Assembly: GCF_006716745.1 (NCBI RefSeq)
Contig: NZ_VFPP01000001.1
Coordinates: forward strand, 2,418,001 to 2,482,000
Length of the DNA: 64,000 nt
Direction: 5' to 3'
Origin: Saccharothrix saharensis
Lineage (GTDB): Bacteria; Actinomycetota; Actinomycetes; Mycobacteriales; Pseudonocardiaceae
Made by a program: the position numbers and the translations under genes. Positions 1 through 64,000 of the stretch are shown here, in pieces. Below the pieces are notes generated by a model that had not been told where the DNA came from, searched no databases, and saw nothing but the letters and a program-made list of their open reading frames with translations. The number at the start of each line of letters is the position of its first letter. The first letter of the stretch is position 1.

Positions 1-1431
1 GCAAAGGACCTCATCGCCGCCCATCGACCCGGTCATGGGCACGGTCACGGGCACGGCCCCGCCGAACCCTCCTCCCGACCGGTGCGCAAGCTCCTGCTGG
101 TCCTGCTGCTGCCGTTCGTGCTGGCGACGGTGGTCGGCGCGTTGCTGCTGTACCCGTTCGGGCACGAGCAGCGCACGGGCGCGGAGGCCGGTCTGGCGCA
201 GGTGCCGGTGCGCGGTGACGTGACGCAGGTGGTGCTGGGCGGGTGCGGTCCGGACGCGGAGGAGCCCGGCGCCACGGGGTGCGTGCTGGTGACCGTGAAG
301 ATGAGCGACGGCGCGGCGGCGGGCCGCGAGATCCGGGTGCCGGTGCCCGACCAGCCGGGGACGCCGGAGTTCACCGTCGGCGACGCGGTGGTGCTGTCGT
401 ACGGCGGGGGCGACCCGAACGACAGCACGTCCTACCAGCTCGCCGACTTCCAGCGGGGTGTGCCGTTGCTGCTGCTGGCGGTGCTGTTCGCGGCGGCGGT
501 GCTGCTGCTGGGCCGGTGGCAGGGGTTGGCGGCGCTGGGCGCGCTGGTGCTCAGCTTCGTGGTGCTGGTGCTGTTCGTGCTGCCCGCGATCCTGGCCGGG
601 GAGAGCCCGCTGACCGTGGCCGTGGTCGGCGCGGGGCTGATCATGTTCGTGGTGCTGTACCTGACGCACGGGGTGTCGGCGCGGACGTCCACGGCCGTGC
701 TGGGGACGTTGGTGAGCCTGGCGCTGATCGGGGTGCTGGGTGCGTTGTTCTCGGCGTTCGGCAAGCTGACCGGGTTGGACCAGGACACGGCCAACCTGGT
801 GTCGCTGCTCGGGCACGGCATCGACACGCGGGGGCTGCTGCTGGCGGGGACGATCATCGGCGCGCTGGGCGTGCTGGACGACGTGACCGTGACGCAGACC
901 AGCGCGGTGTGGGAGTTGCGGCGGGCCAACCCGGCGCTGGGGTTCCGGGAGCTGTACGCGGCGGGGTCGCGGATCGGGCGCGACCACCTGTCGTCCGTGG
1001 TGAACACGCTGGTCATGGCGTACGCGGGCGCGGCGCTGCCGCTGCTGCTGGCGTTCGCGCTGTCGGGCCGGACGCTGGGCGAGATCCTGACCGCGCAGGA
1101 CGTGGCGCAGGAGGTCGTGCGGACGTTGGTGGGCAGCATCGGGCTGGTGGCGGCGGTACCGATCACGACGGCGTTGGCGGCGTTCGTGGCGGCGCGGGAG
1201 ACCGTGCCGGACGTGGCCGGGCCGGACGAGCCGGTGGAGGCGGGCGCGCCGGGTGGATCGGCGGAGGCCGAGCCGTTGTGGCGGCGGCACGTGCGGGGTG
1301 ACCTGCGCACCGGGTACGACCCGGCCAAGGGGCCGTGGCGGCGACCTGTCGCGCCGGCTACCGGGCGAGGAGAACCAGCAGCAAGGCGATCGCGGCGGGG
1401 ACGGACTGCACCACCAGGATCCGACGGCTGA
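1..1431 (+). CDS. YibE/F family multi-pass membrane protein, 5' end outside window
   Basis: YibE/F-family integral membrane protein of unknown transport role. The frame is open from base 1. The residues before the first in-window start (GTG at 82) are rich in His-Gly (HGHGHGHGHG, from about codon 12), as is common at the cytoplasmic N-terminus of actinobacterial members, so the gene probably begins left of the window. After the first membrane segment (LLLVLLLPFVLATVVGALLL) comes an extracytoplasmic region of about 100 residues, then several more hydrophobic helices and the conserved stretch GALGVLDDVTVTQTSAVWEL. The C-terminal tail is Ala/Pro/Arg-rich. Its last 74 bp overlap the convergent DUF1304 gene. 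The family assignment rests on sequence pattern; substrate is unknown. Confidence 0.85.
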   Translation, partial: AKDLIAAHRPGHGHGHGHGPAEPSSRPVRKLLLVLLLPFVLATVVGALLLYPFGHEQRTGAEAGLAQVPVRGDVTQVVLGGCGPDAEEPGATGCVLVTVKMSDGAAAGREIRVPVPDQPGTPEFTVGDAVVLSYGGGDPNDSTSYQLADFQRGVPLLLLAVLFAAAVLLLGRWQGLAALGALVLSFVVLVLFVLPAILAGESPLTVAVVGAGLIMFVVLYLTHGVSARTSTAVLGTLVSLALIGVLGALFSAFGKLTGLDQDTANLVSLLGHGIDTRGLLLAGTIIGALGVLDDVTVTQTSAVWELRRANPALGFRELYAAGSRIGRDHLSSVVNTLVMAYAGAALPLLLAFALSGRTLGEILTAQDVAQEVVRTLVGSIGLVAAVPITTALAAFVAARETVPDVAGPDEPVEAGAPGGSAEAEPLWRRHVRGDLRTGYDPAKGPWRRPVAPATGRGEPAARRSRRGRTAPPGSDG

Positions 1432-1720
1432 CCGTCGCCGCGCCGTACAGGCCCGCGACGATCACGCAGATCAGGAAGAACACGGCGAACGCGAACCCCG
1501 TGGTGCCGCGGGCGATCAGCGCGAAGATCAGGCCGGCGGCGAGGAAGCCGTTGTAGAGGCCCTGGTTCGCGGCGAGCACCTTCGACTCGGCGGCGAACTC
1601 GGGCGTGGTGCCGAACGTCGCACGGCCGCGCGGGGTGTTCCAGAGGAACATCTCCAGCACGACGATGTAGAGGTGGATGGCCGCGACGAGCGCGGTGAGG
1701 ACGTCTGCGGCGAGCTGCAC
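1358..1720 (-). CDS. DUF1304 small membrane protein
   Basis: A 120-residue protein with about four hydrophobic helices and the family's typical N-terminal pattern: a first helix, then LEMFLWNTPRG, then TPEF and KVLAANQGLYNGFLAAGL. This matches DUF1304 (YqjF-like) inner-membrane proteins, whose function is not known. The start is taken as GTG at 1720, which gives the usual family length of about 120; a longer upstream frame exists but reads as low-quality Arg/Pro-rich sequence. It is convergent with the YibE/F gene and overlaps its 3' end by 74 bp. Confidence 0.8.
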   Translation of the reverse strand: MQLAADVLTALVAAIHLYIVVLEMFLWNTPRGRATFGTTPEFAAESKVLAANQGLYNGFLAAGLIFALIARGTTGFAFAVFFLICVIVAGLYGAATVSRRILVVQSVPAAIALLLVLLAR

Positions 1721-1842
1721 GGCTGTGCAGCGTAACGACGTGCGGCGAGCCGGACCACCCGAGCACCGCCCCCGCGGCCGTCCGCTCGGACGGCGACCTG
1801 ACCGGCGCGTCGTCCCCGGTGTCGACCTGCGTCGCCTGACGG

Positions 1843-1874
1843 GGTGGGCCGGGCGACGTTTCACCCGGCCCACC
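1843..1874. repeat. 11-bp stem inverted repeat upstream of coiled-coil gene
   Basis: GGTGGGCCGGG (1843-1853) and its exact reverse complement (1864-1874) can form a hairpin with a 10-nt loop. It lies between the divergent DUF1304 gene and the start at 1902. It could be a terminator for transcripts entering from the left or an operator; there is no U-run. Confidence 0.4.
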
Positions 1875-1901
1875 CGGTGGGGCCGGCGGTACGGTACGGG
1901 C

Positions 1902-2327
1902 ATGCTGCGGACCGTGCTGGGTCTTGCCAACCGTGTCGTCACCGGGCTGGTGTCGGGCGTGCTCGCGCTGCCGCGCATCGCCGACGCGCTGGTCCAGCTC
2001 ACGCCGCTGGTGCAGGCGTTGCCGCAGGTCGCGGAGCTGCGCAGCACGCTGGAGCGGTTGGAGCAGCTCGCCACGTTCCTGGCCAACGAGATGCCCGAGG
2101 CGTTGCACCAGCTCGAGGCCGTGCAGCGGCAGTTGGCGGAGCTGGAGCCGAGGATCGCCGCGCTGGCCGGGAACACCGGGCAGCTCGACGAGTCGATCCG
2201 GGTGCTGGCCGCCGCGCTCGGGCCGTTGCAGGGCACGGCGGAGCGGCTGGGCCGGTTGGTCGACCGGCTGCCGGAGCGCAAGCGCCGGACGCAGGCGCTT
2301 CCCGGGTCGGCCGTCGGCGACCGGTGA
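1902..2327 (+). CDS. Coiled-coil hypothetical protein (141 aa)
   Basis: No family recognised. The protein is 141 residues with a short hydrophobic/amphipathic N-terminus (LANRVVTGLVSGVLALPRIA) and then a long heptad-like helix rich in Leu, Ala, Glu and Gln (for example LRSTLERLEQLATFLANEM), ending in a basic tail. It probably forms a coiled coil, possibly membrane-associated. ATG at 1902 is chosen because a TACGGT -10-like hexamer (1890-1895) lies 6 nt upstream, the spacing expected for a leaderless transcript. The codon pattern is typical of the neighbourhood. Function unknown. Confidence 0.65.
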   Translation: MLRTVLGLANRVVTGLVSGVLALPRIADALVQLTPLVQALPQVAELRSTLERLEQLATFLANEMPEALHQLEAVQRQLAELEPRIAALAGNTGQLDESIRVLAAALGPLQGTAERLGRLVDRLPERKRRTQALPGSAVGDR

Positions 2328-2352
2328 GCGGTCCGTCGGGGATAATCGGTGG

Positions 2353-3216
2353 GTGGGACGGATCCGGAGAGCCGATGAGACCATCAGCAGGGAGGTTGAT
2401 TCGGGCATCGCGGAGTTGATCCCCGATCCCGACGTGCCGAGGGCGTGGATGCTGCGCCTGAACGGCACCCCGCAGTCGCACGTGGACCTGGACGACCCGA
2501 CGCACCTGGAGTTCGAGTACCTGCGTCGGTTGGGTCACGTGGCGGACCTCGTCGCGCCGGGCAGCGAGCCGATCCGGGCGCTGCACCTGGGCGGTGGCGC
2601 GCTCACGTTGCCGAGGTACGTCGCGGCGACGCGGCCGCGGTCCAGCCAGCAGGTGGTCGAGATCGACGCGGCGTTGATCGATCTGGTGCGCGGGGTGCTG
2701 CCGTGGGACCGGAACTGGCGGCTGCGGATCCGCAACGGGGACGCGCGGGCGGTGCTCGAGAAGGCGCCGGAGGGTGCTTTCGACCTGGTGGTCACGGATG
2801 TGTTCGCCGGGGCGCGGACGCCTGCGCACCTGACGTCGGTGGAGTTCGTGGGGTTGGCGTCACGGGTGTTGCGCGGCGGGGGTGTTTATGCGGCGAACAT
2901 CGGTGATGGCGGGAAGTTGGCGTTCGCCAAGGCCCAGGCGGCGACGGTGCGGGCGGTGTTCCCGCACGTGTGCGTGCTGGCGGAGCCGGCGGTGTTCCGG
3001 GGGCGCAGGTTCGGGAACTTCGTGCTGGTCGGGTCGCACGTGGAGTTGCCGGTGGCGGCGTTGACCCGGTTGACGGCGGGTGATCCGTTCCCGGGGCGGG
3101 TGGAGCACGACGATTCGCTGATCCGGTTCATCGGCGGGGTGCCGGCGATGACGGATGCGACGGCCACCCAGTCGCCGTCGCCCCCCAAGGGGACGTGGGG
3201 GTTGCCCGATCAGTGA
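2353..3216 (+). CDS. Spermidine-synthase-like class I methyltransferase-fold protein
   Basis: A 287-residue protein of the polyamine aminopropyltransferase fold. Visible features are the glycine-rich nucleotide-binding loop (ALHLGGGALTLPRYVA, about residues 77-92), the acidic end of the next strand (VVEIDAALIDLVR) and the DLVVTDVFAGARTP segment that corresponds to the catalytic Asp region. It lacks the separate N-terminal beta-domain of full SpeE, as do many actinobacterial 'spermidine synthase' proteins, so true aminopropyl transfer is uncertain. The start is GTG 2353: a GATAAT hexamer (2341-2346) lies 6 nt upstream, consistent with leaderless initiation, and homologous-looking sequence begins here. 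Confidence 0.75.
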   Translation: MGRIRRADETISREVDSGIAELIPDPDVPRAWMLRLNGTPQSHVDLDDPTHLEFEYLRRLGHVADLVAPGSEPIRALHLGGGALTLPRYVAATRPRSSQQVVEIDAALIDLVRGVLPWDRNWRLRIRNGDARAVLEKAPEGAFDLVVTDVFAGARTPAHLTSVEFVGLASRVLRGGGVYAANIGDGGKLAFAKAQAATVRAVFPHVCVLAEPAVFRGRRFGNFVLVGSHVELPVAALTRLTAGDPFPGRVEHDDSLIRFIGGVPAMTDATATQSPSPPKGTWGLPDQ

Positions 3217-3231
3217 GGTGCGAGGAATCGC

Positions 3232-3483
3232 CTGGGAAGATCAGAAGAGTCCTCGCCGGACGGGCGGATCAGCAGGACGACCCCTGCGTTCGTGGTGATC
3301 CCCTGTTGCGTCGTGGGTCGGGTTCCGTGTCATCCCACCGACCTCCCTCCGGGCTACCACGCGCGTCAAGGGGGGCGCCCACAGTGGATGTGACCGCCCA
3401 CAGCGGACCACGCCACCCTTGACACGCGCGGTAGGGCGAAGCCGGGTCGGCGGGATGACACGAAGCCCTTCCTCCGGGAAGGG
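3232..3483 (+). repeat. Dispersed intergenic repeat, copy A
   Basis: About 250 bp of non-coding DNA that is closely similar, in reverse orientation, to 7474-7692. The best-conserved stretch runs from about 3285 to 3329 and is essentially identical in the two copies. Copy A carries an extra ~44-bp piece (about 3329-3372) that is an imperfect inverted copy of its own right part (3416-3463), so most of the element can fold into a large cruciform or hairpin. The right edge ends in a small hairpin (CCCTTCC/GGAAGGG). No transposase and no convincing gene lie inside it. Confidence 0.85.
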
Positions 3484-3502
3484 ACTGCCGGTGGACGATC
3501 GG

Positions 3503-4132
3503 TCAGGGTTGGTCGAGGGTGGCGACGAAGCGGGAGATGGCGTCGGGGTTCAGTTTTTGGGCGAGGCGGCCCGTGGGGGCCAGGGAGCCCAGTTTGTAGA
3601 GGGGGCGGTCGGCGGCCGGGAGGCCTCGGGCTTCGGCGCGGAGTTGGGCGACCAGGAGCTCGGAGAAGACCAGGCCTGGGGCGTCGCCTCGGCCGGCCAG
3701 GACGTCGGCCAGTGTCCGGAGGGGGAGGATGCCTTGTTCGCGGCCTCCCGTGCCGGCGTAGATGGCCAGGGCGAGGTTGATGGCCTTGCCCCCGCCGCGG
3801 ACGAAGAGGCCCACGGTGCGGGCGCCCCGGACGTCGGTGACCAGGAGGTCGAGCTGGTCGGCGGTGTGGAGGTCGACCGAGCGGGTGCCGAAGGCGCGGA
3901 CCGAGAGGACGTGGCCCTCCAGCCAGACCCGGCGGCGGGCTTCGGACCAGGCCAGCATGAGCAGCGGCACGGCGAAGATCGCGGCGGTGACCAGGCCGGC
4001 GGTGCGGCCGGCGAGGAGGCCCAGCAACCCGCCGAAGGCGGCGGCGACGATCAACGCGCCGATGGCGACCGTGCGCGCGCGTTTGCGCACCGCCTTCGGG
4101 TCGAGCAGGTCAAGGGCAATCCGCTCGCTCAC
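3503..4132 (-). CDS. Membrane protein downstream of hisS, unknown function
   Basis: A 209-residue protein with a basic N-terminus, two closely spaced hydrophobic helices (about residues 22-63, [20 protein letters not shown] and [19 protein letters not shown]) and a soluble domain of about 145 residues facing the cytoplasm by the positive-inside rule (EARRR after helix 2). No named domain was recognised. Its ATG overlaps the hisS stop by 4 bp (ATGA), so it is translationally coupled to hisS and probably conserved next to it. Function unknown. Confidence 0.75.
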
Positions 4133-5391
4133 CGGCCCAACGCCTCCCGCACAGAGATCACCACGTCCGCCAGCGGCACTTCGCGCTGGTCGCCCGACGC
4201 GAGTTCCTTCAGCTGCACGACGCCGGCCTCGATGTCGCGCTCGCCCAGGACCAGGGCGAAGCGGGCGCCGGAGCGGTCAGCGCCCTTCATCGCGCCCTTG
4301 AGGCCCTTGCCGCCGTAGGACAGGTCGAAGCGGACGCCGGCGGCGCGCAGGGGGGCCGACAGGGCGACCAGGCGGGACTTGGCGGCCTCGCCGAGCGGGA
4401 CGCCGTAGACGTCGCAGCGGGTCTCGTCGCCCGGGGTCACGCCCTCGACCTGGCAGGCGAGCAGGGCGCGGTCGACGCCGAGGCCGAAGCCGACGCCGGA
4501 CAGCGGCTGGCCGCCGAGCTGTTCCATCAGGCCGTCGTACCGACCGCCGCCGCCGATGCCGGACTGCGCGCCGAGGCCGTCGTGCACGAACTCGAACGTG
4601 GTCTTCGTGTAGTAGTCCAGCCCGCGGACCATGCGGGGGTTCTCCGCGAACTTCACGCCCAGCTCGTTGAGGTAGCCCTTGACCTGCTCGTAGTGCGCCA
4701 GGGACTCGGCGGACAGGTTGTCCACCATGAGGGGCGCGTCGGCGACGAGTTCGCGCACCTCGGGGCGCTTGTCGTCCAGCACGCGGAGGGGGTTGAGCTC
4801 GGCGCGCCGGCGGGTCTCCTCGTCCAGCGGGAGCCCGGCGAGGAACGCCTGGAGCTTCTCGCGGTACTGCGGGCGGCACGTGGAGTCGCCCAGGGAGGTC
4901 AGTTCGAGGCGGAAGCCGGTCAGGCCGAGGGCGCGGAAGCCCGCGTCGGCGACGGCGATGACCTCGGCGTCCAGCGCCGGGTCGTCCACACCGATCGCCT
5001 CGACGCCGACCTGGTGGAACTGGCGGTAGCGGCCGGCCTGGGGCTGTTCGGCGCGGAAGAACTGGCCGGCGTAGGCGAGCTTGACCGGCAACTGGCCGCG
5101 GTCCAGGCCGTGCTCGATGACGGCGCGCATCACCCCGGCCGTGCCCTCGGGGCGCAGCGTGATCGACCGGCCGCCGCGGTCGGTGAAGGTGTACATCTCC
5201 TTGCTGACCACGTCGGTCGACTCGCCGACGCCGCGGGCGAACAGCGAGGTGTCCTCGAAGACGGGCAGCTCGATGTAGCCGTAGCCGGCGCGGCGGGCGG
5301 AGGCCACGAGGGTGTCGCGCACCGCCAGGAACTGCGCGGAGGTCGGCGGGAAGTAGTCGGGCACGCCCTTGGGCGCGGCAAACGTCGTCAC
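4129..5391 (-). CDS. hisS: Histidyl-tRNA synthetase
   Basis: Class II aminoacyl-tRNA synthetase that charges tRNA-His. All landmarks are present in 420 residues: RPEGTAG (about 80-86), motif 2 with [10 protein letters not shown] (about 120-129), the His-specific [13 protein letters not shown] (256-268), GGGGRYDGL (280-288), motif 3 GFGLGVDRA (301-309) and a C-terminal anticodon-binding domain. It starts with GTG at 5391, 4 bp after the stop of the upstream hydrolase gene, and overlaps the downstream membrane-protein gene, so the three form one operon. Length and order are normal for actinobacteria. Confidence 0.97.
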
Positions 5392-5395
5392 AGTT

Positions 5396-6097
5396 CTACA
5401 GTCCTCGGTGAGGTGCGGCAGGCGCGTCCGGTGAGCCCAGCTCCAGCAGGAACGGGTTGCTCGCGCGCTCGCGGCCGATGGTCGTCGTCGGTCCGTGGCC
5501 GGGCAGGACCACCGTGTCGTCAGCCAACGTCAGAACCTTGGTGCGCAGCGACGTCAACATCTCGCGGTGGTTGCCGCCCGGCAGGTCGGTGCGTCCGATG
5601 GAGCCGGCGAAGAGGGTGTCGCCGGACAGCACGAGCCGTCCGCCCTCCTCGGTGCCGGCGCGGAACATCACCGACCCGCCGGTATGGCCCGGTGTGTGGT
5701 CGACGGTCAGCCGGAGGCCGGCCAGGTCCAGCTCGGCGCCGTCGGCCAGCTCGCGCACCTCGCGCGGCTCCCGCATCTCCAGGTTGCCGCCGAAGAAGGC
5801 CCGTGACTCGGCGCTGATGCCCTTGAGCGGGTCGGCCAGCATCGCGCGGTCGTCGGGGTGGATCCACGCGGGGATGTCGTTGCCGTCGCAGACCGGCGCG
5901 ACGGAGAACGTGTGGTCGAAGTGCCCGTGCGTGAGCAGCACGGCGACCGGGGACAGCCGGTGCTCGCGCAGCACCTCCGCGATCGGCTCGGCCGCCTCCT
6001 GGCCCGGGTCGACGACCACGCAAGCCTCCCCCGCACCCGTGGCGAGCACGAAGCAGTTGGCCTGGAGAGCCCCGGTCGGGAACCCGATCACCAGCAC
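5396..6097 (-). CDS. MBL-fold hydrolase, hydroxyacylglutathione-hydrolase-like
   Basis: Metallo-beta-lactamase-fold hydrolase of the glyoxalase II subgroup (233 aa). The metal-binding motif THGHFDH, the second metal ligand in HTPGHTGGS, the bridging Asp in [14 protein letters not shown] and the last His in LPGHGP are all intact. The preferred start is GTG at 6097, because GAGAGGTGG lies at the right distance before it; a TTG at 6118 has no good ribosome site. It is the first gene of the operon with hisS. This hydrolase-hisS arrangement recurs in actinobacteria. The substrate could be a mycothiol or other thioester, as these bacteria lack glutathione; that is inference. Confidence 0.88.
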
Positions 6098-6242
6098 GGG
6101 ACCACCTCTCGACGGCAACGGATCGACAACGGATCCCGGTGGACCCCGACAAGCAGCCTATCCGGCATACACCAGTCACATACCCGCCCCCTAGACTGCT
6201 GACCGATCGTCGCCGTCGACGCAGAGATCAGGGAGGTTGCAG

Positions 6243-7106
6243 GTGCCGACCAACGTGCAGCGCCGCGAGCAGGCCAAGCGGAAGCTGGAACGCCAGCTCG
6301 TCCGCAGGGCGGAGCGCGCGAAGCGGCGCCGGGTGATCGCAGTCGTCGCGACGGCGGTCACCGTCGTCGTGGTCGCGGGCGGTGTGTACTTCCTCGCCAC
6401 GACCGACTTCAGCAACTCCGGCGACGACGCCGCGGCGGCCAGCTCGACCTCGGCCGCCCCGATCCAGATCCCGACCGAGGTGAAGGCGCTGCCGACGCGC
6501 CCGACCCCGATCGCGGACCCGGCGACCTGCGAGTACCGGCCGTCGAAGGAGCCCGCGTCCAAGGAGGGCACGAAGGCCCCCGAGGGCAGCGCCCCCGCGA
6601 CCGGCACCGCCACCGCCACCATCAAGGCCAACATCGGCGAACTGACGCTCACCCTGGACCGCGCCCTCGCGCCGTGCGCGGTGAACAGCTTCGTCAACCT
6701 GGTGAAGCAGGGCTACTACGACGGCAGCACGTGCCACCGCATCGGCACCGAGGGCCTGCAGATGCTCCAGTGCGGCGACCCGACCGGCACGGGCACCGGC
6801 GGCCCCGGCTACACGTTCGACAACGAGACCTGGCCCGAGCTGACCTACGGCCGCGGCTACCTGGCCATGGCGAACGCGGGTGCCGACCCGGAGACCCAGA
6901 AGGGCACGAACGGCAGCCAGTTCTTCATCGTCTACGGCGACGCCCAGCTCTCGCCCGACTACACGGTCTTCGGCAGCCTGGACGAAGCCGGCCTGAAGCT
7001 GATCGACGAGGTCGCCCGCGCCGGCCACGACGGCTCCTTCGACCCGTCCCCCGGCGGCGGCAAGCCGAACAAGGAAGTCAAGTTCGAGGCCGTCACGGTC
7101 GCCTGA
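6243..7106 (+). CDS. Membrane-anchored cyclophilin-type peptidyl-prolyl isomerase
   Basis: Peptidyl-prolyl cis-trans isomerase of the cyclophilin family. A charged N-terminus (about 35 residues) is followed by one transmembrane helix (VIAVVATAVTVVVVAGGVYF, about 36-55), a Ser/Thr/Ala/Pro linker, and the cyclophilin domain (about 120-287) containing SFVNLVKQGYYDG, CHRI, GTNGSQFFIVYGD and FGSLDEAGLKLIDEVA. The catalytic domain therefore faces the outside. GTG at 6243 is preferred over the TTG two codons upstream because GGGAGG sits about 7 nt before it. It is divergent from the hydrolase-hisS operon, and a strong terminator follows. Confidence 0.9.
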   Translation: MPTNVQRREQAKRKLERQLVRRAERAKRRRVIAVVATAVTVVVVAGGVYFLATTDFSNSGDDAAAASSTSAAPIQIPTEVKALPTRPTPIADPATCEYRPSKEPASKEGTKAPEGSAPATGTATATIKANIGELTLTLDRALAPCAVNSFVNLVKQGYYDGSTCHRIGTEGLQMLQCGDPTGTGTGGPGYTFDNETWPELTYGRGYLAMANAGADPETQKGTNGSQFFIVYGDAQLSPDYTVFGSLDEAGLKLIDEVARAGHDGSFDPSPGGGKPNKEVKFEAVTVA

Positions 7107-7121
7107 ACCACCCCGAACGCA

Positions 7122-7162
7122 CAGGGGCCCGGCAACTCGGGAGAGGAGTTGCCGGGCCCCTG
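7122..7162 (+). terminator. Strong intrinsic-type terminator hairpin after the cyclophilin gene
   Basis: A perfect 17-bp stem (7122-7138 with 7146-7162, beginning CAGGGGCCCGG) with a 7-nt loop starts 15 bp after the cyclophilin stop codon. There is no long U-run, as usual in high-GC actinomycetes. Confidence 0.85.
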
Positions 7163-7245
7163 CGTCTTCCCCGTCGGCTGGTGAGACCGACCTCCCCCGA
7201 TCGTGACACCACCCGATGACGTTTCGCTGACGCGGCCACGTCGCG

Positions 7246-7407
7246 CTAGCGACGCCGACGGGCCCGGACCGAGCGGACGACGTAGGCGATCGCGGCCAGG
7301 ACGAGCAACACACCGATGCCCTGAAGACCAGGCGAGTCGTCCGCCCCTCCGAGCAGTACGGCCATGATGCCCAGGACGCTCAGAAACCCGGCGACGAAGA
7401 GAGTCAT
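7246..7407 (-). CDS. Small membrane protein, 53 aa
   Basis: A short gene read directly from the sequence: ATG at 7407 to TAG at 7246-7248. The product begins MTLFVAGFLSVLGIMAVLLG, has a short loop GADDSPGLQG, a second hydrophobic segment (IGVLLVLAAIAYVV) and ends SVRARRRR. Two helices with a highly basic C-terminus are typical of small actinobacterial membrane proteins. Supporting points are its composition, the positive-inside pattern and its place in a gap between the cyclophilin terminator and repeat copy B. No function can be assigned. Confidence 0.6.
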   Translation of the reverse strand: MTLFVAGFLSVLGIMAVLLGGADDSPGLQGIGVLLVLAAIAYVVRSVRARRRR

Positions 7408-7473
7408 CTATCGATTCTCGCTCGACACCTATCGAAAATCAACACCCAACCCGCGCCCACCCACCCCACCTCG

Positions 7474-7692
7474 CCCTTCCTCGAAGGAGGGGCTTCGTGT
7501 CATCCCGCCGACCTGGCGCAGCCCCACCGCGCGTGTCAAGGGTGGCGTAGTCCGCCGTGGGCCGGTCGCATCCACTGTGGGCGCCCACGGAACCCGACCC
7601 ACGACGCAACAGGGGATCACCACGAACGCAGGGGTCATCCCGCTGATCTGCCCGTCCGGCGAGGACTCTCCTGATCTTGTGATCTTCCAGTC
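7474..7692 (-). repeat. Dispersed intergenic repeat, copy B (inverted relative to copy A)
   Basis: About 220 bp with strong similarity to the reverse complement of 3232-3483, filling the 314-bp gap between the 53-aa gene and rel. It keeps the same order of blocks as copy A but lacks the extra ~44-bp inverted piece, and it has an extra 8 bp near its rel-proximal edge. A small hairpin (CCTTCCTCGAAGGAGG) marks the left edge. Apparent reading frames inside it are shared by both copies only because the DNA is shared. Confidence 0.85.
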
Positions 7693-7721
7693 CTCTGATC
7701 GTCGCCCTCGCCACCCTGCCG

Positions 7722-10022
7722 CTACGACGCCGACGTCACCCGATACACGTCGTACACACCCTCCACGCTCCGCACGGCCTTCAGCACGTGGCCGAGGTGC
7801 TTCGGATCGCCCATCTCGAACGAGAACCGCGACACGGCCACCCGGTCCCGCGACGTCGTCACCGACGCCGACAGGATGTTGACCTTCTCGTCGGCCAGCA
7901 CCTTCGTCACGTCCGACAGCAACCGGTGCCGGTCCAACGCCTCCACCTGGATCGCCACCAGGAACACCGAGGACGACGACGGGGCCCACTCGACGTCCAG
8001 CAACCGCTCGGGCGTCCTCAGCAGCTCGTCCGCGTTCGTGCAGTCGGTCCGGTGCACGGACACCCCGCCGCCACGCGTCACGAACCCCAGGATGTCGTCA
8101 CCGGGCACCGGCGTGCAGCACCGCGCCAGCTTCACCCACACGTCCGCCGCGTCCTTGACGATGACACCGGCGTCACCGGTGACCCGCCGCCGCGCCACCG
8201 TGGACGGCGTCGAGCGCTCCGCCAGCTCGTCCTCGGCGTGCTCGACCCCGCCGAGCTGCGCCACCAGCCGCTGCACGACGTGCCGGGCGGAGGTGTGCCC
8301 CTCCCCCACGGCGGCGTACAACGCCGACACGTCGGGGTAGTGCAGTTCCTTCGACAGCGCCCCCATCGAATCGGCCGAGACCAACCGCTGCAACGGGAGC
8401 CCGACCCGCCGGACTTCCTTCGCGATGGCGTCCTTGCCGACCTCGATGGCCTCTTCCTTGCGCTCCTTCGCGAACCACTGCTTGATCTTCGCCTTGGCCC
8501 TGGGCGAGGCCGCGAACGACAGCCAGTCCCGCGACGGGCCGGCACCCTCGGCCTTCGAGGTGAAGATCTCGATGACCTCGCCGTTCTCGAGCTTGCGCTC
8601 CAGCGCGACGAGCCGACCGTTCACCCGCGCGCCGATGCACCGGTGTCCGACCTCGGTGTGCACGGCGTAGGCGAAGTCCACCGGGGTGGAGCCGGTCGGC
8701 AACGTCACGACGTCGCCCTTCGGCGTGAAGACGAAGATCTCCCGCGCGGCCAGGTCGAAGCGCAGGGACTCCAGGAACTCGCCGGGGTCGGCGGCTTCCC
8801 GCTGCCAGTCCAGCAGCTGCCGCATCCAGGCCATCTCGTCGACCTCGACGCCCTTGCCGCTGTGCGTGCCGCGCGTCTCCTTGTACCGCCAGTGCGCCGC
8901 GATGCCGTACTCGGCGGTCCGGTGCATGTCGTAGGTGCGGATCTGCACTTCCAGCGGCTTGCCGTCCGGTCCGATGACCGTCGTGTGCAACGACTGGTAC
9001 ACCCCGAAGCGGGGCTGGGCGATGTAGTCCTTGAACCGGCCGGGCATCGGCTGCCACAGCGCGTGCACCACACCCATGGCCGCGTAGCAGTCGCGGACCT
9101 CGTCGACCTGGATGCGCACGCCGACCAGGTCGTGGATGTCGTCGAAGTCCCGACCGCGCACGATCATCTTCTGGTGGATCGAGTAGTAGTGCTTGGGCCT
9201 GCCCTCGACCTTGGCGGTGATCTGGGCCGCGGCCAACTGCTGGGACAGCTCGGTGATGACGCCGCCGAGGTAGGTGTCGCGGGACGGGGCGCGGTTCGCG
9301 ACCAGGCGCACGATCTCGTCGTACTTCTTGGGCTGGAGGATCGCGAACGCCAGGTCCTCCAGCTCCCACTTCACGGTCGCCATGCCCAGCCGGTGCGCCA
9401 GCGGCGCCAGCACCTCCAGCGTCTCGCGGGCCTTGCGGGCCTGCTTCTCCGGCGGCAGGAACCGCATGGTGCGCATGTTGTGCAGCCGGTCGGCCAGCTT
9501 GATGACCAGCACCCGGGGGTCCTTGGCCATGGCGATGACCATCTTGCGGATGGTCTCGGCCTCGGCCGCCGCGCCGAGCTTGACCTTGTCGAGCTTGGTC
9601 ACGCCGTCGACCAGCAGCGCGACCTCGTTGCCGAAGTCGACCCGCAACTGGTCCAGCGAGTAGTCGGTGTCCTCGACCGTGTCGTGCAGGAGGGCCGCGA
9701 CCAGCGTGGTCGTGTCCATGCCCAGCTCGCCCAGGATGGTCGCCACGGCGAGCGGGTGGGTGATGTAGGGGTCGCCGGACTTGCGCCGCTGCGGGCGGTG
9801 CTTCTCCTCCGCGACGTCGTAGGCGTGCTGGAGCAGCGCCAGGTCGGCCTTCGGGTGCAGGTCGCGGTGGACGGCGGCCAGCGGTTCGAGCACCTGCTTG
9901 ACCGGCGCGGCGCGCTGGGCGGTGATCCGACGTGCCAGCCGCGCGCGCACGCGCCTCGTCGCCGACGGCGGCCGTGCGGGCACGGGCTGCGACGTCTGGG
10001 CGGGTTCGGTGTCCTGGCTCAA
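7722..10022 (-). CDS. rel: Bifunctional (p)ppGpp synthetase/hydrolase
   Basis: Long RSH enzyme (766 aa) that makes and degrades the stringent-response alarmone. Domains in order: HD hydrolase ([10 protein letters not shown], His113-Asp114, and RLHNMRTM further on), synthetase with [12 protein letters not shown] and the basic RFKD motif that marks bifunctional enzymes, TGS (about 425-490, VYTPKGDV-like [13 protein letters not shown]), a zinc-finger/helical region with CCTPVPGD, and a C-terminal ACT domain. It starts with TTG at 10022, preceded by GAGGAG at good spacing. It is the last gene of the ruvC-to-rel minus-strand cluster, about 250 bp after apt. Confidence 0.96.
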
Positions 10023-10096
10023 CCACGCTCCTCGGGTCTAGGAACCGAGGATAACTCCGTTGCGGCCCGTGCCTCGCCGGCGAGCCGATGAGCGGT

Positions 10097-10285
10097 GCGG
10101 TTCACACGGTGAGCAGCACCTGTGATTCACCTCGACCAGTCGGCAGCCGACGCGCTCCACCAGCCGGAACCGGCCCGCTGCTCGCTCCGGGAAACCGTCA
10201 ACTGGCAACAACGACCGACTCGACCACTGTGCGTAATCGCGCTGTGCGTGATCGCCCCGCCCGCGCGGTTCACACGCTGAGCAGC
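10097..10285. repeat. Pair of 21-bp direct repeats, second overlapping the apt 3' end
   Basis: 10097-10117 and 10265-10285 match at 20 of 21 bases (gcggttcacac-g/c-gtgagcagc type). The second copy contains the apt stop codon and last codons; read on the minus strand the first copy would encode a similar ...LLTV-stop end. The gap between rel and apt (10023-10269) holds nothing else recognisable apart from a TATCCT -10-like hexamer for rel. Confidence 0.6.
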
Positions 10286-10788
10286 GCGTGCACCTCACGG
10301 CCGGCCAACCGCTCCCGCCCGCCCAGTCCCGGGATCTCCAGCACCACCGACACCCCGGTCACGACACCGCCCGCGCGTTCCACCAGCTCGCACGCCGCCG
10401 CCGCCGTGCCGCCGGTCGCCAGCACGTCGTCCACCACGACCACGTGCTGACCGGGCGTCACCGACTCCGCGGGCAGTTCCAGGGTGGCCGTCCCGTACTC
10501 CAGGTCGTACGACACGCGATGGGCCACCGCCGGCAGCTTGCCCGGCTTCCGCAACGGCACCACGCCGTAGTGCCAGCCGTACCCGAGCGCCGCACCCAGC
10601 AGGAATCCCCGCGACTCGATCGCGGCCACCACCTGGGTGTCGGGGTGGATCTTGTCCTGCAAGGCGTCGACCACGGCGCGCAACGCGTCCGGGTCGGCGA
10701 GGACCGGCGTGAGGTCCCGGAACACGACCCCCGGCAGGGGGAAGTCCGGGACCTCACGCAGCAGCCCTAGGGCGCGGTCGAGCTTCAA
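10270..10788 (-). CDS. apt: Adenine phosphoribosyltransferase
   Basis: Purine salvage enzyme that joins adenine and PRPP to give AMP. The 172-residue protein shows the type I PRTase PRPP-binding motif VVVVDDVLATGGTA, the IESRGFLLGAALGY segment and the LRKPGKLP loop typical of APRT. Its ATG overlaps the secF stop by 4 bp. The order secD-secF-apt-rel is the standard actinobacterial arrangement, linking purine salvage with alarmone metabolism. Confidence 0.95.
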   Translation of the reverse strand: MKLDRALGLLREVPDFPLPGVVFRDLTPVLADPDALRAVVDALQDKIHPDTQVVAAIESRGFLLGAALGYGWHYGVVPLRKPGKLPAVAHRVSYDLEYGTATLELPAESVTPGQHVVVVDDVLATGGTAAAACELVERAGGVVTGVSVVLEIPGLGGRERLAGREVHALLSV

Positions 10789-11972
10789 CGGTGCTTCTTG
10801 CCCGTCGGGCGGCGGCGCGCGTCGCCTGCCTTGCCGGTCCGGGTGGGCACGCCCGCCGCGGCCGCCATGGCCTTCTCCTTGCGCAACTCGGCCTGCAACG
10901 TCTCGTCGTCGGTCGACTCCACGATGGTGTCGCCGCTCGCCGGGACCTCGCCGGTCGCGGCCTTGCGGGCCAGGTTGTCCCGACGCGCCTGCACCCGCGC
11001 GGCCTGCGCCTTGTAGCGGGCGTCGCGCATCTTCAGGTCCACCGCGACCGGGGTCGCGATGTAGATCGAGGACAGCGCGCCGATCGCGATACCGGTGAGC
11101 TGCACCAGCGCCAGGTCCTTCAGGGTGCCGACGCCGAGCAGGCCCACGCCGATCGCCAGCAGGCCGAGCACCGGCAGCAGCGCGATCAACGAGGTGTTGA
11201 TCGACCGCATCAGGGTCTGGTTGACGGCCAGGTTCGCGGCCTCGCCGTAGGTGCGGCGGGTCAGGCCGAGCAGGCCGCGGGTGTTCTCCCGGACCTTGTC
11301 GAACACGACCACCGTGTCGTACAGCGAGAAACCGAGGATGGTGAGCAGACCGATGACCGTCGCGGGCGAGACCTCGAAGCCGACCAGCGAGTACACACCC
11401 GCCGTGATCACGACGTCGTGCAGCACCGCGACCAGCGCGGCGATCGCCATGGACAGCTCGAAGTACAGCGCCAGGAAGATCATCACCGCGACGAAGAACA
11501 CCAGCAGCGCGATCAACGCCTGGTTGGTGATCTCACCGCCCCAGGAGGCGGAGACGGCGCTGTCGCTGATGGCGCTCTCGCCGCCGTTCGGCTTCAGGTC
11601 GTCGTTCAGCGCGGTCTTCAGCTTCGCGACCTCATCGGCGTTCAGCGTCTCCGACCGGATCTGGATGGTCGCCGCGTCGCCCGTGCCCACGGTCTGGGTG
11701 GCGGCGGGCTCCTTGCCGATGGCCTTCTCGAACGACTCCTTGGCCGCCTCGACGCTGATCGTGCCGGACGCGCTCACCGCGGGCAGCTGCACCCGCGTGC
11801 CGCCGGTGAAGTCGATGCCCCGGTTGAAGCCCTTGAACACGATCGACAGGACGCAGATCAGCAGGATGACACCGAAGATCACGTACCAGCGCTTGCGCTT
11901 GCCGACGATGTCGAACGCGCCGTTGCCGACGTAGAGGCGTTGGAAGACGCCTGCCTTCTTCGTCTCGGCCAC
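10785..11972 (-). CDS. secF: Protein translocase subunit SecF
   Basis: Inner-membrane partner of SecD that uses the proton gradient to aid late steps of Sec export. It is 395 residues: first membrane helix (WYVIFGVILLICVLSIVF), then the signature FNRGIDFTGGTRVQLP, a periplasm-side domain, and the five-helix RND-type block with LHDVVITAGVYSLVGFEVSPATV, FSLYDTVVVFDKVREN and NQTLMRSINTS. The C-terminal tail is long, charged and likely cytoplasmic. It starts with GTG at 11972, 1 nt after the secD stop, with AAGGAGGT inside the secD end. Confidence 0.96.
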   Translation of the reverse strand: MAETKKAGVFQRLYVGNGAFDIVGKRKRWYVIFGVILLICVLSIVFKGFNRGIDFTGGTRVQLPAVSASGTISVEAAKESFEKAIGKEPAATQTVGTGDAATIQIRSETLNADEVAKLKTALNDDLKPNGGESAISDSAVSASWGGEITNQALIALLVFFVAVMIFLALYFELSMAIAALVAVLHDVVITAGVYSLVGFEVSPATVIGLLTILGFSLYDTVVVFDKVRENTRGLLGLTRRTYGEAANLAVNQTLMRSINTSLIALLPVLGLLAIGVGLLGVGTLKDLALVQLTGIAIGALSSIYIATPVAVDLKMRDARYKAQAARVQARRDNLARKAATGEVPASGDTIVESTDDETLQAELRKEKAMAAAAGVPTRTGKAGDARRRPTGKKHR

Positions 11973-11973
11973 G

Positions 11974-13821
11974 TCAGACCTCCTTCACAGCGGTGCTCTT
12001 CGCACCCGACAGCGCGCGGTCGTCGACACCGGCTTGGGCGGCGCCACCCAGACCCGAGAGCTTCGGGTTGGACAGGCGCTTCGACTTGGACACCATGGCG
12101 ACCAGCGGGTGCGTCACCAGGAAGACCACGATCAGGTCCAGCACGGTCGACATGCCGAGGGTGAACGCGAAGCCCTTCACCTGGCCGACGGCCAGCACGT
12201 ACAGGATGGCCGAGGCGAGGAAGCTGACCATGTCCGCGGACAGGATGGTGCGCCGCGCGCGGACCCAGGCCCGAGGCACCGCGGACCGGAACGACCGGCC
12301 CTCGCGCATCTCGTCCTTCAACCGTTCGAAGAACACGACGAACGAGTCCGCGGTGATACCGATCGCCACGATGAACCCGGCGATGCCGGCGAGGTCGAGG
12401 GTGAACCCGATCCAGCGGCCGAGCAGCACCAGCACCGCGTAGACGACCACGGCCGACAGGATCAGCGACAGGATCGTCAGCACGCCCAGCAGGCGGTAGT
12501 AGAACAGGCAGTACACGAACACCAGCGCGAGGCCGATGCCACCCGCGATCAGGCCGGCCTGCAGCGAGGCCAGGCCGAGCGTCGCGGACACCGTCTCGGC
12601 CTCGGAGGCCTCGAACGACAGCGGCAGCGAGCCGTACTTGAGCACGTTGGCGAGGCTGGTGGCCTCCGCCTGGCTGAACTTGCCGCTGATCTGCGTCGAC
12701 CCGCCCAGGATGGGCTCGTTGATGTTCGGCGCGGACACGACCTGGCTGTCCAGCACGACGGCGACCTGCTGCGAGACGTTCGCCGAGGTGAACTTGCCCC
12801 ACTTGTCGCCGCCCTCGCCCTTGAAGGTGAGGTCGACGACGAAGCCCGCGCCCTGCGGGTCGGTGCCGGACACCGCGTTGTCGATGTCCTCACCGGTCAG
12901 CCGCGAGTACAGGCTGAAGTCGTCCTCCTTCACGCTGCCGTCGGTCGGCGGGGTGACGGGGGCCAGCACGTACTTCTCGGTGCGGTCCTGGTCGCAGGTC
13001 AGCAGCGGCAGCGCCGGGTCGTCGTTGCCGATCAGCGGGTCGACCGTGGGGCAGGTGAACGCGGTGAGCGCCTGGGACACGGTCTGCGCGTCCAGCGTGG
13101 TCAGCTGCGGGTCCTGGCGGCAGGTGCGGGACTCCTCGATGGCCCTGGTCGGGTCCTCGGAGTACTGGCCCTGGAACACCGCGCGGCAGTCGACCTGCGG
13201 CTTCTCCTCGGCGGGCGGCTGCGCGGACGCGGACGGGTCCGCGGGCGGCGTGGTGGTCTCCGGCTGGCCCTCGAGCGCCGGGGCCGGGCGGCCCTGGGCG
13301 GTCGTCGGCGCGACCGAGGCGGTCTCCGTCGGCTCCTTGCCCGCGCTCGCGTCCGGCGCGGCCGAACCGGTCGTGGTCGGCGCGGCCGAGCCCGACGTGG
13401 ACGGCGCGCTGCTCTCGGTCGGGGCGGGCTCCGGCGCGTTGGGCACCGGCGAGCCGATGACCTTGCGGAAGTTCAGCTTCGCCGTCTGACCGAGGCGCTT
13501 GGCGCCCTCGCTGTCGGAGCCGGGCACCGTGATCACGAGGTTGGTGCCGTCCCGGATGACCTCGGGACCGGCCACGCCCAGGCCGTTGACGCGCGTCTCG
13601 ATGAGCGTGCGCGCCTGGTTGAGCGATTCCTCGGAGGGCGTTTTCCCATCAGGAGCCCGGGCGGTCAGCGTGACACGGGTACCACCCTGCAGGTCGATGC
13701 CGAGCTTGGGTGTCGCCTTGCCGTTCCCGGTGAAGAACACCAGGGAGTACAGCGCGACCACGATGAGGACAAATGCGCCCAGGTACTTCGCGGGGCGGAT
13801 TTGCCCGGCCGGAGGTGCCAC
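11974..13821 (-). CDS. secD: Protein translocase subunit SecD
   Basis: Large Sec accessory membrane protein (615 aa). It has a first helix (FVLIVVALYSLVFF), the signature LGIDLQGGTRVTL, and a long extracytoplasmic region interrupted by an Ala/Pro/Thr/Ser-rich insert (about residues 135-210) that is common in actinobacterial SecD. Then comes the RND-type membrane block with GIGLALVFVYCLFYYRLLG and ITADSFVVFFERLKDEMR. It begins with GTG at 13821. It lies between yajC and secF on one strand and is probably cotranscribed with them, though a hairpin sits in the yajC-secD gap. Confidence 0.95.
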   Translation of the reverse strand: MAPPAGQIRPAKYLGAFVLIVVALYSLVFFTGNGKATPKLGIDLQGGTRVTLTARAPDGKTPSEESLNQARTLIETRVNGLGVAGPEVIRDGTNLVITVPGSDSEGAKRLGQTAKLNFRKVIGSPVPNAPEPAPTESSAPSTSGSAAPTTTGSAAPDASAGKEPTETASVAPTTAQGRPAPALEGQPETTTPPADPSASAQPPAEEKPQVDCRAVFQGQYSEDPTRAIEESRTCRQDPQLTTLDAQTVSQALTAFTCPTVDPLIGNDDPALPLLTCDQDRTEKYVLAPVTPPTDGSVKEDDFSLYSRLTGEDIDNAVSGTDPQGAGFVVDLTFKGEGGDKWGKFTSANVSQQVAVVLDSQVVSAPNINEPILGGSTQISGKFSQAEATSLANVLKYGSLPLSFEASEAETVSATLGLASLQAGLIAGGIGLALVFVYCLFYYRLLGVLTILSLILSAVVVYAVLVLLGRWIGFTLDLAGIAGFIVAIGITADSFVVFFERLKDEMREGRSFRSAVPRAWVRARRTILSADMVSFLASAILYVLAVGQVKGFAFTLGMSTVLDLIVVFLVTHPLVAMVSKSKRLSNPKLSGLGGAAQAGVDDRALSGAKSTAVKEV

Positions 13822-13898
13822 GGTCCGTCCGTCTCCTGATAGTTGACAAGGTCAGCGAAGCGGGAGCGTACCCCTGATGGTGTGAGCTGCGCGTCACT

Positions 13899-13936
13899 GC
13901 CTGGAGTCGGCACGTTGACAGTTGCCGGCTCCAGGC
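13899..13936 (-). terminator. Inverted repeat in the yajC-secD gap
   Basis: An imperfect 13-bp stem (13899-13911 with 13924-13936; GCCTGGAG/CTCCAGGC at the base) lies in the 139-bp gap between yajC and secD. It could be a partial terminator or attenuator that sets the yajC:secDF ratio, or a stand-alone terminator with a separate secD promoter. Confidence 0.45.
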
Positions 13937-13960
13937 CCGAGGTCCGCTGGTTACTTCTGG

Positions 13961-14326
13961 TTACTTCTTGGTCTCCTGCTGTGCGCGGTCGACGTCGGCG
14001 GTCTCGTCCACGGCGTCGACGTCGTCGACGTCGTCCACGACCGCGTCGGTCTCGGTGTCCACGACCACCTTCTCGCGGATGGCCTGGCGCAGCCAAGTGG
14101 TGACCACGCCGTCGGCGACCTCGAGGTCGATCGTGTTGTCTTCGTCGTTCACGCCGGCCACCGTCGCGTACAGCCCGGAGGTGGTCATGACCCGGTCACC
14201 CGGCTCCAGGGAGTTCAGCAGCGCCTGCTGTTCGGCGACGGCCCGCTTCTGCTTGCGGGCGCTGAGGAACAGCGGCACCGCGAGCAGCACGAGCAGCAGC
14301 GGGAACATCAAGGAGGACAGGTCCAT
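13961..14326 (-). CDS. yajC: Preprotein translocase accessory protein YajC
   Basis: Small membrane protein that associates with SecDF. The 121-residue product has an N-terminal helix (LMFPLLLVLLAVPLFLSARK) followed by the YajC domain (KQKRAVAEQQALLNSLEPGD, RVMTTSGLYATVAGV) and an acidic Asp/Val-rich tail (DDVDDVDAVDETADVD). Two adjacent ATG codons (14329 and 14326) follow CGGAGA; the second is chosen for better spacing. Gene order ruvB-yajC-secD-secF supports the call. Confidence 0.93.
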   Translation of the reverse strand: MDLSSLMFPLLLVLLAVPLFLSARKQKRAVAEQQALLNSLEPGDRVMTTSGLYATVAGVNDEDNTIDLEVADGVVTTWLRQAIREKVVVDTETDAVVDDVDDVDAVDETADVDRAQQETKK

Positions 14327-14423
14327 CATTCTCCGATCAACCGGACGGGCGAACGCGATCAGCGCCCGGTACGTCCGAATCTCTGGGGTGCCGCCGCCGA
14401 TTGTGCCAGGTGAGTTGTCCCGA

Positions 14424-15476
14424 TCACTCGGTGGCGTCGTCGAACAGGGACCGCATGGCCTCGCCCGGCGCGTTCGCCGGTGGCTGGAGGCCGAGGTGCA
14501 GCCACGCCGCGGCGGTGGCGACCCGGCCGCGCGGCGTGCGGGCGAGCATGCCCGCGCGCACCAGGTAGGGCTCGCAGACCTCCTCGACCGTGGTGGGTTC
14601 CTCACCCACCGCGACGGCCAGGGTGGAGACGCCGACCGGGCCGCCGCCGAACGAACGGACCAACGCGCCCAGGACCGCCCGGTCCAACCGGTCCAGGCCC
14701 AGCTCGTCCACGTCGTAGACCTTCAGGGCGTCACGGGCGACCTCCAGGGTCACCGCGCCGTCCGCGCGCACCTCTGCGTAGTCCCGAACCCGCCGGAGCA
14801 GGCGGTTCGCGATGCGGGGCGTGCCCCGGGACCGGCCCGCGATCTCCCGGCCACCGTCCTCGCGCAGGTCGACGCCGAGGATGCGGGCCGACCGGCGGAC
14901 GATCAGCTCCAGCTCCTCGGGGCTGTAGAACTCCATGTGGCCGGTGAAGCCGAACCGGTCGCGCAGCGGGCCGGTGAGCGCGCCGGACCGGGTCGTCGCG
15001 CCGACCAGCGTGAACGGGGCGATGTCGAGGGGGATGCTGGTCGCGCCGGGGCCCTTGCCGACGACCACGTCGACCCGGAAGTCCTCCATCGCCAGGTACA
15101 GCATCTCCTCGGCGGGGCGGGCCATCCGGTGGATCTCGTCGATGAACAGCACGTCGCCCTCGACCAGGTTCGACAGCATCGCGGCCAGGTCGCCCGCGCG
15201 TTCGAGGGCGGGGCCGGAGGTGATGCGCAGGGACGCGCCCAGCTCGGCGGCGATGATCATGGCGAGGCTGGTCTTGCCCAGGCCGGGCGGTCCGGACAGC
15301 AGCACGTGGTCGGGCGGCGCGCCGCGCTGCATCGCGCCGCGCAGGACCAGTTCGAGCTGTTCGCGGACCTTGGGCTGGCCGACGAACTCGTGCAGGTCCT
15401 TCGGCCGGAGCGTGGTCTCGAGGTCGCGTTCGGCCGGGTCGGGCAGCGGGTTGAGGGTGTCCTCTTCGTAGTTCAT
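14424..15476 (-). CDS. ruvB: Holliday junction branch-migration ATPase RuvB
   Basis: AAA+ motor that drives branch migration with RuvA. In 350 residues the Walker [11 protein letters not shown] (61-70), Walker [10 protein letters not shown] (110-118), sensor [18 protein letters not shown] and the C-terminal winged helix ([24 protein letters not shown], cut short here as [15 protein letters not shown]) are intact. Its ATG overlaps the ruvA stop by 4 bp, so translation is coupled. Part of ruvC-ruvA-ruvB. Confidence 0.97.
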
Positions 15477-16063
15477 CGCTTGCGGCCCAGGGTGGCCAGG
15501 GAGCGGCGCAGGACTTCGGACGTGCCCAGCGCGCCGTCGGCGGCCAGCACGGCGTCCACGGCCTGTTCGGCCTGCTTGGCCGGGAAGCCGAGGCCGAGCA
15601 GGGCCTCGGTGACCTGCGCGCGGACCTGGCCGGTGTCGCCGGTGGCGCTCGGTGCGGGCGCGAGCGCGCCGACCTTGTCGCGGAGCTCGATGATGAGCCG
15701 TTCCGCGCCCTTGCGGCCGATGCCCGGGACCTGGGTGAGGACGGTGATGTTGCCCTCGGCGAGGGCCGCGCGCAGCTTGTCGGGTTCGAGGACGGCCAGG
15801 GTCGCCAGGGCCAGCCGGGGGCCGATGCCGGACACCGTCTGCAACAGCCCGAACAGCTCGCGCGCCTCGGTGTCGGCGAAGCCGAAGAGGGTCAGCGAGT
15901 CCTCGCGGACCACCAGCGACGTGGCCAGGTGGGTCTCCTCGCCCCGGCGCAGGGTGGCCAGCGTGGCGGGGGTGGCCTGCACGGCGTACCCGACGCCGCC
16001 GACCTCGACTACGACGTGGTCGAGCCCGATGGACAGCACCTGCCCGCGCAGCGACGAGATCAC
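15473..16063 (-). CDS. ruvA: Holliday junction DNA-binding protein RuvA
   Basis: Tetrameric junction-recognition subunit of RuvAB (196 aa). The N-terminal OB-fold begins [20 protein letters not shown]. Two helix-hairpin-helix segments follow ([20 protein letters not shown] and [19 protein letters not shown]), and the C-terminal domain III has [20 protein letters not shown]. It starts with GTG at 16063 and overlaps the ruvC stop by 4 bp (GTGA). Confidence 0.97.
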
Positions 16064-16902
16064 TGACCCCCACCTCCGGTCTTCCCTGCTCCGGCCGACG
16101 TCGACCGGGCCCCCATCTTGGCCGCCCCAGCCGACCCGGCCTCACCCGACCCGGCCTCACCCGGCATGGCCTTGGCCCTCGCCGCGGGGCTCGCGGCCTT
16201 CCCCGCCGGGCCGGCGATCGGCTCGGACCCGGTCTTCGCGTCGGCGACCGACCCGGCCGCCGTCCTCACCCCGGCCTGCGCCGCCGCTCGGGTCGATGAC
16301 CGTGCCGCCGCCGGAGTGGTCGCCGGCTTCGGGCTGCTCGACGCCTTGGCGCCGGCCTGCGCCAGCCGCGCGCGGTGGGTCCGGGCGATCTCGGCGGCCC
16401 GAGCCTGCGCCTCCTCCAACCGCGACCGCATGGGCGCGCGCCACAGGTGGCAGATGGCCAGGGCGAGCGCATCGGCGGCGTCGGCGGGCTTCGGCGCGGT
16501 CTTCAGGCCGAGCAGCTTGGTCACCATGGCGGTCACCTGGGCCTTGTCCGCACGACCCGAGCCGGTCACCGCCGCCTTGACCTCGCTCGGCGTGTGGAAC
16601 ACCACCGGCAACCCCCGCCGCGCGGCCGACAGCGCGACGACACCACCCGCCTGCGCCGTCCCCATCGCGGTTCGGACGTTGTGCTGGCTGAACACCCGCT
16701 CGATGGCCACCACCTGCGGCGAGTACCGGTCCAGCCACTGCTCCACGGCGTCGGAGAGCTGGAGCAGCCGCACGGCCAGGTCGGCGTCGGCCGGTGTGCG
16801 CACGACGTCCACGGCGACCGGCCGCACGGTGCGACCCGCACCGCCGTCGACCACCCCGAACCCGCACCGGGTCAAGCCGGGGTCGACTCCGAACACGCGC
16901 AC
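16060..16902 (-). CDS. ruvC: Crossover junction endodeoxyribonuclease RuvC with long Ala-rich tail
   Basis: Holliday junction resolvase. The four acidic catalytic residues are all present: Asp7 ([10 protein letters not shown]), Glu68 (AIERVF), Asp141 and Asp144 ([15 protein letters not shown]). The enzyme core ends near residue 175; about 100 further residues form an Ala/Lys/Gly/Ser-rich, probably disordered basic tail not found in the E. coli enzyme. The start is GTG 16902, with GAGGGG at suitable distance; an upstream extension is open but non-conserved. First gene of ruvCAB. Confidence 0.95.
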
Positions 16903-17082
16903 GCTGGTCCCCTCGTCCGCCGGCGAACACCAGTTCGAAACCTTAGAGGGTGGGCACGGCCAACGGCCCGAGTGACACGCGCATGGTGACCAACAGACAC
17001 CCCCCGATCGACACAGCGTCACCGGGTTACTACAGTGGCTCGGTCAGCTGATCGACTCCGGTGGCGGCATGAGCGGGGTGCC

Positions 17083-18606
17083 ATGACCCTGAGGCGGTTC
17101 GGCGTCATCTCCTGCGTCGTCTGCGCCCTGGTGGTCGGCACGGTCTGCCTGGTGGTGTCGGGGGTGTTCGACCGGCCCGCGTCGGTCGCGATCGACAAGT
17201 TCGCCCAGTTGCTCGCCGCGACCGCGGCGATGGTGTCGTACTGGCGGGCGGCACGGCGGCGGCAGGGCGTGGCGCGGCGCTGGCGGCTGTGGATGGTGGC
17301 CGCGATGGCGAGCCTGGTCGTCGGGCTGGCCGTGTGGATCTGGGGCCAGGTGATCCTCGGGGTCTCGCTGCCCTCGTCCACGTTGGCCCCGATCGGCTTC
17401 ATGCTCGTGCCCGCCCTCACGCTGTGCGCGGTCCTCGTGCTGGCGCACGGCGGGTCCGGCAAGCTGCCCGGCCACCGCAGCAAGCTGGTCGTCGCGCTGG
17501 ACGGGCTGATCGTGGTCGGCTCGCTGTTCGTGCTCACGTGGGTCTCGGCGCTGGAGTCCATGGTCCGCGCCTGGGCCACCTCCGGCCCCGGTTTCGCGAC
17601 CGTGGTGGCGCACCCGGCGGCGTACCTGGTGACGCTGGTCGTGCTGCTGGTCTCGTCGTGGACGCACCGGTCGGTGCGGCAGTTGCCGGTGCTGTTCATC
17701 GCGCTGGCGGGGCTGGCGCAGTCGGCGTCGGGCTGGGTGTTCGCCTACCTCGTGAGCCAGGGTGCGACCGCCATCCCGACGGCGGCCGACATCGGGTTCA
17801 TGGTGTGCCCCGCGTTGTTCTTCCTCAGCTCGATCGCACCGGGCAACGCCGCGCGGGAACGGGTCGGGGCGGCCCGGCTGCGCGCGGGCGAGCTGCTGCA
17901 CCTGCTCGTGCCGTACCTGCCGATGCTGGTCACGGGCCTGTTCATCGTGGTCGGCACGGCGACGGGGGTGCGGCTCAACCCGGTGGAGATCTACGTCGGC
18001 CTGGGCGTGGTGCTGCTCGTCATCGCGCGCCAGCTGCTCACGCTGATCGACAACGTGAAGCTGCTGGAGCAGTTGCGCGACAGCCGGGAGCGGCTGCGGC
18101 ACCAGGCCTACCACGACCCGTTGACGGGGATCGCGAACCGGGCGCTGTTCCGGGAACGGCTGGACGCGGCGCTGGCCGGGACGTCGCCGGTGGTGGTGCT
18201 GTTCATCGACGTGGACGGGTTCAAGGACGTCAACGACAACTACGGCCACGCCGAGGGTGACGCGGTGCTGCGGATCGTGGCGTCGCGGTTGCAGGCGTGC
18301 GTCCGGCCGCAGGACGTGGTGGCCCGGCTGGGCGGCGACGAGTTCGGGGTGCTGGTGGACGGCTACCCGCAGCCGCCGGAGGAGATCGGGCGGCGGGTGC
18401 TCGGCGCGCTGGGCGAGCCGCACCGCACCGCGAACGGCTCGCACGTGATCCGCGCGTCGATCGGCATCTCGCACCGCGAGGCGTTCGACCCGTCGTTGAC
18501 CGCCGACGACCTGATCGGCACGGCGGACGCGGCGATGTACACGGCGAAGCGGCTGGGCAAGGGGATGGTCGTGGTGCACGGATCGGTGGAGGCGGAGCTG
18601 TCGTGA
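17083..18606 (+). CDS. Membrane diguanylate cyclase (GGDEF)
   Basis: Predicted cyclic-di-GMP synthase of 507 residues. The first ~320 residues hold about nine hydrophobic helices forming an uncharacterised membrane sensor. A short linker helix leads to the GGDEF domain, with DPLTGIANRALF, VVLFIDVDGFKDVNDNYGHA, the active-site GGDEF (417-421) and a product-inhibition I-site RPQD five residues before it. The active motif is intact, so it should be catalytically competent. ATG 17083 is the likely start; a longer frame opens upstream. It overlaps the DUF985 gene by 4 bp. Confidence 0.88.
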   Translation: MTLRRFGVISCVVCALVVGTVCLVVSGVFDRPASVAIDKFAQLLAATAAMVSYWRAARRRQGVARRWRLWMVAAMASLVVGLAVWIWGQVILGVSLPSSTLAPIGFMLVPALTLCAVLVLAHGGSGKLPGHRSKLVVALDGLIVVGSLFVLTWVSALESMVRAWATSGPGFATVVAHPAAYLVTLVVLLVSSWTHRSVRQLPVLFIALAGLAQSASGWVFAYLVSQGATAIPTAADIGFMVCPALFFLSSIAPGNAARERVGAARLRAGELLHLLVPYLPMLVTGLFIVVGTATGVRLNPVEIYVGLGVVLLVIARQLLTLIDNVKLLEQLRDSRERLRHQAYHDPLTGIANRALFRERLDAALAGTSPVVVLFIDVDGFKDVNDNYGHAEGDAVLRIVASRLQACVRPQDVVARLGGDEFGVLVDGYPQPPEEIGRRVLGALGEPHRTANGSHVIRASIGISHREAFDPSLTADDLIGTADAAMYTAKRLGKGMVVVHGSVEAELS

Positions 18607-19067
18607 ACGGGGTGCCGGGGTCGAGCGCCGACGAGGTGCTCGCCGAGCTGGGGATGGCGGAGCTGCCCGTCGAGGGCGGGTGGTTCGCGCAGTCGTGGCG
18701 CTCGGCCGAGGTGTCGGCGATCTACTACCTGCTGCGGGAGGGCGAGTTCTCCGGCGTGCACAAGCTCGACCACGTCGAGGTCTACGCCCACCACCGCGGC
18801 GCGCCGCTGCGGATGCTGCTGCTGCACCCGGACGGCACGGTGACCACGCCGGTGCTCGGCCCGGACGTCACCGCCGGGCAGCGGCCGCAGGTCGTGGTGC
18901 CCGCCGGGGTGTGGCAGGCCGGCGAGCCGGACGGCGAGTGGTCCCTGGTCGGCACGGTGGTGGTGCCGCCCTACACCGACGACATCGTCACGTTCGGTGA
19001 GGCCGACACCCTCGCGCCGCGCTACCCCTCGCACGCCGACCTGGTCCGCAGGCTCTGCCGCCGCTGA
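18603..19067 (+). CDS. DUF985 cupin protein
   Basis: A 154-residue cupin-fold protein of the DUF985 family. Visible landmarks are the N-terminal LGMAELPVEGGWFAQSWRS, IYYLLREGEFSGVHKLDHVEVYAHHRG (shown here as its parts GEFSGVHKLDHVE and VYAHHRGAPL), GTVTTPVLGPDV, VVVPAGVWQAGEP and the C-terminal YPSHADLVRRL. The start is GTG 18603, which overlaps the GGDEF gene's stop (GTGA), so the two are coupled. Members are single-domain beta-barrels; the enzymatic role is not established. Confidence 0.85.
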   Translation: MNGVPGSSADEVLAELGMAELPVEGGWFAQSWRSAEVSAIYYLLREGEFSGVHKLDHVEVYAHHRGAPLRMLLLHPDGTVTTPVLGPDVTAGQRPQVVVPAGVWQAGEPDGEWSLVGTVVVPPYTDDIVTFGEADTLAPRYPSHADLVRRLCRR

Positions 19068-19105
19068 CCGCTCGGCGCACCACGGCCGTCCTCAGCCCAC
19101 CGTCT

Positions 19106-19606
19106 TCAGCCCATCGTCTTCTGGCCGTCGATGGTCTCGCGGAGGATGTCCGCGTGGCCCGCGTGCTGGGCCGTCTCGGCGATGATGTGCAGCACCACGC
19201 GGCGGACGGACCGCGACGCGCCCGGCTCGAACCACGGTGCCACGGGCAGCGGGTGGCTGGTGTCCAGGTCCAGGTCGGCGAGCAGCCGCTCGGTCTTCGC
19301 GGCGGTCTCCTCGTAGTCGGCGAGCAGCCCGGCGAGGGTCTCGTGCTCCAGCATGCGGAAGCCGTTCTCCCAGTCCGCCTCCACGCTCTCCATCAGCTCC
19401 GCGCCGCCGACCGCGAAGCGCATCCAGCTCTCCTCCACGGCGCGGACGTGCTTGATGAGGCCGCCGAGCGACAGCGCGCTCGCGGTGGGCGTCCGACGGG
19501 CCTGCTCGTCGCTGAGCCCCTGCACGGTGAAGCGGAGGAACCCGCGGTGCGTGGCCAGGGTCGACAGCAGGTCGGCGAGCTCGGTGGAGGTGGTGGTGGC
19601 GCTCAT
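19106..19606 (-). CDS. DinB-superfamily (DUF664-type) protein
   Basis: A 166-residue four-helix-bundle protein of the DinB/YfiT group. Recognisable parts are LATHRGFLRFTVQGLSDEQA, SLGGLIKHVRAVEESWMRF with the first metal-ligand His, and the C-terminal RRVVLHIIAETAQHAGHADI containing the paired His residues. Such proteins are often thiol-dependent transferases using mycothiol or bacillithiol. ATG 19606 is chosen; a GGAAGG lies a little far upstream. It is divergent from the DNA ligase gene. Confidence 0.85.
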   Translation of the reverse strand: MSATTTSTELADLLSTLATHRGFLRFTVQGLSDEQARRTPTASALSLGGLIKHVRAVEESWMRFAVGGAELMESVEADWENGFRMLEHETLAGLLADYEETAAKTERLLADLDLDTSHPLPVAPWFEPGASRSVRRVVLHIIAETAQHAGHADILRETIDGQKTMG

Positions 19607-19722
19607 GGTGGGTGCTGCCTTCCGTTTCGGTGTTGCCACCACGTTATGGCTTGATGCGGACAGTTCACGCCCTCAATTCCGATCCACGGTGAAATCCGCT
19701 CCCCCGACTTACGCTCGGCGGC

Positions 19723-20775
19723 GTGGACCTCCCCGTGATGCCACCCGTGCGGCCGATGCTCGCCAAGGCCGTGCACTCGGTGCCGCGCGAGCCCGGCCTC
19801 GTCTACGAACCGAAGTGGGACGGGTTCCGGTGCGTCGTGTTCCGCGACGGCCCCGAGCTGGAACTCGGGTCCCGCAACGACCGGCCGCTGACCAGGTACT
19901 TCCCCGAGGTGGTCGAACTGCTGCGGGCCGGGCTGCCGCCGCGCTGCGTGGTGGACGGCGAGATCGTCATCGTCACGCCCGAGGGGCTGAGCTTCGACCT
20001 GCTCCAACTGCGGCTGCACCCCGCCGCGTCCCGGGTGCGCAAGCTCGCCGTCGACACGCCGGCCGGGTTCGTCGCGTTCGACCTGCTCGCGCTGGACGAC
20101 CGGGACCTGACCGCGACGCCGTTCGGCGAACGCCGCCGGCTGCTGGAAGGGGCGCTGCGGGACGTGCCGGGGCTGTACCTGACGCCCGCGACGGACGACC
20201 CGGACCGGGCGGAGGACTGGTTCACCCGGTTCGAGGGCGCGGGGTTCGACGGCGTGGTGGCCAAGCGCACCGACCTGCCGTACGAGCAGGACAAGCGGGT
20301 GATGTGGAAGGTCAAGCACGAGCGCACGGCCGACTGCGTGGTGGCCGGGTTCCGGTGGCACAAGGACGGCGTCGGCGTGGGGTCGCTGCTGCTCGGCCTG
20401 TACGACGACGCGGGCGCGCTGCACCACGTCGGCGTGGCCAGCAGCTTCACCGCCGCGCGCCGCCGCGAGCTGCTGGACGAGCTGGCGCCGTACCGGGAGG
20501 ACGCGCCGGCCGACCACCCGTGGGCGGACTGGGCCGGGGTGGACGCGACCACGCCGGGTGCGCAGAGCCGGTGGAACCCGACGAAGACGCTGTCGTGGGA
20601 GCCGGTGCGGCCGGAGCTGGTCGCCGAGGTCCGCTACGAGCACCTCCAGGCACGCCGGTTCCGGCACACGAGCAGGCTGGTCCGCTTCCGCCCGGACCGC
20701 ACGCCGGAGTCGTGCACGTACGCCCAGCTCGAAGAGGTCGCGCCGGCGGAGCTGCGGGAGCTGTTCGGCGAGTAG
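19723..20775 (+). CDS. ligC: ATP-dependent DNA ligase, LigC type
   Basis: Stand-alone ATP-dependent DNA ligase of 350 residues. The adenylated lysine is Lys31 in YEPKWDGFR; the other nucleotidyltransferase motifs follow (SRNDRPLTRYFPE, VVDGEIV, FDLLAL, FDGVVAKRTD, VMWKVKHERTADCVV), then an OB-fold domain with VGVASSFTAARR and LVAEVRYEHLQ. Size and motif spacing match mycobacterial LigC, a backup end-joining/repair ligase. GTG 19723 is the start; TACGCT (19710-19715) lies 7 nt upstream, consistent with a leaderless mRNA. No Ku gene is adjacent. Confidence 0.92.
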   Translation: MDLPVMPPVRPMLAKAVHSVPREPGLVYEPKWDGFRCVVFRDGPELELGSRNDRPLTRYFPEVVELLRAGLPPRCVVDGEIVIVTPEGLSFDLLQLRLHPAASRVRKLAVDTPAGFVAFDLLALDDRDLTATPFGERRRLLEGALRDVPGLYLTPATDDPDRAEDWFTRFEGAGFDGVVAKRTDLPYEQDKRVMWKVKHERTADCVVAGFRWHKDGVGVGSLLLGLYDDAGALHHVGVASSFTAARRRELLDELAPYREDAPADHPWADWAGVDATTPGAQSRWNPTKTLSWEPVRPELVAEVRYEHLQARRFRHTSRLVRFRPDRTPESCTYAQLEEVAPAELRELFGE

Positions 20776-20813
20776 GACCGGACCTGTCCCACCGGTCGGG
20801 CATGCTGGTCGGC

Positions 20814-21773
20814 GTGACCGACACCGCGGGCCGGCTGCTGTCCCTGTTGTCGCTGCTCCAGCTACCGCGCGAGTGGCCGGGCAGCGAGTTGGCGCGGCGG
20901 CTGGGTGTCAGCGGGCGCACCGTGCGCCGCGACGTCGACCGGCTGCGGGAGCTGGGGTACCCGGTCGAGGCGACGATGGGGTCCGAGGGCGGCTACCGGC
21001 TGGTCGCGGGCACGGCCATGCCGCCGTTGCTGCTGGACGACGACGAGGCCGTGGCGATCGCGGTGGGGTTGCGGACGGCGGCGCGGCAGGCCGTGGCGGG
21101 CATCGAGGAGGCGTCGGTGCGCGCCATGGCGAAGCTGGAGCAGGTGCTGCCGTCGCGGCTGCGGCGGCGGGTGGGCGCGTTGGGCGCGGCGACCGTGCCG
21201 GTGGTGCTGGGCGCGGACGGCGTCACGGTGGACCCGGAGCACCTGACCGTGCTGGCGTCGGCCATCGCGAACCGGGAGCGGCTGCGGTTCCGGTACTCGG
21301 CGGCGGACGGGGCGGAGAGCAGGCGGCACGTCGAGCCGCTGCACCTGGTGCCGTCCGGGCGGCGCTGGTACCTGGTGGCGTTCGACCCGGAGCGGGACGA
21401 CTGGCGGTTCTTCCGCGTCGACCGGATGACGGCGCTGTCCCCCACCGGCGCGCGGTTCGCACCCCGCGCGCTGCCCGCGGACGACCCGGCGACGTACCTG
21501 AAGGAGCACATGCTCGGCCGGGCCCCGACGTACACCGTGGTGGCGACGGTCCACCTGCCCGCCCCGGACGTGCGCGCGCGGCTGCCCGGCGTGGACGTCG
21601 AGGCGGTGGACCAGCGGACCTGCCGGGTGAGCGGCCTCGGCGACACGGTCGAGTACCTGGCGTTCCACCTGCTGCAACTGGGCTGCGAGTTCACGGTGCA
21701 CGAGCCGCCCGAGCTGGTCCGGCACCTGCGCGGGCTGCACGACCGGATCGGCCGGGCGATCAGTTCAGGCTGA
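20814..21773 (+). CDS. HTH-WYL transcriptional regulator (YafY type)
   Basis: Regulator of 319 residues with an N-terminal helix-turn-helix (LARRLGVSGRTVRRDVDRLR, about 28-47), a central WYL domain (LRFRYSAADGAESRRHVEPL, RRWYLVAFDPERDDWRFF with the FRVDRM ending) and a C-terminal extension. WYL proteins commonly sense nucleic acid or nucleotide ligands. GTG 20814 is preferred to ATG 20802: the ATG lies inside a CATGCT -10-like hexamer that is 7 nt before the GTG. The gene follows ligC closely and could relate to DNA repair. Its last 14 bp overlap convergent tspO. Confidence 0.88.
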   Translation: MTDTAGRLLSLLSLLQLPREWPGSELARRLGVSGRTVRRDVDRLRELGYPVEATMGSEGGYRLVAGTAMPPLLLDDDEAVAIAVGLRTAARQAVAGIEEASVRAMAKLEQVLPSRLRRRVGALGAATVPVVLGADGVTVDPEHLTVLASAIANRERLRFRYSAADGAESRRHVEPLHLVPSGRRWYLVAFDPERDDWRFFRVDRMTALSPTGARFAPRALPADDPATYLKEHMLGRAPTYTVVATVHLPAPDVRARLPGVDVEAVDQRTCRVSGLGDTVEYLAFHLLQLGCEFTVHEPPELVRHLRGLHDRIGRAISSG

Positions 21774-22233
21774 CGATGCTCGCGTTCAGCGCGGTCGCGA
21801 AGCCGACCCAGGCGAGGTAGGGCACGAGGAGCAGGGCGGCGGGCCGGTGCTTGCGGCCGAACAGCACGATCAGCGCGATGATCGACACCAGCAGCGCGAT
21901 GATGTCCACCAGGGCCAGCCCGTACCGGCCGGCGGCGAAGAACAGCGGCGTCCACGCCGCGTTGAGGACGAGCTGCACGGCGAACAGCACCAGCTCGCGG
22001 CTCGCGCCGTGCCGCTTCCAGAACAGCCAACCGGACAGCGCGATCATCACGTACAGCGCGGTCCAGACGGGGCCGAACAACCAGGACGGCGGCGCCCACG
22101 ACGGCGTGCGCAGCTGCTCGTACTCGGCCGCGGAGGACGCGGCGGACAGGGAGCCGATGACCGCGGTCGCGGCGACGGCCGCCGCGAACACCGCCAGCCC
22201 GGCCAGGGGTCGTCGCATCGCCAGGTGAGCCAT
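21760..22233 (-). CDS. tspO: TspO/MBR family tryptophan-rich sensory protein
   Basis: Five-helix membrane protein of 157 residues that binds porphyrins and related ligands. Family signatures are PSWAPPSWLFGPVWTALYVM, SGWLFWK, VLNAAWTPLFFAAGRYGLAL and the final LLVPYLAWVGFATALNASIV. All the conserved Trp/Pro positions of the ligand cavity look intact. It is convergent with the WYL regulator. Start ATG 22233; an internal ATG at codon 6 is an alternative. Confidence 0.93.
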   Translation of the reverse strand: MAHLAMRRPLAGLAVFAAAVAATAVIGSLSAASSAAEYEQLRTPSWAPPSWLFGPVWTALYVMIALSGWLFWKRHGASRELVLFAVQLVLNAAWTPLFFAAGRYGLALVDIIALLVSIIALIVLFGRKHRPAALLLVPYLAWVGFATALNASIVSLN

Positions 22234-22274
22234 GCGTCGAGCCTAGGAAGCCGGACGGCCGCCCGCATGACGGA

Positions 22275-22493
22275 TCAGGCGGCGGCGAGCAGTGCCCGGC
22301 CGTCGTCGGTCAGCCGGGAGGGCCCCGTCCGGGACGCGATCAGCCCCGCCCGCGCCAGCCCCGGGCCGACGAACTGGTCGCAGCAGCGCAGGCCGTCGAC
22401 CAGCAGCGTGCCCGCGGCGTACTCGCGGCGACCCGCCGCGACGGCGCGCAGCACCGCCCGGTCCCTCCCGGTGATGATGGTCGTGGTGTCCAT
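22275..22493 (-). CDS. Small hypothetical protein (72 aa), possible winged helix
   Basis: A 72-residue protein starting MDTTTIITGRDRAVLRAVAA with a GGAGA ribosome site at good spacing. The pattern of a first helix, a short helix RREYAAGTLLVDGLRCCDQF and an ending LIASRTGPSRLTDDGRALL resembles a small winged-helix domain, in which 'LTDDGRALL' is a common last helix. Two adjacent Cys residues (RCCDQ) are present. No family was identified. It may be a DNA-binding or structural protein. Confidence 0.6.
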   Translation of the reverse strand: MDTTTIITGRDRAVLRAVAAGRREYAAGTLLVDGLRCCDQFVGPGLARAGLIASRTGPSRLTDDGRALLAAA

Positions 22494-22599
22494 CGCGGTC
22501 TCCGTCCGTGCGTCGGGTCTCCCTACCCGTACGACGAAGCGGACCCACCGCGAATCGACACGACCGGGCGGCCCACCCCGGTGTACCGACTCCGAACGC

Positions 22600-23202
22600 T
22601 CACCCGGCCGCCGCGGCGGCCTGCCGGCACGCGTCCACGAGCTGCGGCCACCGGCCCGCCCGGTCGCGGTTGATGTGCAGCGGCGACGGGTGCGGCGCGT
22701 TGAGCACCTTCAGCTTGTGGCCGCGCCCGGACAGCGTCCAGCCGGTGCCCGCCGGCCTGCCCAGCACGACGACCGCCTTGAGCGCGGTGAGCATCCGCAG
22801 CAGCTCCACCAGGTACGGCACGGCCGCGCGCAGGTCCGCGGGCGACGGCTCGCGGTTGTTCAGGTGCCACGGCACGACGTTCCAGCTCAGGCTCACCCGC
22901 CGGGACAGCCCCGCCTCCGCCATCGCGGCGAACACGTTGGCGGCGGTCGGGTCGTCGTTGTCGGGCGAGTTGAAGCCCGAGCCCGACGACGCGGGCCCGG
23001 GTGACTCCAGCAGCAGCAGGACCTTCGAGTTCACGCCGCCGCTCGCCGGGTCGAACAGCGGCACGTCGGCCTTGCGCTCGGTGGCGATGCGCTGGGCGAA
23101 CTCCGTCAACTTCGCCAGGTGGGGCGCCTTGAGCAGAGCCATCTTCCGAGCGACGACCACGGGGTTCCGGTGTGCCCTCGGGGTGGAGGGGAAGACGTCC
23201 AT
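22600..23202 (-). CDS. Uracil-DNA-glycosylase-superfamily protein
   Basis: A 200-residue protein with the UDG-like fold: LLLLESPGPASSGSGF (motif 1-type loop), a central SLSWNVVPWHLNN segment and LKAVVVLGRPAGTGW, ending with NAPHPSPLHINRDRAGRW where HPSP matches the family's HPS-type motif. Whether it excises uracil is uncertain, because motif 1 differs from the classic GQDPY and this subgroup is often annotated only as UDG-like. Start ATG 23202; no obvious operon partner. Confidence 0.78.
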   Translation of the reverse strand: MDVFPSTPRAHRNPVVVARKMALLKAPHLAKLTEFAQRIATERKADVPLFDPASGGVNSKVLLLLESPGPASSGSGFNSPDNDDPTAANVFAAMAEAGLSRRVSLSWNVVPWHLNNREPSPADLRAAVPYLVELLRMLTALKAVVVLGRPAGTGWTLSGRGHKLKVLNAPHPSPLHINRDRAGRWPQLVDACRQAAAAAG

Positions 23203-23279
23203 GGTTGGCTAGCGTTCCCGTCTTGATCAGGCCCGACCATCCGCCGTCCGGGCGGCAACCCCGGTGGGGCACGCGGGCG

Positions 23280-24032
23280 CTAGCCCACGTGGGTCCGCGG
23301 CCGTTGCTCCAGGACGCCGTCGACGTAGGTGTCGACCTTCTCGTTGTAGAACGCGACCAGACCCGCGACCTGCCTGCTCTCCGGCAGCGGCGTGCGGTAG
23401 CCCCAGACCACGTTCTCGTGCACCTCGTCGCCCAGCACCACCGACCAGTACTCGGCGGTGCCCTTGTACGGGCAGCTCGTGCGCAGGTCGGTGGGCCGCA
23501 GCAGGTCCAGCCGCACGTCGGTCATCGGCAGGTAGTAGCGGGCCGGGAGGCCGGTCTCGAACAGGATCACCGGCCGGTGCGAGTTCGCCACCTCGACGCC
23601 GCCCACCTCCACCCGGACGTGCCTGCTGCTGGGCAGCGCGTCGACCCTCGTGTACGGGTCGCGCGGGTGGACGTAGACCGGCTCGTCCTCCTCGAACCAC
23701 TCGTCCATCGCGTCCCACTCCAGCCGGACCAGGTCCCGCAACGCCTCCAGCGGCGAGTCCGGGTAGCGCAGGCCCGCGCCCGCCGCCGTGGCCGCGCCGG
23801 TCTTCACGTCGAACAGCTCGCCGTTGCCCCGACTGGGTGACCTCTTGACCTCGCCGGTGGGCACGAGGGTCGCCCGGACGTCCTCCGCCGGGAAGTAGTA
23901 CGTGGGGTAGTACGGCTTCTCCCACACCAGCGCCGGCCGCGTGGTGTCCACGACCAGCTCGCCCGCCAGGTAGGCCCGGACCCGCTTGGTCCCGGTCTCC
24001 ACCCGCACCCGTCCGCGTTCCGCAGCACTCAT
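23280..24032 (-). CDS. DUF427 protein with two domains
   Basis: A 250-residue protein made of two tandem DUF427 beta-rich units. The first has VRAYLAGELVVDTTRPALVWE and YYFPAEDV; the second has VRVEVGGVEVANSHRPVILFE and YYLPMTDVRLDLL followed by CPYKGTAEYWS. Function is not known. ATG 24032 is preceded by TAGCGT 7 nt upstream, consistent with a leaderless transcript, and it is divergent from the HAD gene. Confidence 0.88.
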   Translation of the reverse strand: MSAAERGRVRVETGTKRVRAYLAGELVVDTTRPALVWEKPYYPTYYFPAEDVRATLVPTGEVKRSPSRGNGELFDVKTGAATAAGAGLRYPDSPLEALRDLVRLEWDAMDEWFEEDEPVYVHPRDPYTRVDALPSSRHVRVEVGGVEVANSHRPVILFETGLPARYYLPMTDVRLDLLRPTDLRTSCPYKGTAEYWSVVLGDEVHENVVWGYRTPLPESRQVAGLVAFYNEKVDTYVDGVLEQRPRTHVG

Positions 24033-24116
24033 GGTTCCGACGCTACGCGCGCGGCCGGCGGGTCGGGTGCCACCGCGTTTCTCCGGTGTTGCCCAACGGA
24101 TCACTATGCTCGGTCG

Positions 24117-24776
24117 ATGGTGGAAGTGATCGACAACGGGTCGGCGCCGCGGCTGGTCGTGTTCGACCTCGACGGCACGCTCTACCCCCGCGAGCTGTAC
24201 ACCGGGTTGATCCTGGACGTCATCGGCGCGATGTTCGTCGAGCTGCGGGGCGACCCGCCCGAGCAGGCCGAGGCCAAGGTCGCCGAGTTGCGCGAGCTGA
24301 TGCGCACCGAGTGGTCGAGCACGTCGACCACCTCGTTCGTGCTGGCCAACGGCATCGACGTGGACGAGTGGCGCGCGTACCGCGAGGCCCACCTGTCGAT
24401 CGTGGACGGCGTCCGCCCCGACGAGCGGGTGGTGCGCGAGCTGGAGCGGCTGCGCGCCGTGGTGCCCATCGCGCTGCTCACCAACAACACCGCCGGTGCG
24501 GCCGAGGCCATCCTGGACCGGATCGGCGTCGGCGTGGCGGGCTTCACCGGCGTGGTGAGCGCGGACGACGTGGGCGGGCGGCCGAAGCCCGACCCCGGCG
24601 CGTTCCGCGTGCTGCTGGAGCGGTTCGACGTGGACGCGCGCGAGGTGTGGGGCGTCGGTGACCGCTACGACATCGACGTCCGGCCGCTGCGCGAGCTGGG
24701 CGGCGCGGGGATCACCGTGGACGGGCCGGCCGACCTGCCGGAGGCGGTCGACTTCCTGGTCGGGCGCGCCTCGTAG
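24117..24776 (+). CDS. HAD-superfamily hydrolase
   Basis: Predicted phosphatase of 219 residues. The four HAD motifs are visible: VVFDLDGTLYP (nucleophile Asp about residue 17), LLTNN, the Lys in GGRPKPDPGAF and the acidic GVGDRYDIDVRP. A helical cap lies between motifs I and II. Substrate unknown. ATG 24117 follows a TATGCT hexamer (24105-24110) by 6 nt, so the mRNA is probably leaderless. It is divergent from the DUF427 gene. About 140 bp after it hold nothing recognisable. Confidence 0.88.
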   Translation: MVEVIDNGSAPRLVVFDLDGTLYPRELYTGLILDVIGAMFVELRGDPPEQAEAKVAELRELMRTEWSSTSTTSFVLANGIDVDEWRAYREAHLSIVDGVRPDERVVRELERLRAVVPIALLTNNTAGAAEAILDRIGVGVAGFTGVVSADDVGGRPKPDPGAFRVLLERFDVDAREVWGVGDRYDIDVRPLRELGGAGITVDGPADLPEAVDFLVGRAS

Positions 24777-24916
24777 CGGGTCGGGCCCGGTCCGCGACCC
24801 GGCCACCACCGACCCGTCCGGCAGCACCCGGGGACCGGGGATCTCCACCACGGCGCCGGGGTCGCGGTGGACCGCGCCGTGCTTCCGCCGCCTCCCGCCA
24901 TCCTCCTCCCCCGCCG

Positions 24917-25453
24917 TCACCCGGCGAAGGCGAACGCGCCCAGTCGCGTGCTCTGGTCGGCGCGGGCGGCGGCGATCGACGCGGCCAGGTCGCGGGTCTC
25001 CCGGTCCGCGCCGCTGTCCTGCTCGCCGCGCGCCAGCAACGCCGACTGCTCCAGGTGCTCGCGCAGCTTCGCGGGCAGGCCGGACGGGTCCAGGCGCAGT
25101 CCCGCCAGGTCCGCCTCCGACACCAGCCCCGGCATCTGGTGGCCCGCGTGCACGTTCTCCTCCGGCAGCGCCGCGCGGTCGCGCAACCGCTTGAGCGCGG
25201 CCAACTCCCGCCCGTGCGAGGTCTTCAACTCCGCCGCGAACGGCGCCAGTTCGGGCGTCGCCAGGTCCAGGGCGGGCAGGAGCTGCTCGTTCATCGGGAT
25301 CATGAGCTGGATCCAGGCGGTGTCGGTGGCGTTGAACGGCGACGCGGCCGGCTCCGGGGACGGGACCGTGGCCGGTGCGCAGGCGGCCAGGACCAGCAGG
25401 GTGGCACCCCAGAGCGCCCGCAGGCGCCCCGGGGTGGCCGGTGTCGTGGTCAC
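24917..25453 (-). CDS. DUF305 lipoprotein
   Basis: Secreted lipoprotein of 178 residues. The N-terminus has an Arg, a hydrophobic stretch and a lipobox (ALWGATLLVLAAC). The mature part has a DUF305-like helical pattern: MIPMNEQLLPALDLA, ELKTSHGRELAALKRLRDRA, then NVHAGHQMPGLVSEADLAGL. The His-rich HAGHQMPG element resembles copper-linked DUF305 proteins. GTG 25453 overlaps the DUF1996 stop (GTGA), so it is coupled to that gene and probably falls under the same LacI-type operator. Confidence 0.82.
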   Translation of the reverse strand: MTTTPATPGRLRALWGATLLVLAACAPATVPSPEPAASPFNATDTAWIQLMIPMNEQLLPALDLATPELAPFAAELKTSHGRELAALKRLRDRAALPEENVHAGHQMPGLVSEADLAGLRLDPSGLPAKLREHLEQSALLARGEQDSGADRETRDLAASIAAARADQSTRLGAFAFAG

Positions 25454-26364
25454 CGCGGCAGCCGGTAGTCCGGCCCGAGGGCGGCGCCCCGGTGCGGCTT
25501 GTACTGGTCGTACCCGCGCGGGTCGCACTGGAGGCCGCCGTTGACGCAGTGGCTGACCAGCGCCTGCAACGTGGGGCCGTCCCACGCGTTCATGAAGTCG
25601 TAGTGCCAGGTGTACCCGCGCCCGCTGGACAGCCGCACGCGCGACATGTCACCCGACACCGGGAACGCGATCTTGAACTCCAGCATCGGCACGGGCACCG
25701 GGTGCGTGGTGGGGCAGACCAGCGTCGCGCGGTCCGGGTAGGCCATGTGCGACCGGTGGTCGGCCGAGTCGAGGTCGCGCCCGTTCCAGCAACTCGGCGC
25801 CTGGTAGCGGATGTTGAGCTGGCTGCCCGGCGGGCAGTACGACGGGAAGTCCCAGTTGTGCGCGCTGTTGCCGCACTCCCAGCCCTCGACCGCGCCCGGC
25901 GCGGTGCGGAACTGGTCCTGCGTGGCCGTGGGGCTGCCGACCACGAACCGGATGCCGGCCGGGAAGGACCGGACCTCCTGGTACTTCAGGATGCCGGACT
26001 TGTAGTAGATCACCTGCGGGAAGTCGGGCACGACGAGTTGGTCGCCGTTGTAGAGCGAGGGGAACCAGTACGCCGACTTGTCGTCCGGGGTCTTGCAGTT
26101 GGTCTGCCCGTTCTTCAAGGACGCGTTGGTGCTGCTCGCGTTGACGGAGTTGTTGCCCAGGAACGTGTGCATGTGGGACGCGCCCGGCAACCCCGGCGAG
26201 ACGATCGGGTCGTCGGGCCGGTGCACGGTGACCGAGCAGTTGGCCTGGAACTCGTGGTGGGTGACCAGGTCGTCGGCCTGGGCCGGGTGGGCGGCCACCG
26301 CGAGGGTGGACGCGAGGAGGCCGGCCGCTGCCAGGGCGACCGACGCGCGGAGTTTTCGGGACAC
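25450..26364 (-). CDS. Secreted DUF1996 protein
   Basis: Exported protein of 304 residues. A Sec signal peptide (KLRASVALAAAGLLASTLAVAAHPAQA) is followed by one DUF1996 domain with the family hallmarks FQANCSVTVHRPDDPIVSPG, SHMHTFLGNNSVNAS, SAYWFPSLYNG, a central cysteine-bearing CGNSAHNWDFPSYCPPGSQL and the C-terminal YTWHYDFMNAWDGPTLQALV. Its biochemical activity is not established; many actinomycete and fungal members are secreted during growth on polymers. GTG 26364 has AGGAGG 6 nt upstream. It is divergent from the CBM32 glycosidase, and each has its own operator. Confidence 0.9.
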   Translation of the reverse strand: MSRKLRASVALAAAGLLASTLAVAAHPAQADDLVTHHEFQANCSVTVHRPDDPIVSPGLPGASHMHTFLGNNSVNASSTNASLKNGQTNCKTPDDKSAYWFPSLYNGDQLVVPDFPQVIYYKSGILKYQEVRSFPAGIRFVVGSPTATQDQFRTAPGAVEGWECGNSAHNWDFPSYCPPGSQLNIRYQAPSCWNGRDLDSADHRSHMAYPDRATLVCPTTHPVPVPMLEFKIAFPVSGDMSRVRLSSGRGYTWHYDFMNAWDGPTLQALVSHCVNGGLQCDPRGYDQYKPHRGAALGPDYRLPR

Positions 26365-26401
26365 CTTTGTCCTCCTGCCGACGTGCGGGACGTGACGGCT
26401 G

Positions 26402-26415
26402 GGAGAGCGCTCTCC
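26402..26415. promoter_or_regulatory. LacI-type operator upstream of DUF1996 gene
   Basis: Perfect 14-bp palindrome GGAGAGCGCTCTCC. It lies 38 bp before the DUF1996 start, just downstream of a minus-strand promoter with TTGACA (complement of 26446-26451). The same palindrome recurs at 26506, 37650, 40045 and 41163. Confidence 0.85.
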
Positions 26416-26462
26416 GAACTGAGGTTGCCCGGTGCGCCACCACCGTGTCAAGGGGCGGGTCA

Positions 26463-26491
26463 TTGACAGATCCGTAGTCGGTTCGTAACAC
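26463..26491 (+). promoter_or_regulatory. Promoter of the CBM32-glycosidase gene
   Basis: TTGACA (26463-26468) and TAACAC (26486-26491) with a 17-bp spacer form a near-consensus SigA-type promoter. The LacI-type operator begins 15 bp after the -10, at the expected start of transcription. Confidence 0.7.
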
Positions 26492-26505
26492 TTCGAGCCG
26501 GGTTG

Positions 26506-26519
26506 AGAGAGCGCTCTCC
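26506..26519. promoter_or_regulatory. LacI-type operator upstream of CBM32-glycosidase gene
   Basis: AGAGAGCGCTCTCC; the 12-bp core GAGAGCGCTCTC (26507-26518) is a perfect palindrome. It sits between the promoter and the ribosome site of the gene starting at 26554. Confidence 0.85.
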
Positions 26520-26553
26520 CGCACCTCGATCCGACAATCCGGCAGGAGACGCC

Positions 26554-28689
26554 ATGTACCGCCTCCGATCCGCCAGCACGGCGTTGGCCGCACTTCTGGG
26601 GTTCGCTGTCCTCATAGCCCTCGCCGCGGTCCCGGGCACCGCGCAGGCCGCGCCCGTGCTGCTGTCCCAGGGCAAGCCCGCCACGGCGTCCTCGACCGAG
26701 GGCGCGGGCACCCCCGCGTCGGCGGCCGTGGACGGCAACGCGGGCACCCGGTGGGCCAGCGCGTGGAGCGACCCCCAGTGGCTGCGGGTGGACCTGGGTG
26801 CCACCTCGACCCTCAGCCGCGTCGAACTCGACTGGGAAGCCGCGTACGCCACCTCGTTCCAGCTCCAGGTCTCCGCCGACGGCAACGCCTGGACCACCGT
26901 GCACACCACGACGTCCGGCACGGGCGGCAGGCAGGGCTTCGACGTCACGGGCTCCGGTCGGTACGTCCGCGTGCACGGCACGCAGCGCGCCAACGGCTAC
27001 GGCTACTCGTTGTGGGAGTTCCGGGTCTTCGGCACGCAGGGCACCAACCCGCAGCCCGGCACGGGCGTGCGCGTCACCGGTTCCCAGGGGAACTGGCAGC
27101 TCATGGTGGACGGTCAGCCGTGGACGGTGAAGGGCCTCACCTGGGGACCGCCGGCGGCGGACGCGGCCCGGTACATGCCGGAGCTGAAGTCCATGGGCGT
27201 CAACACCCTGCGCACCTGGGGCACCGACGGCTCCACCAAACCGCTGCTGGACGCCGCCGCGGCCAACGGCATCAGGGTGATGAACGGGTTCTGGTTGCAG
27301 CCCGGTGGCGGCCCCGGCTCCGGCGGCTGCGTCAACTACGTCACCGACACCACCTACAAGACCGACATGCTGAACACGATCCGGCAGTGGGTGACCACCT
27401 ACAAGGACCACCCCGGCGTGCTCATGTGGAACGTCGGCAACGAGTCCATCCTGGGCCTGCAGAACTGCTACTCCGGGACGGAGCTGGAGAACCAGCGGGT
27501 CGCGTACGCCAAGTACGTCAACGAGGCCGCGCGCGCCATCCACGCCATCGACACCAACCACCCGGTCACCAACACCGACGCGTGGACCGGTGCGTGGGCC
27601 TACCTCAAGGCGCACGCGCCCGACCTGGACCTGTACTCGGTGAACTCCTACGGCAACGTGTGCCAGGTGCGGCAGGACTGGATCAACGGCGGCCACACCA
27701 AGCCGTACATCCTCACCGAGGCGGGCCCGGCCGGCGAGTGGGAGGTGCCCAACGACGTCAACGGGGTGCCGAGCGAGCCGACGGACGTGCAGAAGCGGGA
27801 CGGCTACACGCGGGCGTGGAACTGCATCACCGGGCACACCGGGGTGTCGTTCGGCGGCACGTTGTTCCACTACGGCACGGAGTACGACTTCGGCGGGGTG
27901 TGGTTCAACCTGACCCCGGCGGGCAAGAAGCGGCTCTCGTTCTACGCGGTGCAGCGGGCGTTCGGCGGCGCGACGCCGGCCAACACCCCGCCGGTGATCA
28001 CCGCGATGACCCTGCCCACCAGCGTCCCGGCGGGCGCGCGGCTGGCCGTCGAGGTGGCGGTGAGCGACCCGAACGGCGACCCGATCACCTGGTCGGCGGC
28101 GTTCAACAGCAAGTACATCGACAACAGCGGCGGTCTCGGCTTCACACCCGTCCAGGTCGACGGCAACCGCCTGACCGTCACCGCGCCGGACCGGCTCGGC
28201 GTGTGGAAGGTGTACGTGATGGCCGAGGACGGGCGAGGCAACATCGGCATCGAGACGAAGTCGGTGCGCGTGGTCGCGCCGCAGCCGGCGGGGGTGAACG
28301 TGGCGCTGAACAAGCCCGTCACGGCGTCGTCCTACCAGCAGGTGGGCGACGGCGCGCCGTTCCCGCCGTCGAACGCGGTGGACGGCAACGCGGGCTCGCG
28401 CTGGGCCACCGACTGGTCCGACCCGCAGTGGCTGCGGGTCGACCTCGGCGCGGTGACGACGTTCCAGCACGTGCAGCTCGTGTGGGAGGGGGCGTACGGG
28501 CGGGCGTACGAGATCCAGGTGTCCGACGACGGGACGACCTGGCGCTCGGTGCACGGCACCACCACGGGCAACGGAGGCGTCGACTCGATCGACGTCACGG
28601 CGACGGGCCGGTACGTGCGGCTGCACGCCACGCAGCGGGGCACGGGGTGGGGTTACTCGCTCTACGAGTTCGGCGTCTACCGGCGCTGA
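26554..28689 (+). CDS. Secreted clan-A glycoside hydrolase with two discoidin/CBM32 modules
   Basis: Exported glycosidase of 711 residues. A signal peptide ends near AQAAP. An F5/8-type C (CBM32-like) module spans about 33-172 (ASSTEGAGTPASAAVDGNAG, DPQWLRVDLG, YGYSLWEFRVFG). A TIM-barrel related to GH2/GH5 follows (about 185-480), with acid/base candidate Glu297 (WNVGNES) and nucleophile candidate Glu389 (ILTEAGPAGEW). After a beta-sandwich linker (about 487-585), a second CBM32-like module ends the protein. The exact GH family and substrate cannot be fixed by eye. ATG 26554 has AGGAG before it. It belongs to the operator-marked locus. Confidence 0.87.
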   Translation: MYRLRSASTALAALLGFAVLIALAAVPGTAQAAPVLLSQGKPATASSTEGAGTPASAAVDGNAGTRWASAWSDPQWLRVDLGATSTLSRVELDWEAAYATSFQLQVSADGNAWTTVHTTTSGTGGRQGFDVTGSGRYVRVHGTQRANGYGYSLWEFRVFGTQGTNPQPGTGVRVTGSQGNWQLMVDGQPWTVKGLTWGPPAADAARYMPELKSMGVNTLRTWGTDGSTKPLLDAAAANGIRVMNGFWLQPGGGPGSGGCVNYVTDTTYKTDMLNTIRQWVTTYKDHPGVLMWNVGNESILGLQNCYSGTELENQRVAYAKYVNEAARAIHAIDTNHPVTNTDAWTGAWAYLKAHAPDLDLYSVNSYGNVCQVRQDWINGGHTKPYILTEAGPAGEWEVPNDVNGVPSEPTDVQKRDGYTRAWNCITGHTGVSFGGTLFHYGTEYDFGGVWFNLTPAGKKRLSFYAVQRAFGGATPANTPPVITAMTLPTSVPAGARLAVEVAVSDPNGDPITWSAAFNSKYIDNSGGLGFTPVQVDGNRLTVTAPDRLGVWKVYVMAEDGRGNIGIETKSVRVVAPQPAGVNVALNKPVTASSYQQVGDGAPFPPSNAVDGNAGSRWATDWSDPQWLRVDLGAVTTFQHVQLVWEGAYGRAYEIQVSDDGTTWRSVHGTTTGNGGVDSIDVTATGRYVRLHATQRGTGWGYSLYEFGVYRR

Positions 28690-28702
28690 GTGAACGCGCG
28701 GG

Positions 28703-28732
28703 AGGGCCGGTGGGAGCACATCCCCCGGCCCT
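28703..28732. terminator. Hairpin after the glycosidase gene
   Basis: AGGGCCGG...GGGA pairs with TCCC...CCGGCCCT (one mismatch, 5-nt loop), 14 bp after the stop codon. It is the first of three hairpins in the 256-bp gap between the convergent glycosidase and GH1 genes. Confidence 0.65.
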
Positions 28733-28815
28733 TCGGCCTTCGCACCACCGGAAGCGACCACACCACACCACCTCGGGCGACGTCGTGGTGGCCGCACCGA
28801 CGGCGATCGGCAAGA

Positions 28816-28854
28816 CCGGAGGGCCGGGGGGAGCGCGTCCCTCCGGCCCTCCGG
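28816..28854. terminator. Second hairpin in the convergent gap
   Basis: Perfect 12-bp arms CCGGAGGGCCGG (28816-28827) and its complement (28843-28854), partly extended inward. Probably a bidirectional terminator. Confidence 0.6.
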
Positions 28855-28892
28855 CCGTCGCGTCACCGGGTGCGGCCACTCCGGTGACGGAG

Positions 28893-28942
28893 CCCGGCCG
28901 CGGGGCGTGCCGGAGGAATCCCCCGGCACGCCCCCGGCCGGG
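28893..28942 (-). terminator. Terminator of the transporter-GH1 operon
   Basis: A long stem of about 20 bp with one bulged base (28893-28913 with 28923-28942; CCCGGCCG...CGTGCCGG) begins 3 bp beyond the GH1 stop codon on the minus strand. Confidence 0.75.
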
Positions 28943-28945
28943 CGG

Positions 28946-30346
<1,401 letters not shown>

Positions 30347-30387
30347 TGATCTCCTCTGGAGTTCGGATCCCGTTGTCGTGAACGGGG

Positions 30388-32387
<2,000 letters not shown>

Positions 32388-32390
32388 TGC

Positions 32391-33371
32391 TCAGCCCTCC
32401 CGTCGGGTGCGCGGGTCGAGCGCGAGGTAGGCCACGTCGGCGAGGAAGTTCGCCAGCAGCACGGACAGCGTGATGATCAGGAAGATGCCCTGCATGAGCG
32501 GGTAGTCCTTGGCGCCGACGGCCTGGAACAGCTGCAGGCCCAGGCCCGGGTAGGAGAACACGATCTCCACCAGCAGCGTGCCGCCGACGATGAAGCCGAG
32601 CGACAGCGCGAACCCGGAGACGTTGGGCAGCAGCGCGTTGCGCGCCGCGTAGGACACCATCACCCGCCGGTCGGACAGGCCCTTGGCGTGCGCGACGGTC
32701 ACGTAGTCCTCGGAGGCCACCGTGACCATCATGTTGCGCATGGACAGGATCCAGCCCGCCATGGACGAGATCAGGATGGTGAACGCGGGCAGGATGCCGT
32801 GCCGCAGCACGCTGCCGATGAACTCCAGGTCCGGGTTGGGCACCAGGCCGTTGTCGTAGGCGCCGGAGGCCGGGAAGAAGCTGTCCGGGCCGGTCAGCAG
32901 CGCGATGGCGATCAGGCCGAGCCAGAAGTACGGGATGGACGACACGAACGTGGTCACCGGGATCAGCGCGTCGGCCCACGAGCCGCGCCGCCAGCCGATG
33001 CCCGTGCCCAGGGCCGTGCCGATCGCGAAGCCGAGCACGGTCGTGATGCCGACCAGGCCCATCGTCCAGGGCAGGCCGTCGCCGATGACCTGCGACACCG
33101 GGGACGGGAAGTAGGTGAACGACAGGCCGAGGTCGCCGCTGAGCAGCTGACCGAGGTAGGTGAAGTACTGCTCGACCAGGCTCGCGTCCTTGTCCAGCCC
33201 GAACAGCACGTACAGCGACTGCACGGCGTCGCTGGTCATCTGGCCGCGCGACCGGGTGATCAGCGCCTGCACCGGGTCGCCGGGGATGGCGCGCGGGATG
33301 AAGAAGTTGATGGTGATCGCGGCCCACGCGGTGAACAGGTAGAACGCGATCCGCTTGAGGAGGTAGCTCAC
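32391..33371 (-). CDS. ABC transporter permease (DppB-like)
   Basis: Permease of 326 residues starting with the typical [20 protein letters not shown] helix. The [10 protein letters not shown] motif, a periplasmic loop, [20 protein letters not shown] and [20 protein letters not shown] (EAA-type coupling loop) are all visible. GTG 33371 overlaps the stop of the upstream ATPase gene (GTGA). It pairs with the DppC-like permease. Confidence 0.92.
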
Positions 33372-34462
33372 GGCGCCTCCCCGTGCGTCACCTCGACGAC
33401 GCGGAGCTTGACCTTGTCGCCGTCGGACAGGTCGTCGCCGTAGAGCCAGCACGCGGCGAAGTGCCCCTCACCGTCGCTGATGGCGAACCGCGGCGGGACC
33501 TTCTCCGCGCACACCTTCATGGCGTGCGGGCAGCGCGGGTTGAAGCGGCAGCCCTCGGGCGGGTTGATCAGCGACGGCGGCTCGCCCGTGCCGCCGTCCT
33601 TCTCCTGCACGGCGGGCCGGTCGGGGTCGGGCGCCGAGTCGATCAGCAGTTGGGTGTACGGGTGGGCGGGCCGCTGGGTGACGGTCTCGCTGTCGCCGCC
33701 CTCGACCACCCGGCCGGCGTACATCACGAACGTCTCGTCGGCGAAGTAGCGGGCCGACGCGATGTCGTGGGTGATGTAGAGGATCGCCAGGTGCAGGCGT
33801 TCCTTGAGGTCCCGCAGCAGGTTCAGCACGCCGAGCCGGATGGAGACGTCCAGCATGGACACCGGCTCGTCGGCCAGCAGCGCCTCGGGGTCCGCGCCGA
33901 GGGCGCGGGCGATGGCCACGCGCTGCCGCTGGCCGCCGGACAGCTCGTGCGGGAACTTGTCCACGTACCGCTCGGGCGGGGTGAGCTGCACGCGGGTGAG
34001 CAGGGCGGCCAGCGCCTCCTCCAGCTCCTGCGGCGTCTTGCCCGCGTTGCCGTGGATCTTCAACGCGCGGGTCAGGTGGTAGCGCACGGTGTGCACGGGG
34101 TTCAGCGACGCGAACGGGTCCTGGAAGATCATCTGCACGCGCTTGCTGTACGCCCGGAAGCGCCTGCCGCCCTTGGTCCGCACGGGCTCGCCGTGCAGCC
34201 GGATCTCCCCGGAGGTCCGGGGGTAGAGCTGCGCCAGCAGCCGGGCCACCGTCGACTTGCCCGAACCGGACTCGCCGACCAGCGCGGTGACCCGGCCGCG
34301 GTGCAGCCGGAGCGTCACGTCCTCGACCGCGCGCACCGAGCGCGTGGCCCGCGACAGCAGCTCTCGCCCGCGCTTGCGGACCGGGAAGTGCTTGGTCAGG
34401 CCATCGGCCTCCAGGACCACTTCAGTGGTCCCGGAGGCCGACGGTGCGGTGCTCGTCGTCAT
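33368..34462 (-). CDS. Peptide/opine-type ABC transporter ATP-binding protein (DppF-like)
   Basis: Second ATPase of the transporter (364 aa), with Walker [26 protein letters not shown], signature [15 protein letters not shown], a Walker [13 protein letters not shown] and the oligo_HPY end [14 protein letters not shown]. It is unusual only in having a C-terminal extension after the Cys motif. ATG 34462 overlaps the stop of the binding-protein gene (ATGA). It forms the usual hetero-ATPase pair with the DppD-like subunit. Confidence 0.92.
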
Positions 34463-36117
34463 GCGGCCGGCTTCAGGTGCAGGACGACGTCGAGCGCGTT
34501 CTCCAGCGTGGGCTGCAGCGGCGCGTACTGGTTGGTCTGGTCCGGCCAGCCCTCCCAGTTCTTGGTGCTGTACTGGCCGCCCGCGTTGGCCGCGGAGGTG
34601 ATGGCGACCGGCATGTCCCGCACGAAGATCTGCTGGAGCTTGTGCAGCGCCGCGTTGCGGGCGGTGTCGTCGGCGGCGTTGGCGTACTCGGTGAGCAGCG
34701 CCGTGGCCTCGGGGTTCTCGTAACGGCCGTAGTTGCCGTTGATGCCGCCCTCGCCGATCGGCTTGAACAGCGCGCCGTTCATGATGTTCTCGTAGATGTC
34801 GTACGGCGTCGGACCGTTGTTGGTCCAGTGCAGCGCGGCCTGGAAGTCACCGGTGTCCAGCGCCTTGCTCCAGGCGTCGGCGTTCGGCAGGTCGACCGTG
34901 GCCTCGATGCCGATCTTGGACACGTTGTCCTTGATGATCTCCAGGTTCGTCACGTAGTCCGACCAGCCGGACGGCACGGTCATCTTCAGCGTGACGGGCT
35001 GACCCGACGGGTCCTTGAGCTTGTCGCCGTCGAAGGTGAAGCCGGCCGAGGTCAGCTCCTTCTTCGCGGCCTCGACGTCGACGGTGACGATCTTGCCCTG
35101 GAACTCGGGCGCGATGTAGGAGTCGCCGGCGGGCGTCGGGATGCCGGTGATGTTGTCGACCTTAGGGTAGAAGTACCCCGCCTCACCCTGCATGAAGATG
35201 TCGTCGCGGTTGATCACCATGTTCACCGCGCGGCGCAGGGCCGGGTTGTCCCACGGCGCGACCTTCGTGTTGAACCACAGGCCGTGGATGCCGAGCACCG
35301 GCGGGAAGTAGAGCTTGTAGTGCTCGGGGTCCTTGGAGGTGTAGACGGCCTCGTAGTTCGGGATGAACACGAAGCTCCACTCGGCCGCGCCGGTCGCCAG
35401 CGCGGTGGTCTGCGCGTTGTTGTCGCTGTAGGAGGTGTACCGGACCTCCTTGACCTTCGGCAGCTCCTGCCAGTACGAGTCGCGCACGGTCAGCGTCACG
35501 GTCTGCGGCGTGAACGACTTGAGGGTGTACGGGCCGCTGCCGACCGGGGTCTTGACGGCGTCCGTGCTGGGGTTGGCGATCGTGGACCAGACGTGCTTGG
35601 GCACGATCAGCTGCTCGAGGATCTTCTTCTGGTTGACGAACTGCGACTTGGGGAAGCCGACGTCGACCTTGTTGCCGGAGGACGAGACCACGTCGTAGGG
35701 CACGGAGTCGACGTTCAGGCCGGGGTTCTTCTTCAGCAGCTCGAAGGTGAACGCCACGTCCTCGGCGGTCAGCGGCTTGCCGTCGGACCACGTCGCGCCG
35801 TCGCGGATGGTCAGGCTCAACTTGTGGTAGTTGTCCGACCACTCCCACTCCGTGGCCAGCCACGGCTTGGGCTTGTCCGCGGGCTTGGTCTCGTTGACCA
35901 TCGCCAGCGGCTCGAAGATCAGCCGGCGGTAGCCCAGCGAGCTGGCCGCGGACGTGTTGAGGAACGGGTTGTTGTTCTCGGTCTGCGGGCCGTTCGGCAT
36001 GCCCACGTTCAGCACGCCTTCGTTCGTGCTGTTCGCACCGGGGTTCGTGGTGGAACAGGCGGCCGAGAACAGCAGTGCAGCCGCGACGGCGAGGGCGGAC
36101 GTTCGCCTGAGTCGCAT
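34459..36117 (-). CDS. Extracellular solute-binding lipoprotein, family 5
   Basis: Substrate-binding lipoprotein (552 aa) of the SBP_bac_5 family. A lipobox (LLFSAACS) puts the lipidated Cys near residue 20. The fold is marked by [33 protein letters not shown]-like [17 protein letters not shown] and the C-terminal [20 protein letters not shown]. First gene of the transporter-GH1 operon; AAGGAGAA precedes ATG 36117. A CGAGCGCTCG palindrome and a ROK gene lie upstream, suggesting regulation by both. Confidence 0.93.
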
Positions 36118-36145
36118 GGGTTCTCCTTGTCGGGCGGGGGAAGGG

Positions 36146-36155
36146 CGAGCGCTCG
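36146..36155. promoter_or_regulatory. Short GAGCGCTC palindrome upstream of the transporter operon
   Basis: CGAGCGCTCG, a 10-bp palindrome sharing the GAGCGCTC core with the five longer LacI-type operators, 29 bp before the binding-protein start. The flanks (G/C and T/A) differ from the consensus, so binding would be weaker or by another LacI-family protein. Confidence 0.5.
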
Positions 36156-36255
36156 TAGTGCGGGCCGCGCGTGCCATCGCGGCTGGGACGCCCGGAGGCG
36201 TCCTCGTGTCGTTGCAGACTCAACCCCGGTGAGCCAAGTCACGTCAATCACGAAC

Positions 36256-36298
36256 AGGTTACAAACTTAGGCTAATTTTAAGTCGCAAACTAAGGTCC
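36256..36298. promoter_or_regulatory. AT-rich control region between binding-protein and ROK genes
   Basis: Strikingly AT-rich for this genome. It contains CAAACTTAGG (36262-36271) and CAAACTAAGG (36286-36295) as direct repeats 24 bp apart, with TTAG-G-CTAA inverted between them. A plausible operator for the adjacent ROK regulator; it also overlaps the likely ROK promoter. Confidence 0.6.
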
Positions 36299-36303
36299 GT
36301 GGT

Positions 36304-37530
36304 GTGGCACCGAAGCGCACCACCGTCCGCGACCTGCGTCGGCAGAACCGGTCGACGCTGCTGTCGACGCTGTTCTTCGACGGTCCCCTGAGCCGGCACG
36401 AGCTGTCCCGGCTGTCCGGGCTGTCGGCGGCGACGGTGTCCAACGTGACCGGCGAGCTGGTCGACGACGGGCTCGTGGTGGAGGCCGGGTCGGTGGACTC
36501 CGACGGCGGCCGGCCGCGGGTGCTGCTGCGGGCCAACCCGGCGTTCGGGCACGTCGTCGGGGTGGACGTCGGCGAGACCGGGATCAAGGTCGAGCTGTTC
36601 GACCTGTCGCTGACCCAGCTCGCCGCCCGCGACCACGCCCTGTCGTCGTCCTCGCCCGCCGCCGTCGCCTCGCTGATCGCCTCGTCCGTGCGGGACGTGG
36701 TCGCGTCGGCGGGCGTCGCGGCGTCCACCGTGCTCGGCGTGGGCATCGGCGTGCCCGGGACGGTCGAGCAGGGCACGACCGCGGTCGTGCACGCCCCCAC
36801 CATCGGGTGGGACGGCGTGCGGCTGGAGGAGCTGGTCGCCTCGGCGTCGGAGTCGGCGTGGCCGCTGTACGTGGAGAACGGCGCGAAGACGCAGGGCCAG
36901 GCGGAGATGTGGTTCGGCGCCGGCCGCGGCGCCAGGCACGTGGTGATAGTGCTCATCGGGTCCGGTGTCGGCGCGGCGGTGGTGACCGACGGCGGGGTGT
37001 ACCGGGGCGCGACCAGCTCGGCCGGCGAGTGGGGGCACACGACCATCGTCTACGGCGGTCGGCCGTGCCGGTGCGGCGCTCTGGGGTGCCTGGAGGCCTA
37101 CGTGGGCGCCGAGGGCATCCTCGACCGGTACCGCAAGGCCCGGGGCCGTGAGCTGCCCGCGGGTGACGAGCAGTCGACCGTGGCCGCGCTGATCGACTCC
37201 GCGCCCCGGTCGAAGACGGCCGCGCGCGTGCTGGAGGAGACCGCCGGCTTCCTGGGCGCGGGCATCGCGAACCTGGTGAACCTGTTCAACCCGGAGCGGA
37301 TCGTGCTCGGCGGGTGGGCCGGGCTGGCGCTGGGCGCGCACCAGCTCGACCGGATCGTCGCGGCCACCCGGGCGCACGCGTTGCGCCACCCGTACGAGCA
37401 GATCTCGATCGAACTGGGCCGGCTGGGCCCGGACGCGGTCGCCGTCGGCGCCGCCACCCTCCCCGTCGCCGCCCTCCTGGACCGCGCGGCCGACCCCCGC
37501 AAGCAGGCACCGCGCGCCGACATCGCCTGA
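36304..37530 (+). CDS. ROK-family transcriptional regulator
   Basis: Regulator of 408 residues. A winged helix-turn-helix (LSRHELSRLSGLSAATVSNV, about residues 29-48) precedes a ROK sugar-kinase-like domain with GVDVGETGIKVELFDL, GVGIGVPG, a sugar-site GEWGHTTI and the zinc motif CRCGALGCLEAY (from Cys255). It starts with GTG 36304 and is divergent from the transporter operon, which it most likely represses until a sugar or sugar phosphate binds. No sugar kinase gene is near, so it is a regulator rather than an enzyme. Confidence 0.92.
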   Translation: MAPKRTTVRDLRRQNRSTLLSTLFFDGPLSRHELSRLSGLSAATVSNVTGELVDDGLVVEAGSVDSDGGRPRVLLRANPAFGHVVGVDVGETGIKVELFDLSLTQLAARDHALSSSSPAAVASLIASSVRDVVASAGVAASTVLGVGIGVPGTVEQGTTAVVHAPTIGWDGVRLEELVASASESAWPLYVENGAKTQGQAEMWFGAGRGARHVVIVLIGSGVGAAVVTDGGVYRGATSSAGEWGHTTIVYGGRPCRCGALGCLEAYVGAEGILDRYRKARGRELPAGDEQSTVAALIDSAPRSKTAARVLEETAGFLGAGIANLVNLFNPERIVLGGWAGLALGAHQLDRIVAATRAHALRHPYEQISIELGRLGPDAVAVGAATLPVAALLDRAADPRKQAPRADIA

Positions 37531-37613
37531 CCGGGCGTTGAACCCACGCGTGTGTCGAACGCTCAGGTCCCGCGTGTCGAACGCTCAGGTCCCGTGAGTT
37601 CAACGCTCGGGTG
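37531..37613. repeat. Cluster of ~22-bp repeats in both orientations
   Basis: Two adjacent near-identical direct units (tgtcgaacgctcaggtcccg, 37554-37573 and 37576-37595), followed by a diverged unit with gttcaacgctcggg (37599-37612), and preceded by an inverted diverged unit (cgggcgttgaaccca, 37532-37546). Non-coding; lies between the ROK gene and the GH3 promoter. No transposase or spacer pattern. Confidence 0.7.
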
Positions 37614-37614
37614 G

Positions 37615-37644
37615 TTGACAGCACGGGTCGCCGGGGCCGACGCT
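37615..37644 (+). promoter_or_regulatory. Promoter of the GH3 gene
   Basis: TTGACA (37615-37620) and GACGCT (37639-37644), 18-bp spacer. The operator starts 5 bp after the -10, so repressor binding would cover the transcription start. Confidence 0.65.
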
Positions 37645-37649
37645 GAGCG

Positions 37650-37663
37650 GGAGAGCGCTCTCC
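37650..37663. promoter_or_regulatory. LacI-type operator upstream of GH3 gene
   Basis: Perfect palindrome GGAGAGCGCTCTCC, 17 bp before the GTG start of the GH3 gene and immediately downstream of its promoter. Confidence 0.88.
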
Positions 37664-37680
37664 GAGGCAAGGGGTCAGGT

Positions 37681-40074
37681 GTGGGCGAACCGGAGTCGGG
37701 ATTGCTGGTCGGCAAGGTGGACGTGGCGCGCAAGGTTCGGCTGCTGACCGGCGCCACGGTCTGGCGGACGCACGACGAGCCGGACATCGGGCTGCGGTCG
37801 ATCGTGGTGTCCGACGGGCCGATCGGGGTGCGCGGCCAGGGCTGGGACGAGCGCAGCACGTCGCTGGCCCTGCCCTCCCCCACCGCGCTGGCCGCCACCT
37901 GGGACGTCGACCTGGTGCGCCGGCTGGGCGTGCTGCTGGCGGCCGAGGCGCGGCGCAAGGGCGTGGACGTGCTGCTCGCACCCACGCTCAACCTGCACCG
38001 GTCGCCGTTCGCCGGGCGGCACTTCGAGTGCTTCTCCGAAGACCCCCTGCTCACCGGGCGCATCGGCGCGGCCTACATCACCGGCGTGCAGAGCGGGGGT
38101 GTCGCGGCCACCGCGAAGCACTACGTGGCCAACGACTCCGAGACCGAGCGCATGACCCTGGACGTCGACGTGGACGACCGCACGCTCCACGAGGTCTACC
38201 TGGCCCCATTCGAGGCGGCCGTCCGCGCCGGGGTGTGGGTGGTGATGTCGGCCTACAACGGCGTGAACGGCACCACCATGTCGGAGAGCCCGCTGCTGGC
38301 GGAACCGCTGAAGGGCTCCTGGGGCTTCGACGGCCTGGTGGTCTCCGACTGGGGCGCGATCCGGTCCACCGCGGCGTCCGCGAACGCCGCCCAGGACCTG
38401 GCCATGCCCGGCCCGGAGAGCCCGTGGAACGACCTGGTCGCCGCGGTCGGCAGCGGCGAGGTGCCGGAGAGCGCGCTGGACCTGAAGGTCGAGCGGCTGC
38501 TCCGGTTGGCCGCCAGGGTCGGCGCGCTCGACGGCTCGACCCCGGAGCCCGAGCCGAAGGAGGTCGAAGGCGCCGCGCCGCACGAGCTGCTGCGCGAAGC
38601 CGTCGCGGCGAGCACCGTGCTGCTGCGCAACGACGGCACCCTTCCGCTGTCCCCCGGCGTGAAGGTCGCCGTCCTCGGCCCCAACGCCGCCACCGCCCGC
38701 ATCCAGGGCGGCGGCAGCGCGGGCGTCTACCCCGAGTCGGTGGTGTCCTTCGTGGACGGCCTGGCGGAGGTCGCCGAGGTCGTGCACGCGCCCGGCGTCC
38801 GGCTCGCGGACCGACCCGCGCCCCTGACCACCGCCAACGCCCGCCACCCGCACCACGGCGAGCCCGGCGTGCTGGTCCGCGTGCTCGACGCCGACGGCGC
38901 GGAGCTGACCGCCGAGCACCGGTTCCTCGGCCGCGTCCTGGAGGTTCCGCTGGTCGACGGCGCGCGCACCATCGAGGTGCACGGCAGGCTGACCGCGGAC
39001 GTCACCGGCGACTGGACGCTCTCCGTGGCGGGCTTCGGCCGCCTCACGCTCGACGTGGACGGCGAGCGGCTGGTGGACGAGGACGTGCCGCTGGACACCG
39101 ACGACCCGGCCGTCATCCACCTCACCCCGCCGTACCGGCAGGCGTCCGCGCACCTGGCAGCGGGCACGACGGTGGACCTCGTCGCACGCCGCGAGCTGCG
39201 CGAGCACACCGGCACGGCGACCGTCCTGGCCGCCGACCCGCCCCGTCTGAGCGACGCCGACGAGCTGGCCCGCGCCGTCGGGATGGCCCGCGTCAGCGAC
39301 GTCGCGGTGGTCGTGGTCGGCACCACGGACGAGATCGAGAGCGAGGGCTTCGACCGCACGTCACTGGCTCTGCCCGGGCGCCAGGACGAGCTGGTGCGGG
39401 CGGTCCGCGCGGTGAACGAGCGGACCGTGGTCGTGGTCAACTCGGGCGGACCGGTCGAGCTGCCGTGGCGCGACGAGGTGGCGGCGGTGCTGCTGACGTG
39501 GTTCCCGGGCCAGGAAGCCGGGCACGGGCTGGCCGACGTGCTGTTCGGCGCCCGCGAGCCGGGCGGCAGGCTCCCCACGACGTGGGCCGCGCGCGGTGAC
39601 GACGTGCCCGTGTCGAACGTCGTGCCCGACCGCGGCGTGCTGCGGTACGACGAGGGCCTGCACGTCGGCTACCGCGCGTGGCACCGGTCCGACGCGCGCC
39701 CGGCCTACTGGTTCGGCCACGGCCTCGGTTACACGACCTGGGCGTACGAGCAGGTCACGGCCACCGGGTCGGGCGTGCGGGTGCGCGTGCGCAACACCGG
39801 CGACCGGGCCGGGCGCGAGGTCGTGCAGGTGTACGTGACGCGGCCGGACAGCGCCGTCGAACGGCCCGCGCGCTGGCTGGGCGGCTGGGCCGTCGCGTCC
39901 GCCGGGCCGGGTGACGCGGTCGAGGTCGACGTGGAGGTGCCGGCGCGGGCCTACCAGCACTGGACGGCGGACGGGTGGGCCACCGAGCCCGGGGTGTTCA
40001 CCCTCCTGGTCGGGCGGTCGGCGGGCGACACTCCCCTCACCCTCGGAGAGCGCTCTCCACACGTGGCAGAATGA
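37681..40074 (+). CDS. GH3 beta-glucosidase with PA14 insert
   Basis: Family 3 glycosidase (797 aa), predicted cytoplasmic because no signal peptide is present. The N-terminal barrel has VSDGPIGVRGQGWDE, the Lys146-His147 substrate pair (ATAKHYVAND) and nucleophile Asp223 (LVVSDWGA). The second domain begins LLRNDGTLPLSPGVKVAVLG. A PA14-type insert lies around 395-500 (TGDWTLSVAGFGRLTLDVDG), and a fibronectin-III-like end (VRVRVRNTGDRAGREVVQVY) closes the protein. GTG 37681 follows AAGGGG. Together with GH1 it would degrade imported beta-linked oligosaccharides. Confidence 0.93.
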   Translation: MGEPESGLLVGKVDVARKVRLLTGATVWRTHDEPDIGLRSIVVSDGPIGVRGQGWDERSTSLALPSPTALAATWDVDLVRRLGVLLAAEARRKGVDVLLAPTLNLHRSPFAGRHFECFSEDPLLTGRIGAAYITGVQSGGVAATAKHYVANDSETERMTLDVDVDDRTLHEVYLAPFEAAVRAGVWVVMSAYNGVNGTTMSESPLLAEPLKGSWGFDGLVVSDWGAIRSTAASANAAQDLAMPGPESPWNDLVAAVGSGEVPESALDLKVERLLRLAARVGALDGSTPEPEPKEVEGAAPHELLREAVAASTVLLRNDGTLPLSPGVKVAVLGPNAATARIQGGGSAGVYPESVVSFVDGLAEVAEVVHAPGVRLADRPAPLTTANARHPHHGEPGVLVRVLDADGAELTAEHRFLGRVLEVPLVDGARTIEVHGRLTADVTGDWTLSVAGFGRLTLDVDGERLVDEDVPLDTDDPAVIHLTPPYRQASAHLAAGTTVDLVARRELREHTGTATVLAADPPRLSDADELARAVGMARVSDVAVVVVGTTDEIESEGFDRTSLALPGRQDELVRAVRAVNERTVVVVNSGGPVELPWRDEVAAVLLTWFPGQEAGHGLADVLFGAREPGGRLPTTWAARGDDVPVSNVVPDRGVLRYDEGLHVGYRAWHRSDARPAYWFGHGLGYTTWAYEQVTATGSGVRVRVRNTGDRAGREVVQVYVTRPDSAVERPARWLGGWAVASAGPGDAVEVDVEVPARAYQHWTADGWATEPGVFTLLVGRSAGDTPLTLGERSPHVAE
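40045..40058. promoter_or_regulatory. LacI-type operator upstream of lacI-family gene
   Basis: Perfect palindrome GGAGAGCGCTCTCC located inside the last codons of the GH3 gene and 20 bp before the LacI-family ATG. It implies autoregulation of the repressor from its own promoter. Confidence 0.85.
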
Positions 40075-40078
40075 CCGC

Positions 40079-41122
40079 ATGAGCAGACCGCCGACGGCCC
40101 CGCCGACGTTGGAAGACGTGGCGCGGGTCGCCGGCGTGTCCCGCGCGACGGTCTCCCGGGTCATCAACGGCACCCGCAACGTCGACCGCCGCATCCAGGA
40201 GGTCGTGCGCGCGGCCATCGACCAGACCGGGTACGCGCCCAACCGGGCGGCGCGGTCGCTGGTGACCAAGCGGGCCGGGACGATCGCGCTGGTCGTCTCG
40301 GGCGCGGGCGACCCCGGCGCCGAGGACGCGTTCGCGACCCGCGTGTTCTCCGACCCGTTCTTCGGTCGCGTGGCCAGCGGTGTGCTCGGTTCCCTGCGCA
40401 CGCGCGGCGTGCACCCGGTGCTGATGGTCGCCGACACCGAGGCCGCCCGCGAGGACGTGCTGTCGTTCCTGCGGCAGGGCAGTGCGGACGGCGCGCTGCT
40501 CGTCTCCACCCACGCCGAGGACCCGCTGCCCGCCCGGCTGGTGCAGGCGGAGCTGCCCGCGGTGCTGTTCGCCCGGCCCGCCCGCCCGGTGCCGATCAGC
40601 TACGTCGACCTCGACCACCAGGCGGGCGCGAAGCTCGCCGCCGACCACCTGGTGCGCCGCGGCTGCACGCGGGTCGCCACGATCAGCGGGCCGCTGGACG
40701 TGCCCGCGTCCCAAGACCGGTTGACCGGGTTCCGCGACGCCATGGCGCGGCACGGTTTCCCGTACGTCCCGATCGCCGAGGGCGGCTTCACCTCCGGCAG
40801 CGGCGAGGCCGCGATGGAACGGCTGCTGGCCGAGCACCCGACGCTCGACGGGGTGTTCGCGGCGAACGACCTGATGGCCCAGGGCGCGTTGCTGGTGCTG
40901 CAGAAGCACGGCCGGCGCGTGCCGGACGAGGTGGCGGTGGTGGGCTTCGACGACAGCAGCCCCGCGCTGTCGTGCCGACCGCGGTTGACCACGGTCCGGC
41001 AGCCGGTGGAGGACATGGCGGCCGGGATGTCCCGGCTGCTGCTGGACCACGTCGAGGAACCGGGACTGCGCCCGAAGTCCGTCATCTTCGAGCCCTCCCT
41101 GGTGGTGCGCGAGTCCGCGTGA
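40079..41122 (+). CDS. LacI-family transcriptional regulator of the glycan locus
   Basis: Repressor of 347 residues. The LacI helix-turn-helix is at residues 10-31 (TLEDVARVAGVSRATVSRVI), followed by the hinge-type YAPNRAARSLVTKR and a periplasmic-binding-protein-like sensor domain (GTIALVVS..., FSDPFFGRVASGVLGSLRTR, GVFAANDLMAQGALLVLQ, VAVVGFDDS). It is the only LacI protein in the window and lies amid five copies of a GAGAGCGCTCTC palindrome, so it is the obvious candidate to bind them. The operators share the GAGCGCTC core with cellulose-utilisation CebR sites. ATG 40079. Confidence 0.94.
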   Translation: MSRPPTAPPTLEDVARVAGVSRATVSRVINGTRNVDRRIQEVVRAAIDQTGYAPNRAARSLVTKRAGTIALVVSGAGDPGAEDAFATRVFSDPFFGRVASGVLGSLRTRGVHPVLMVADTEAAREDVLSFLRQGSADGALLVSTHAEDPLPARLVQAELPAVLFARPARPVPISYVDLDHQAGAKLAADHLVRRGCTRVATISGPLDVPASQDRLTGFRDAMARHGFPYVPIAEGGFTSGSGEAAMERLLAEHPTLDGVFAANDLMAQGALLVLQKHGRRVPDEVAVVGFDDSSPALSCRPRLTTVRQPVEDMAAGMSRLLLDHVEEPGLRPKSVIFEPSLVVRESA

Positions 41123-41129
41123 ACCGTCG

Positions 41130-41159
41130 TTGACGGGGTCGTGACATCCGCGTTACGCT
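41130..41159 (+). promoter_or_regulatory. Promoter of the CBM32-beta-helix gene
   Basis: TTGACG (41130-41135), 18-bp spacer, TACGCT (41154-41159). The operator starts 3 bp later. Same layout as the GH3 promoter. Confidence 0.7.
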
Positions 41160-41161
41160 CC

Positions 41162-41177
41162 GAGAGAGCGCTCTCTC
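41162..41177. promoter_or_regulatory. LacI-type operator upstream of CBM32-beta-helix gene
   Basis: Perfect 16-bp palindrome GAGAGAGCGCTCTCTC directly at the predicted transcription start. Confidence 0.88.
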
Positions 41178-41245
41178 AGCGCCTCCGGTGCCACGGAGGC
41201 ACAGCTCCGGGCCTTCTCGCGCCCCTTACCTCGTCAGGTAGGACA

Positions 41246-43450
41246 ATGAGCTCTCCCCGTTCCCTGTCACGGGTCCTGACCGCCGCGCTGGCACTCGGCC
41301 TGGCCGCGGTGCTCAGCCCCGTGATCACCCAGTCCGCGCAGGCCGCCGAGTGCGGCACGACCAACGCCGCGCTGAACCGGCCGGCCACCGCCTCGTCCGT
41401 CGAGAACGGCGGCACCCCTGCCGCCGCCGCCGTCGACGGCAACACCGGCACCCGCTGGTCCAGCGCCTTCGCCGACCCGCAGTGGCTCCAGGTGGACCTC
41501 GGCTCCACGCAACAGGTCTGCCGCGTTGTGCTGACCTGGGAAGCCGCGTACGGTCGGGCGTTCCAGGTGCAGCTGTCCGACAACGCGTCCACTTGGAACA
41601 CCGTCTACTCGACCACCACCGGCACCGGCGGCGCGCAGACCCTGACCGTCACGGGCTCCGGCCGCTACCTGCGGGTGCACGGCACGGCGCGCGCCACCGG
41701 CTACGGCTACTCACTGTGGGAGCTGGCAGTCAACACCGAGACCACCGGCGGCGTGGTGATCCCGCCGACCGACCCGCGCAACCCGGACTTCGGCCCCAAC
41801 GTGCTCGTGTACGGCCCCGGCTACGACCGGGCCGCGATGCAGGCGCGGCTGGACCAGATCTCCGCCCAGATGAAGACCAACCAGTTCGGCTCCGAGCGGT
41901 ACGCCGTGCTCTACAAGCCGGGCGTCTACGACGCGGACGTCAACCTCCGCTTCTACACCCAGGTCGCCGGCCTCGGCCTGCGGCCCGACGACGTGCGGCT
42001 CAACGGCCACGTGCGCGTCGAGGCGGACTGGTTGCAGCAGGGCGACAACCCGAACAACCTCGGCAACGCCACGCAGAACTTCTGGCGGCAGGCCGAGAAC
42101 ATGTTCGTCAACCTGCCCGCGGGCCAGATCGAGCGGTGGGCCGTGTCGCAGGCCGCGTCGTACCGGCGCATGCACCTGTCCGGCCAGGTCCAGCTGTGGA
42201 ACGGCGGCGACGGCTGGGCGTCCGGCGGCCTGATCGTGGACAGCAAGATCGACGGCGTCACCGTGTCCGGCTCGCAGCAGCAGTTCCTGACCCGCAACAG
42301 CAACCTCGCGGGCGGTTGGAACGGCTCGGTGTGGAACATGGTGTTCGTCGGCTCGCCCGGCTCGCCCGCGCAGCACTTCCCGAACCCGTCGCACACCACC
42401 GTCGACACCACGCCGGTCGTGCGCGAGAAGCCGTTCCTGTACTTCGAGAACGGCGAGTACAAGGTGTTCGTCCCGGCGCTGCGGCACAACTCGCGCGGCA
42501 CGAGCTGGGAGGCGGGCGCGCCCGCCGGCCAGTCGATCTCGCTGGCCGACTTCTTCATCGTCAAGCCCGGCACGCCGGTGGCGACGACCAACGCGGCGCT
42601 GGCGCAGGGCAAGCACCTCCTGCTGACGCCGGGTGTGCACCGCCTCACCGACACGATCAACGTGACGCGGCCGAACACCGTGGTGCTCGGCCTGGGCCTG
42701 GCGACGCTGTCCCCCGACACGGGCAGGGCCGCGATGGCGGTGTCCGATGTGGACGGCGTGAAGCTGGCCGGGTTCCTGATCGACGCCGGTGTGCAGAACT
42801 CGCCCGTGCTGCTCCAGCTCGGCCCGGCGAACTCGTCGGCCTCGCACGCGACCAACCCGACCTCGATGCACGACGTGTACCTGCGCGTCGGCGGTCCCCA
42901 GGCTGGCAAGGCCACGGTGTCGCTGGAGATCAACAGTGACAACGTGATCGTGGACCACACGTGGGTGTGGCGCGCCGACCACGGCACCGGCCCGACCGGC
43001 TGGACCGCCAACACCGGCCGCAACGGCGTCATCGTCAACGGCGACAACGTGACCGCGTACGGGTTGTTCGTCGAGCACTACCAGCAGTACAACACCATCT
43101 GGAACGGCAACGGCGGCCGCACGTACTTCTACCAGAACGAGCTGCCGTACGACCCGCCGAACCAGGCCGCGTGGATGAACGGCTCCCAGCCGGGCTGGGC
43201 CGGGTACAAGGTGGCCGACCACGTCACCACGCACGAGGCCTGGGGCCTGGGCGTGTACTCGTTCAACCAGGCCGACCCGAGCATCCACACGGCCAACGGC
43301 TTCGAGGTGCCCAACCGCTCGGGCGTGCGCCTGCACGACCTGGTGACGGTGTCGCTCGGCGGTGTCGGGACGATCGACAACGTCGTGAACGGCGTCGGAG
43401 GCGCGGCGAACATGGCCACGCAGCAGCGTTACGTCGTCAACTACCCGTGA
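41246..43450 (+). CDS. Secreted discoidin/CBM32 plus beta-helix protein
   Basis: Exported protein of 734 residues. A signal peptide ends near SAQAAE. An F5/8-type C module (about 38-165) is very like those of the glycosidase at 26.6-28.7 kb (PATASSVENGGTPAAAAVDG, DPQWLQVDLG, YGYSLWELAV). The remaining ~560 residues look like a right-handed parallel beta-helix (ERYAVLYKPGVYDADVNLRF, ILVDSKIDG-type turns such as GGLIVDSKIDGVTVSGSQQQ, VVLGLGLATLSPDTG, DNVIVDHTWVWRADHG). Proteins of this type are often labelled only 'coagulation factor 5/8 domain' or, doubtfully, 'adenylyl cyclase'. A polysaccharide-active role is inferred from fold and operator. ATG 41246. Confidence 0.82.
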   Translation: MSSPRSLSRVLTAALALGLAAVLSPVITQSAQAAECGTTNAALNRPATASSVENGGTPAAAAVDGNTGTRWSSAFADPQWLQVDLGSTQQVCRVVLTWEAAYGRAFQVQLSDNASTWNTVYSTTTGTGGAQTLTVTGSGRYLRVHGTARATGYGYSLWELAVNTETTGGVVIPPTDPRNPDFGPNVLVYGPGYDRAAMQARLDQISAQMKTNQFGSERYAVLYKPGVYDADVNLRFYTQVAGLGLRPDDVRLNGHVRVEADWLQQGDNPNNLGNATQNFWRQAENMFVNLPAGQIERWAVSQAASYRRMHLSGQVQLWNGGDGWASGGLIVDSKIDGVTVSGSQQQFLTRNSNLAGGWNGSVWNMVFVGSPGSPAQHFPNPSHTTVDTTPVVREKPFLYFENGEYKVFVPALRHNSRGTSWEAGAPAGQSISLADFFIVKPGTPVATTNAALAQGKHLLLTPGVHRLTDTINVTRPNTVVLGLGLATLSPDTGRAAMAVSDVDGVKLAGFLIDAGVQNSPVLLQLGPANSSASHATNPTSMHDVYLRVGGPQAGKATVSLEINSDNVIVDHTWVWRADHGTGPTGWTANTGRNGVIVNGDNVTAYGLFVEHYQQYNTIWNGNGGRTYFYQNELPYDPPNQAAWMNGSQPGWAGYKVADHVTTHEAWGLGVYSFNQADPSIHTANGFEVPNRSGVRLHDLVTVSLGGVGTIDNVVNGVGGAANMATQQRYVVNYP

Positions 43451-43464
43451 CGCGGTGAGCGGTC

Positions 43465-43505
43465 GAACCGCCCCGCCGAGGCTCGCGTCCTCGGCGGGGC
43501 GGTTC
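43465..43505 (+). terminator. Strong terminator hairpin
   Basis: Perfect 17-bp stem (43465-43481 with 43489-43505, beginning GAACCGCCCCG) with a 7-nt loop. It lies between the beta-helix gene and the convergent isomerase-like gene and probably serves both. Confidence 0.88.
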
Positions 43506-43509
43506 GCGC

Positions 43510-44364
43510 TCACCCGGACAGCGGCACGGCGTTCGTCGGCAGGCGGACGGTGCGCAGGAAGGCCGGCAGCAGCCACGGGCGGCGGCCGGTGACGCGCAGT
43601 CCGCCGGTCAGGGCGGCGCGGACCCGGCTGACCCGGCCGAACAGCACGAGGTTGAGCGTGGCCGGGTCGAAGGTGAGGCGCGCGTCCACCGGGTCGCCCG
43701 GCTCGCCGACCGAGACCCGACCGCGGTGCAGGACGATCGTGACCGGGGTCGTGTGGCGGGAGCGGAAGGCCACGGCGATGCGGCGGTCGCTGGGCGGGGG
43801 GCCGTCGAGGACGCCGCCCACGTCGTTGCGCACCATGCCGACGATGAACAGGTCGAAGAACAGCGCGGCTTCCCGCGGCGGTACGGACCAGGGCGCGCCG
43901 ATGCCGCGGGCGATGTCCCAGCCGTGGATCAGCAGCTCGTTGACCAGGTGCGCGAGCACGCCGGCCACCGGCACCCGGGACGCGCCCAGCCACGGCACCG
44001 TCCGCTCGGGGTCGGTCCCGCCGGTGGCGTCGAGGATCGACGCCACCCGTGACCGCAGCACGGCGGCCAGCGTGGCGGGGTCGCGTTCGGTGAAGCGGCG
44101 CAGCGCCAGGTCGTTCAGCTCGGCGACGGTCTCCACGGTGACGGTGGGGATGCGCGCGGCCAACGCCGGGTCGGCCACCTCGCCACCGCCGGGTGCCAGC
44201 AGCGTGGTGTAGATCGAGGCGATGGCGACGACGTGCGCCGCCGTGTCGGCCACCGTCCAGTCCGGGGTCGCGAGCGCGCTCGGATCGGAGGTGGCGACGA
44301 GGTCGGCGAACCGCCCGGTCACGTCGGACAGCACGTCCCGCACGACAGGCCACTGCTCGGACAC
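43510..44364 (-). CDS. Mycothiol-dependent maleylpyruvate-isomerase-like protein
   Basis: A 284-residue protein of the DinB-related MDMPI family. The N-terminal helical domain has DWTVADTAAHVVAIASIYTT (metal-site His) and VLAHLVNELLIHGWDIARGI (second and third His), and the C-terminal domain is SCP2-like (VTIVLHRGRVSVGEPGDPVD, DARLTFDPATLNLVLFGR). These enzymes use mycothiol, the actinobacterial thiol. Two adjacent GTG codons (44367, 44364) are possible starts; 44364 has better spacing to GGGGG. The real substrate is unknown. Confidence 0.83.
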   Translation of the reverse strand: MSEQWPVVRDVLSDVTGRFADLVATSDPSALATPDWTVADTAAHVVAIASIYTTLLAPGGGEVADPALAARIPTVTVETVAELNDLALRRFTERDPATLAAVLRSRVASILDATGGTDPERTVPWLGASRVPVAGVLAHLVNELLIHGWDIARGIGAPWSVPPREAALFFDLFIVGMVRNDVGGVLDGPPPSDRRIAVAFRSRHTTPVTIVLHRGRVSVGEPGDPVDARLTFDPATLNLVLFGRVSRVRAALTGGLRVTGRRPWLLPAFLRTVRLPTNAVPLSG

Positions 44365-44417
44365 CACGACACCCCCAGTCGACGACCGGGACGATAACAG
44401 TGTTTCGACGACGTCGG

Positions 44418-45311
44418 CTACCGATCGCGCGACACGGCGACCTCCACGAACTCCCGCACCACCGGGTTCGACACCCCCGGCACCCACGCGACCGCGATCC
44501 GCAGCGGCTCGATGTCGGTGACCGGCCGCCACGCCAGGTCGGGGTGCGCGTAGTACTCGGCCATCGACTCCGGCCCGAAGCACACCGCCGCACCGCTCGC
44601 GACGTGCTCCAGCATCTCGTCCACGTTGTCGTTCTCCGGTCCCCACACGGGTTCGCGGCCGTCCGGGCGCGGGTTGACCGCCCACCAGTCGACCCACGCC
44701 TTCGGCGCCTTGCGCGTCCACATCAACGGCTCGTCGCGCACGTCCGCGATGGTCACCGACTCCCGTGCCGTCAACGGGTGGTCGCGGGCCACGGCCACGT
44801 ACCGCGCCTCGGTCGCCACCACCTCGGCGCGCAGCCCGTCCGTGTCCGCCGGCAGCCACACGAACGCCACGTCGACCAGCCCCTGCCGCACCGCGTCCGG
44901 TTCCCCGCCCCAGTCGCACCGCTTGGGCTCGACCGTGACGTCCGGCCGTCGCGCCGCGAACGCCGCCCGCGACCGCCGCGCCACGCTCCCCCCGCCCGAC
45001 GCGACGAACCCGACCCGCACCACGTTCGCCTCGGCCGCCGCCGCCGACCGCGCCACCCGCACCGCGTCCCGCCAGCCGTCCACGGCCCGTCGCGCCAGCG
45101 GCAGCAACTCCGCACCCGCCGCGGTCAACCGGATCTCCCGCCCGGTCCGCACGAACAACTCCACCCCCAGGTCCGCCTCGAGCTGCCGGACCTGCCTGCT
45201 CAGCGCGGGCTGCGACAGGTAGAGAGCACGCGCCGCCGCGGTGAAGCTCAACCGGTCGGCCACCGCGACGAAGTACCGCAGCACCCTGGTGTCCACGTCG
45301 AGAGGACTCAC
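44418..45311 (-). CDS. LysR-family transcriptional regulator
   Basis: Regulator of 297 residues with an N-terminal winged HTH (FTAAARALYLSQPALSRQVR, about 22-41, then QLEADLGVELFVRTGREIRL) and a substrate-binding domain typical of LysR proteins (VVRVGFVASGGGSVARR, VDVAFVWLPADTDG, GAAVCFGPESMAEYY). GTG 45311 overlaps the stop of the DUF418 gene (GTGA). A TACGCT hexamer 6 nt upstream could also drive a leaderless transcript. Target genes are not evident. Confidence 0.92.
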   Translation of the reverse strand: MSPLDVDTRVLRYFVAVADRLSFTAAARALYLSQPALSRQVRQLEADLGVELFVRTGREIRLTAAGAELLPLARRAVDGWRDAVRVARSAAAAEANVVRVGFVASGGGSVARRSRAAFAARRPDVTVEPKRCDWGGEPDAVRQGLVDVAFVWLPADTDGLRAEVVATEARYVAVARDHPLTARESVTIADVRDEPLMWTRKAPKAWVDWWAVNPRPDGREPVWGPENDNVDEMLEHVASGAAVCFGPESMAEYYAHPDLAWRPVTDIEPLRIAVAWVPGVSNPVVREFVEVAVSRDR

Positions 45312-46450
45312 GGCGACAGCGTATTGGGCTCCGCTCGTCGTTGGGGTGCTCGGTAAGCCCAGTCCCACACCGCTTCCACCGGGCCGCGGGTGAACCGGCT
45401 CATCCACCACGACGCGCCCGCCACGAGCAGGACCGCGATCAGCAGCCACACGCCCGCGGTGAACCAGGGGCCCAGGTGGCCCCACCGGCGGGCCAGGTCC
45501 AGTCCCCACTGGTAGCACAGCACGGACGCGAGCACGTTCTGGCCGATGTAGCAGCTCAGCGCCGACCGGCCCACGGCGGTCACGCCGCGGCGCAGCGGGC
45601 CCGCCTCCGCACGCATCCCGTTGACCAGCGCGGTGATCGCGCCGAGCAGGCCGAGGGCGACCAGCGGCGCGCACAGGTACCGGTCGACGGCGAACCAGTC
45701 CCGGCCGGCGAGCGTGGTGGCGACGTTGAGCGGCACGCCGACGCACAGTCCCCAGATCACCAGCCGCCGCTGGATCCGGCGCCCCCGCGGGGAGTCCTCC
45801 AACGCGCCCGCCCGGAACAGCCACGCGCCGGCCAGGAACAGCAGGGTGCTCAACGGCAGCACCAGGAACCCCTCGGCGCGGAACAGCGCGAAGTGCTCGA
45901 CGCGCGCCTGCACGCCACCCCACCAGCCGTCCCCGGCGAGCACGAACCCCGGCTCGCCGACGGTCGTGCTCCCGCTCAGCATCCCGACCGTGATCAGGCC
46001 GACCAGCGCCAGGTTCACCGCGCCCGCCGCGACCATCCAGCCGACCTGGACCCGACGGCCGCACCCCACCAGGTAGGCGACCAGCACGGACACCACCGCG
46101 TAGAACATCAGCACGTCGAACTCGAAGACCAGCACGTAGTGCGCCAGGCCCTCGAACAGCAGCAGCGCCGAGCGCCACAGGTACCACCCGGGCCACCGCC
46201 GCCCCCGCCGCTCGGCCGAGCGGTGCTGGATCGCCAGCCCGATGCCGAACATGATCGACAGCAGGCCCAGGAACTTCCCGTTGGCGACCATCTGCAGCAG
46301 CGCGGTCACCGGGTCGTCCGCACCGCCCCCGAAGCCGGCCAGGAACCCCATCACCCCCTGCGGGTTCGTGAAGACCCACACGTTCGTCCCGAACGTGCCC
46401 AGGATCGCCACCCCTCGCAGCACGTCCAGCGCCGCGATTCGTCCACCCAT
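45308..46450 (-). CDS. DUF418 membrane protein
   Basis: Multi-pass membrane protein of 380 residues. It opens with the typical IAALDVLRGVAILGTFGTNV and has the C-terminal DUF418 block (LRRGVTAVGRSALSCYIGQN, LASVLCYQWGLDL, WLLIAVLLVAGASWWMSRFT, RGPVEAVWDWAYR). About ten helices are seen. Related to acyltransferase-3-like and heparan-glucosaminide acetyltransferase-like membrane families; activity unknown. ATG 46450 has GGGAGG upstream. Coupled to the LysR gene downstream. Confidence 0.9.
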   Translation of the reverse strand: MGGRIAALDVLRGVAILGTFGTNVWVFTNPQGVMGFLAGFGGGADDPVTALLQMVANGKFLGLLSIMFGIGLAIQHRSAERRGRRWPGWYLWRSALLLFEGLAHYVLVFEFDVLMFYAVVSVLVAYLVGCGRRVQVGWMVAAGAVNLALVGLITVGMLSGSTTVGEPGFVLAGDGWWGGVQARVEHFALFRAEGFLVLPLSTLLFLAGAWLFRAGALEDSPRGRRIQRRLVIWGLCVGVPLNVATTLAGRDWFAVDRYLCAPLVALGLLGAITALVNGMRAEAGPLRRGVTAVGRSALSCYIGQNVLASVLCYQWGLDLARRWGHLGPWFTAGVWLLIAVLLVAGASWWMSRFTRGPVEAVWDWAYRAPQRRAEPNTLSP

Positions 46451-46602
46451 GCGTCCTCCCCTGACTGCTCGCACCACCGAACGTAGGACGAGAGGAGGTC
46501 CGCGATCGTCGGCGGAAGGTGCCCGGTCGTGTCCCACCTTCGGACGATGGCGGCGGCCGAACGGATGACAGCGCGGGCGCACAAGGTGACGTGGGCAGGT
46601 CA

Positions 46603-46625
46603 CAAATCCATACCGTGCGGATTTG
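46603..46625. promoter_or_regulatory. Inverted repeat in the urtA upstream region
   Basis: CAAATCC (46603-46609) and GGATTTG (46619-46625) form a perfect 7-bp inverted repeat with a 9-bp spacer, 85 bp before the urtA start in a 259-bp intergenic region. A plausible operator; nitrogen regulator GlnR is an obvious candidate for urt genes, but a clear GlnR box cannot be claimed. Confidence 0.45.
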
Positions 46626-46709
46626 GCCACACGAACGTAACCGCGCGCGCTCGGCACGCAACACGCGGTTCATAGCTTCTCGGTTCCACCTGCTCGAAAG
46701 GAGCTGCCG

Positions 46710-47957
46710 GTGCGTCCCAGAACCTCCCGGCCCGGAACCTTCCAGCCCAGGACCTTGCAGCGCGGCCTGATCGCCCTCCTGCTGCCCGCCCTGCTCGCGA
46801 CGGCCTGCGTCGACGAGCCCGGCGGCGGCGCGGGTGCCTCCGGTGACGAGATCAAGGTCGGCATCCTGCACTCGTTGAGCGGCACCATGGCCATCAGCGA
46901 GGTGACCGTGCGCGACGCGGAGCTGCTGGCCATCGAGGAGATCAACGCCAAGGGTGGCGTGCTGGGCAAGAAGGTCGTCCCGGTCACCGAGGACGGCGCG
47001 TCCGACTGGCCCACGTTCGCGGAGAAGGCGCAGAAGCTCATCTCGCAGGACGAGGTGGCGACGGTGTTCGGCGGCTGGACCTCGGCCAGCCGCAAGGCGA
47101 TGCTGCCGGTCTTCGAGCGCAACAAGGCGCTGCTGTGGTACCCCGTGCAGTACGAGGGCTTGGAGAGCTCGCCGTACATCTTCTACACCGGTGCGACGAC
47201 GAACCAGCAGATCGTGCCGGCGCTGGACTACCTGGCCGCACAGGGGAAGCGGAAGCTGTTCCTGGTCGGCAGCGACTACGTGTTCCCGCGCACCGCGAAC
47301 AAGATCATCAAGGCGTACGCGGCGGCCAAGGGCATCGAGGTGTCGGGCGAGGAGTACACGCCGCTGGGCCACACCGAGTACAGCACGCTGGTCAACAAGA
47401 TCGCCGACGCGAAGCCGGACGCGGTGTTCAACACCCTCAACGGCGACAGCAACGTGGCGTTCTTCAAGCAGTTGCGCGGTTCCGGCATCACGCCGCAGAC
47501 CACGCCGGTGGTGTCGGTGAGCGTCGCCGAGGAGGAGGTCAAGGGCATCGGGCCGGAGAACGTCGCCGGGCACCTGGTCGCGTGGAACTACTACCAGACC
47601 ACCACCACGCCCGCGAACGACGCGTTCGTCAAGGCGTTCAAGGCGAAGTACGGCGCGGACAAGGTGACCTCCGACCCGATGGAGGCAGGCTACAACGCCG
47701 TGCACCTGTGGGCGGCAGCGGTGACGAAGGCCGGCACGACGGAGGTCGAGGCGGTGCGCAAGGCCGCGGGCGGCATCACGATCGAGGCACCCGAGGGCAC
47801 CACCACCATCGACGGCGAGAACCAGCACGTGGCCAAGACCGCGCGGATCGGCCTGGTGCAGGCCGACGGCCAGATCAAGGAGGTCTGGTCCTCCCCCGGC
47901 CCGATCAAGCCCGACCCGTACCTCAGGTCCTACGACTGGGCGGGTGGGCTCGGCTGA
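46710..47957 (+). CDS. urtA: Urea/short-amide ABC transporter binding lipoprotein
   Basis: Substrate-binding lipoprotein of 415 residues. A signal with [10 protein letters not shown] places the lipidated Cys near residue 33. The protein shows the UrtA/FmdD pattern: [80 protein letters not shown] and [19 protein letters not shown]. Such proteins bind urea or short amides. GTG 46710 has AAAGGAG at good distance. It overlaps urtB by one base (TGATG). Confidence 0.95.
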
Positions 47958-48832
47958 TGGGCGCGCTGGCCAACCAGCTCCCCATCGGGTTGAGCATCGC
48001 GGCGGTGCTGCTGCTCATCGCCCTCGGCCTGACGTTCACGTTCGGCCAGATGGGCGTGATCAACATGGCGCACGGCGAGTTCATCATGGCGGGCGCCTAC
48101 ACCGCGTACGTGGTGCAGGGCCTCACGTCCCAGTCGTTCCTCATCGCGCTGCCGGTCGCGTTCGCGGTGGCCGGGCTGATGGGACTGCTGCTGGAGTGGT
48201 CGCTGGTCCGGCGGTTCTACGGCCGACCGCTGGACACGCTGCTGCTGACCTGGGGCGTGAGCCTGGTGCTGCAGCAACTCGCCCGCGACGTCTTCGGCGC
48301 GCCGAACGTCCAGGTGAGCGCGCCGGGTTGGTTGACGGGCGGCGTCGACGTGCTCGGCGTGCGCCTGCCCTACAACCGGCTGTTCATCGTCGTGCTGGCC
48401 GCGCTGTGCGTGGTCGGAGTGTGGCTGTACCTGACCAGGCTGCCCGCCGGTCGCCGGATGCGGGCCGTCGTGCAGAACCGCGAACTGGCCGCGGCCAGCG
48501 GCATCGCCACCGGGCGGGTCGACCGGTTCACGTTCCTGCTCGGCTCGGGGCTGGCCGGGGTGGCGGGCGTCGCGCTGACGCTCGTCGGCCCGGTCGGCCC
48601 GAGCCTGGGCACCTTCTACATCGTGGACGCGTTCCTGGTCGTGGTCGCGGGCGGCCTGGGCCAGTTGCGCGGCGCGGTGCTGGCCGCCGTCGCGCTCGGT
48701 TTCCTCAACAGCTACCTGGAGTTCTGGACGGACGCGAGCCTGGCCAAGGTGCTGGTGTTCGTGGCGATCATCGCGTTCCTCCAGGTCCGGCCGCAGGGCA
48801 TGTTCGTGCTGAAGGGGAGGGCGTTGGTATGA
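47957..48832 (+). CDS. urtB: Urea ABC transporter permease UrtB
   Basis: Branched-chain-amino-acid-type permease of 291 residues with LLIALGLTFTFGQMGVINMA, HGEFIMAGAYTAYVVQ, LDTLLLTWGVSLVLQQLARD and the coupling region AVVQNRELAAASGIATGRVD. The match to UrtB, rather than LivH, comes from the operon and from the FGAPNVQVSAPGWLTGGV loop. ATG 47957; the stop overlaps urtC (ATGA). Confidence 0.94.
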   Translation: MGALANQLPIGLSIAAVLLLIALGLTFTFGQMGVINMAHGEFIMAGAYTAYVVQGLTSQSFLIALPVAFAVAGLMGLLLEWSLVRRFYGRPLDTLLLTWGVSLVLQQLARDVFGAPNVQVSAPGWLTGGVDVLGVRLPYNRLFIVVLAALCVVGVWLYLTRLPAGRRMRAVVQNRELAAASGIATGRVDRFTFLLGSGLAGVAGVALTLVGPVGPSLGTFYIVDAFLVVVAGGLGQLRGAVLAAVALGFLNSYLEFWTDASLAKVLVFVAIIAFLQVRPQGMFVLKGRALV

Positions 48833-49869
48833 CGTGGGGTCGGATCTCCCTCGTGGTGTGCGTCGTGCTGCTGGCGGTGGCGCCGTTCGCGCTCTCGCCG
48901 TTCCGCCTCGGGTTGCTGGCGAAGTACCTGTGCTTCGCGATCGTGGCGGTCGGCATCGCCCTGGCCTGGGGTCAGGGCGGCATGCTGACGCTGGGGCAGG
49001 GCGTGTTCTTCGGCCTGGGCGGCTACGCGATGGCCATGTACCTGAAGCTGCGGGAAGCCGGGTCGGCCGGGTTGCCGGACTTCATGGTGTGGAGCGGGGT
49101 CGAGGAGCTGCCCGCGCTGTGGCGGCCGTTCGGCAACCCGGTGTTCGCGCTGGCCGCGGTGGTGCTGGTGCCCGGCCTGCTGGCGTTCCTGCTGGGGCTG
49201 CTGGTGTTCCGGCAACGGGTGCGCGGCGCGTACTTCGCGATCCTGTCCCAGGCGCTGGCCGCGGCGTTCGTGATCCTGCTCGTCGGGCAGCAGGGGTTGA
49301 CCGGCGGCACCAACGGGATGACCAACTTCACCCAGTTCTTCGGGCTCGACCTCACCGACCCCGACGGGCAGCGCGCCGTGTACGCCGTCACGGCGCTCGT
49401 GCTGGGCGTGACGTTCCTGGTGGCGAAGCTGCTGGTGCGCAGCCGGTTCGGCCGGCTGCTGGTGGCGGTGCGCGACGGTGAGGACCGGGTGCGGTTCCTC
49501 GGCTACGACCCGGCCGTGGTGAAGACGATCGCGTTCACCATCTCGGCGGTGATGGCGGGCTTGGCGGGCGCGTTGTTCGTGCCGGTCGTCGGCATCATCT
49601 CCCCCGCGCTGCTGGGGATCGTGCCGTCGCTGGAGCTGCTGGTCGGCGTGGCGGTCGGCGGCCGGTTCGTGCTCGCCGGGGCCATCGCGGGCGCGATCGC
49701 GGTCAACTACGCGAAGACGTTGTTCAGCGAGGACTTCGCCGAGGGCTGGCTGTACCTGCAGGGCGGGCTGTTCGTGCTCGTGCTGGTGTTCGCGCCGAAG
49801 GGCCTCGCCGGCGTGGTCGAGTCGGCGCGGTCCCGGTTCTCCCGCGAGCGGGCGGGGGTGGCGGTGTGA
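48829..49869 (+). CDS. urtC: Urea ABC transporter permease UrtC
   Basis: Second permease, 346 residues. Typical UrtC motifs are YLCFAIVAVGIALAWGQGGM, LTLGQGVFFGLGGYAMAMYL, GGTNGMTNFTQFFGLDL and VAVRDGEDRVRFLGYDPAVV (ATPase coupling loop). ATG 48829 overlaps the urtB stop; its own stop overlaps urtD (GTGA), so the operon is fully coupled. Confidence 0.95.
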   Translation: MTWGRISLVVCVVLLAVAPFALSPFRLGLLAKYLCFAIVAVGIALAWGQGGMLTLGQGVFFGLGGYAMAMYLKLREAGSAGLPDFMVWSGVEELPALWRPFGNPVFALAAVVLVPGLLAFLLGLLVFRQRVRGAYFAILSQALAAAFVILLVGQQGLTGGTNGMTNFTQFFGLDLTDPDGQRAVYAVTALVLGVTFLVAKLLVRSRFGRLLVAVRDGEDRVRFLGYDPAVVKTIAFTISAVMAGLAGALFVPVVGIISPALLGIVPSLELLVGVAVGGRFVLAGAIAGAIAVNYAKTLFSEDFAEGWLYLQGGLFVLVLVFAPKGLAGVVESARSRFSRERAGVAV

Positions 49870-50615
49870 CGGCGCTGCTGGAGGTGCGCGGGCTGCGCGT
49901 GGTGTTCGACGGGTTCGCGGCGGTCGACGGGCTGGACCTCACCGTGGAGGAGGGTGAGCTGCGGTTCCTGATCGGGCCGAACGGCGCGGGCAAGACCACG
50001 TTGATCGACGTGGTGACCGGGTTGACCAAGCCGGCGGCGGGCAGCGTCCGGTTCGGCGGTCAGGAGCTGGTGGGTCGACGGGAGCACCGGATCGTGCGGA
50101 TGGGCGTGGGTCGCACGTTCCAGACCGCGACCGTGTTCGAGGAGCTGACCGTGGTGGAGAACCTGGACCTCGCGGGCAGCTTCCGGATGCCGCTGCGGTC
50201 GTTGCTGCGCCGGCGGCGCGGCGTGTCCGACGCGGTGGCTTCGGCGTTGGAGGCGGCGGACCTGACCGCGTTGGCGGACAGGCCCGCCGGGGTGCTCTCG
50301 CACGGCCAGCGGCAGTGGTTGGAGATCGGGATGCTGCTGGTGCAGCAGCCGAAGCTGGTGCTGCTGGACGAGCCGGTGGCGGGCATGAGCCGGTCGGAGC
50401 GGGAGCGGACGGGCGAGCTGCTGCACCGGATCGCGGCCGCGCACACCGTGGTCGTGGTCGAGCACGACATGGAGTTCCTGCGCCGGTACGCGCGCAAGGT
50501 CACCGTGCTGCACCAGGGCCGCGTGCTGCGGGAGGGGTCGGTCGCCGAGGTGCAGGACGACCCGCGGGTGCGCGAGGTGTACCTGGGCCGGGCCAAGGGG
50601 AAGGCGGTGACGTGA
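49866..50615 (+). CDS. urtD: Urea ABC transporter ATPase UrtD
   Basis: LivG-type ATPase of 249 residues with Walker A GPNGAGKTT, Q-loop GRTFQTATVFEELTVVENLD, an ABC signature in which the usual LSGG reads LSHGQRQWLEIGMLL, as is typical of UrtD, and Walker B LVLLDEPVAGMS. GTG 49866 overlaps the urtC stop, and the TGA overlaps the urtE start (TGATG). Confidence 0.94.
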   Translation: MTALLEVRGLRVVFDGFAAVDGLDLTVEEGELRFLIGPNGAGKTTLIDVVTGLTKPAAGSVRFGGQELVGRREHRIVRMGVGRTFQTATVFEELTVVENLDLAGSFRMPLRSLLRRRRGVSDAVASALEAADLTALADRPAGVLSHGQRQWLEIGMLLVQQPKLVLLDEPVAGMSRSERERTGELLHRIAAAHTVVVVEHDMEFLRRYARKVTVLHQGRVLREGSVAEVQDDPRVREVYLGRAKGKAVT

Positions 50616-51310
50616 TGCTGTCGGTGTCCGGTGTCGACGCGGCGTACGGGCGGGCGCGGGTGCTGTTCGGCGTGGGGTTGGAGGTGCCCGCCGGGTCGTT
50701 GGTGTGCGTGATGGGGCGCAACGGCGTCGGCAAGACGACGTTGCTCAAGACCGTGATGGGCACGATCACGCCCACCGCCGGCCGGATCGCGTTCGACGGG
50801 CGGGACGTCACGCGGATGCCGACGCACCAGCGGGTGCGCGCGGGCATGGCGTACGTGCCGCAGGGCCACGTCTCGTTCCCGCAGTTGACGGTGTGGGAGA
50901 ACCTCCAGGTGACGCTGGAGGCGACCGCGCACCGGGACGCGGCGGCGGTGGACGAGGCGCTGGACGTCTTCCCGGCGTTGCGGGGGTTGCTCAAGCGGCC
51001 GGCCGGGTTGCTGTCCGGTGGGCAGCGGCAGCAGCTCGCGATCGCCCGCGCGTTGATCACGCGACCGAAGTTGCTGGTCCTGGACGAGCCGACGGAAGGC
51101 GTGCAGCCCTCGGTGATCGACGAGATCGAGGCGGCGGTCGAGCGGTTGCACCGCGAGGCCGGGCTGACCGTGCTGCTGGTGGAGCAGTACCTGGACTTCG
51201 CGGTGCGGCTGGCCGACAGCTTCGTGGTGCTGGACGCGGGCGAGGTCGTGCGCGCCGGGGCCGCGGCGGAGCTGCACGACGAGGAGGTGCGCCGGATGCT
51301 GGCCGTCTGA
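50615..51310 (+). CDS. urtE: Urea ABC transporter ATPase UrtE
   Basis: LivF-type ATPase of 231 residues with Walker A GRNGVGKTT, MAYVPQGHVSFPQLTVWENL, signature LSGGQRQQLAIARAL and Walker B LLVLDEPTEGVQPS. The PQGH..FP.LTV pattern is typical of UrtE. ATG 50615 (a GTG one codon earlier is possible). Last gene of urtABCDE; only 10 bp separate its stop from that of the convergent DUF6923 gene, and no clear terminator is seen. Confidence 0.94.
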   Translation: MLSVSGVDAAYGRARVLFGVGLEVPAGSLVCVMGRNGVGKTTLLKTVMGTITPTAGRIAFDGRDVTRMPTHQRVRAGMAYVPQGHVSFPQLTVWENLQVTLEATAHRDAAAVDEALDVFPALRGLLKRPAGLLSGGQRQQLAIARALITRPKLLVLDEPTEGVQPSVIDEIEAAVERLHREAGLTVLLVEQYLDFAVRLADSFVVLDAGEVVRAGAAAELHDEEVRRMLAV

Positions 51311-51320
51311 CCGTTCCCGC

Positions 51321-52502
51321 TCACCGGCGCCGGGCGGCGGCCTGGCGGGCGAGCGCGCCCGCGGCCAGGATCAGGATCATCGCGGCCAGGCCCCAGCGCC
51401 GCTGGTCGCGGACCGCGTTGTTCGTCGGTGCCAACGTCTCCACCTGCCGGTCGGGCGCGTCGATGTCGGCCGGCGGTGGGGGCGGCGGCGGTGGCGGCGG
51501 CGGGGGTGGGGTGTTCGGCGGCGGCGTGGTCAACCGCGGCGGGGGCGGGACGTTCGGCGGCGGCACGGCCGGGGCCGGGGCCGGGCGGAGCGTCGTGGTC
51601 GTGTTGGTGGTGGTCGTCGTCCGGGCGACGGTCGTGGTGGTCGTTGTGGGGGTTGGTTGTGGTGGCCGGGTTGTTGTCGTGGTGGTGGTCGGGGGGACGG
51701 TGGTCGTTGTCGTCGTGGGCGGTGTGGTGGTGGTGGTGGTCGTAGTGGTGGTTGTGGTCGTGGGGGTCGTCGTGGGCGTGGGGATGGTGGACAGGCAGCC
51801 CGACGAGTCGATGGTGTTCAAGGCCTTGCGGGACGAGATCTCGGTGACCACGCCGGAGCCGTCCAGCGCCACCCGGAACAACCTGCTGCGGCCGTGGTGG
51901 TTGTTGTTGGTGGCGTAGAGCGAACCGTCCGGCGACAGCGTCACCGCGCCGTAGCCGGTCCCTCCGGGCAGCCGACCGGCCCCGGGCACCGGCTTCGTCC
52001 GGCCGGTGCCCGGGTCGACGGTCACCACCACGCCGTGGCCGTGGTCGGTGGCGACGCCGTAGAGCAGGCCGTCGTCGGGGTTGAAGTCGAAGTCGTCCAC
52101 CGTGGTGCCCCACGGCCACAGCCACGTCTCGTCCACGACGCGCCCGAACGTCGGGCTGCCCGGGCGGATGTCGACCGCGAGCAGCCGCGGGCCGGCCCGC
52201 ACGACCAGCCGCTCGTCCACCACCACGCCCGCCGTCGCGTGCGCCAGCCCGGGTGTCGGCCTCGACGGCCGGCCGACCACCCGACCGGTCCGGTCCAGGG
52301 CGACCAGCCTGCCCTGCTGGTCCACGCCGTAGACGAGGTTCTGCGCGGCGGAGAAGCCGATGGCGTTGAGCCGCACGCCGAGCGTGGTGAGCGACGTCGT
52401 CTCGCCGGACGGGAACCGCACCTGGAAGACGGACGAGGGGCCGTGGGCCCCCGCCTCGACCTGGATGACGGTGCACACGACCTGCGCGAGCGCGTCGATC
52501 AT
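51321..52502 (-). CDS. DUF6923-like beta-propeller protein with Thr/Pro stalk and C-terminal membrane anchor
   Basis: A 393-residue protein. Residues about 9-225 look like a beta-propeller-type DUF6923 domain (VFQVRFPSGETTSLTTLGVR, NAIGFSAAQNLVYGVDQQGR, DFDFNPDDGLLYGVATDHGH, GGTGYGAVTLSPDGSLYATN). Then come a Thr/Pro-rich low-complexity stalk (about 240-340), polyproline, and a C-terminal helix (RRWGLAAMILILAAGALARQ) with an Arg tail, as in wall- or membrane-anchored surface proteins. Oddly, ATG 52502 leaves no usable signal peptide: the domain begins almost at once (MIDALAQVVCTVIQVE). Its ATG overlaps the DUF4239 stop (ATGA). Confidence 0.75.
   Translation of the reverse strand: MIDALAQVVCTVIQVEAGAHGPSSVFQVRFPSGETTSLTTLGVRLNAIGFSAAQNLVYGVDQQGRLVALDRTGRVVGRPSRPTPGLAHATAGVVVDERLVVRAGPRLLAVDIRPGSPTFGRVVDETWLWPWGTTVDDFDFNPDDGLLYGVATDHGHGVVVTVDPGTGRTKPVPGAGRLPGGTGYGAVTLSPDGSLYATNNNHHGRSRLFRVALDGSGVVTEISSRKALNTIDSSGCLSTIPTPTTTPTTTTTTTTTTTTTPPTTTTTTVPPTTTTTTTRPPQPTPTTTTTTVARTTTTTNTTTTLRPAPAPAVPPPNVPPPPRLTTPPPNTPPPPPPPPPPPPPADIDAPDRQVETLAPTNNAVRDQRRWGLAAMILILAAGALARQAAARRR
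51474..51790 (-). repeat. Low-complexity Thr/Pro codon tract
   Basis: Degenerate CCG/CCN and ACN codon runs encode the polyproline and polythreonine stalk of the DUF6923-like protein. On the plus strand the DNA is a G-rich GGT/GGC/GTG tract, densest at 51474-51511 where several runs of three to five G occur close together. Confidence 0.8.
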
Positions 52503-53257
52503 CCGAACCGCTCCACCGCGGCCTCGAACGCCTCCGGGGTCACCCCGGCTCCGCCGCCGAACGGGTTCTGGAGCTGGTAGGTCGCGTACAGCAGCAGCGT
52601 GATGGTGGCGGCGAAGGTCGCCACGATCAGCACGTGCGTGCGGATGCGCGGCCCGCCGAACAGCAGCGGCAGGCCGACGGCCAGCACGCTGCCCGCGATC
52701 AGCACGAACCACACGACCGAGCTGATGCCGCCGCCCGCCGCGTTCAGCCGCGCCTGCCTGGCCTCGTAGACCTCCCACAGCCGGCTCGCGGCCTCGGTCT
52801 TGCGGTCGACCTGCCACTCGTCTTCCGCGGGCGCGTCGGCCACGACCCGGCGCAGCCGGTCGAGCTCCGACCAGCCGCTGGACTGGAACTCCCCGCCGGA
52901 CACCATGCCCGGCCACTCGTCGTCGATGACCGTGACGGCGTACTGCCGGGCCAGGTCGCGCACCTGTCCGCCGACCTCGCCGGACAGCGCGTCGCCGGCC
53001 CACGTGGCGGCCACCAGGCTGTCCGCCTCGCGGTAGGCGGCGTCACTCGCCTGGTTGACGCCGTCGAAGAGGGCGATGAGCACGAACGCCAGCAGCACCG
53101 CGTGCAGGCCGGCCACTATCGTGAAGACCTGGCCCGCGGCCTCGTTGTTGGCCGAGCGGCCCTCCAGCTCGCCGTACTTGCGGATCAGGTAGGCCATGAC
53201 GGCGGCCACGACCGCCGCGCCGGCGACCCACAGCAGACCTGTGAGGTAAATGCTCAT
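52499..53257 (-). CDS. DUF4239 membrane protein
   Basis: A 252-residue membrane protein. Two N-terminal helices (YLTGLLWVAGAAVVAAVMAY and FTIVAGLHAVLLAFVLIALF) carry the family's charged pattern RSANNEAAGQVF just before helix 2. An extracytoplasmic or cytoplasmic helical domain follows, and two C-terminal helices (VVWFVLIAGSVLAVGLPLLF, VLIVATFAATITLLLYATYQ) complete it. This is the DUF4239 (bestrophin-like) layout; function unproven. ATG 53257 follows AAAGGGTG. It is coupled to the DUF6923-like gene. The 269 bp upstream (53258-53526) hold nothing recognisable except an ACGTACG/CGTACGT inverted repeat at 53495-53512. Confidence 0.82.
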   Translation of the reverse strand: MSIYLTGLLWVAGAAVVAAVMAYLIRKYGELEGRSANNEAAGQVFTIVAGLHAVLLAFVLIALFDGVNQASDAAYREADSLVAATWAGDALSGEVGGQVRDLARQYAVTVIDDEWPGMVSGGEFQSSGWSELDRLRRVVADAPAEDEWQVDRKTEAASRLWEVYEARQARLNAAGGGISSVVWFVLIAGSVLAVGLPLLFGGPRIRTHVLIVATFAATITLLLYATYQLQNPFGGGAGVTPEAFEAAVERFG

Positions 53258-53526
53258 CGACACCCTTTCGTCACCCGTAATGAATTCCACAGATCCGCCG
53301 ATTCACTCACCCGCAAGCTAGTGATCGACCCGATCCGGTGGTAAGAACGTTCATCCGGGTGCCAAGAAAGGCCAGTCTGTCAGGTGACCTGCTCACCGCT
53401 CTTCACGATACTCCCGGTCGATAGGCCGCCGGAATGCGGAAAATTCCATCCTATCGAGCTAATCACCTAGCCCGATCGAGTTGTTTAGGTCACCACGTAC
53501 GGTCGCGTACGTCGGAAATAGGCCGT

Positions 53527-54618
53527 TCAGCCGGCGAACAGCAGCGCGAGACCACCCGAGGTGTAGCCGACCATGAGCACCAGCAACGGCACCTGACCCG
53601 TCAGGTGCCTGCTGGGCGGCAGCAGCCGCAACGCGCGGTCGTGCGCGGACACGACGGCCAGCAGGTGCCCGGCGAGCACCGCGCCGACCTGCACCGAAGC
53701 CACCAGGACGGGTGAGGCCGGGGCGTCGTTCGGCGTGAACCCGCTGACCCCGAACAGCAGTGCGACGGCCCGCTGCCCCTCCACGGCGAGCAGCGAGAAG
53801 TAGTGCGCCACGACGTACCCGGCGACGATGGGCACCATCGAGTGGGCGAGTTGCCCGCCGAACGACCGGCACGCGAGCAGGTAGCTGCCCGCGACCAGCG
53901 CGACCGCCGCCACCAGGCCGACGGTGTCCGGCACGGACAGGCGTTCCCAGGCCGGGCTGGACCCGACGCCGTCGAACGCGGTCGAGCCGAGCAGCACCGC
54001 CACCACGGCGACCAGGCCGGGCCGCACGGGCGTGGCGACGAGCGCGCGGAACGGGTTGCCGCGCAACGGCGACAGCCGGCCCAGCAGGGTCGAGAACACC
54101 TCGAACGCGTCAGCCCGCTCGAACCACGTGCCGCCGAACACGACCCCGCCCGCCACGTTCACCACCGCGTGCGCCACCAGGAACCACGGCAGCGCGTCCG
54201 GCGACACCAGCTCCACCCAGGTGAAGGCGAGCAGGCCCAGTGCGGCGGGCCAGTGACCCAGTCGTTCCGGGTACGCGCGGCCCAGCGTGACGCGGGCGGC
54301 CAGGCGCAGCGGGTTGAGCACCCGCCACACCGGGCCGAGCAGCATCGACAACACCGCCACGCCGACCCACAGCAGCACGAACACCAGGTGCGGCCAGGCC
54401 TGCGCGGGCACCAGGACCAGCCCGACCGCGACCAGCAGCCGGACCGGCCACCAGTCGCGGTCGGGCACCGGCTCGACGGCGGTGAACCGGGGCTTCGTCC
54501 ACAGCAGGCCCAACGCCAGGAACGACGCCAGCAACGCCACCGCCGCCCCTTGCAGCACCAGGTCCAGCGGCAGCGGCAGGTCGTGCCGCGCGCCGACCCC
54601 GTGGGCGAGGACCGTCAC
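53527..54618 (-). CDS. Multi-pass membrane protein, last gene of a four-gene operon
   Basis: A 363-residue protein with about ten helices. It starts MTVLAHGVGARHDLPLPLDL, with a His-Gly motif close to the N-terminus. Related actinobacterial proteins are sometimes labelled 'fenitrothion hydrolase', a name not supported by any motif here. Notable features are WPHLVFVLLWVG, LLGPVWRVLNPLR, FGGTWFERADAFEVFSTLLG and VVAHYFSLLAVEG. GTG 54618 overlaps the stop of the small lipoprotein gene. A metal-linked role is inferred only from neighbours. Confidence 0.72.
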   Translation of the reverse strand: MTVLAHGVGARHDLPLPLDLVLQGAAVALLASFLALGLLWTKPRFTAVEPVPDRDWWPVRLLVAVGLVLVPAQAWPHLVFVLLWVGVAVLSMLLGPVWRVLNPLRLAARVTLGRAYPERLGHWPAALGLLAFTWVELVSPDALPWFLVAHAVVNVAGGVVFGGTWFERADAFEVFSTLLGRLSPLRGNPFRALVATPVRPGLVAVVAVLLGSTAFDGVGSSPAWERLSVPDTVGLVAAVALVAGSYLLACRSFGGQLAHSMVPIVAGYVVAHYFSLLAVEGQRAVALLFGVSGFTPNDAPASPVLVASVQVGAVLAGHLLAVVSAHDRALRLLPPSRHLTGQVPLLVLMVGYTSGGLALLFAG

Positions 54619-54944
54619 CGCACCACCAGTTGCACGAGCAGCGTGTCGGGGTGCGCCTCGACGTCGAACGTGCCGGTCCGGTCCACGGTGAACTTGAGCG
54701 ATGCCGGTTTCCCGCTCTCCGCCTTGGCCAGCACGTCGACGCCGTGCACGTGCACGTCCACCGGTTCCTCGCTGGTGACGGTGAGCTCGACGGCCTGCCC
54801 GCGCACGGCCTCCACCCGCTGCGGCGACGGCTGGTCGACGGAGAGCTGGAGCACCAGCGGTCCGGCCGGCGCGGCGGGCTCGGCCTTCGACGTGCAGCCC
54901 GCGAGCACGAGCAGCGCGAACAGCAGGGCGTGAACGATCTTCAT
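54615..54944 (-). CDS. Small lipoprotein with cupredoxin-like fold
   Basis: A 109-residue lipoprotein: signal and lipobox (ALLFALLVLAGC), then a beta-rich domain of about 85 residues (LVLQLSVDQPSPQRVEAVRG, AVELTVTSEEPVDVHVHGVD, SLKFTVDRTGTFDVEAHPDT). The HVHG and EAHPDTLL elements lie where cupredoxin-like copper ligands often occur, although no Cys or Met ligand is seen. ATG 54944 overlaps the upstream gene's stop by 4 bp. Confidence 0.75.
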   Translation of the reverse strand: MKIVHALLFALLVLAGCTSKAEPAAPAGPLVLQLSVDQPSPQRVEAVRGQAVELTVTSEEPVDVHVHGVDVLAKAESGKPASLKFTVDRTGTFDVEAHPDTLLVQLVVR

Positions 54945-55762
54945 GTGGTCGGTCCAGTCCTTCTCAGGTAGTCGAACCCGCCGGCGGCCAGGCCGAGGCC
55001 GCCGCCGAGCGTGAGGGCCACGAGCAGCCGGTCCACGTCGGCCGGACCGGCGAACGGCAGCTGGGAGAAGCGGAAGCTGTCGAAGTCCGGGATGCCCGCC
55101 ACCACCAGCATCGCGCCGACGACGGCCGCCACGAACGCGGTCGCGGGCCGGCGCCGGACAGCGGCCACCACGGCGACCACCGTCAACGGCCACGCGACGA
55201 GCCCCACGCCGCTCGCGCCGAGCAGCAGCGGCACGAACGACTGGCCCGTCACCACGAGCGTCGAGCCGACCGCGTGCCAGACGTGCCCCGCCGTCACCAC
55301 GACCACGCCGAGGGCGAGCAGCTCCCGCCGCCGGCCGAGCAAGTAGCCGCCGACGGCGAGTGCCAGCGTGATCAGCAGCCACCACAGGGGGTTCGGGCCG
55401 GGGGTGACGTCCACCCGGCCTTCGAGGACCGACGTGCCGAGCGGGATCTCCCACCGCGGGGCGGTGGTGCGCTCGTCGCGGAAGCGGTACGTCTCGCCCG
55501 GAGCGATCACGTGGTCGGTGAGGCCGGCACCGCCGACCCCAACCCGATCGCCGGCACCGCCGACCGCGATGGGCGTGCCGCCCCCGTTGCGGATCTCCAG
55601 CTGCGTGCCGTGGTTGACCATCGTCGCGGTCACACCGGGCAGCGGCGGGTCGATCCCGGTGACCCGGCTCAGGTGGTCCTGCGGCGTGAGGCCGCCGGCG
55701 TGCGCCTGCGCCGGGCCCGCGGTCGCGATCAGCAGCACGACAGTCAGCAGCAGCGCCCTCAC
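54941..55762 (-). CDS. Membrane protein with predicted mature N-terminal histidine
   Basis: A 273-residue protein. The Sec signal peptide (MRALLLTVVLLIATAGPAQA) would be cut after Ala20, leaving His21 (HAGGLTPQDHL) as the first mature residue, as in CopC, LPMOs and PmoB where this His binds copper. A ~110-residue extracytoplasmic domain with NHGTQLEIRN and APGETYRFRDERTTAPRWEI is followed by six or so helices (PLWWLLITLALAVGGYLLGR onward). GTG 55762 overlaps the stop of the upstream membrane gene. The copper role is inference. Confidence 0.74.
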   Translation of the reverse strand: MRALLLTVVLLIATAGPAQAHAGGLTPQDHLSRVTGIDPPLPGVTATMVNHGTQLEIRNGGGTPIAVGGAGDRVGVGGAGLTDHVIAPGETYRFRDERTTAPRWEIPLGTSVLEGRVDVTPGPNPLWWLLITLALAVGGYLLGRRRELLALGVVVVTAGHVWHAVGSTLVVTGQSFVPLLLGASGVGLVAWPLTVVAVVAAVRRRPATAFVAAVVGAMLVVAGIPDFDSFRFSQLPFAGPADVDRLLVALTLGGGLGLAAGGFDYLRRTGPTT

Positions 55763-56823
55763 CGGCGGGCGGTCGGTACGAGCAGCACCGCCATCAGCAG
55801 GCCGTGCAGCGCGGCCATGACCGGCGCGCCGGTCCACATCTCGGTGACGCTCGGCGTGGTGCCCTGGTCGATGATCGCCGACGCGAAGTAGACCGCCCAC
55901 GTGACGAACGACGCGGCCATCGCGAAGATCCGGTACTCCTTGAGCCGGTCCTCCGCCGGGTTCAGCTTCACCAGCAGCACGTCGATCACCACGCCCGACA
56001 CGATGAACCCGATGGCGGTGCTCATGTTCGTGTAGGCGGCGGTGGCGGTGCTCAGCCCCATCACCACGACGGCCAACGTGGTCGCGGTGCCGAACGGCAG
56101 CCGGAACCGGCGCGCGGCCAGCAGCAGCGGCATGACCAGGATGATGTTGGTGACCACGATCGAGGCCGCGAGGTCCGACGCCCGCCCCGAACCGCCCTCG
56201 CCCTTGTCGAACGTGAACGCCCTGATCACCTGCGCGCCGGTGTAACCGGACGCGTCGGCGAAGCTCGCGAACAGCAGCACCAAAGAGGTGGCGAACGCCA
56301 GCGCCAGCCCGGCGGGCAGGAACTGCCGGAACGTCGGAGCCACCACGGACCGGTCGCTCCACAGCGTGCGCAGCGGCGTCGTGAGGATAACGATCATCGA
56401 CGAGATCAGCACCAGGTGCGTCGGGCTGAACAGGATGTCGATGCCCTGCTCGATCCCGATGAACGTGTGCCACAGGTAGTCGCCGACACCGGCCGCCGCG
56501 AACGCGGGCAGGGCGAGCACCGCCGGCCCGTAGCCGACCGGCACCGCGTCCAGGCCTCGCAGCCCCTGCTGGTAGTTGCGCCACAGCACCCACAGGATCC
56601 ACGCGCCCGTCGCGGCGAAGCCCGAGTAGAACACCGCGTGCCACGGCGTGAAGAACGACTCCAGCTCGGGCACGTTCGAGTGCGCCCACGCGTCGAGGAA
56701 CAAGCCGATCGAGAACCACGTCCCGAGCAGCACCGTGATGAGGTCCGTCCGGTACCCGGCCCGCGGCCTGCGCCCCGTCGCCGCGTCCCCCGCCGGTCCC
56801 GCTATCTCCCGCCCCGTTTTCAT
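55759..56823 (-). CDS. Multi-pass membrane protein, first gene of a four-gene operon
   Basis: A 354-residue membrane protein with about nine helices and several polar residues inside them: LDAWAHSNVPELESFFTPWH, GDYLWHTFIGIEQGIDILFS and PTHLVLISSMIVI. The repeated His, Glu and Asp in or next to helices would suit a membrane metal site. No family name was recognised. ATG 56823; the stop overlaps the next gene. It follows the response-regulator gene by 77 bp on the same strand, with an 18-bp palindrome between. Confidence 0.75.
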   Translation of the reverse strand: MKTGREIAGPAGDAATGRRPRAGYRTDLITVLLGTWFSIGLFLDAWAHSNVPELESFFTPWHAVFYSGFAATGAWILWVLWRNYQQGLRGLDAVPVGYGPAVLALPAFAAAGVGDYLWHTFIGIEQGIDILFSPTHLVLISSMIVILTTPLRTLWSDRSVVAPTFRQFLPAGLALAFATSLVLLFASFADASGYTGAQVIRAFTFDKGEGGSGRASDLAASIVVTNIILVMPLLLAARRFRLPFGTATTLAVVVMGLSTATAAYTNMSTAIGFIVSGVVIDVLLVKLNPAEDRLKEYRIFAMAASFVTWAVYFASAIIDQGTTPSVTEMWTGAPVMAALHGLLMAVLLVPTARR

Positions 56824-56880
56824 GGCAGCCAGCGTGCCCGCGCGACCGGCCGCCCCGGAATCGTGCCACCACTACCGCGT

Positions 56881-56898
56881 GGTGCGGTTAACCGCACC
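56881..56898. promoter_or_regulatory. Perfect 18-bp palindrome before the membrane operon
   Basis: GGTGCGGTTAACCGCACC, fully self-complementary, 2 bp beyond the response-regulator stop codon and 57 bp before the first membrane-protein start. It could be an operator for the adjacent two-component system or another regulator, or the stem of a terminator. Confidence 0.65.
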
Positions 56899-56900
56899 TC

Positions 56901-57542
56901 TCAGGCGTTGAGGTAGCGCAGGACGGCCAGCACGCGGCGGTGGTCGTGGGGGCTCGCGGACAGGTCCAGCTTGGTGAAGATGCTGGTGCAGTGCTTCTCC
57001 ACGGTCCGCTCGGCGATGAACAGCCGCTGCGCGATGGCCTGGTTGGTGCGCCCTTCCGCCATCAGCGCGAGCACGGCCCGTTCCCGCTCGGTCAACCGGT
57101 CGTCGCTGTCGTCGCGCCGCCGCACCAGCAGCCTGCTCACCACGTCCGGGTCGAACGCCGAACCGCCCGCACCGACGCGCCGGATCGCGGCGGTGAACTC
57201 GGCCAGGTCCGAGACCCGGTCCTTGAGCAGGTAGCCGACGCCGTCCGCGCCCGCGTCCAGCAGTTCGGCCGCGTAGCTGACCCGCACGTACTGCGACAGC
57301 ACGAGGACGCCGGTCGCCGGGTACTGCCGGCGCAGCGCCACCGCCGCCCGCAGCCCTTCGTCGGTGTGCGTCGGCGGCATCCGGATGTCCACGATGGCCA
57401 CGTCCGGCCGGTGCCCGTCCACCGCGGCGACCAGCGACGGCGCGTCCTCCACCGCCGCCGCCACCTCGAACCCGGCCTCGGCGAGCAGCCGCGCCAACCC
57501 CTCGCGCAGCAACGTCGAGTCCTCCGCGATCACGACCCGCAC
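56901..57542 (-). CDS. NarL/FixJ-family response regulator
   Basis: Response regulator of 213 residues: receiver domain with acidic AED (7-8), phospho-acceptor Asp52 (VAIVDIRMPP), conserved Ser (VLVLSQYV) and Lys (YLLKDRV), then a LuxR-type HTH (LTERERAVLALMAEGRTNQA, IAQRLFIAERTVEKHCTSIF). GTG 57542 lies 13 bp inside the kinase 3' end, so the two are coupled. Likely controls the membrane operon just downstream. Confidence 0.95.
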   Translation of the reverse strand: MRVVIAEDSTLLREGLARLLAEAGFEVAAAVEDAPSLVAAVDGHRPDVAIVDIRMPPTHTDEGLRAAVALRRQYPATGVLVLSQYVRVSYAAELLDAGADGVGYLLKDRVSDLAEFTAAIRRVGAGGSAFDPDVVSRLLVRRRDDSDDRLTERERAVLALMAEGRTNQAIAQRLFIAERTVEKHCTSIFTKLDLSASPHDHRRVLAVLRYLNA

Positions 57543-59062
57543 GGCAGCACCACCCGCAGCCTCGTGCCCGTCTCCGCCGCGCTGACCACCCGCATCGTCC
57601 CCCCGTTGGCCTCCACCCGTTCGCTCAGGCCGCGCAGCCCCGAGCCGTGCATCGGGTCCGCTCCCCCGCGCCCGTCGTCGTCGACCTCCACGACCAGCCG
57701 CCCGTCCCGGCCGCTGAGCGCGACCCTGGTCCGGGACGCCTCGGCGTGCTTGGTGACGTTCGCCAGCGCCTCGGCCACCACGTAGTACGCCGTCGTCTCC
57801 ACCAGCGGCGGCACGGCCTCGGGCAGGTCCAGCGTCAGGTCCACCCGCGGCTCGGCCAGCGCGGTCAGCTCGCGCACCGCGCCGTGCAGGCCCCGCTCGG
57901 CCAGCACCGGCGGGTGGATGCCGTGGCACACCGCGCGCACGTCGTCGATGGTGGCCAGCACCGCCTGCTTGGCCTCGGCGGCGAGCACCCGCGCCCGGTC
58001 CGGCGGCACGGTCTCGGCCAGCCCCAGCGTCATCACCGCGGACAGCAGCCGCTGCTGGACGCCGTCGTGCAGGTCGCGCTCCAGCCGCCGACGGCCCTCC
58101 TCGGCGGCCCGCAGCACCTTCGCCCGCGACTCGGCCAGTTGCCGGACCTTGGCGCGCAGCTCGGCGGTGAGCCGCTCGTTCTCCAGCGCGAGGCCGACGG
58201 CGGCGCACGCGGCGTCCACGAGTTCCAGGTCCAGCACGGGGTCGTGCAGCAGCACGGCGACCGGCACACCACCTCGGTCCACCCTGGTGTGCACGGAGTC
58301 CAGCGCGACCGGCCGCCCGTCCACGTCCACGTACCGCTCGTGCTCGGCCACCCAGTACGCCACCCGCAGGCCCGGGTCGTGCAACGTGGCCGCCAACGCC
58401 TCCTGCACGCCGTCGTGCCTGCTGTCGCCGCTGAGCCGCACCACCAGGTCGGCCACCTCGCCGCGGTCCATCCGGCGGCGCAGCAACCCGGCCAGGTACG
58501 CGAACGGGATGCCGCTCAACGCCAGCATCAGCACCACCAGCGGCGGTTGCAGGCCCGCGCGTTCCACCGGTTCCCACACCACGAACGCGATGATCGCCAC
58601 CGCCGCCGCGCCGAGCATCGCGGTCAGCGTGCGCCGCTGCGCCATGCTGCTCACCCGCCAGCGGTGCAGTTGCAGGCCCAGCATGGAGATGCCGACGAAC
58701 GCGGTCATCGGCGTCTCGGCGTCCACGACCGCCGCCGCCCACGGTTGGCGCTCGAACTCGAACGCCACGCCCAGCGCCACCGTCTCGGCGTACCCGGCGG
58801 CCACCACCAGCCGGCGCGGCCAGGTGCGCAGCCTGCCGGTCGGGAACGCCAGCAGCGCGTGCCCGAGCACGGCCGGCCAGACCTTGCAGACCAGCAGCAA
58901 CAGGAACGACCCGTCGTCGTCCACGGTGTAGTCGAGCAGCCAGCCCACGCCGACGAGCACGAACAACGGCCCGATCCGGTTGCGCGGCTGCACCCGGCGG
59001 CCGATCACCCCGGCGGTCACGAAGACGGCGCTCACCGCGAGCATCGCGGACGGCAGCAGCAT
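57530..59062 (-). CDS. NarL-type sensor histidine kinase
   Basis: Membrane histidine kinase of 510 residues. About eight hydrophobic helices fill the first 200 residues. A GAF-like region follows (about 205-290), then the HisKA_3 dimerisation motif RRRLERDLHDGVQQRLLSAV with phospho-acceptor His332 and an HATPase domain (YYVVAEALANVTKHAEAS, VDDDGRGG, GSGLRGLSERVEANGGTM). ATG 59062 is preceded by a TACCTT hexamer at 7 nt. Pairs with the overlapping response-regulator gene. Confidence 0.93.
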   Translation of the reverse strand: MLLPSAMLAVSAVFVTAGVIGRRVQPRNRIGPLFVLVGVGWLLDYTVDDDGSFLLLLVCKVWPAVLGHALLAFPTGRLRTWPRRLVVAAGYAETVALGVAFEFERQPWAAAVVDAETPMTAFVGISMLGLQLHRWRVSSMAQRRTLTAMLGAAAVAIIAFVVWEPVERAGLQPPLVVLMLALSGIPFAYLAGLLRRRMDRGEVADLVVRLSGDSRHDGVQEALAATLHDPGLRVAYWVAEHERYVDVDGRPVALDSVHTRVDRGGVPVAVLLHDPVLDLELVDAACAAVGLALENERLTAELRAKVRQLAESRAKVLRAAEEGRRRLERDLHDGVQQRLLSAVMTLGLAETVPPDRARVLAAEAKQAVLATIDDVRAVCHGIHPPVLAERGLHGAVRELTALAEPRVDLTLDLPEAVPPLVETTAYYVVAEALANVTKHAEASRTRVALSGRDGRLVVEVDDDGRGGADPMHGSGLRGLSERVEANGGTMRVVSAAETGTRLRVVLPCGS

Positions 59063-59099
59063 GGTGCCCAAGGTAGCCGTTCGGGCCGGGCCGCCGGGC

Positions 59100-60398
59100 C
59101 TACTCGCGGCGCAGGCCGCCGACCACGACGCGCGCCAGCACGTTCGGGCGCAGGATCGACGTGGGCGGCTGGAGGAGCCCGATGGTGCGGATGAACGCGG
59201 TGGCGGCCACCGGGTCGTGCGCGGCGACCCGTTGCAGCCGGGCCACGTACCGGTTGAGCGCCTTGGTGGACGGCGACCGGTGGCCGGGGATCTCCGGCAG
59301 CGCCAGGTCACCGAGCGCGTTGAGCTGCCACACCGGGTCGATGATCCGGGCCGCCTCGCGGAAGAACCGCCGGGCCAGGTCTCCGTCACCGTCCCGCAGG
59401 CACCGGCGCAGCGCCTCGGACTCCAGCGCCGCCACGGTCATGCCCTGGCCGTAGATCGGGTTGAAGCTGCACATCGCGTCGCCGAAGACCAGCAGCCCGG
59501 GCGGGAAGCCCCGCAACCGCTCGTAGCGGCGGCGCAGGCTGGCGGGGAACCGGTGCGCGCGGATCTCGGTGAGCGGTTCCGACGCGGCGACGGCGTCGTA
59601 CACGTCCGGCGGCGCGGACCTCTTGAGGAACGCCAGGAAACCGGACTCGTCCGTCGGCGGGTGGTCGCCCGCCATGCCGACCTGGGTGACCATCCACCGG
59701 CCGTGCTCCTGCGCGGCGAACGCGAACCCGGTCGGCCGGCCCGGCACCGGGCCGACGAGCACCAGCTTGTCGGGGAACGGCGTCGTCGGGCGCACGAGCC
59801 TGCTCGCGTACACCATGTTGACGTCGATGCGGTCCTCCGCGGGCGTGGGCAGGCCTTCGGCGGCCAACCACGACCGCGCCCGCCCGGTCCGGCCCATCGC
59901 GTCCACGACGAGGTCGGCGCGCAGCACCTCGGCCACGCCGTCGCGGGAGACCTCGACGCCCGTCACCCGGCCGCCCTCGAACACCGGGCCGGTCACGTCG
60001 TGGTCCGGCACGAGCCGGACGCCGGGCAGCTTCGCCAGCCGGGCGCGGATCGCGCCCTCCAGCATCGGCCGGGTCGCCTGGAGGTCCGACGCGCCGGTGT
60101 CCACGCGCACCATGCGGTGGCCCGCCAGCACGAAGCGGGAGTCGACGGTGAACCCGACCGGGATCCCGCCGTCGGCGACCAGCTCGGCCGTCAGGCCGGG
60201 GAACATCTCCTCCATCGCCCGCAGGCCGCGCACCAGGATGGTGTGGAAGTGCCGGGCCTGCGGCACACCGCGCCGGTGGCCGACGTCCTCCGGCAACGGG
60301 TCGCGGTCGACCACCGTCACCCGGTCGTACACGCCGACCAGCGCGCGGGCCGCCAGCAGCCCGCCCATGCTCGCGCCCAACACCACCGCATGCGTCAT
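59100..60398 (-). CDS. FAD-dependent oxidoreductase / monooxygenase-like
   Basis: A 432-residue flavoprotein. The N-terminal Rossmann dinucleotide motif is AVVLGASMGGLLAARALVGV, where GASMGG replaces the usual GAGIGG as in many actinobacterial members. DLVVDAMGRTGRARSWL and the C-terminal FAD motif LLVFGDAMCSFNPIYGQGMT (GD...P..GQG) follow. This is the FAD_binding_3/geranylgeranyl-reductase-like class; substrate unknown. ATG 60396-60398 has a CACAGT hexamer 6 nt upstream. It is 37 bp upstream of the kinase gene on the same strand and could be cotranscribed. Confidence 0.88.
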   Translation of the reverse strand: MTHAVVLGASMGGLLAARALVGVYDRVTVVDRDPLPEDVGHRRGVPQARHFHTILVRGLRAMEEMFPGLTAELVADGGIPVGFTVDSRFVLAGHRMVRVDTGASDLQATRPMLEGAIRARLAKLPGVRLVPDHDVTGPVFEGGRVTGVEVSRDGVAEVLRADLVVDAMGRTGRARSWLAAEGLPTPAEDRIDVNMVYASRLVRPTTPFPDKLVLVGPVPGRPTGFAFAAQEHGRWMVTQVGMAGDHPPTDESGFLAFLKRSAPPDVYDAVAASEPLTEIRAHRFPASLRRRYERLRGFPPGLLVFGDAMCSFNPIYGQGMTVAALESEALRRCLRDGDGDLARRFFREAARIIDPVWQLNALGDLALPEIPGHRSPSTKALNRYVARLQRVAAHDPVAATAFIRTIGLLQPPTSILRPNVLARVVVGGLRRE

Positions 60399-60452
60399 CC
60401 GGCGACTGTGACAGCGCGGGCGGGCCGGGTGCTTCTTCCGCTGTGCGGACCT

Positions 60453-60487
60453 GGTGGCCCCGCCCGGGAGAACCGGACGGGACCACC
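60453..60487 (-). terminator. Terminator after the Fn3-repeat gene
   Basis: A 15-bp stem (60453-60467 with 60473-60487; GGTGG.../...CCACC) with two G-U pairs on the RNA and a 5-nt loop, 12 bp beyond the stop codon of the minus-strand gene. Confidence 0.7.
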
Positions 60488-60498
60488 GCGGTCGGGCG

Positions 60499-63400
60499 TC
60501 AGCGCTGGGAGCGCGGCGCCAGCGACACCTGGATGGTGTTGCCCGGACCCGACGTCAGCCCGCTGATCAGCCCGGTGAGCGGGCCGCAGCCGGTCAGCGC
60601 GGGCAGGGTGTAGACGCCGGTCGCGGTGCCGCCGGCGAGCGGGTCGAACCCGGGCTCGGACGCCAGCGGGATCGACGCCGGGGTCCTGGTCCGGCAGTCG
60701 GGGCTGGTGCTGACCGGGATGCCGAGCACGGACACGTGCGGCAGCTTCACCGTCACGCTCGACGTCGACCTGAGCACGCCGCCCGCCAGCGTGCCGGTGG
60801 TCTTGGCCGCCTGGACGAACTCGATCTTCGCCTTGACCGGCACGAAGCCGAAGACCCGGAACTGGCCGGAGGTGGGGTTGAGGGTGAGGTCGGCCTCGAA
60901 CGCCCCGGTGGCGAGGTTGAGCGCGGCGTCGATGCCGCCGGTGAGGGCGATCGCGCCGTTGGCGGCTTTGATCTTCGTGTTGCCGGTCAGGCCGTAGCCG
61001 TACCTGATGACCGGCGGGCCCTGGGTGGCCTTGGTGCGGACCTTCAGGGCGGTGCTCGCGCCGGACGTGTTGCCGGCCGCGTCCTTCGCCACCACGGTGA
61101 ACGTGTACTCGGTGTCGGGTCGGAGACCGCCGACCGCGGCCGTGGTGCCGGTGGTGGTGGCGGCGGACGTGCCGCCGTTGAACACCTCGTAGCCCGTCAC
61201 GCCGACGTTGTCGGTCGAGGCGTCCCAGGCGAGCGCGACGCTGTTCTCGGTCTGGGCGGTGGAGCGCAGCACGCTCGGGGCGGTCGGTGCTTGGGTGTCG
61301 GGCGTGGCCTCGGTGCGGGCGGTCACCGCCGCGCCGGCCGCCGAACGGTTGCCGGCCGCGTCCTTGGCAATCACGGTGAAGCTGTACTCCGTGTCGGGCG
61401 CGAGACCGCCCACCGTCGCCGTGGTGCCCTCCACAGTGGTGGCGAGCGTGCCGCCGTTGAACACCTCGTAACCCGTCACGCCGACGTTGTCGGTGGAGGC
61501 GGACCAGCCCAGGGTGACGCTGGACTGCGTGACGTCGTGGACCGCGAGACCTGCCGGTGCCGTGGGGCCTTCGGTGTCCGGGGCGGCCTCGGTGCGGGCC
61601 GTGACCGCCGAACTGGCCGAGGAGCGGTTGCCGGCCGCGTCCTTCGCCACCACGGTGAAGCTGTACTCCGTGTCAGGCGCGAGACCGCCCACCGTCGCCG
61701 TGGTGCCCTCCACAGTGGTGGCGAGCGTGCCGCCGTTGTACACCTCGTAACCCGTCACGCCGACGTTGTCGGTGGAGGCGTCCCAGGCCAGGCCGATGCT
61801 CGACGCGGACGCGCCGGTGGCACGCGGGTTGGCCGGGGTGCTCGGGCCCTCGGTGTCGGGCGCCGCGGGCGTGCGGACGGTGAGCGGGTCGCTGGCGCCC
61901 GACTCGTTGCCGGCGGCGTCCACGGCCCGGACGGTGAACGCGTACTCGGTGTCCGGGCTCAGGCCGTCGACGGTGGCGGCGGTGCCCTGCGCGGTAGTCG
62001 CGAGCGTGCCGCCGTTGAACACCTCGTAGCGCGTGACGCCGACGTTGTCGCTCGCCGCCGCCCACTCGAGCGTGACGCTGGTCGGCGTCGCGCCGGTGGA
62101 GACGAGGTTGCCCGGCGCGGTCGGCGCCTGGGTGTCGGGCGCGGCCTCGGTGCGGGCCGTGACCGCCGAACTGGCCGAGGAGCGGTTGCCGGCCGCGTCC
62201 TTCGCCACGACCGTGAAGCTGTACTCGGTGTCGGGCGCGAGGCCGCCGACCGTGGCGGAGGTGCCCTCGACGCTGGTCACGAGGGTGTTGCCGGCGTAGA
62301 CGTCGTAGCCGGTGACGCCGACGTTGTCGGTGGCCGCCGCCCACGTCAGGGCCACGCTGGTCGGCGTGGTCTCACCGGCGGTCAGGCCGGCCGGGGTGGC
62401 GGGCGCTTCGGTGTCCTGGGCCGGGGTGACGGTGAACGTGTGCAGCACGGTGCGCTGGGCCGGGTCGACCGGCGTGCAGTCCGCGACGAACGTGCCCAGG
62501 CCGGTGTCGCTGCCGTCGGCCTTCTTCGGGGTCATGGTGAGCACGAGGTCGTGCACGGACAGCGTCGCCGTGCCCGGCTGGTCGAACCGCAGCGCGGGCG
62601 CGGTGCCGGCGGCGTTGATGACCAGGTCGCCGCTGACCGGGATCGGCTGGTTCGGCACGGTCGTCGGCACGGCCACGGCCTGGTGGTTGCCCGGCGACCG
62701 GACCAGCGACGTCGCCACCGCCGTGCCCTGGATGGTCTCCGCGCCGACGAGCCGCAAACCCTGGGTCGCGGTCGGACCGGCGTTCGACACGGCCGAGATG
62801 TCGATCTGCGGCGTGAACTCGCCGACGCCGATCTCGACGGGCAGGTCGGTGTCGATGTCCACGGTGACGTTCTGGTTGCCGATCAACGGGAACGGGCAGG
62901 TGTAGACCTGGCGCAGCGGCGGCGTGCCGCCCGTGCCCGCCGGCGTCTCCGGCGTCACGGCCGAGCCGGTGACGGTGTAGGTCTGCAGCACGGTGTCCTG
63001 GTTCGGCGTCGGCGTGCAGTCCGCGACGAACGTGCCCAGGTCGGTCGGCGTGCCGTCGGCCCGCAGCGGCGTCATCTCCAGCACCAGGTCGGTCACCTCG
63101 ACCGTGGCCGTGCCGGGCTGGTCGAAGCGCAGGCCCGGCGCGGAGCCGACCGCGTTGAGCACCAGGTCGTCACCGACCGCCGGGATCGGCTGGTTCGGCA
63201 CGTCCGTGGCGACCTGCACGGTGAGCGCGCCCTGGTCACCGGGCGCGGTGACCTCGGAGGTGGCGCGGGCCGTGCCGCGGATGGTCTCCGCGCCGACCAG
63301 CCGCAGGCCCTGCGTGGCGGTCGCGCCTGCGTTGGACACGGCGGTGATGTCGAGCTTCGGGGTGAACTGGCCCGCGGCGACCGTGCCGGGCTGGGTGGTC

Positions 63401-63582
63401 GTGATGTCGACCGTGACGGTCTGGTCGCCGATCAGGGGGAACGGGCAGCTGTAGGTCTGGGTGAGGTCGCCCTGCGCGGCGGAACCGGTGCCCGTGCCGA
63501 GCACGAGCCCCGCCACGACCGCGGTCGCGGTGGCCATCGCGCCGAGCCCGGTCAGCCCGCGGGCTGGTCTGCTGTGTCTCAC
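60499..63582 (-). CDS. Secreted protein with two DUF6801-type domains and five fibronectin III repeats
   Basis: Exported protein of 1027 residues. A signal peptide ends near GTGSAAQ. Two homologous DUF6801-like domains follow (about 38-190 and 205-370; both have YSCPFPLIGDQTVTVDI- or YTCPFPLIGNQNVTVDI-type starts and AVSNAGATATQGLRLVGAET-type cores). Five tandem Fn3 domains of about 93 residues come next (about 375-840), each with SDNVGVTGYEVFNGG and DTEYSFTVVAKDAAGN-type strands. A final ~180-residue beta-rich domain ends in SLAPRSQR. Probably a surface or matrix protein. GTG 63582 has GGGAGGA at good spacing. Confidence 0.88.
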   Translation of the reverse strand: MRHSRPARGLTGLGAMATATAVVAGLVLGTGTGSAAQGDLTQTYSCPFPLIGDQTVTVDITTTQPGTVAAGQFTPKLDITAVSNAGATATQGLRLVGAETIRGTARATSEVTAPGDQGALTVQVATDVPNQPIPAVGDDLVLNAVGSAPGLRFDQPGTATVEVTDLVLEMTPLRADGTPTDLGTFVADCTPTPNQDTVLQTYTVTGSAVTPETPAGTGGTPPLRQVYTCPFPLIGNQNVTVDIDTDLPVEIGVGEFTPQIDISAVSNAGPTATQGLRLVGAETIQGTAVATSLVRSPGNHQAVAVPTTVPNQPIPVSGDLVINAAGTAPALRFDQPGTATLSVHDLVLTMTPKKADGSDTGLGTFVADCTPVDPAQRTVLHTFTVTPAQDTEAPATPAGLTAGETTPTSVALTWAAATDNVGVTGYDVYAGNTLVTSVEGTSATVGGLAPDTEYSFTVVAKDAAGNRSSASSAVTARTEAAPDTQAPTAPGNLVSTGATPTSVTLEWAAASDNVGVTRYEVFNGGTLATTAQGTAATVDGLSPDTEYAFTVRAVDAAGNESGASDPLTVRTPAAPDTEGPSTPANPRATGASASSIGLAWDASTDNVGVTGYEVYNGGTLATTVEGTTATVGGLAPDTEYSFTVVAKDAAGNRSSASSAVTARTEAAPDTEGPTAPAGLAVHDVTQSSVTLGWSASTDNVGVTGYEVFNGGTLATTVEGTTATVGGLAPDTEYSFTVIAKDAAGNRSAAGAAVTARTEATPDTQAPTAPSVLRSTAQTENSVALAWDASTDNVGVTGYEVFNGGTSAATTTGTTAAVGGLRPDTEYTFTVVAKDAAGNTSGASTALKVRTKATQGPPVIRYGYGLTGNTKIKAANGAIALTGGIDAALNLATGAFEADLTLNPTSGQFRVFGFVPVKAKIEFVQAAKTTGTLAGGVLRSTSSVTVKLPHVSVLGIPVSTSPDCRTRTPASIPLASEPGFDPLAGGTATGVYTLPALTGCGPLTGLISGLTSGPGNTIQVSLAPRSQR
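61010..62415 (-). repeat. Five ~279-bp tandem repeats (Fn3-coding)
   Basis: The DNA repeats with a period of about 279 bp (93 codons). Units are highly similar, and some blocks of about 90 bp are almost identical between non-adjacent units (for example around 61609-61700 and 62160-62255), which suggests recent gene conversion or unequal exchange. Confidence 0.85.
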
Positions 63583-63853
63583 GGAAATGTCCTCCCTGGC
63601 GCCGAGCGCGCACGCCGGCAAAACGAGGGGCAGGGGCGAAATGGTGCACTGACGTACTGCACGGGGAAATTAACCACGGCGCAACACTTGCGCAAGACTG
63701 TCGAATGCTCATTCCCGAACCCGGCCGGAAATTATCACGTTCGGACAACCACACAGCCATCCACCTGCACAAACGACACACAGGAAGGATTCAGAGGCTT
63801 ATTTGGCACCAGCGTGCGCGTGCCGCGATGGTTTTTGGCATGGATATGACAAA
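63583..63853. other. Intergenic region upstream of the Fn3-repeat gene
   Basis: About 270 bp with lower GC than its surroundings and no convincing gene. It must contain the promoter of the Fn3-repeat gene on the minus strand. Short frames exist in both directions but have no ribosome sites or family-like sequence. Confidence 0.5.
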
Positions 63854-63879
63854 CCGCGCGCCGAGGGCTCGGCGCGCGG
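63854..63879 (-). terminator. Terminator of the P-domain gene
   Basis: Perfect 12-bp stem CCGCGCGCCGAG (63854-63865) with 63868-63879, 2-nt loop as drawn, 28 bp beyond the stop codon of the minus-strand gene at the right edge. Confidence 0.75.
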
Positions 63880-63907
63880 TCGTCGGGTGGTGCGGTGTGC
63901 GATTTTC

Positions 63908-64000
63908 CTAGAAGGTGAGCCGCCAGGCGTCGACGTAACCGGTGTCCTGGCTGTAGACGTCCTGCACCTTGAGCCGCCACGTGCCGTTGGCGACCTCCGA
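63908..64000 (-). CDS. 3' end of a P-domain (proprotein-convertase type) protein, cut by window edge
   Basis: Thirty codons and the stop TAG (complement of 63908-63910) of a gene entering from the right. The visible sequence SEVANGTWRLKVQDVYSQDT followed by GYVDAWRLTF matches the last strands of the P/Homo B domain, which ends in a 'GTW.L.V.D....DTG.I..W.L.F' pattern. Such domains sit at the C-terminus of secreted serine or metallo-proteases in actinomycetes; the catalytic part is outside the window, so the protease class is unknown. Confidence 0.8.
   Translation of the reverse strand, partial: SEVANGTWRLKVQDVYSQDTGYVDAWRLTF

What the first reader, a model, noticed from the sequence alone, without database searches (positions are those of the whole stretch)
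26402..41177. Local LacI regulon marked by five near-identical palindromes
GAGAGCGCTCTC palindromes (14-16 bp with flanks) occur at 26402, 26506, 37650, 40045 and 41162, before the DUF1996, CBM32-glycosidase, GH3, lacI and CBM32-beta-helix genes. In three cases the site lies just after a recognisable -35/-10 pair. One LacI-family gene sits in the middle. The core resembles the CebR site of cellulose-utilising actinomycetes but has different flanks, so it may define a distinct specificity. Two of the controlled secreted proteins have no known activity.
Basis: partly seen in the sequence, partly recalled or inferred. Interest (0 to 1): 0.72.

Follow-up and report, generated by a model that had tools for sequence, protein, structure and literature searches.

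The report
Gene switch for fungal-wall glucan digestion
A soil actinomycete carries the same short DNA palindrome in front of many genes for secreted enzymes that digest beta-1,3-glucan, a main sugar polymer of fungal walls, and beside the repressor genes that most likely control them.

Summary
The five palindromes are real: GAGAGCGCTCTC at 26403, 26507, 37651, 40046 and 41164. The genome has 17 copies against about 0.35 expected. The set is not local. Most of the 12 outside copies precede secreted GH81, GH16, GH3, GH55-like and DUF1996 genes or a sugar ABC transporter. The window's "beta-helix" protein is a GH55 relative and the "CBM32-glycosidase" is GH158-like, so the substrate is most likely beta-1,3-glucan (laminarin, fungal wall), not cellulose. 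Ten scanned genes at CebR-type palindromes in the same genome were cellulose, xylan or mannan enzymes. Sites recur upstream of orthologues in Lentzea, Streptosporangium and Streptomyces. GGAGAGCGCTCTCC tracks the window-type LacI; TGAGAGCGCTCTCA tracks a paralogue beside the transporter. A third LacI paralogue ends another palindrome-bearing gene run, so which repressor binds which site is unproven. A 2012 paper already noted these palindromes and this gene cluster in other actinomycetes as CelR-like sites; the substrate assignment, genome-wide membership and operator classes go beyond it. Of the window's secreted target proteins, only DUF1996 remains without an assignable activity.

The parts
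26402..26415 (.). operator GGAGAGCGCTCTCC before DUF1996 (minus strand)
   Evidence: 7 bp after a TTGACA/weak -10 pair on the minus strand
26507..26518 (.). operator GAGAGCGCTCTC (outer bases A..C) before the CBM32-GH158-like gene
   Evidence: 14-15 bp after a TTGACA/weak -10 pair
37650..37663 (.). operator GGAGAGCGCTCTCC before GH3
   Evidence: 6 bp after a TTGACA/weak -10 pair
40045..40058 (.). operator GGAGAGCGCTCTCC before lacI, inside the last codons of the GH3 ORF
   Evidence: exact or 1-2-mismatch site at a similar distance before 70 of 80 named orthologues
41164..41175 (.). operator GAGAGCGCTCTC (outer bases A..T) before CBM32-GH55
   Evidence: 4 bp after a TTGACG/weak -10 pair
25450..26364 (-). 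secreted-looking DUF1996 protein, 304 aa, GTG start
   Evidence: PF09362 E 2.1e-49; limits; no PDB sequence relative
26554..28689 (+). CBM32 - GH158-like TIM barrel - CBM32 protein
37681..40074 (+). GH3 enzyme; start uncertain (GTG 37681 assumed so that the operator lies outside the gene)
   Evidence: PF00933, PF01915
40079..41122 (+). LacI-family repressor, 347 aa, candidate regulator (P0001)
   Evidence: PF00356, PF13377; recognition helix VSRATVSRV invariant in 80 of 80 named orthologues
41246..43450 (+). CBM32 - GH55 beta-helix protein, 734 aa
   Evidence: PDB 4pew E 4e-186 over residues 180-733

Best explanation
The palindromes are operators of a LacI-family repressor system for the use of beta-1,3-glucan. 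Shown here: excess and clustering of the sites, their place just after -35 elements in four of five cases, a genome-wide set of mostly beta-1,3-glucan-related genes, conservation before orthologous genes in other genera, and co-occurrence with the LacI genes. Inferred: without inducer the window's LacI binds the GGAGAGCGCTCTCC-type sites and blocks the GH55, GH158-like, GH3, DUF1996 and its own genes; a beta-1,3-linked gluco-oligosaccharide (laminaribiose or longer) releases it. That inducer would enter by the CUT1 ABC transporter that carries the sister operator TGAGAGCGCTCTCA. A LacI paralogue beside that transporter most likely reads the TGAGAGCGCTCTCA sites before the transporter, GH81, GH16 and a protease. 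The natural substrate is probably fungal wall or another beta-1,3-glucan.
For: 17 sites versus 0.35 expected. 14 of 17 precede GH55, GH158-like, GH3, GH16, GH81, DUF1996, lacI, CUT1 transporter or protease genes. All 26 sites of Lentzea cavernae were examined: 16 precede such genes, GH64 and GH76 included. Exact site upstream of 29 of 40 GH55, 37 of 44 DUF1996, 37 of 67 GH158/CBM32 and 17 of 28 GH3 hits, against 20 of 607 other ORFs. Before lacI: 34 of 80 exact, 30 with one mismatch and 6 with two at a similar distance. GGAGAGCGCTCTCC in 27 of 28 genomes with a window-type LacI and 7 of 122 without; still 15 of 19 versus 7 of 122 for sites over 20 kb from lacI. TGAGAGCGCTCTCA in 36 of 36 genomes with the transporter-side LacI (63% identity or more) and 18 of 114 without.
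Against: No binding data. Three LacI paralogues share the SRAT motif, so the cognate one is not fixed. The operator classes are not clean: of 17 own sites 4 are GG..CC, 5 TG..CA and 8 neither, two of the five window sites included; TGAGAGCGCTCTCA is also somewhat commoner with the window-type LacI (26 of 28; within-genus p 0.02) and occurs in 5 of 7 genomes with the window-type but not the close transporter-side LacI; in S. roseum the transporter itself carries GGAGAGCGCTCTCC (PMC3377646). 8 of 80 lacI orthologues have no site with two or fewer mismatches in 400 bp and 2 have one only at 280-344 bp. pckG also carries a conserved site, which glucan digestion does not explain directly. 3 of 17 own sites and 10 of 26 Lentzea sites are unassigned.
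Confidence: 0.8

Rival explanations
1. The sites are variant CebR/CelR sites and the genes answer to cellobiose as a side branch of cellulose use, as the 2012 paper implies for the transporter.
For: Core GAGCGCTC is shared; CebR-like LacI at 2282772 is 44-46% identical to the window LacI. The 2012 paper called the transporters putative cellobiose transporters. In S. scabiei the cellulose-side beta-glucosidase BglC also cleaves laminaribiose (PMC9426481, passages), so the two sugars may cross over.
Against: The genome keeps 24 separate TGGGAGCGCTCCCA sites, two of them on either side of the CebR-like gene. Ten genes beside such sites were GH5, GH6, GH9, GH10, GH26, GH3 and LPMO, seven with CBM2 (chosen by eye from 20 loci). 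Only 2 of the 31 TGNGAGCGCTCNCA sites are mixed.
Confidence: 0.1
2. The window's LacI is not the main binder; the transporter-side paralogue (6617294) or the one at 7075254 controls the sites, and the window gene is a minor or redundant copy.
For: Same-genus genomes G021 and G059 have 13 and 14 sites with no window-type LacI but with the transporter-side one. All three proteins share the SRAT motif.
Against: GGAGAGCGCTCTCC sites are scarce in genomes that have only the transporter-side LacI (3 of 15) and present in 7 of 7 with only the window-type. Within six genera that hold both states the association stays (permutation p 1e-5). lacI carries its own site in most orthologues.
Confidence: 0.25
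3. The palindromes are a repeat element or a chance product of base composition without regulatory role.
For: A different palindrome, the pattern read backwards, is also repeated in two Saccharothrix genomes, 4 and 11 copies.
Against: Counts, placement before one functional class in several genera, no reversed copy in 1.57 Mb of orthologous loci against 152 sites, and association with LacI genes.
Confidence: 0.02

Closest known systems
TGAGAGCGCTCTCA / GGAGAGCGCTCTCC sites of Catenulispora acidiphila, Streptosporangium roseum and Thermobispora bispora (PMC3377646, 2012; section 8 read)
   Same: Same palindromes; in S. roseum the same kind of cluster (LacI, two CBM32 proteins, a GH3); in C. acidiphila the transporter with two copies, a LacI with a GH5-annotated gene, and two GH16 genes that may be endo-1,3-beta-glucanases.
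   Different: Described there as CelR-related sites near few genes. Here they form a 17-site genome-wide set with GH55, GH158-like, GH81 and DUF1996, with operator classes that track different LacI paralogues.
CebR/CelR regulon of actinomycetes (TGGGAGCGCTCCCA; PMC4898821 and PMC3377646, passages)
   Same: LacI-family repressor, 14-bp palindrome with GAGCGCTC core, secreted glycosidases plus CUT1 transporter and intracellular glucosidase.
   Different: One base per half-site differs; target genes are beta-1,3-glucan enzymes with CBM32/CBM6 rather than cellulases with CBM2.
BglR regulon of Thermotoga (PMC3750489, passages)
   Different: BglR is a ROK-family protein controlling one operon; here the candidates are LacI-family proteins with dispersed targets.

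Membership tests
LacI-family repressor | LacI HTH plus periplasmic-binding-protein-like sensor domain | tested here: met
   PF00356 58.1 bits (cut-off 27) and PF13377 121.3 bits
LacI-family repressor | Binds a palindromic operator and is released by a sugar | not testable with these tools
   Only indirect: site before its own gene, co-occurrence
CebR/CelR regulon | Operator TGGGAGCGCTCCCA | tested here: not met
   All five window sites have A, not G, at the third base of the half-site
CebR/CelR regulon | Target genes are cellulases | tested here: not met
   GH55, GH158-like, GH3, GH16, GH81, DUF1996
CebR/CelR regulon | Cellobiose as inducer | not testable with these tools
   No ligand data
GH55 | Full-length homology to a solved GH55 beta-helix enzyme | tested here: met
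   4pew, E 4e-186, residues 180-733. That 4pew is the GH55 laminarinase SACTE_4363 is recalled; the file says 'putative secreted protein'; PMC12772271 (passage) calls SACTE_4363 a characterised GH55 laminarinase
GH55 | Exo-beta-1,3-glucanase activity | not tested
   Needs an assay
GH158 | Homology to a solved GH158 protein over the TIM barrel | tested here: met
   9oro 'Glycoside hydrolase family 158' E 2.6e-33 over residues 162-572; 6pal E 2.5e-20
GH158 | Catalytic residues and beta-1,3-glucanase activity | not tested
   Catalytic residues were not checked; written as GH158-like
DUF1996 (PF09362) | Pfam profile and the HxH, DxSxYW, HxD motifs of the fungal proteins | tested here: met
   E 2.1e-49; H64, H66, D95, S97, Y99, W100, H254, D256 invariant in 43 bacterial sequences; fungal motif from PMC4738358

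The most novel reading that the evidence does not exclude
Actinomycetes hold a dedicated fungal-wall digestion regulon with operator dialects read by paralogous LacI repressors: GGAGAGCGCTCTCC for the CBM32-GH55/GH158-like/GH3/DUF1996 set, and TGAGAGCGCTCTCA for GH81, GH16, GH64, the GH76 enzyme, a secreted alpha-lytic-type protease and the oligosaccharide transporter. DUF1996 would then be a secreted beta-1,3-glucan-active or glucan-binding protein of unmatched fold that bacteria share with fungi.
Probability: 0.4. Interest if true: 0.62.

Novelty: new member of a known kind. Interest (0 to 1): 0.5.

Why it matters
It would give actinomycetes a counterpart of CebR for beta-1,3-glucan, show how one genome keeps plant-wall and fungal-wall digestion apart with operators that differ by one base per half-site, give a simple motif for finding fungal-wall-digesting enzymes in genomes, and give a testable function to DUF1996, a domain studied so far mainly in fungi (as far as the listing shows).

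Tried and rejected
Chance or repeat element: rejected on counts, placement and conservation. Variant CebR site: rejected as main reading on target genes. Local-only regulon: rejected. The ROK / Opp-type ABC / GH1 block inside the window as part of the regulon: not supported; 0 of 22, 0 of 6 and 0 of 21 orthologues in the named loci have the exact site (one ROK has a one-mismatch site), although an SBP5 gene elsewhere in Lentzea has a site (L199). DUF1996 function by sequence or fold: no relative in the PDB by sequence (best E 1.2) and no Foldseek match at E 0.001 or better (best 0.15); the model has mean pLDDT 81.4, but two of the five models were poor, 51.9 and 51.8. Confound that GG sites vanish together with the cluster: checked by dropping sites within 20 kb of lacI (covers 19 of the 28 genomes, those whose places were printed, and not all places of G057 and G142). 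In one search the 'gha' hits include proteins that match by CBM32 alone. LacI paralogues: 30 of the 46 LacI matches in the genome were compared. The identity cut-offs for 'window-type' and 'transporter-side' LacI were set after seeing the tables, so the p-values are descriptive; a looser cut-off for the latter (58%) gives 44 of 46 versus 10 of 104. Paper searches for a LacI beta-1,3-glucan regulon in actinomycetes. One search matched mostly unrelated words beginning with 'cebr', and searches returned nothing. One search gave two papers with the 12-mer; the second (PMC9657692, sugarcane leaf scald) I saw only in the listing.
Full report
Observation. The five palindromes are exact copies of GAGAGCGCTCTC. 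The genome (8.92 Mb, one contig) is most likely a Saccharothrix: the nearest named LacI orthologues, 92-93% identical, are S. carnea and Saccharothrix sp. S26. It has 17 copies; an order-2 Markov model of the window predicts 0.35, and the pattern read backwards has 4. Four window sites sit 4-15 bp after a TTGAC[A/G] -35 with a weak -10; the fifth lies just before lacI, in the last codons of the GH3 ORF.

Target genes in the window. DUF1996; CBM32 - GH158-like - CBM32; GH3; lacI; CBM32-GH55. The CBM32 modules are closest to those of glucanase/chitosanase entries 2rv9 and 4zxe. That GH55, GH81, GH158 and many GH16 enzymes act on beta-1,3-glucan is recalled family knowledge; Pfam itself describes GH64 as beta-1,3-glucanase.

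Target genes outside. CBM32x2-GH3 (L007); GH81-CBM6 (L008); GH16-CBM6 (L009); a CUT1 solute-binding protein with two sites 14 bp apart and a GH1-like gene downstream, the latter named by eye (L012; L045); CBM32-DUF1996, CBM32-GH16 and a LacI paralogue in one run of genes with two sites (L013, L046); a GH55-like gene (L014: no Pfam match; its place is taken in G127 by a gene 82% identical to it and 51% identical to the window's GH55); a secreted-looking protein with an alpha-lytic protease prodomain (L005). Less clear: pckG about 300 bp downstream (L010), a CUT1 SBP/GntR pair (L006), and L011, where the site lies inside a predicted ORF. So 14 of 17 sites fit one theme.

Independent genome. All 26 of its sites were examined (ten proteins were scanned with Pfam, the genes at L201, L205 and L206 were named by similarity). 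Sixteen lie before GH76, GH64, GH16 (three genes, one with CBM32), DUF1996, two copies of the window-type cluster, the CUT1 transporter, an SBP5 gene and the same type of protease. Ten do not; seven of these ten have C as left outer base, which none of the sixteen has. In three other Saccharothrix genomes I fetched 16 stretches that cover the TGAGAGCGCTCTCA sites; 14 carry orthologues of the own-genome targets (CUT1 3, GH16 3, GH81 3, protease 2, pckG 2, GH55-like 1) and 2 do not.

Footprint. In 80 named loci around LacI orthologues (Saccharothrix, Lentzea, Streptosporangium, Nonomuraea, Streptomyces and others), 34 have the exact site within 400 bp upstream of lacI, 30 have a one-mismatch site at -33 to -71, 6 a two-mismatch site at -35 to -60, 2 a one-mismatch site only at -280 or -344, and 8 have nothing better than three mismatches. 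The loci hold 152 exact sites and no copy of the reversed pattern in 1.57 Mb. Exact sites lie in the 450 bp upstream (plus 30 bp of gene) of 29 of 40 GH55, 37 of 44 DUF1996, 37 of 67 GH158/CBM32 and 17 of 28 GH3 hits, against 20 of 607 other ORFs; ROK 0 of 22, SBP5 0 of 6, GH1 0 of 21.

Which LacI. Of 46 LacI matches in the genome I compared 30. Three paralogues lie at such sites: the window's; one at 7075254 (57-59% identical); one at 6617294 (40%), the last with a three-mismatch site about 48 bp before its start. They share SRAT in the recognition helix; the CebR-like one at 2282772 has SKST. In window-type orthologues VSRATVSRV is invariant in 80 of 80. Over 150 family genomes, GGAGAGCGCTCTCC occurs in 27 of 28 with a window-type LacI (E 1e-120 or better) and 7 of 122 without. 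TGAGAGCGCTCTCA occurs in 36 of 36 with a transporter-side LacI of 63% identity or more and 18 of 114 without. Genomes with one type only: window-type only, GG in 7 of 7 and TG in 5 of 7; transporter-side only, GG in 3 of 15 and TG in 15 of 15. Within six genera that hold both states, the GG association with window-type LacI has permutation p 1e-5; the TG count also leans that way, p 0.02. It is not only loss of the cluster: GG sites more than 20 kb from lacI occur in 15 of 19 genomes against 7 of 122. Cut-offs were chosen after seeing the tables, so these p-values are descriptive. Of the 17 own sites, 4 are GG..CC, 5 TG..CA and 8 have other outer bases, so the classes are tendencies, not rules; the S. 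roseum transporter carries the GG version.

Contrast with cellulose. The genome has 24 TGGGAGCGCTCCCA sites. Twenty loci were fetched (one holds a mixed site). Ten secreted-looking genes were picked by eye and scanned: GH26, GH5, two LPMO, two GH3, GH9, two GH6, GH10, seven of them with CBM2. In some other loci no gene, or a gene that did not look like a glycosidase, was nearest.

Prior art. PMC3377646 (section 8 read, other passages) reported TGAGAGCGCTCTCA twice before the Caci_5330 transporter, before a LacI/GH5 pair and before two GH16 genes that may be endo-1,3-beta-glucanases, and GGAGAGCGCTCTCC before Sros_3721-3725, with a LacI, two CBM32 proteins and a GH3. It treated them as CelR-related. 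PMC3750489 (passages) describes ROK-family BglR for laminarinase in Thermotoga. PMC4898821 (passages) gives the CebR site. PMC9426481 (passages) shows that BglC cleaves laminaribiose. PMC7679414 (one passage) notes DUF1996 with CBM1, CBM6 or WSC domains and suggests a link to polysaccharide degradation. PMC4738358 (abstract and passages) gives the fungal DUF1996 motif; H64xH66, D95xSxYW and H254xD256 are kept here. I found no description of a LacI beta-1,3-glucan regulon in actinomycetes, which cover open-licence papers only.

Verdict. A real, conserved, genome-wide LacI-type regulon, most likely for beta-1,3-glucan and probably fungal wall. It works like the CebR system but fails two of its defining features. 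Which repressor binds and what the inducer is remain to be tested.

Noticed in passing
window 28946-37530: ROK regulator, Opp-type ABC transporter (SBP5) and GH1 gene lie inside the cluster but carry no palindrome, nor do their orthologues in the named loci; probably a second beta-glucoside system under the ROK protein.
   Followed up: partly
L010 3951 (genome 4959649-4959662); L214; L226: A TGAGAGCGCTCTCA site lies about 300 bp before the PEP carboxykinase gene in three Saccharothrix genomes; why a glucan regulator would control pckG is unexplained.
   Followed up: partly
L005 4086; L200 2960; L212; L220: A secreted-looking protease with an alpha-lytic prodomain carries the site in Saccharothrix and Lentzea; perhaps it helps to open fungal walls.
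   Followed up: partly
L194 2936: In Lentzea a TGAGAGCGCTCTCA site precedes a GH76 gene; GH76 enzymes act on alpha-mannan (recalled), which points to fungal wall rather than algal laminarin.
   Followed up: no
L045 2695-2722 (genome 6611694-6611721): Two TGAGAGCGCTCTCA operators lie end to end, 14 bp apart, before the CUT1 transporter; same spacing in G127 C8:92907/92921.
   Followed up: no
genomes G000 and G143: The reversed palindrome used as control is itself repeated: 4 copies in G000 and 11 in G143 for the 12-mer, 4 and 10 for the 14-mer with T..A read backwards. Possibly an unrelated repeat or operator.
   Followed up: no
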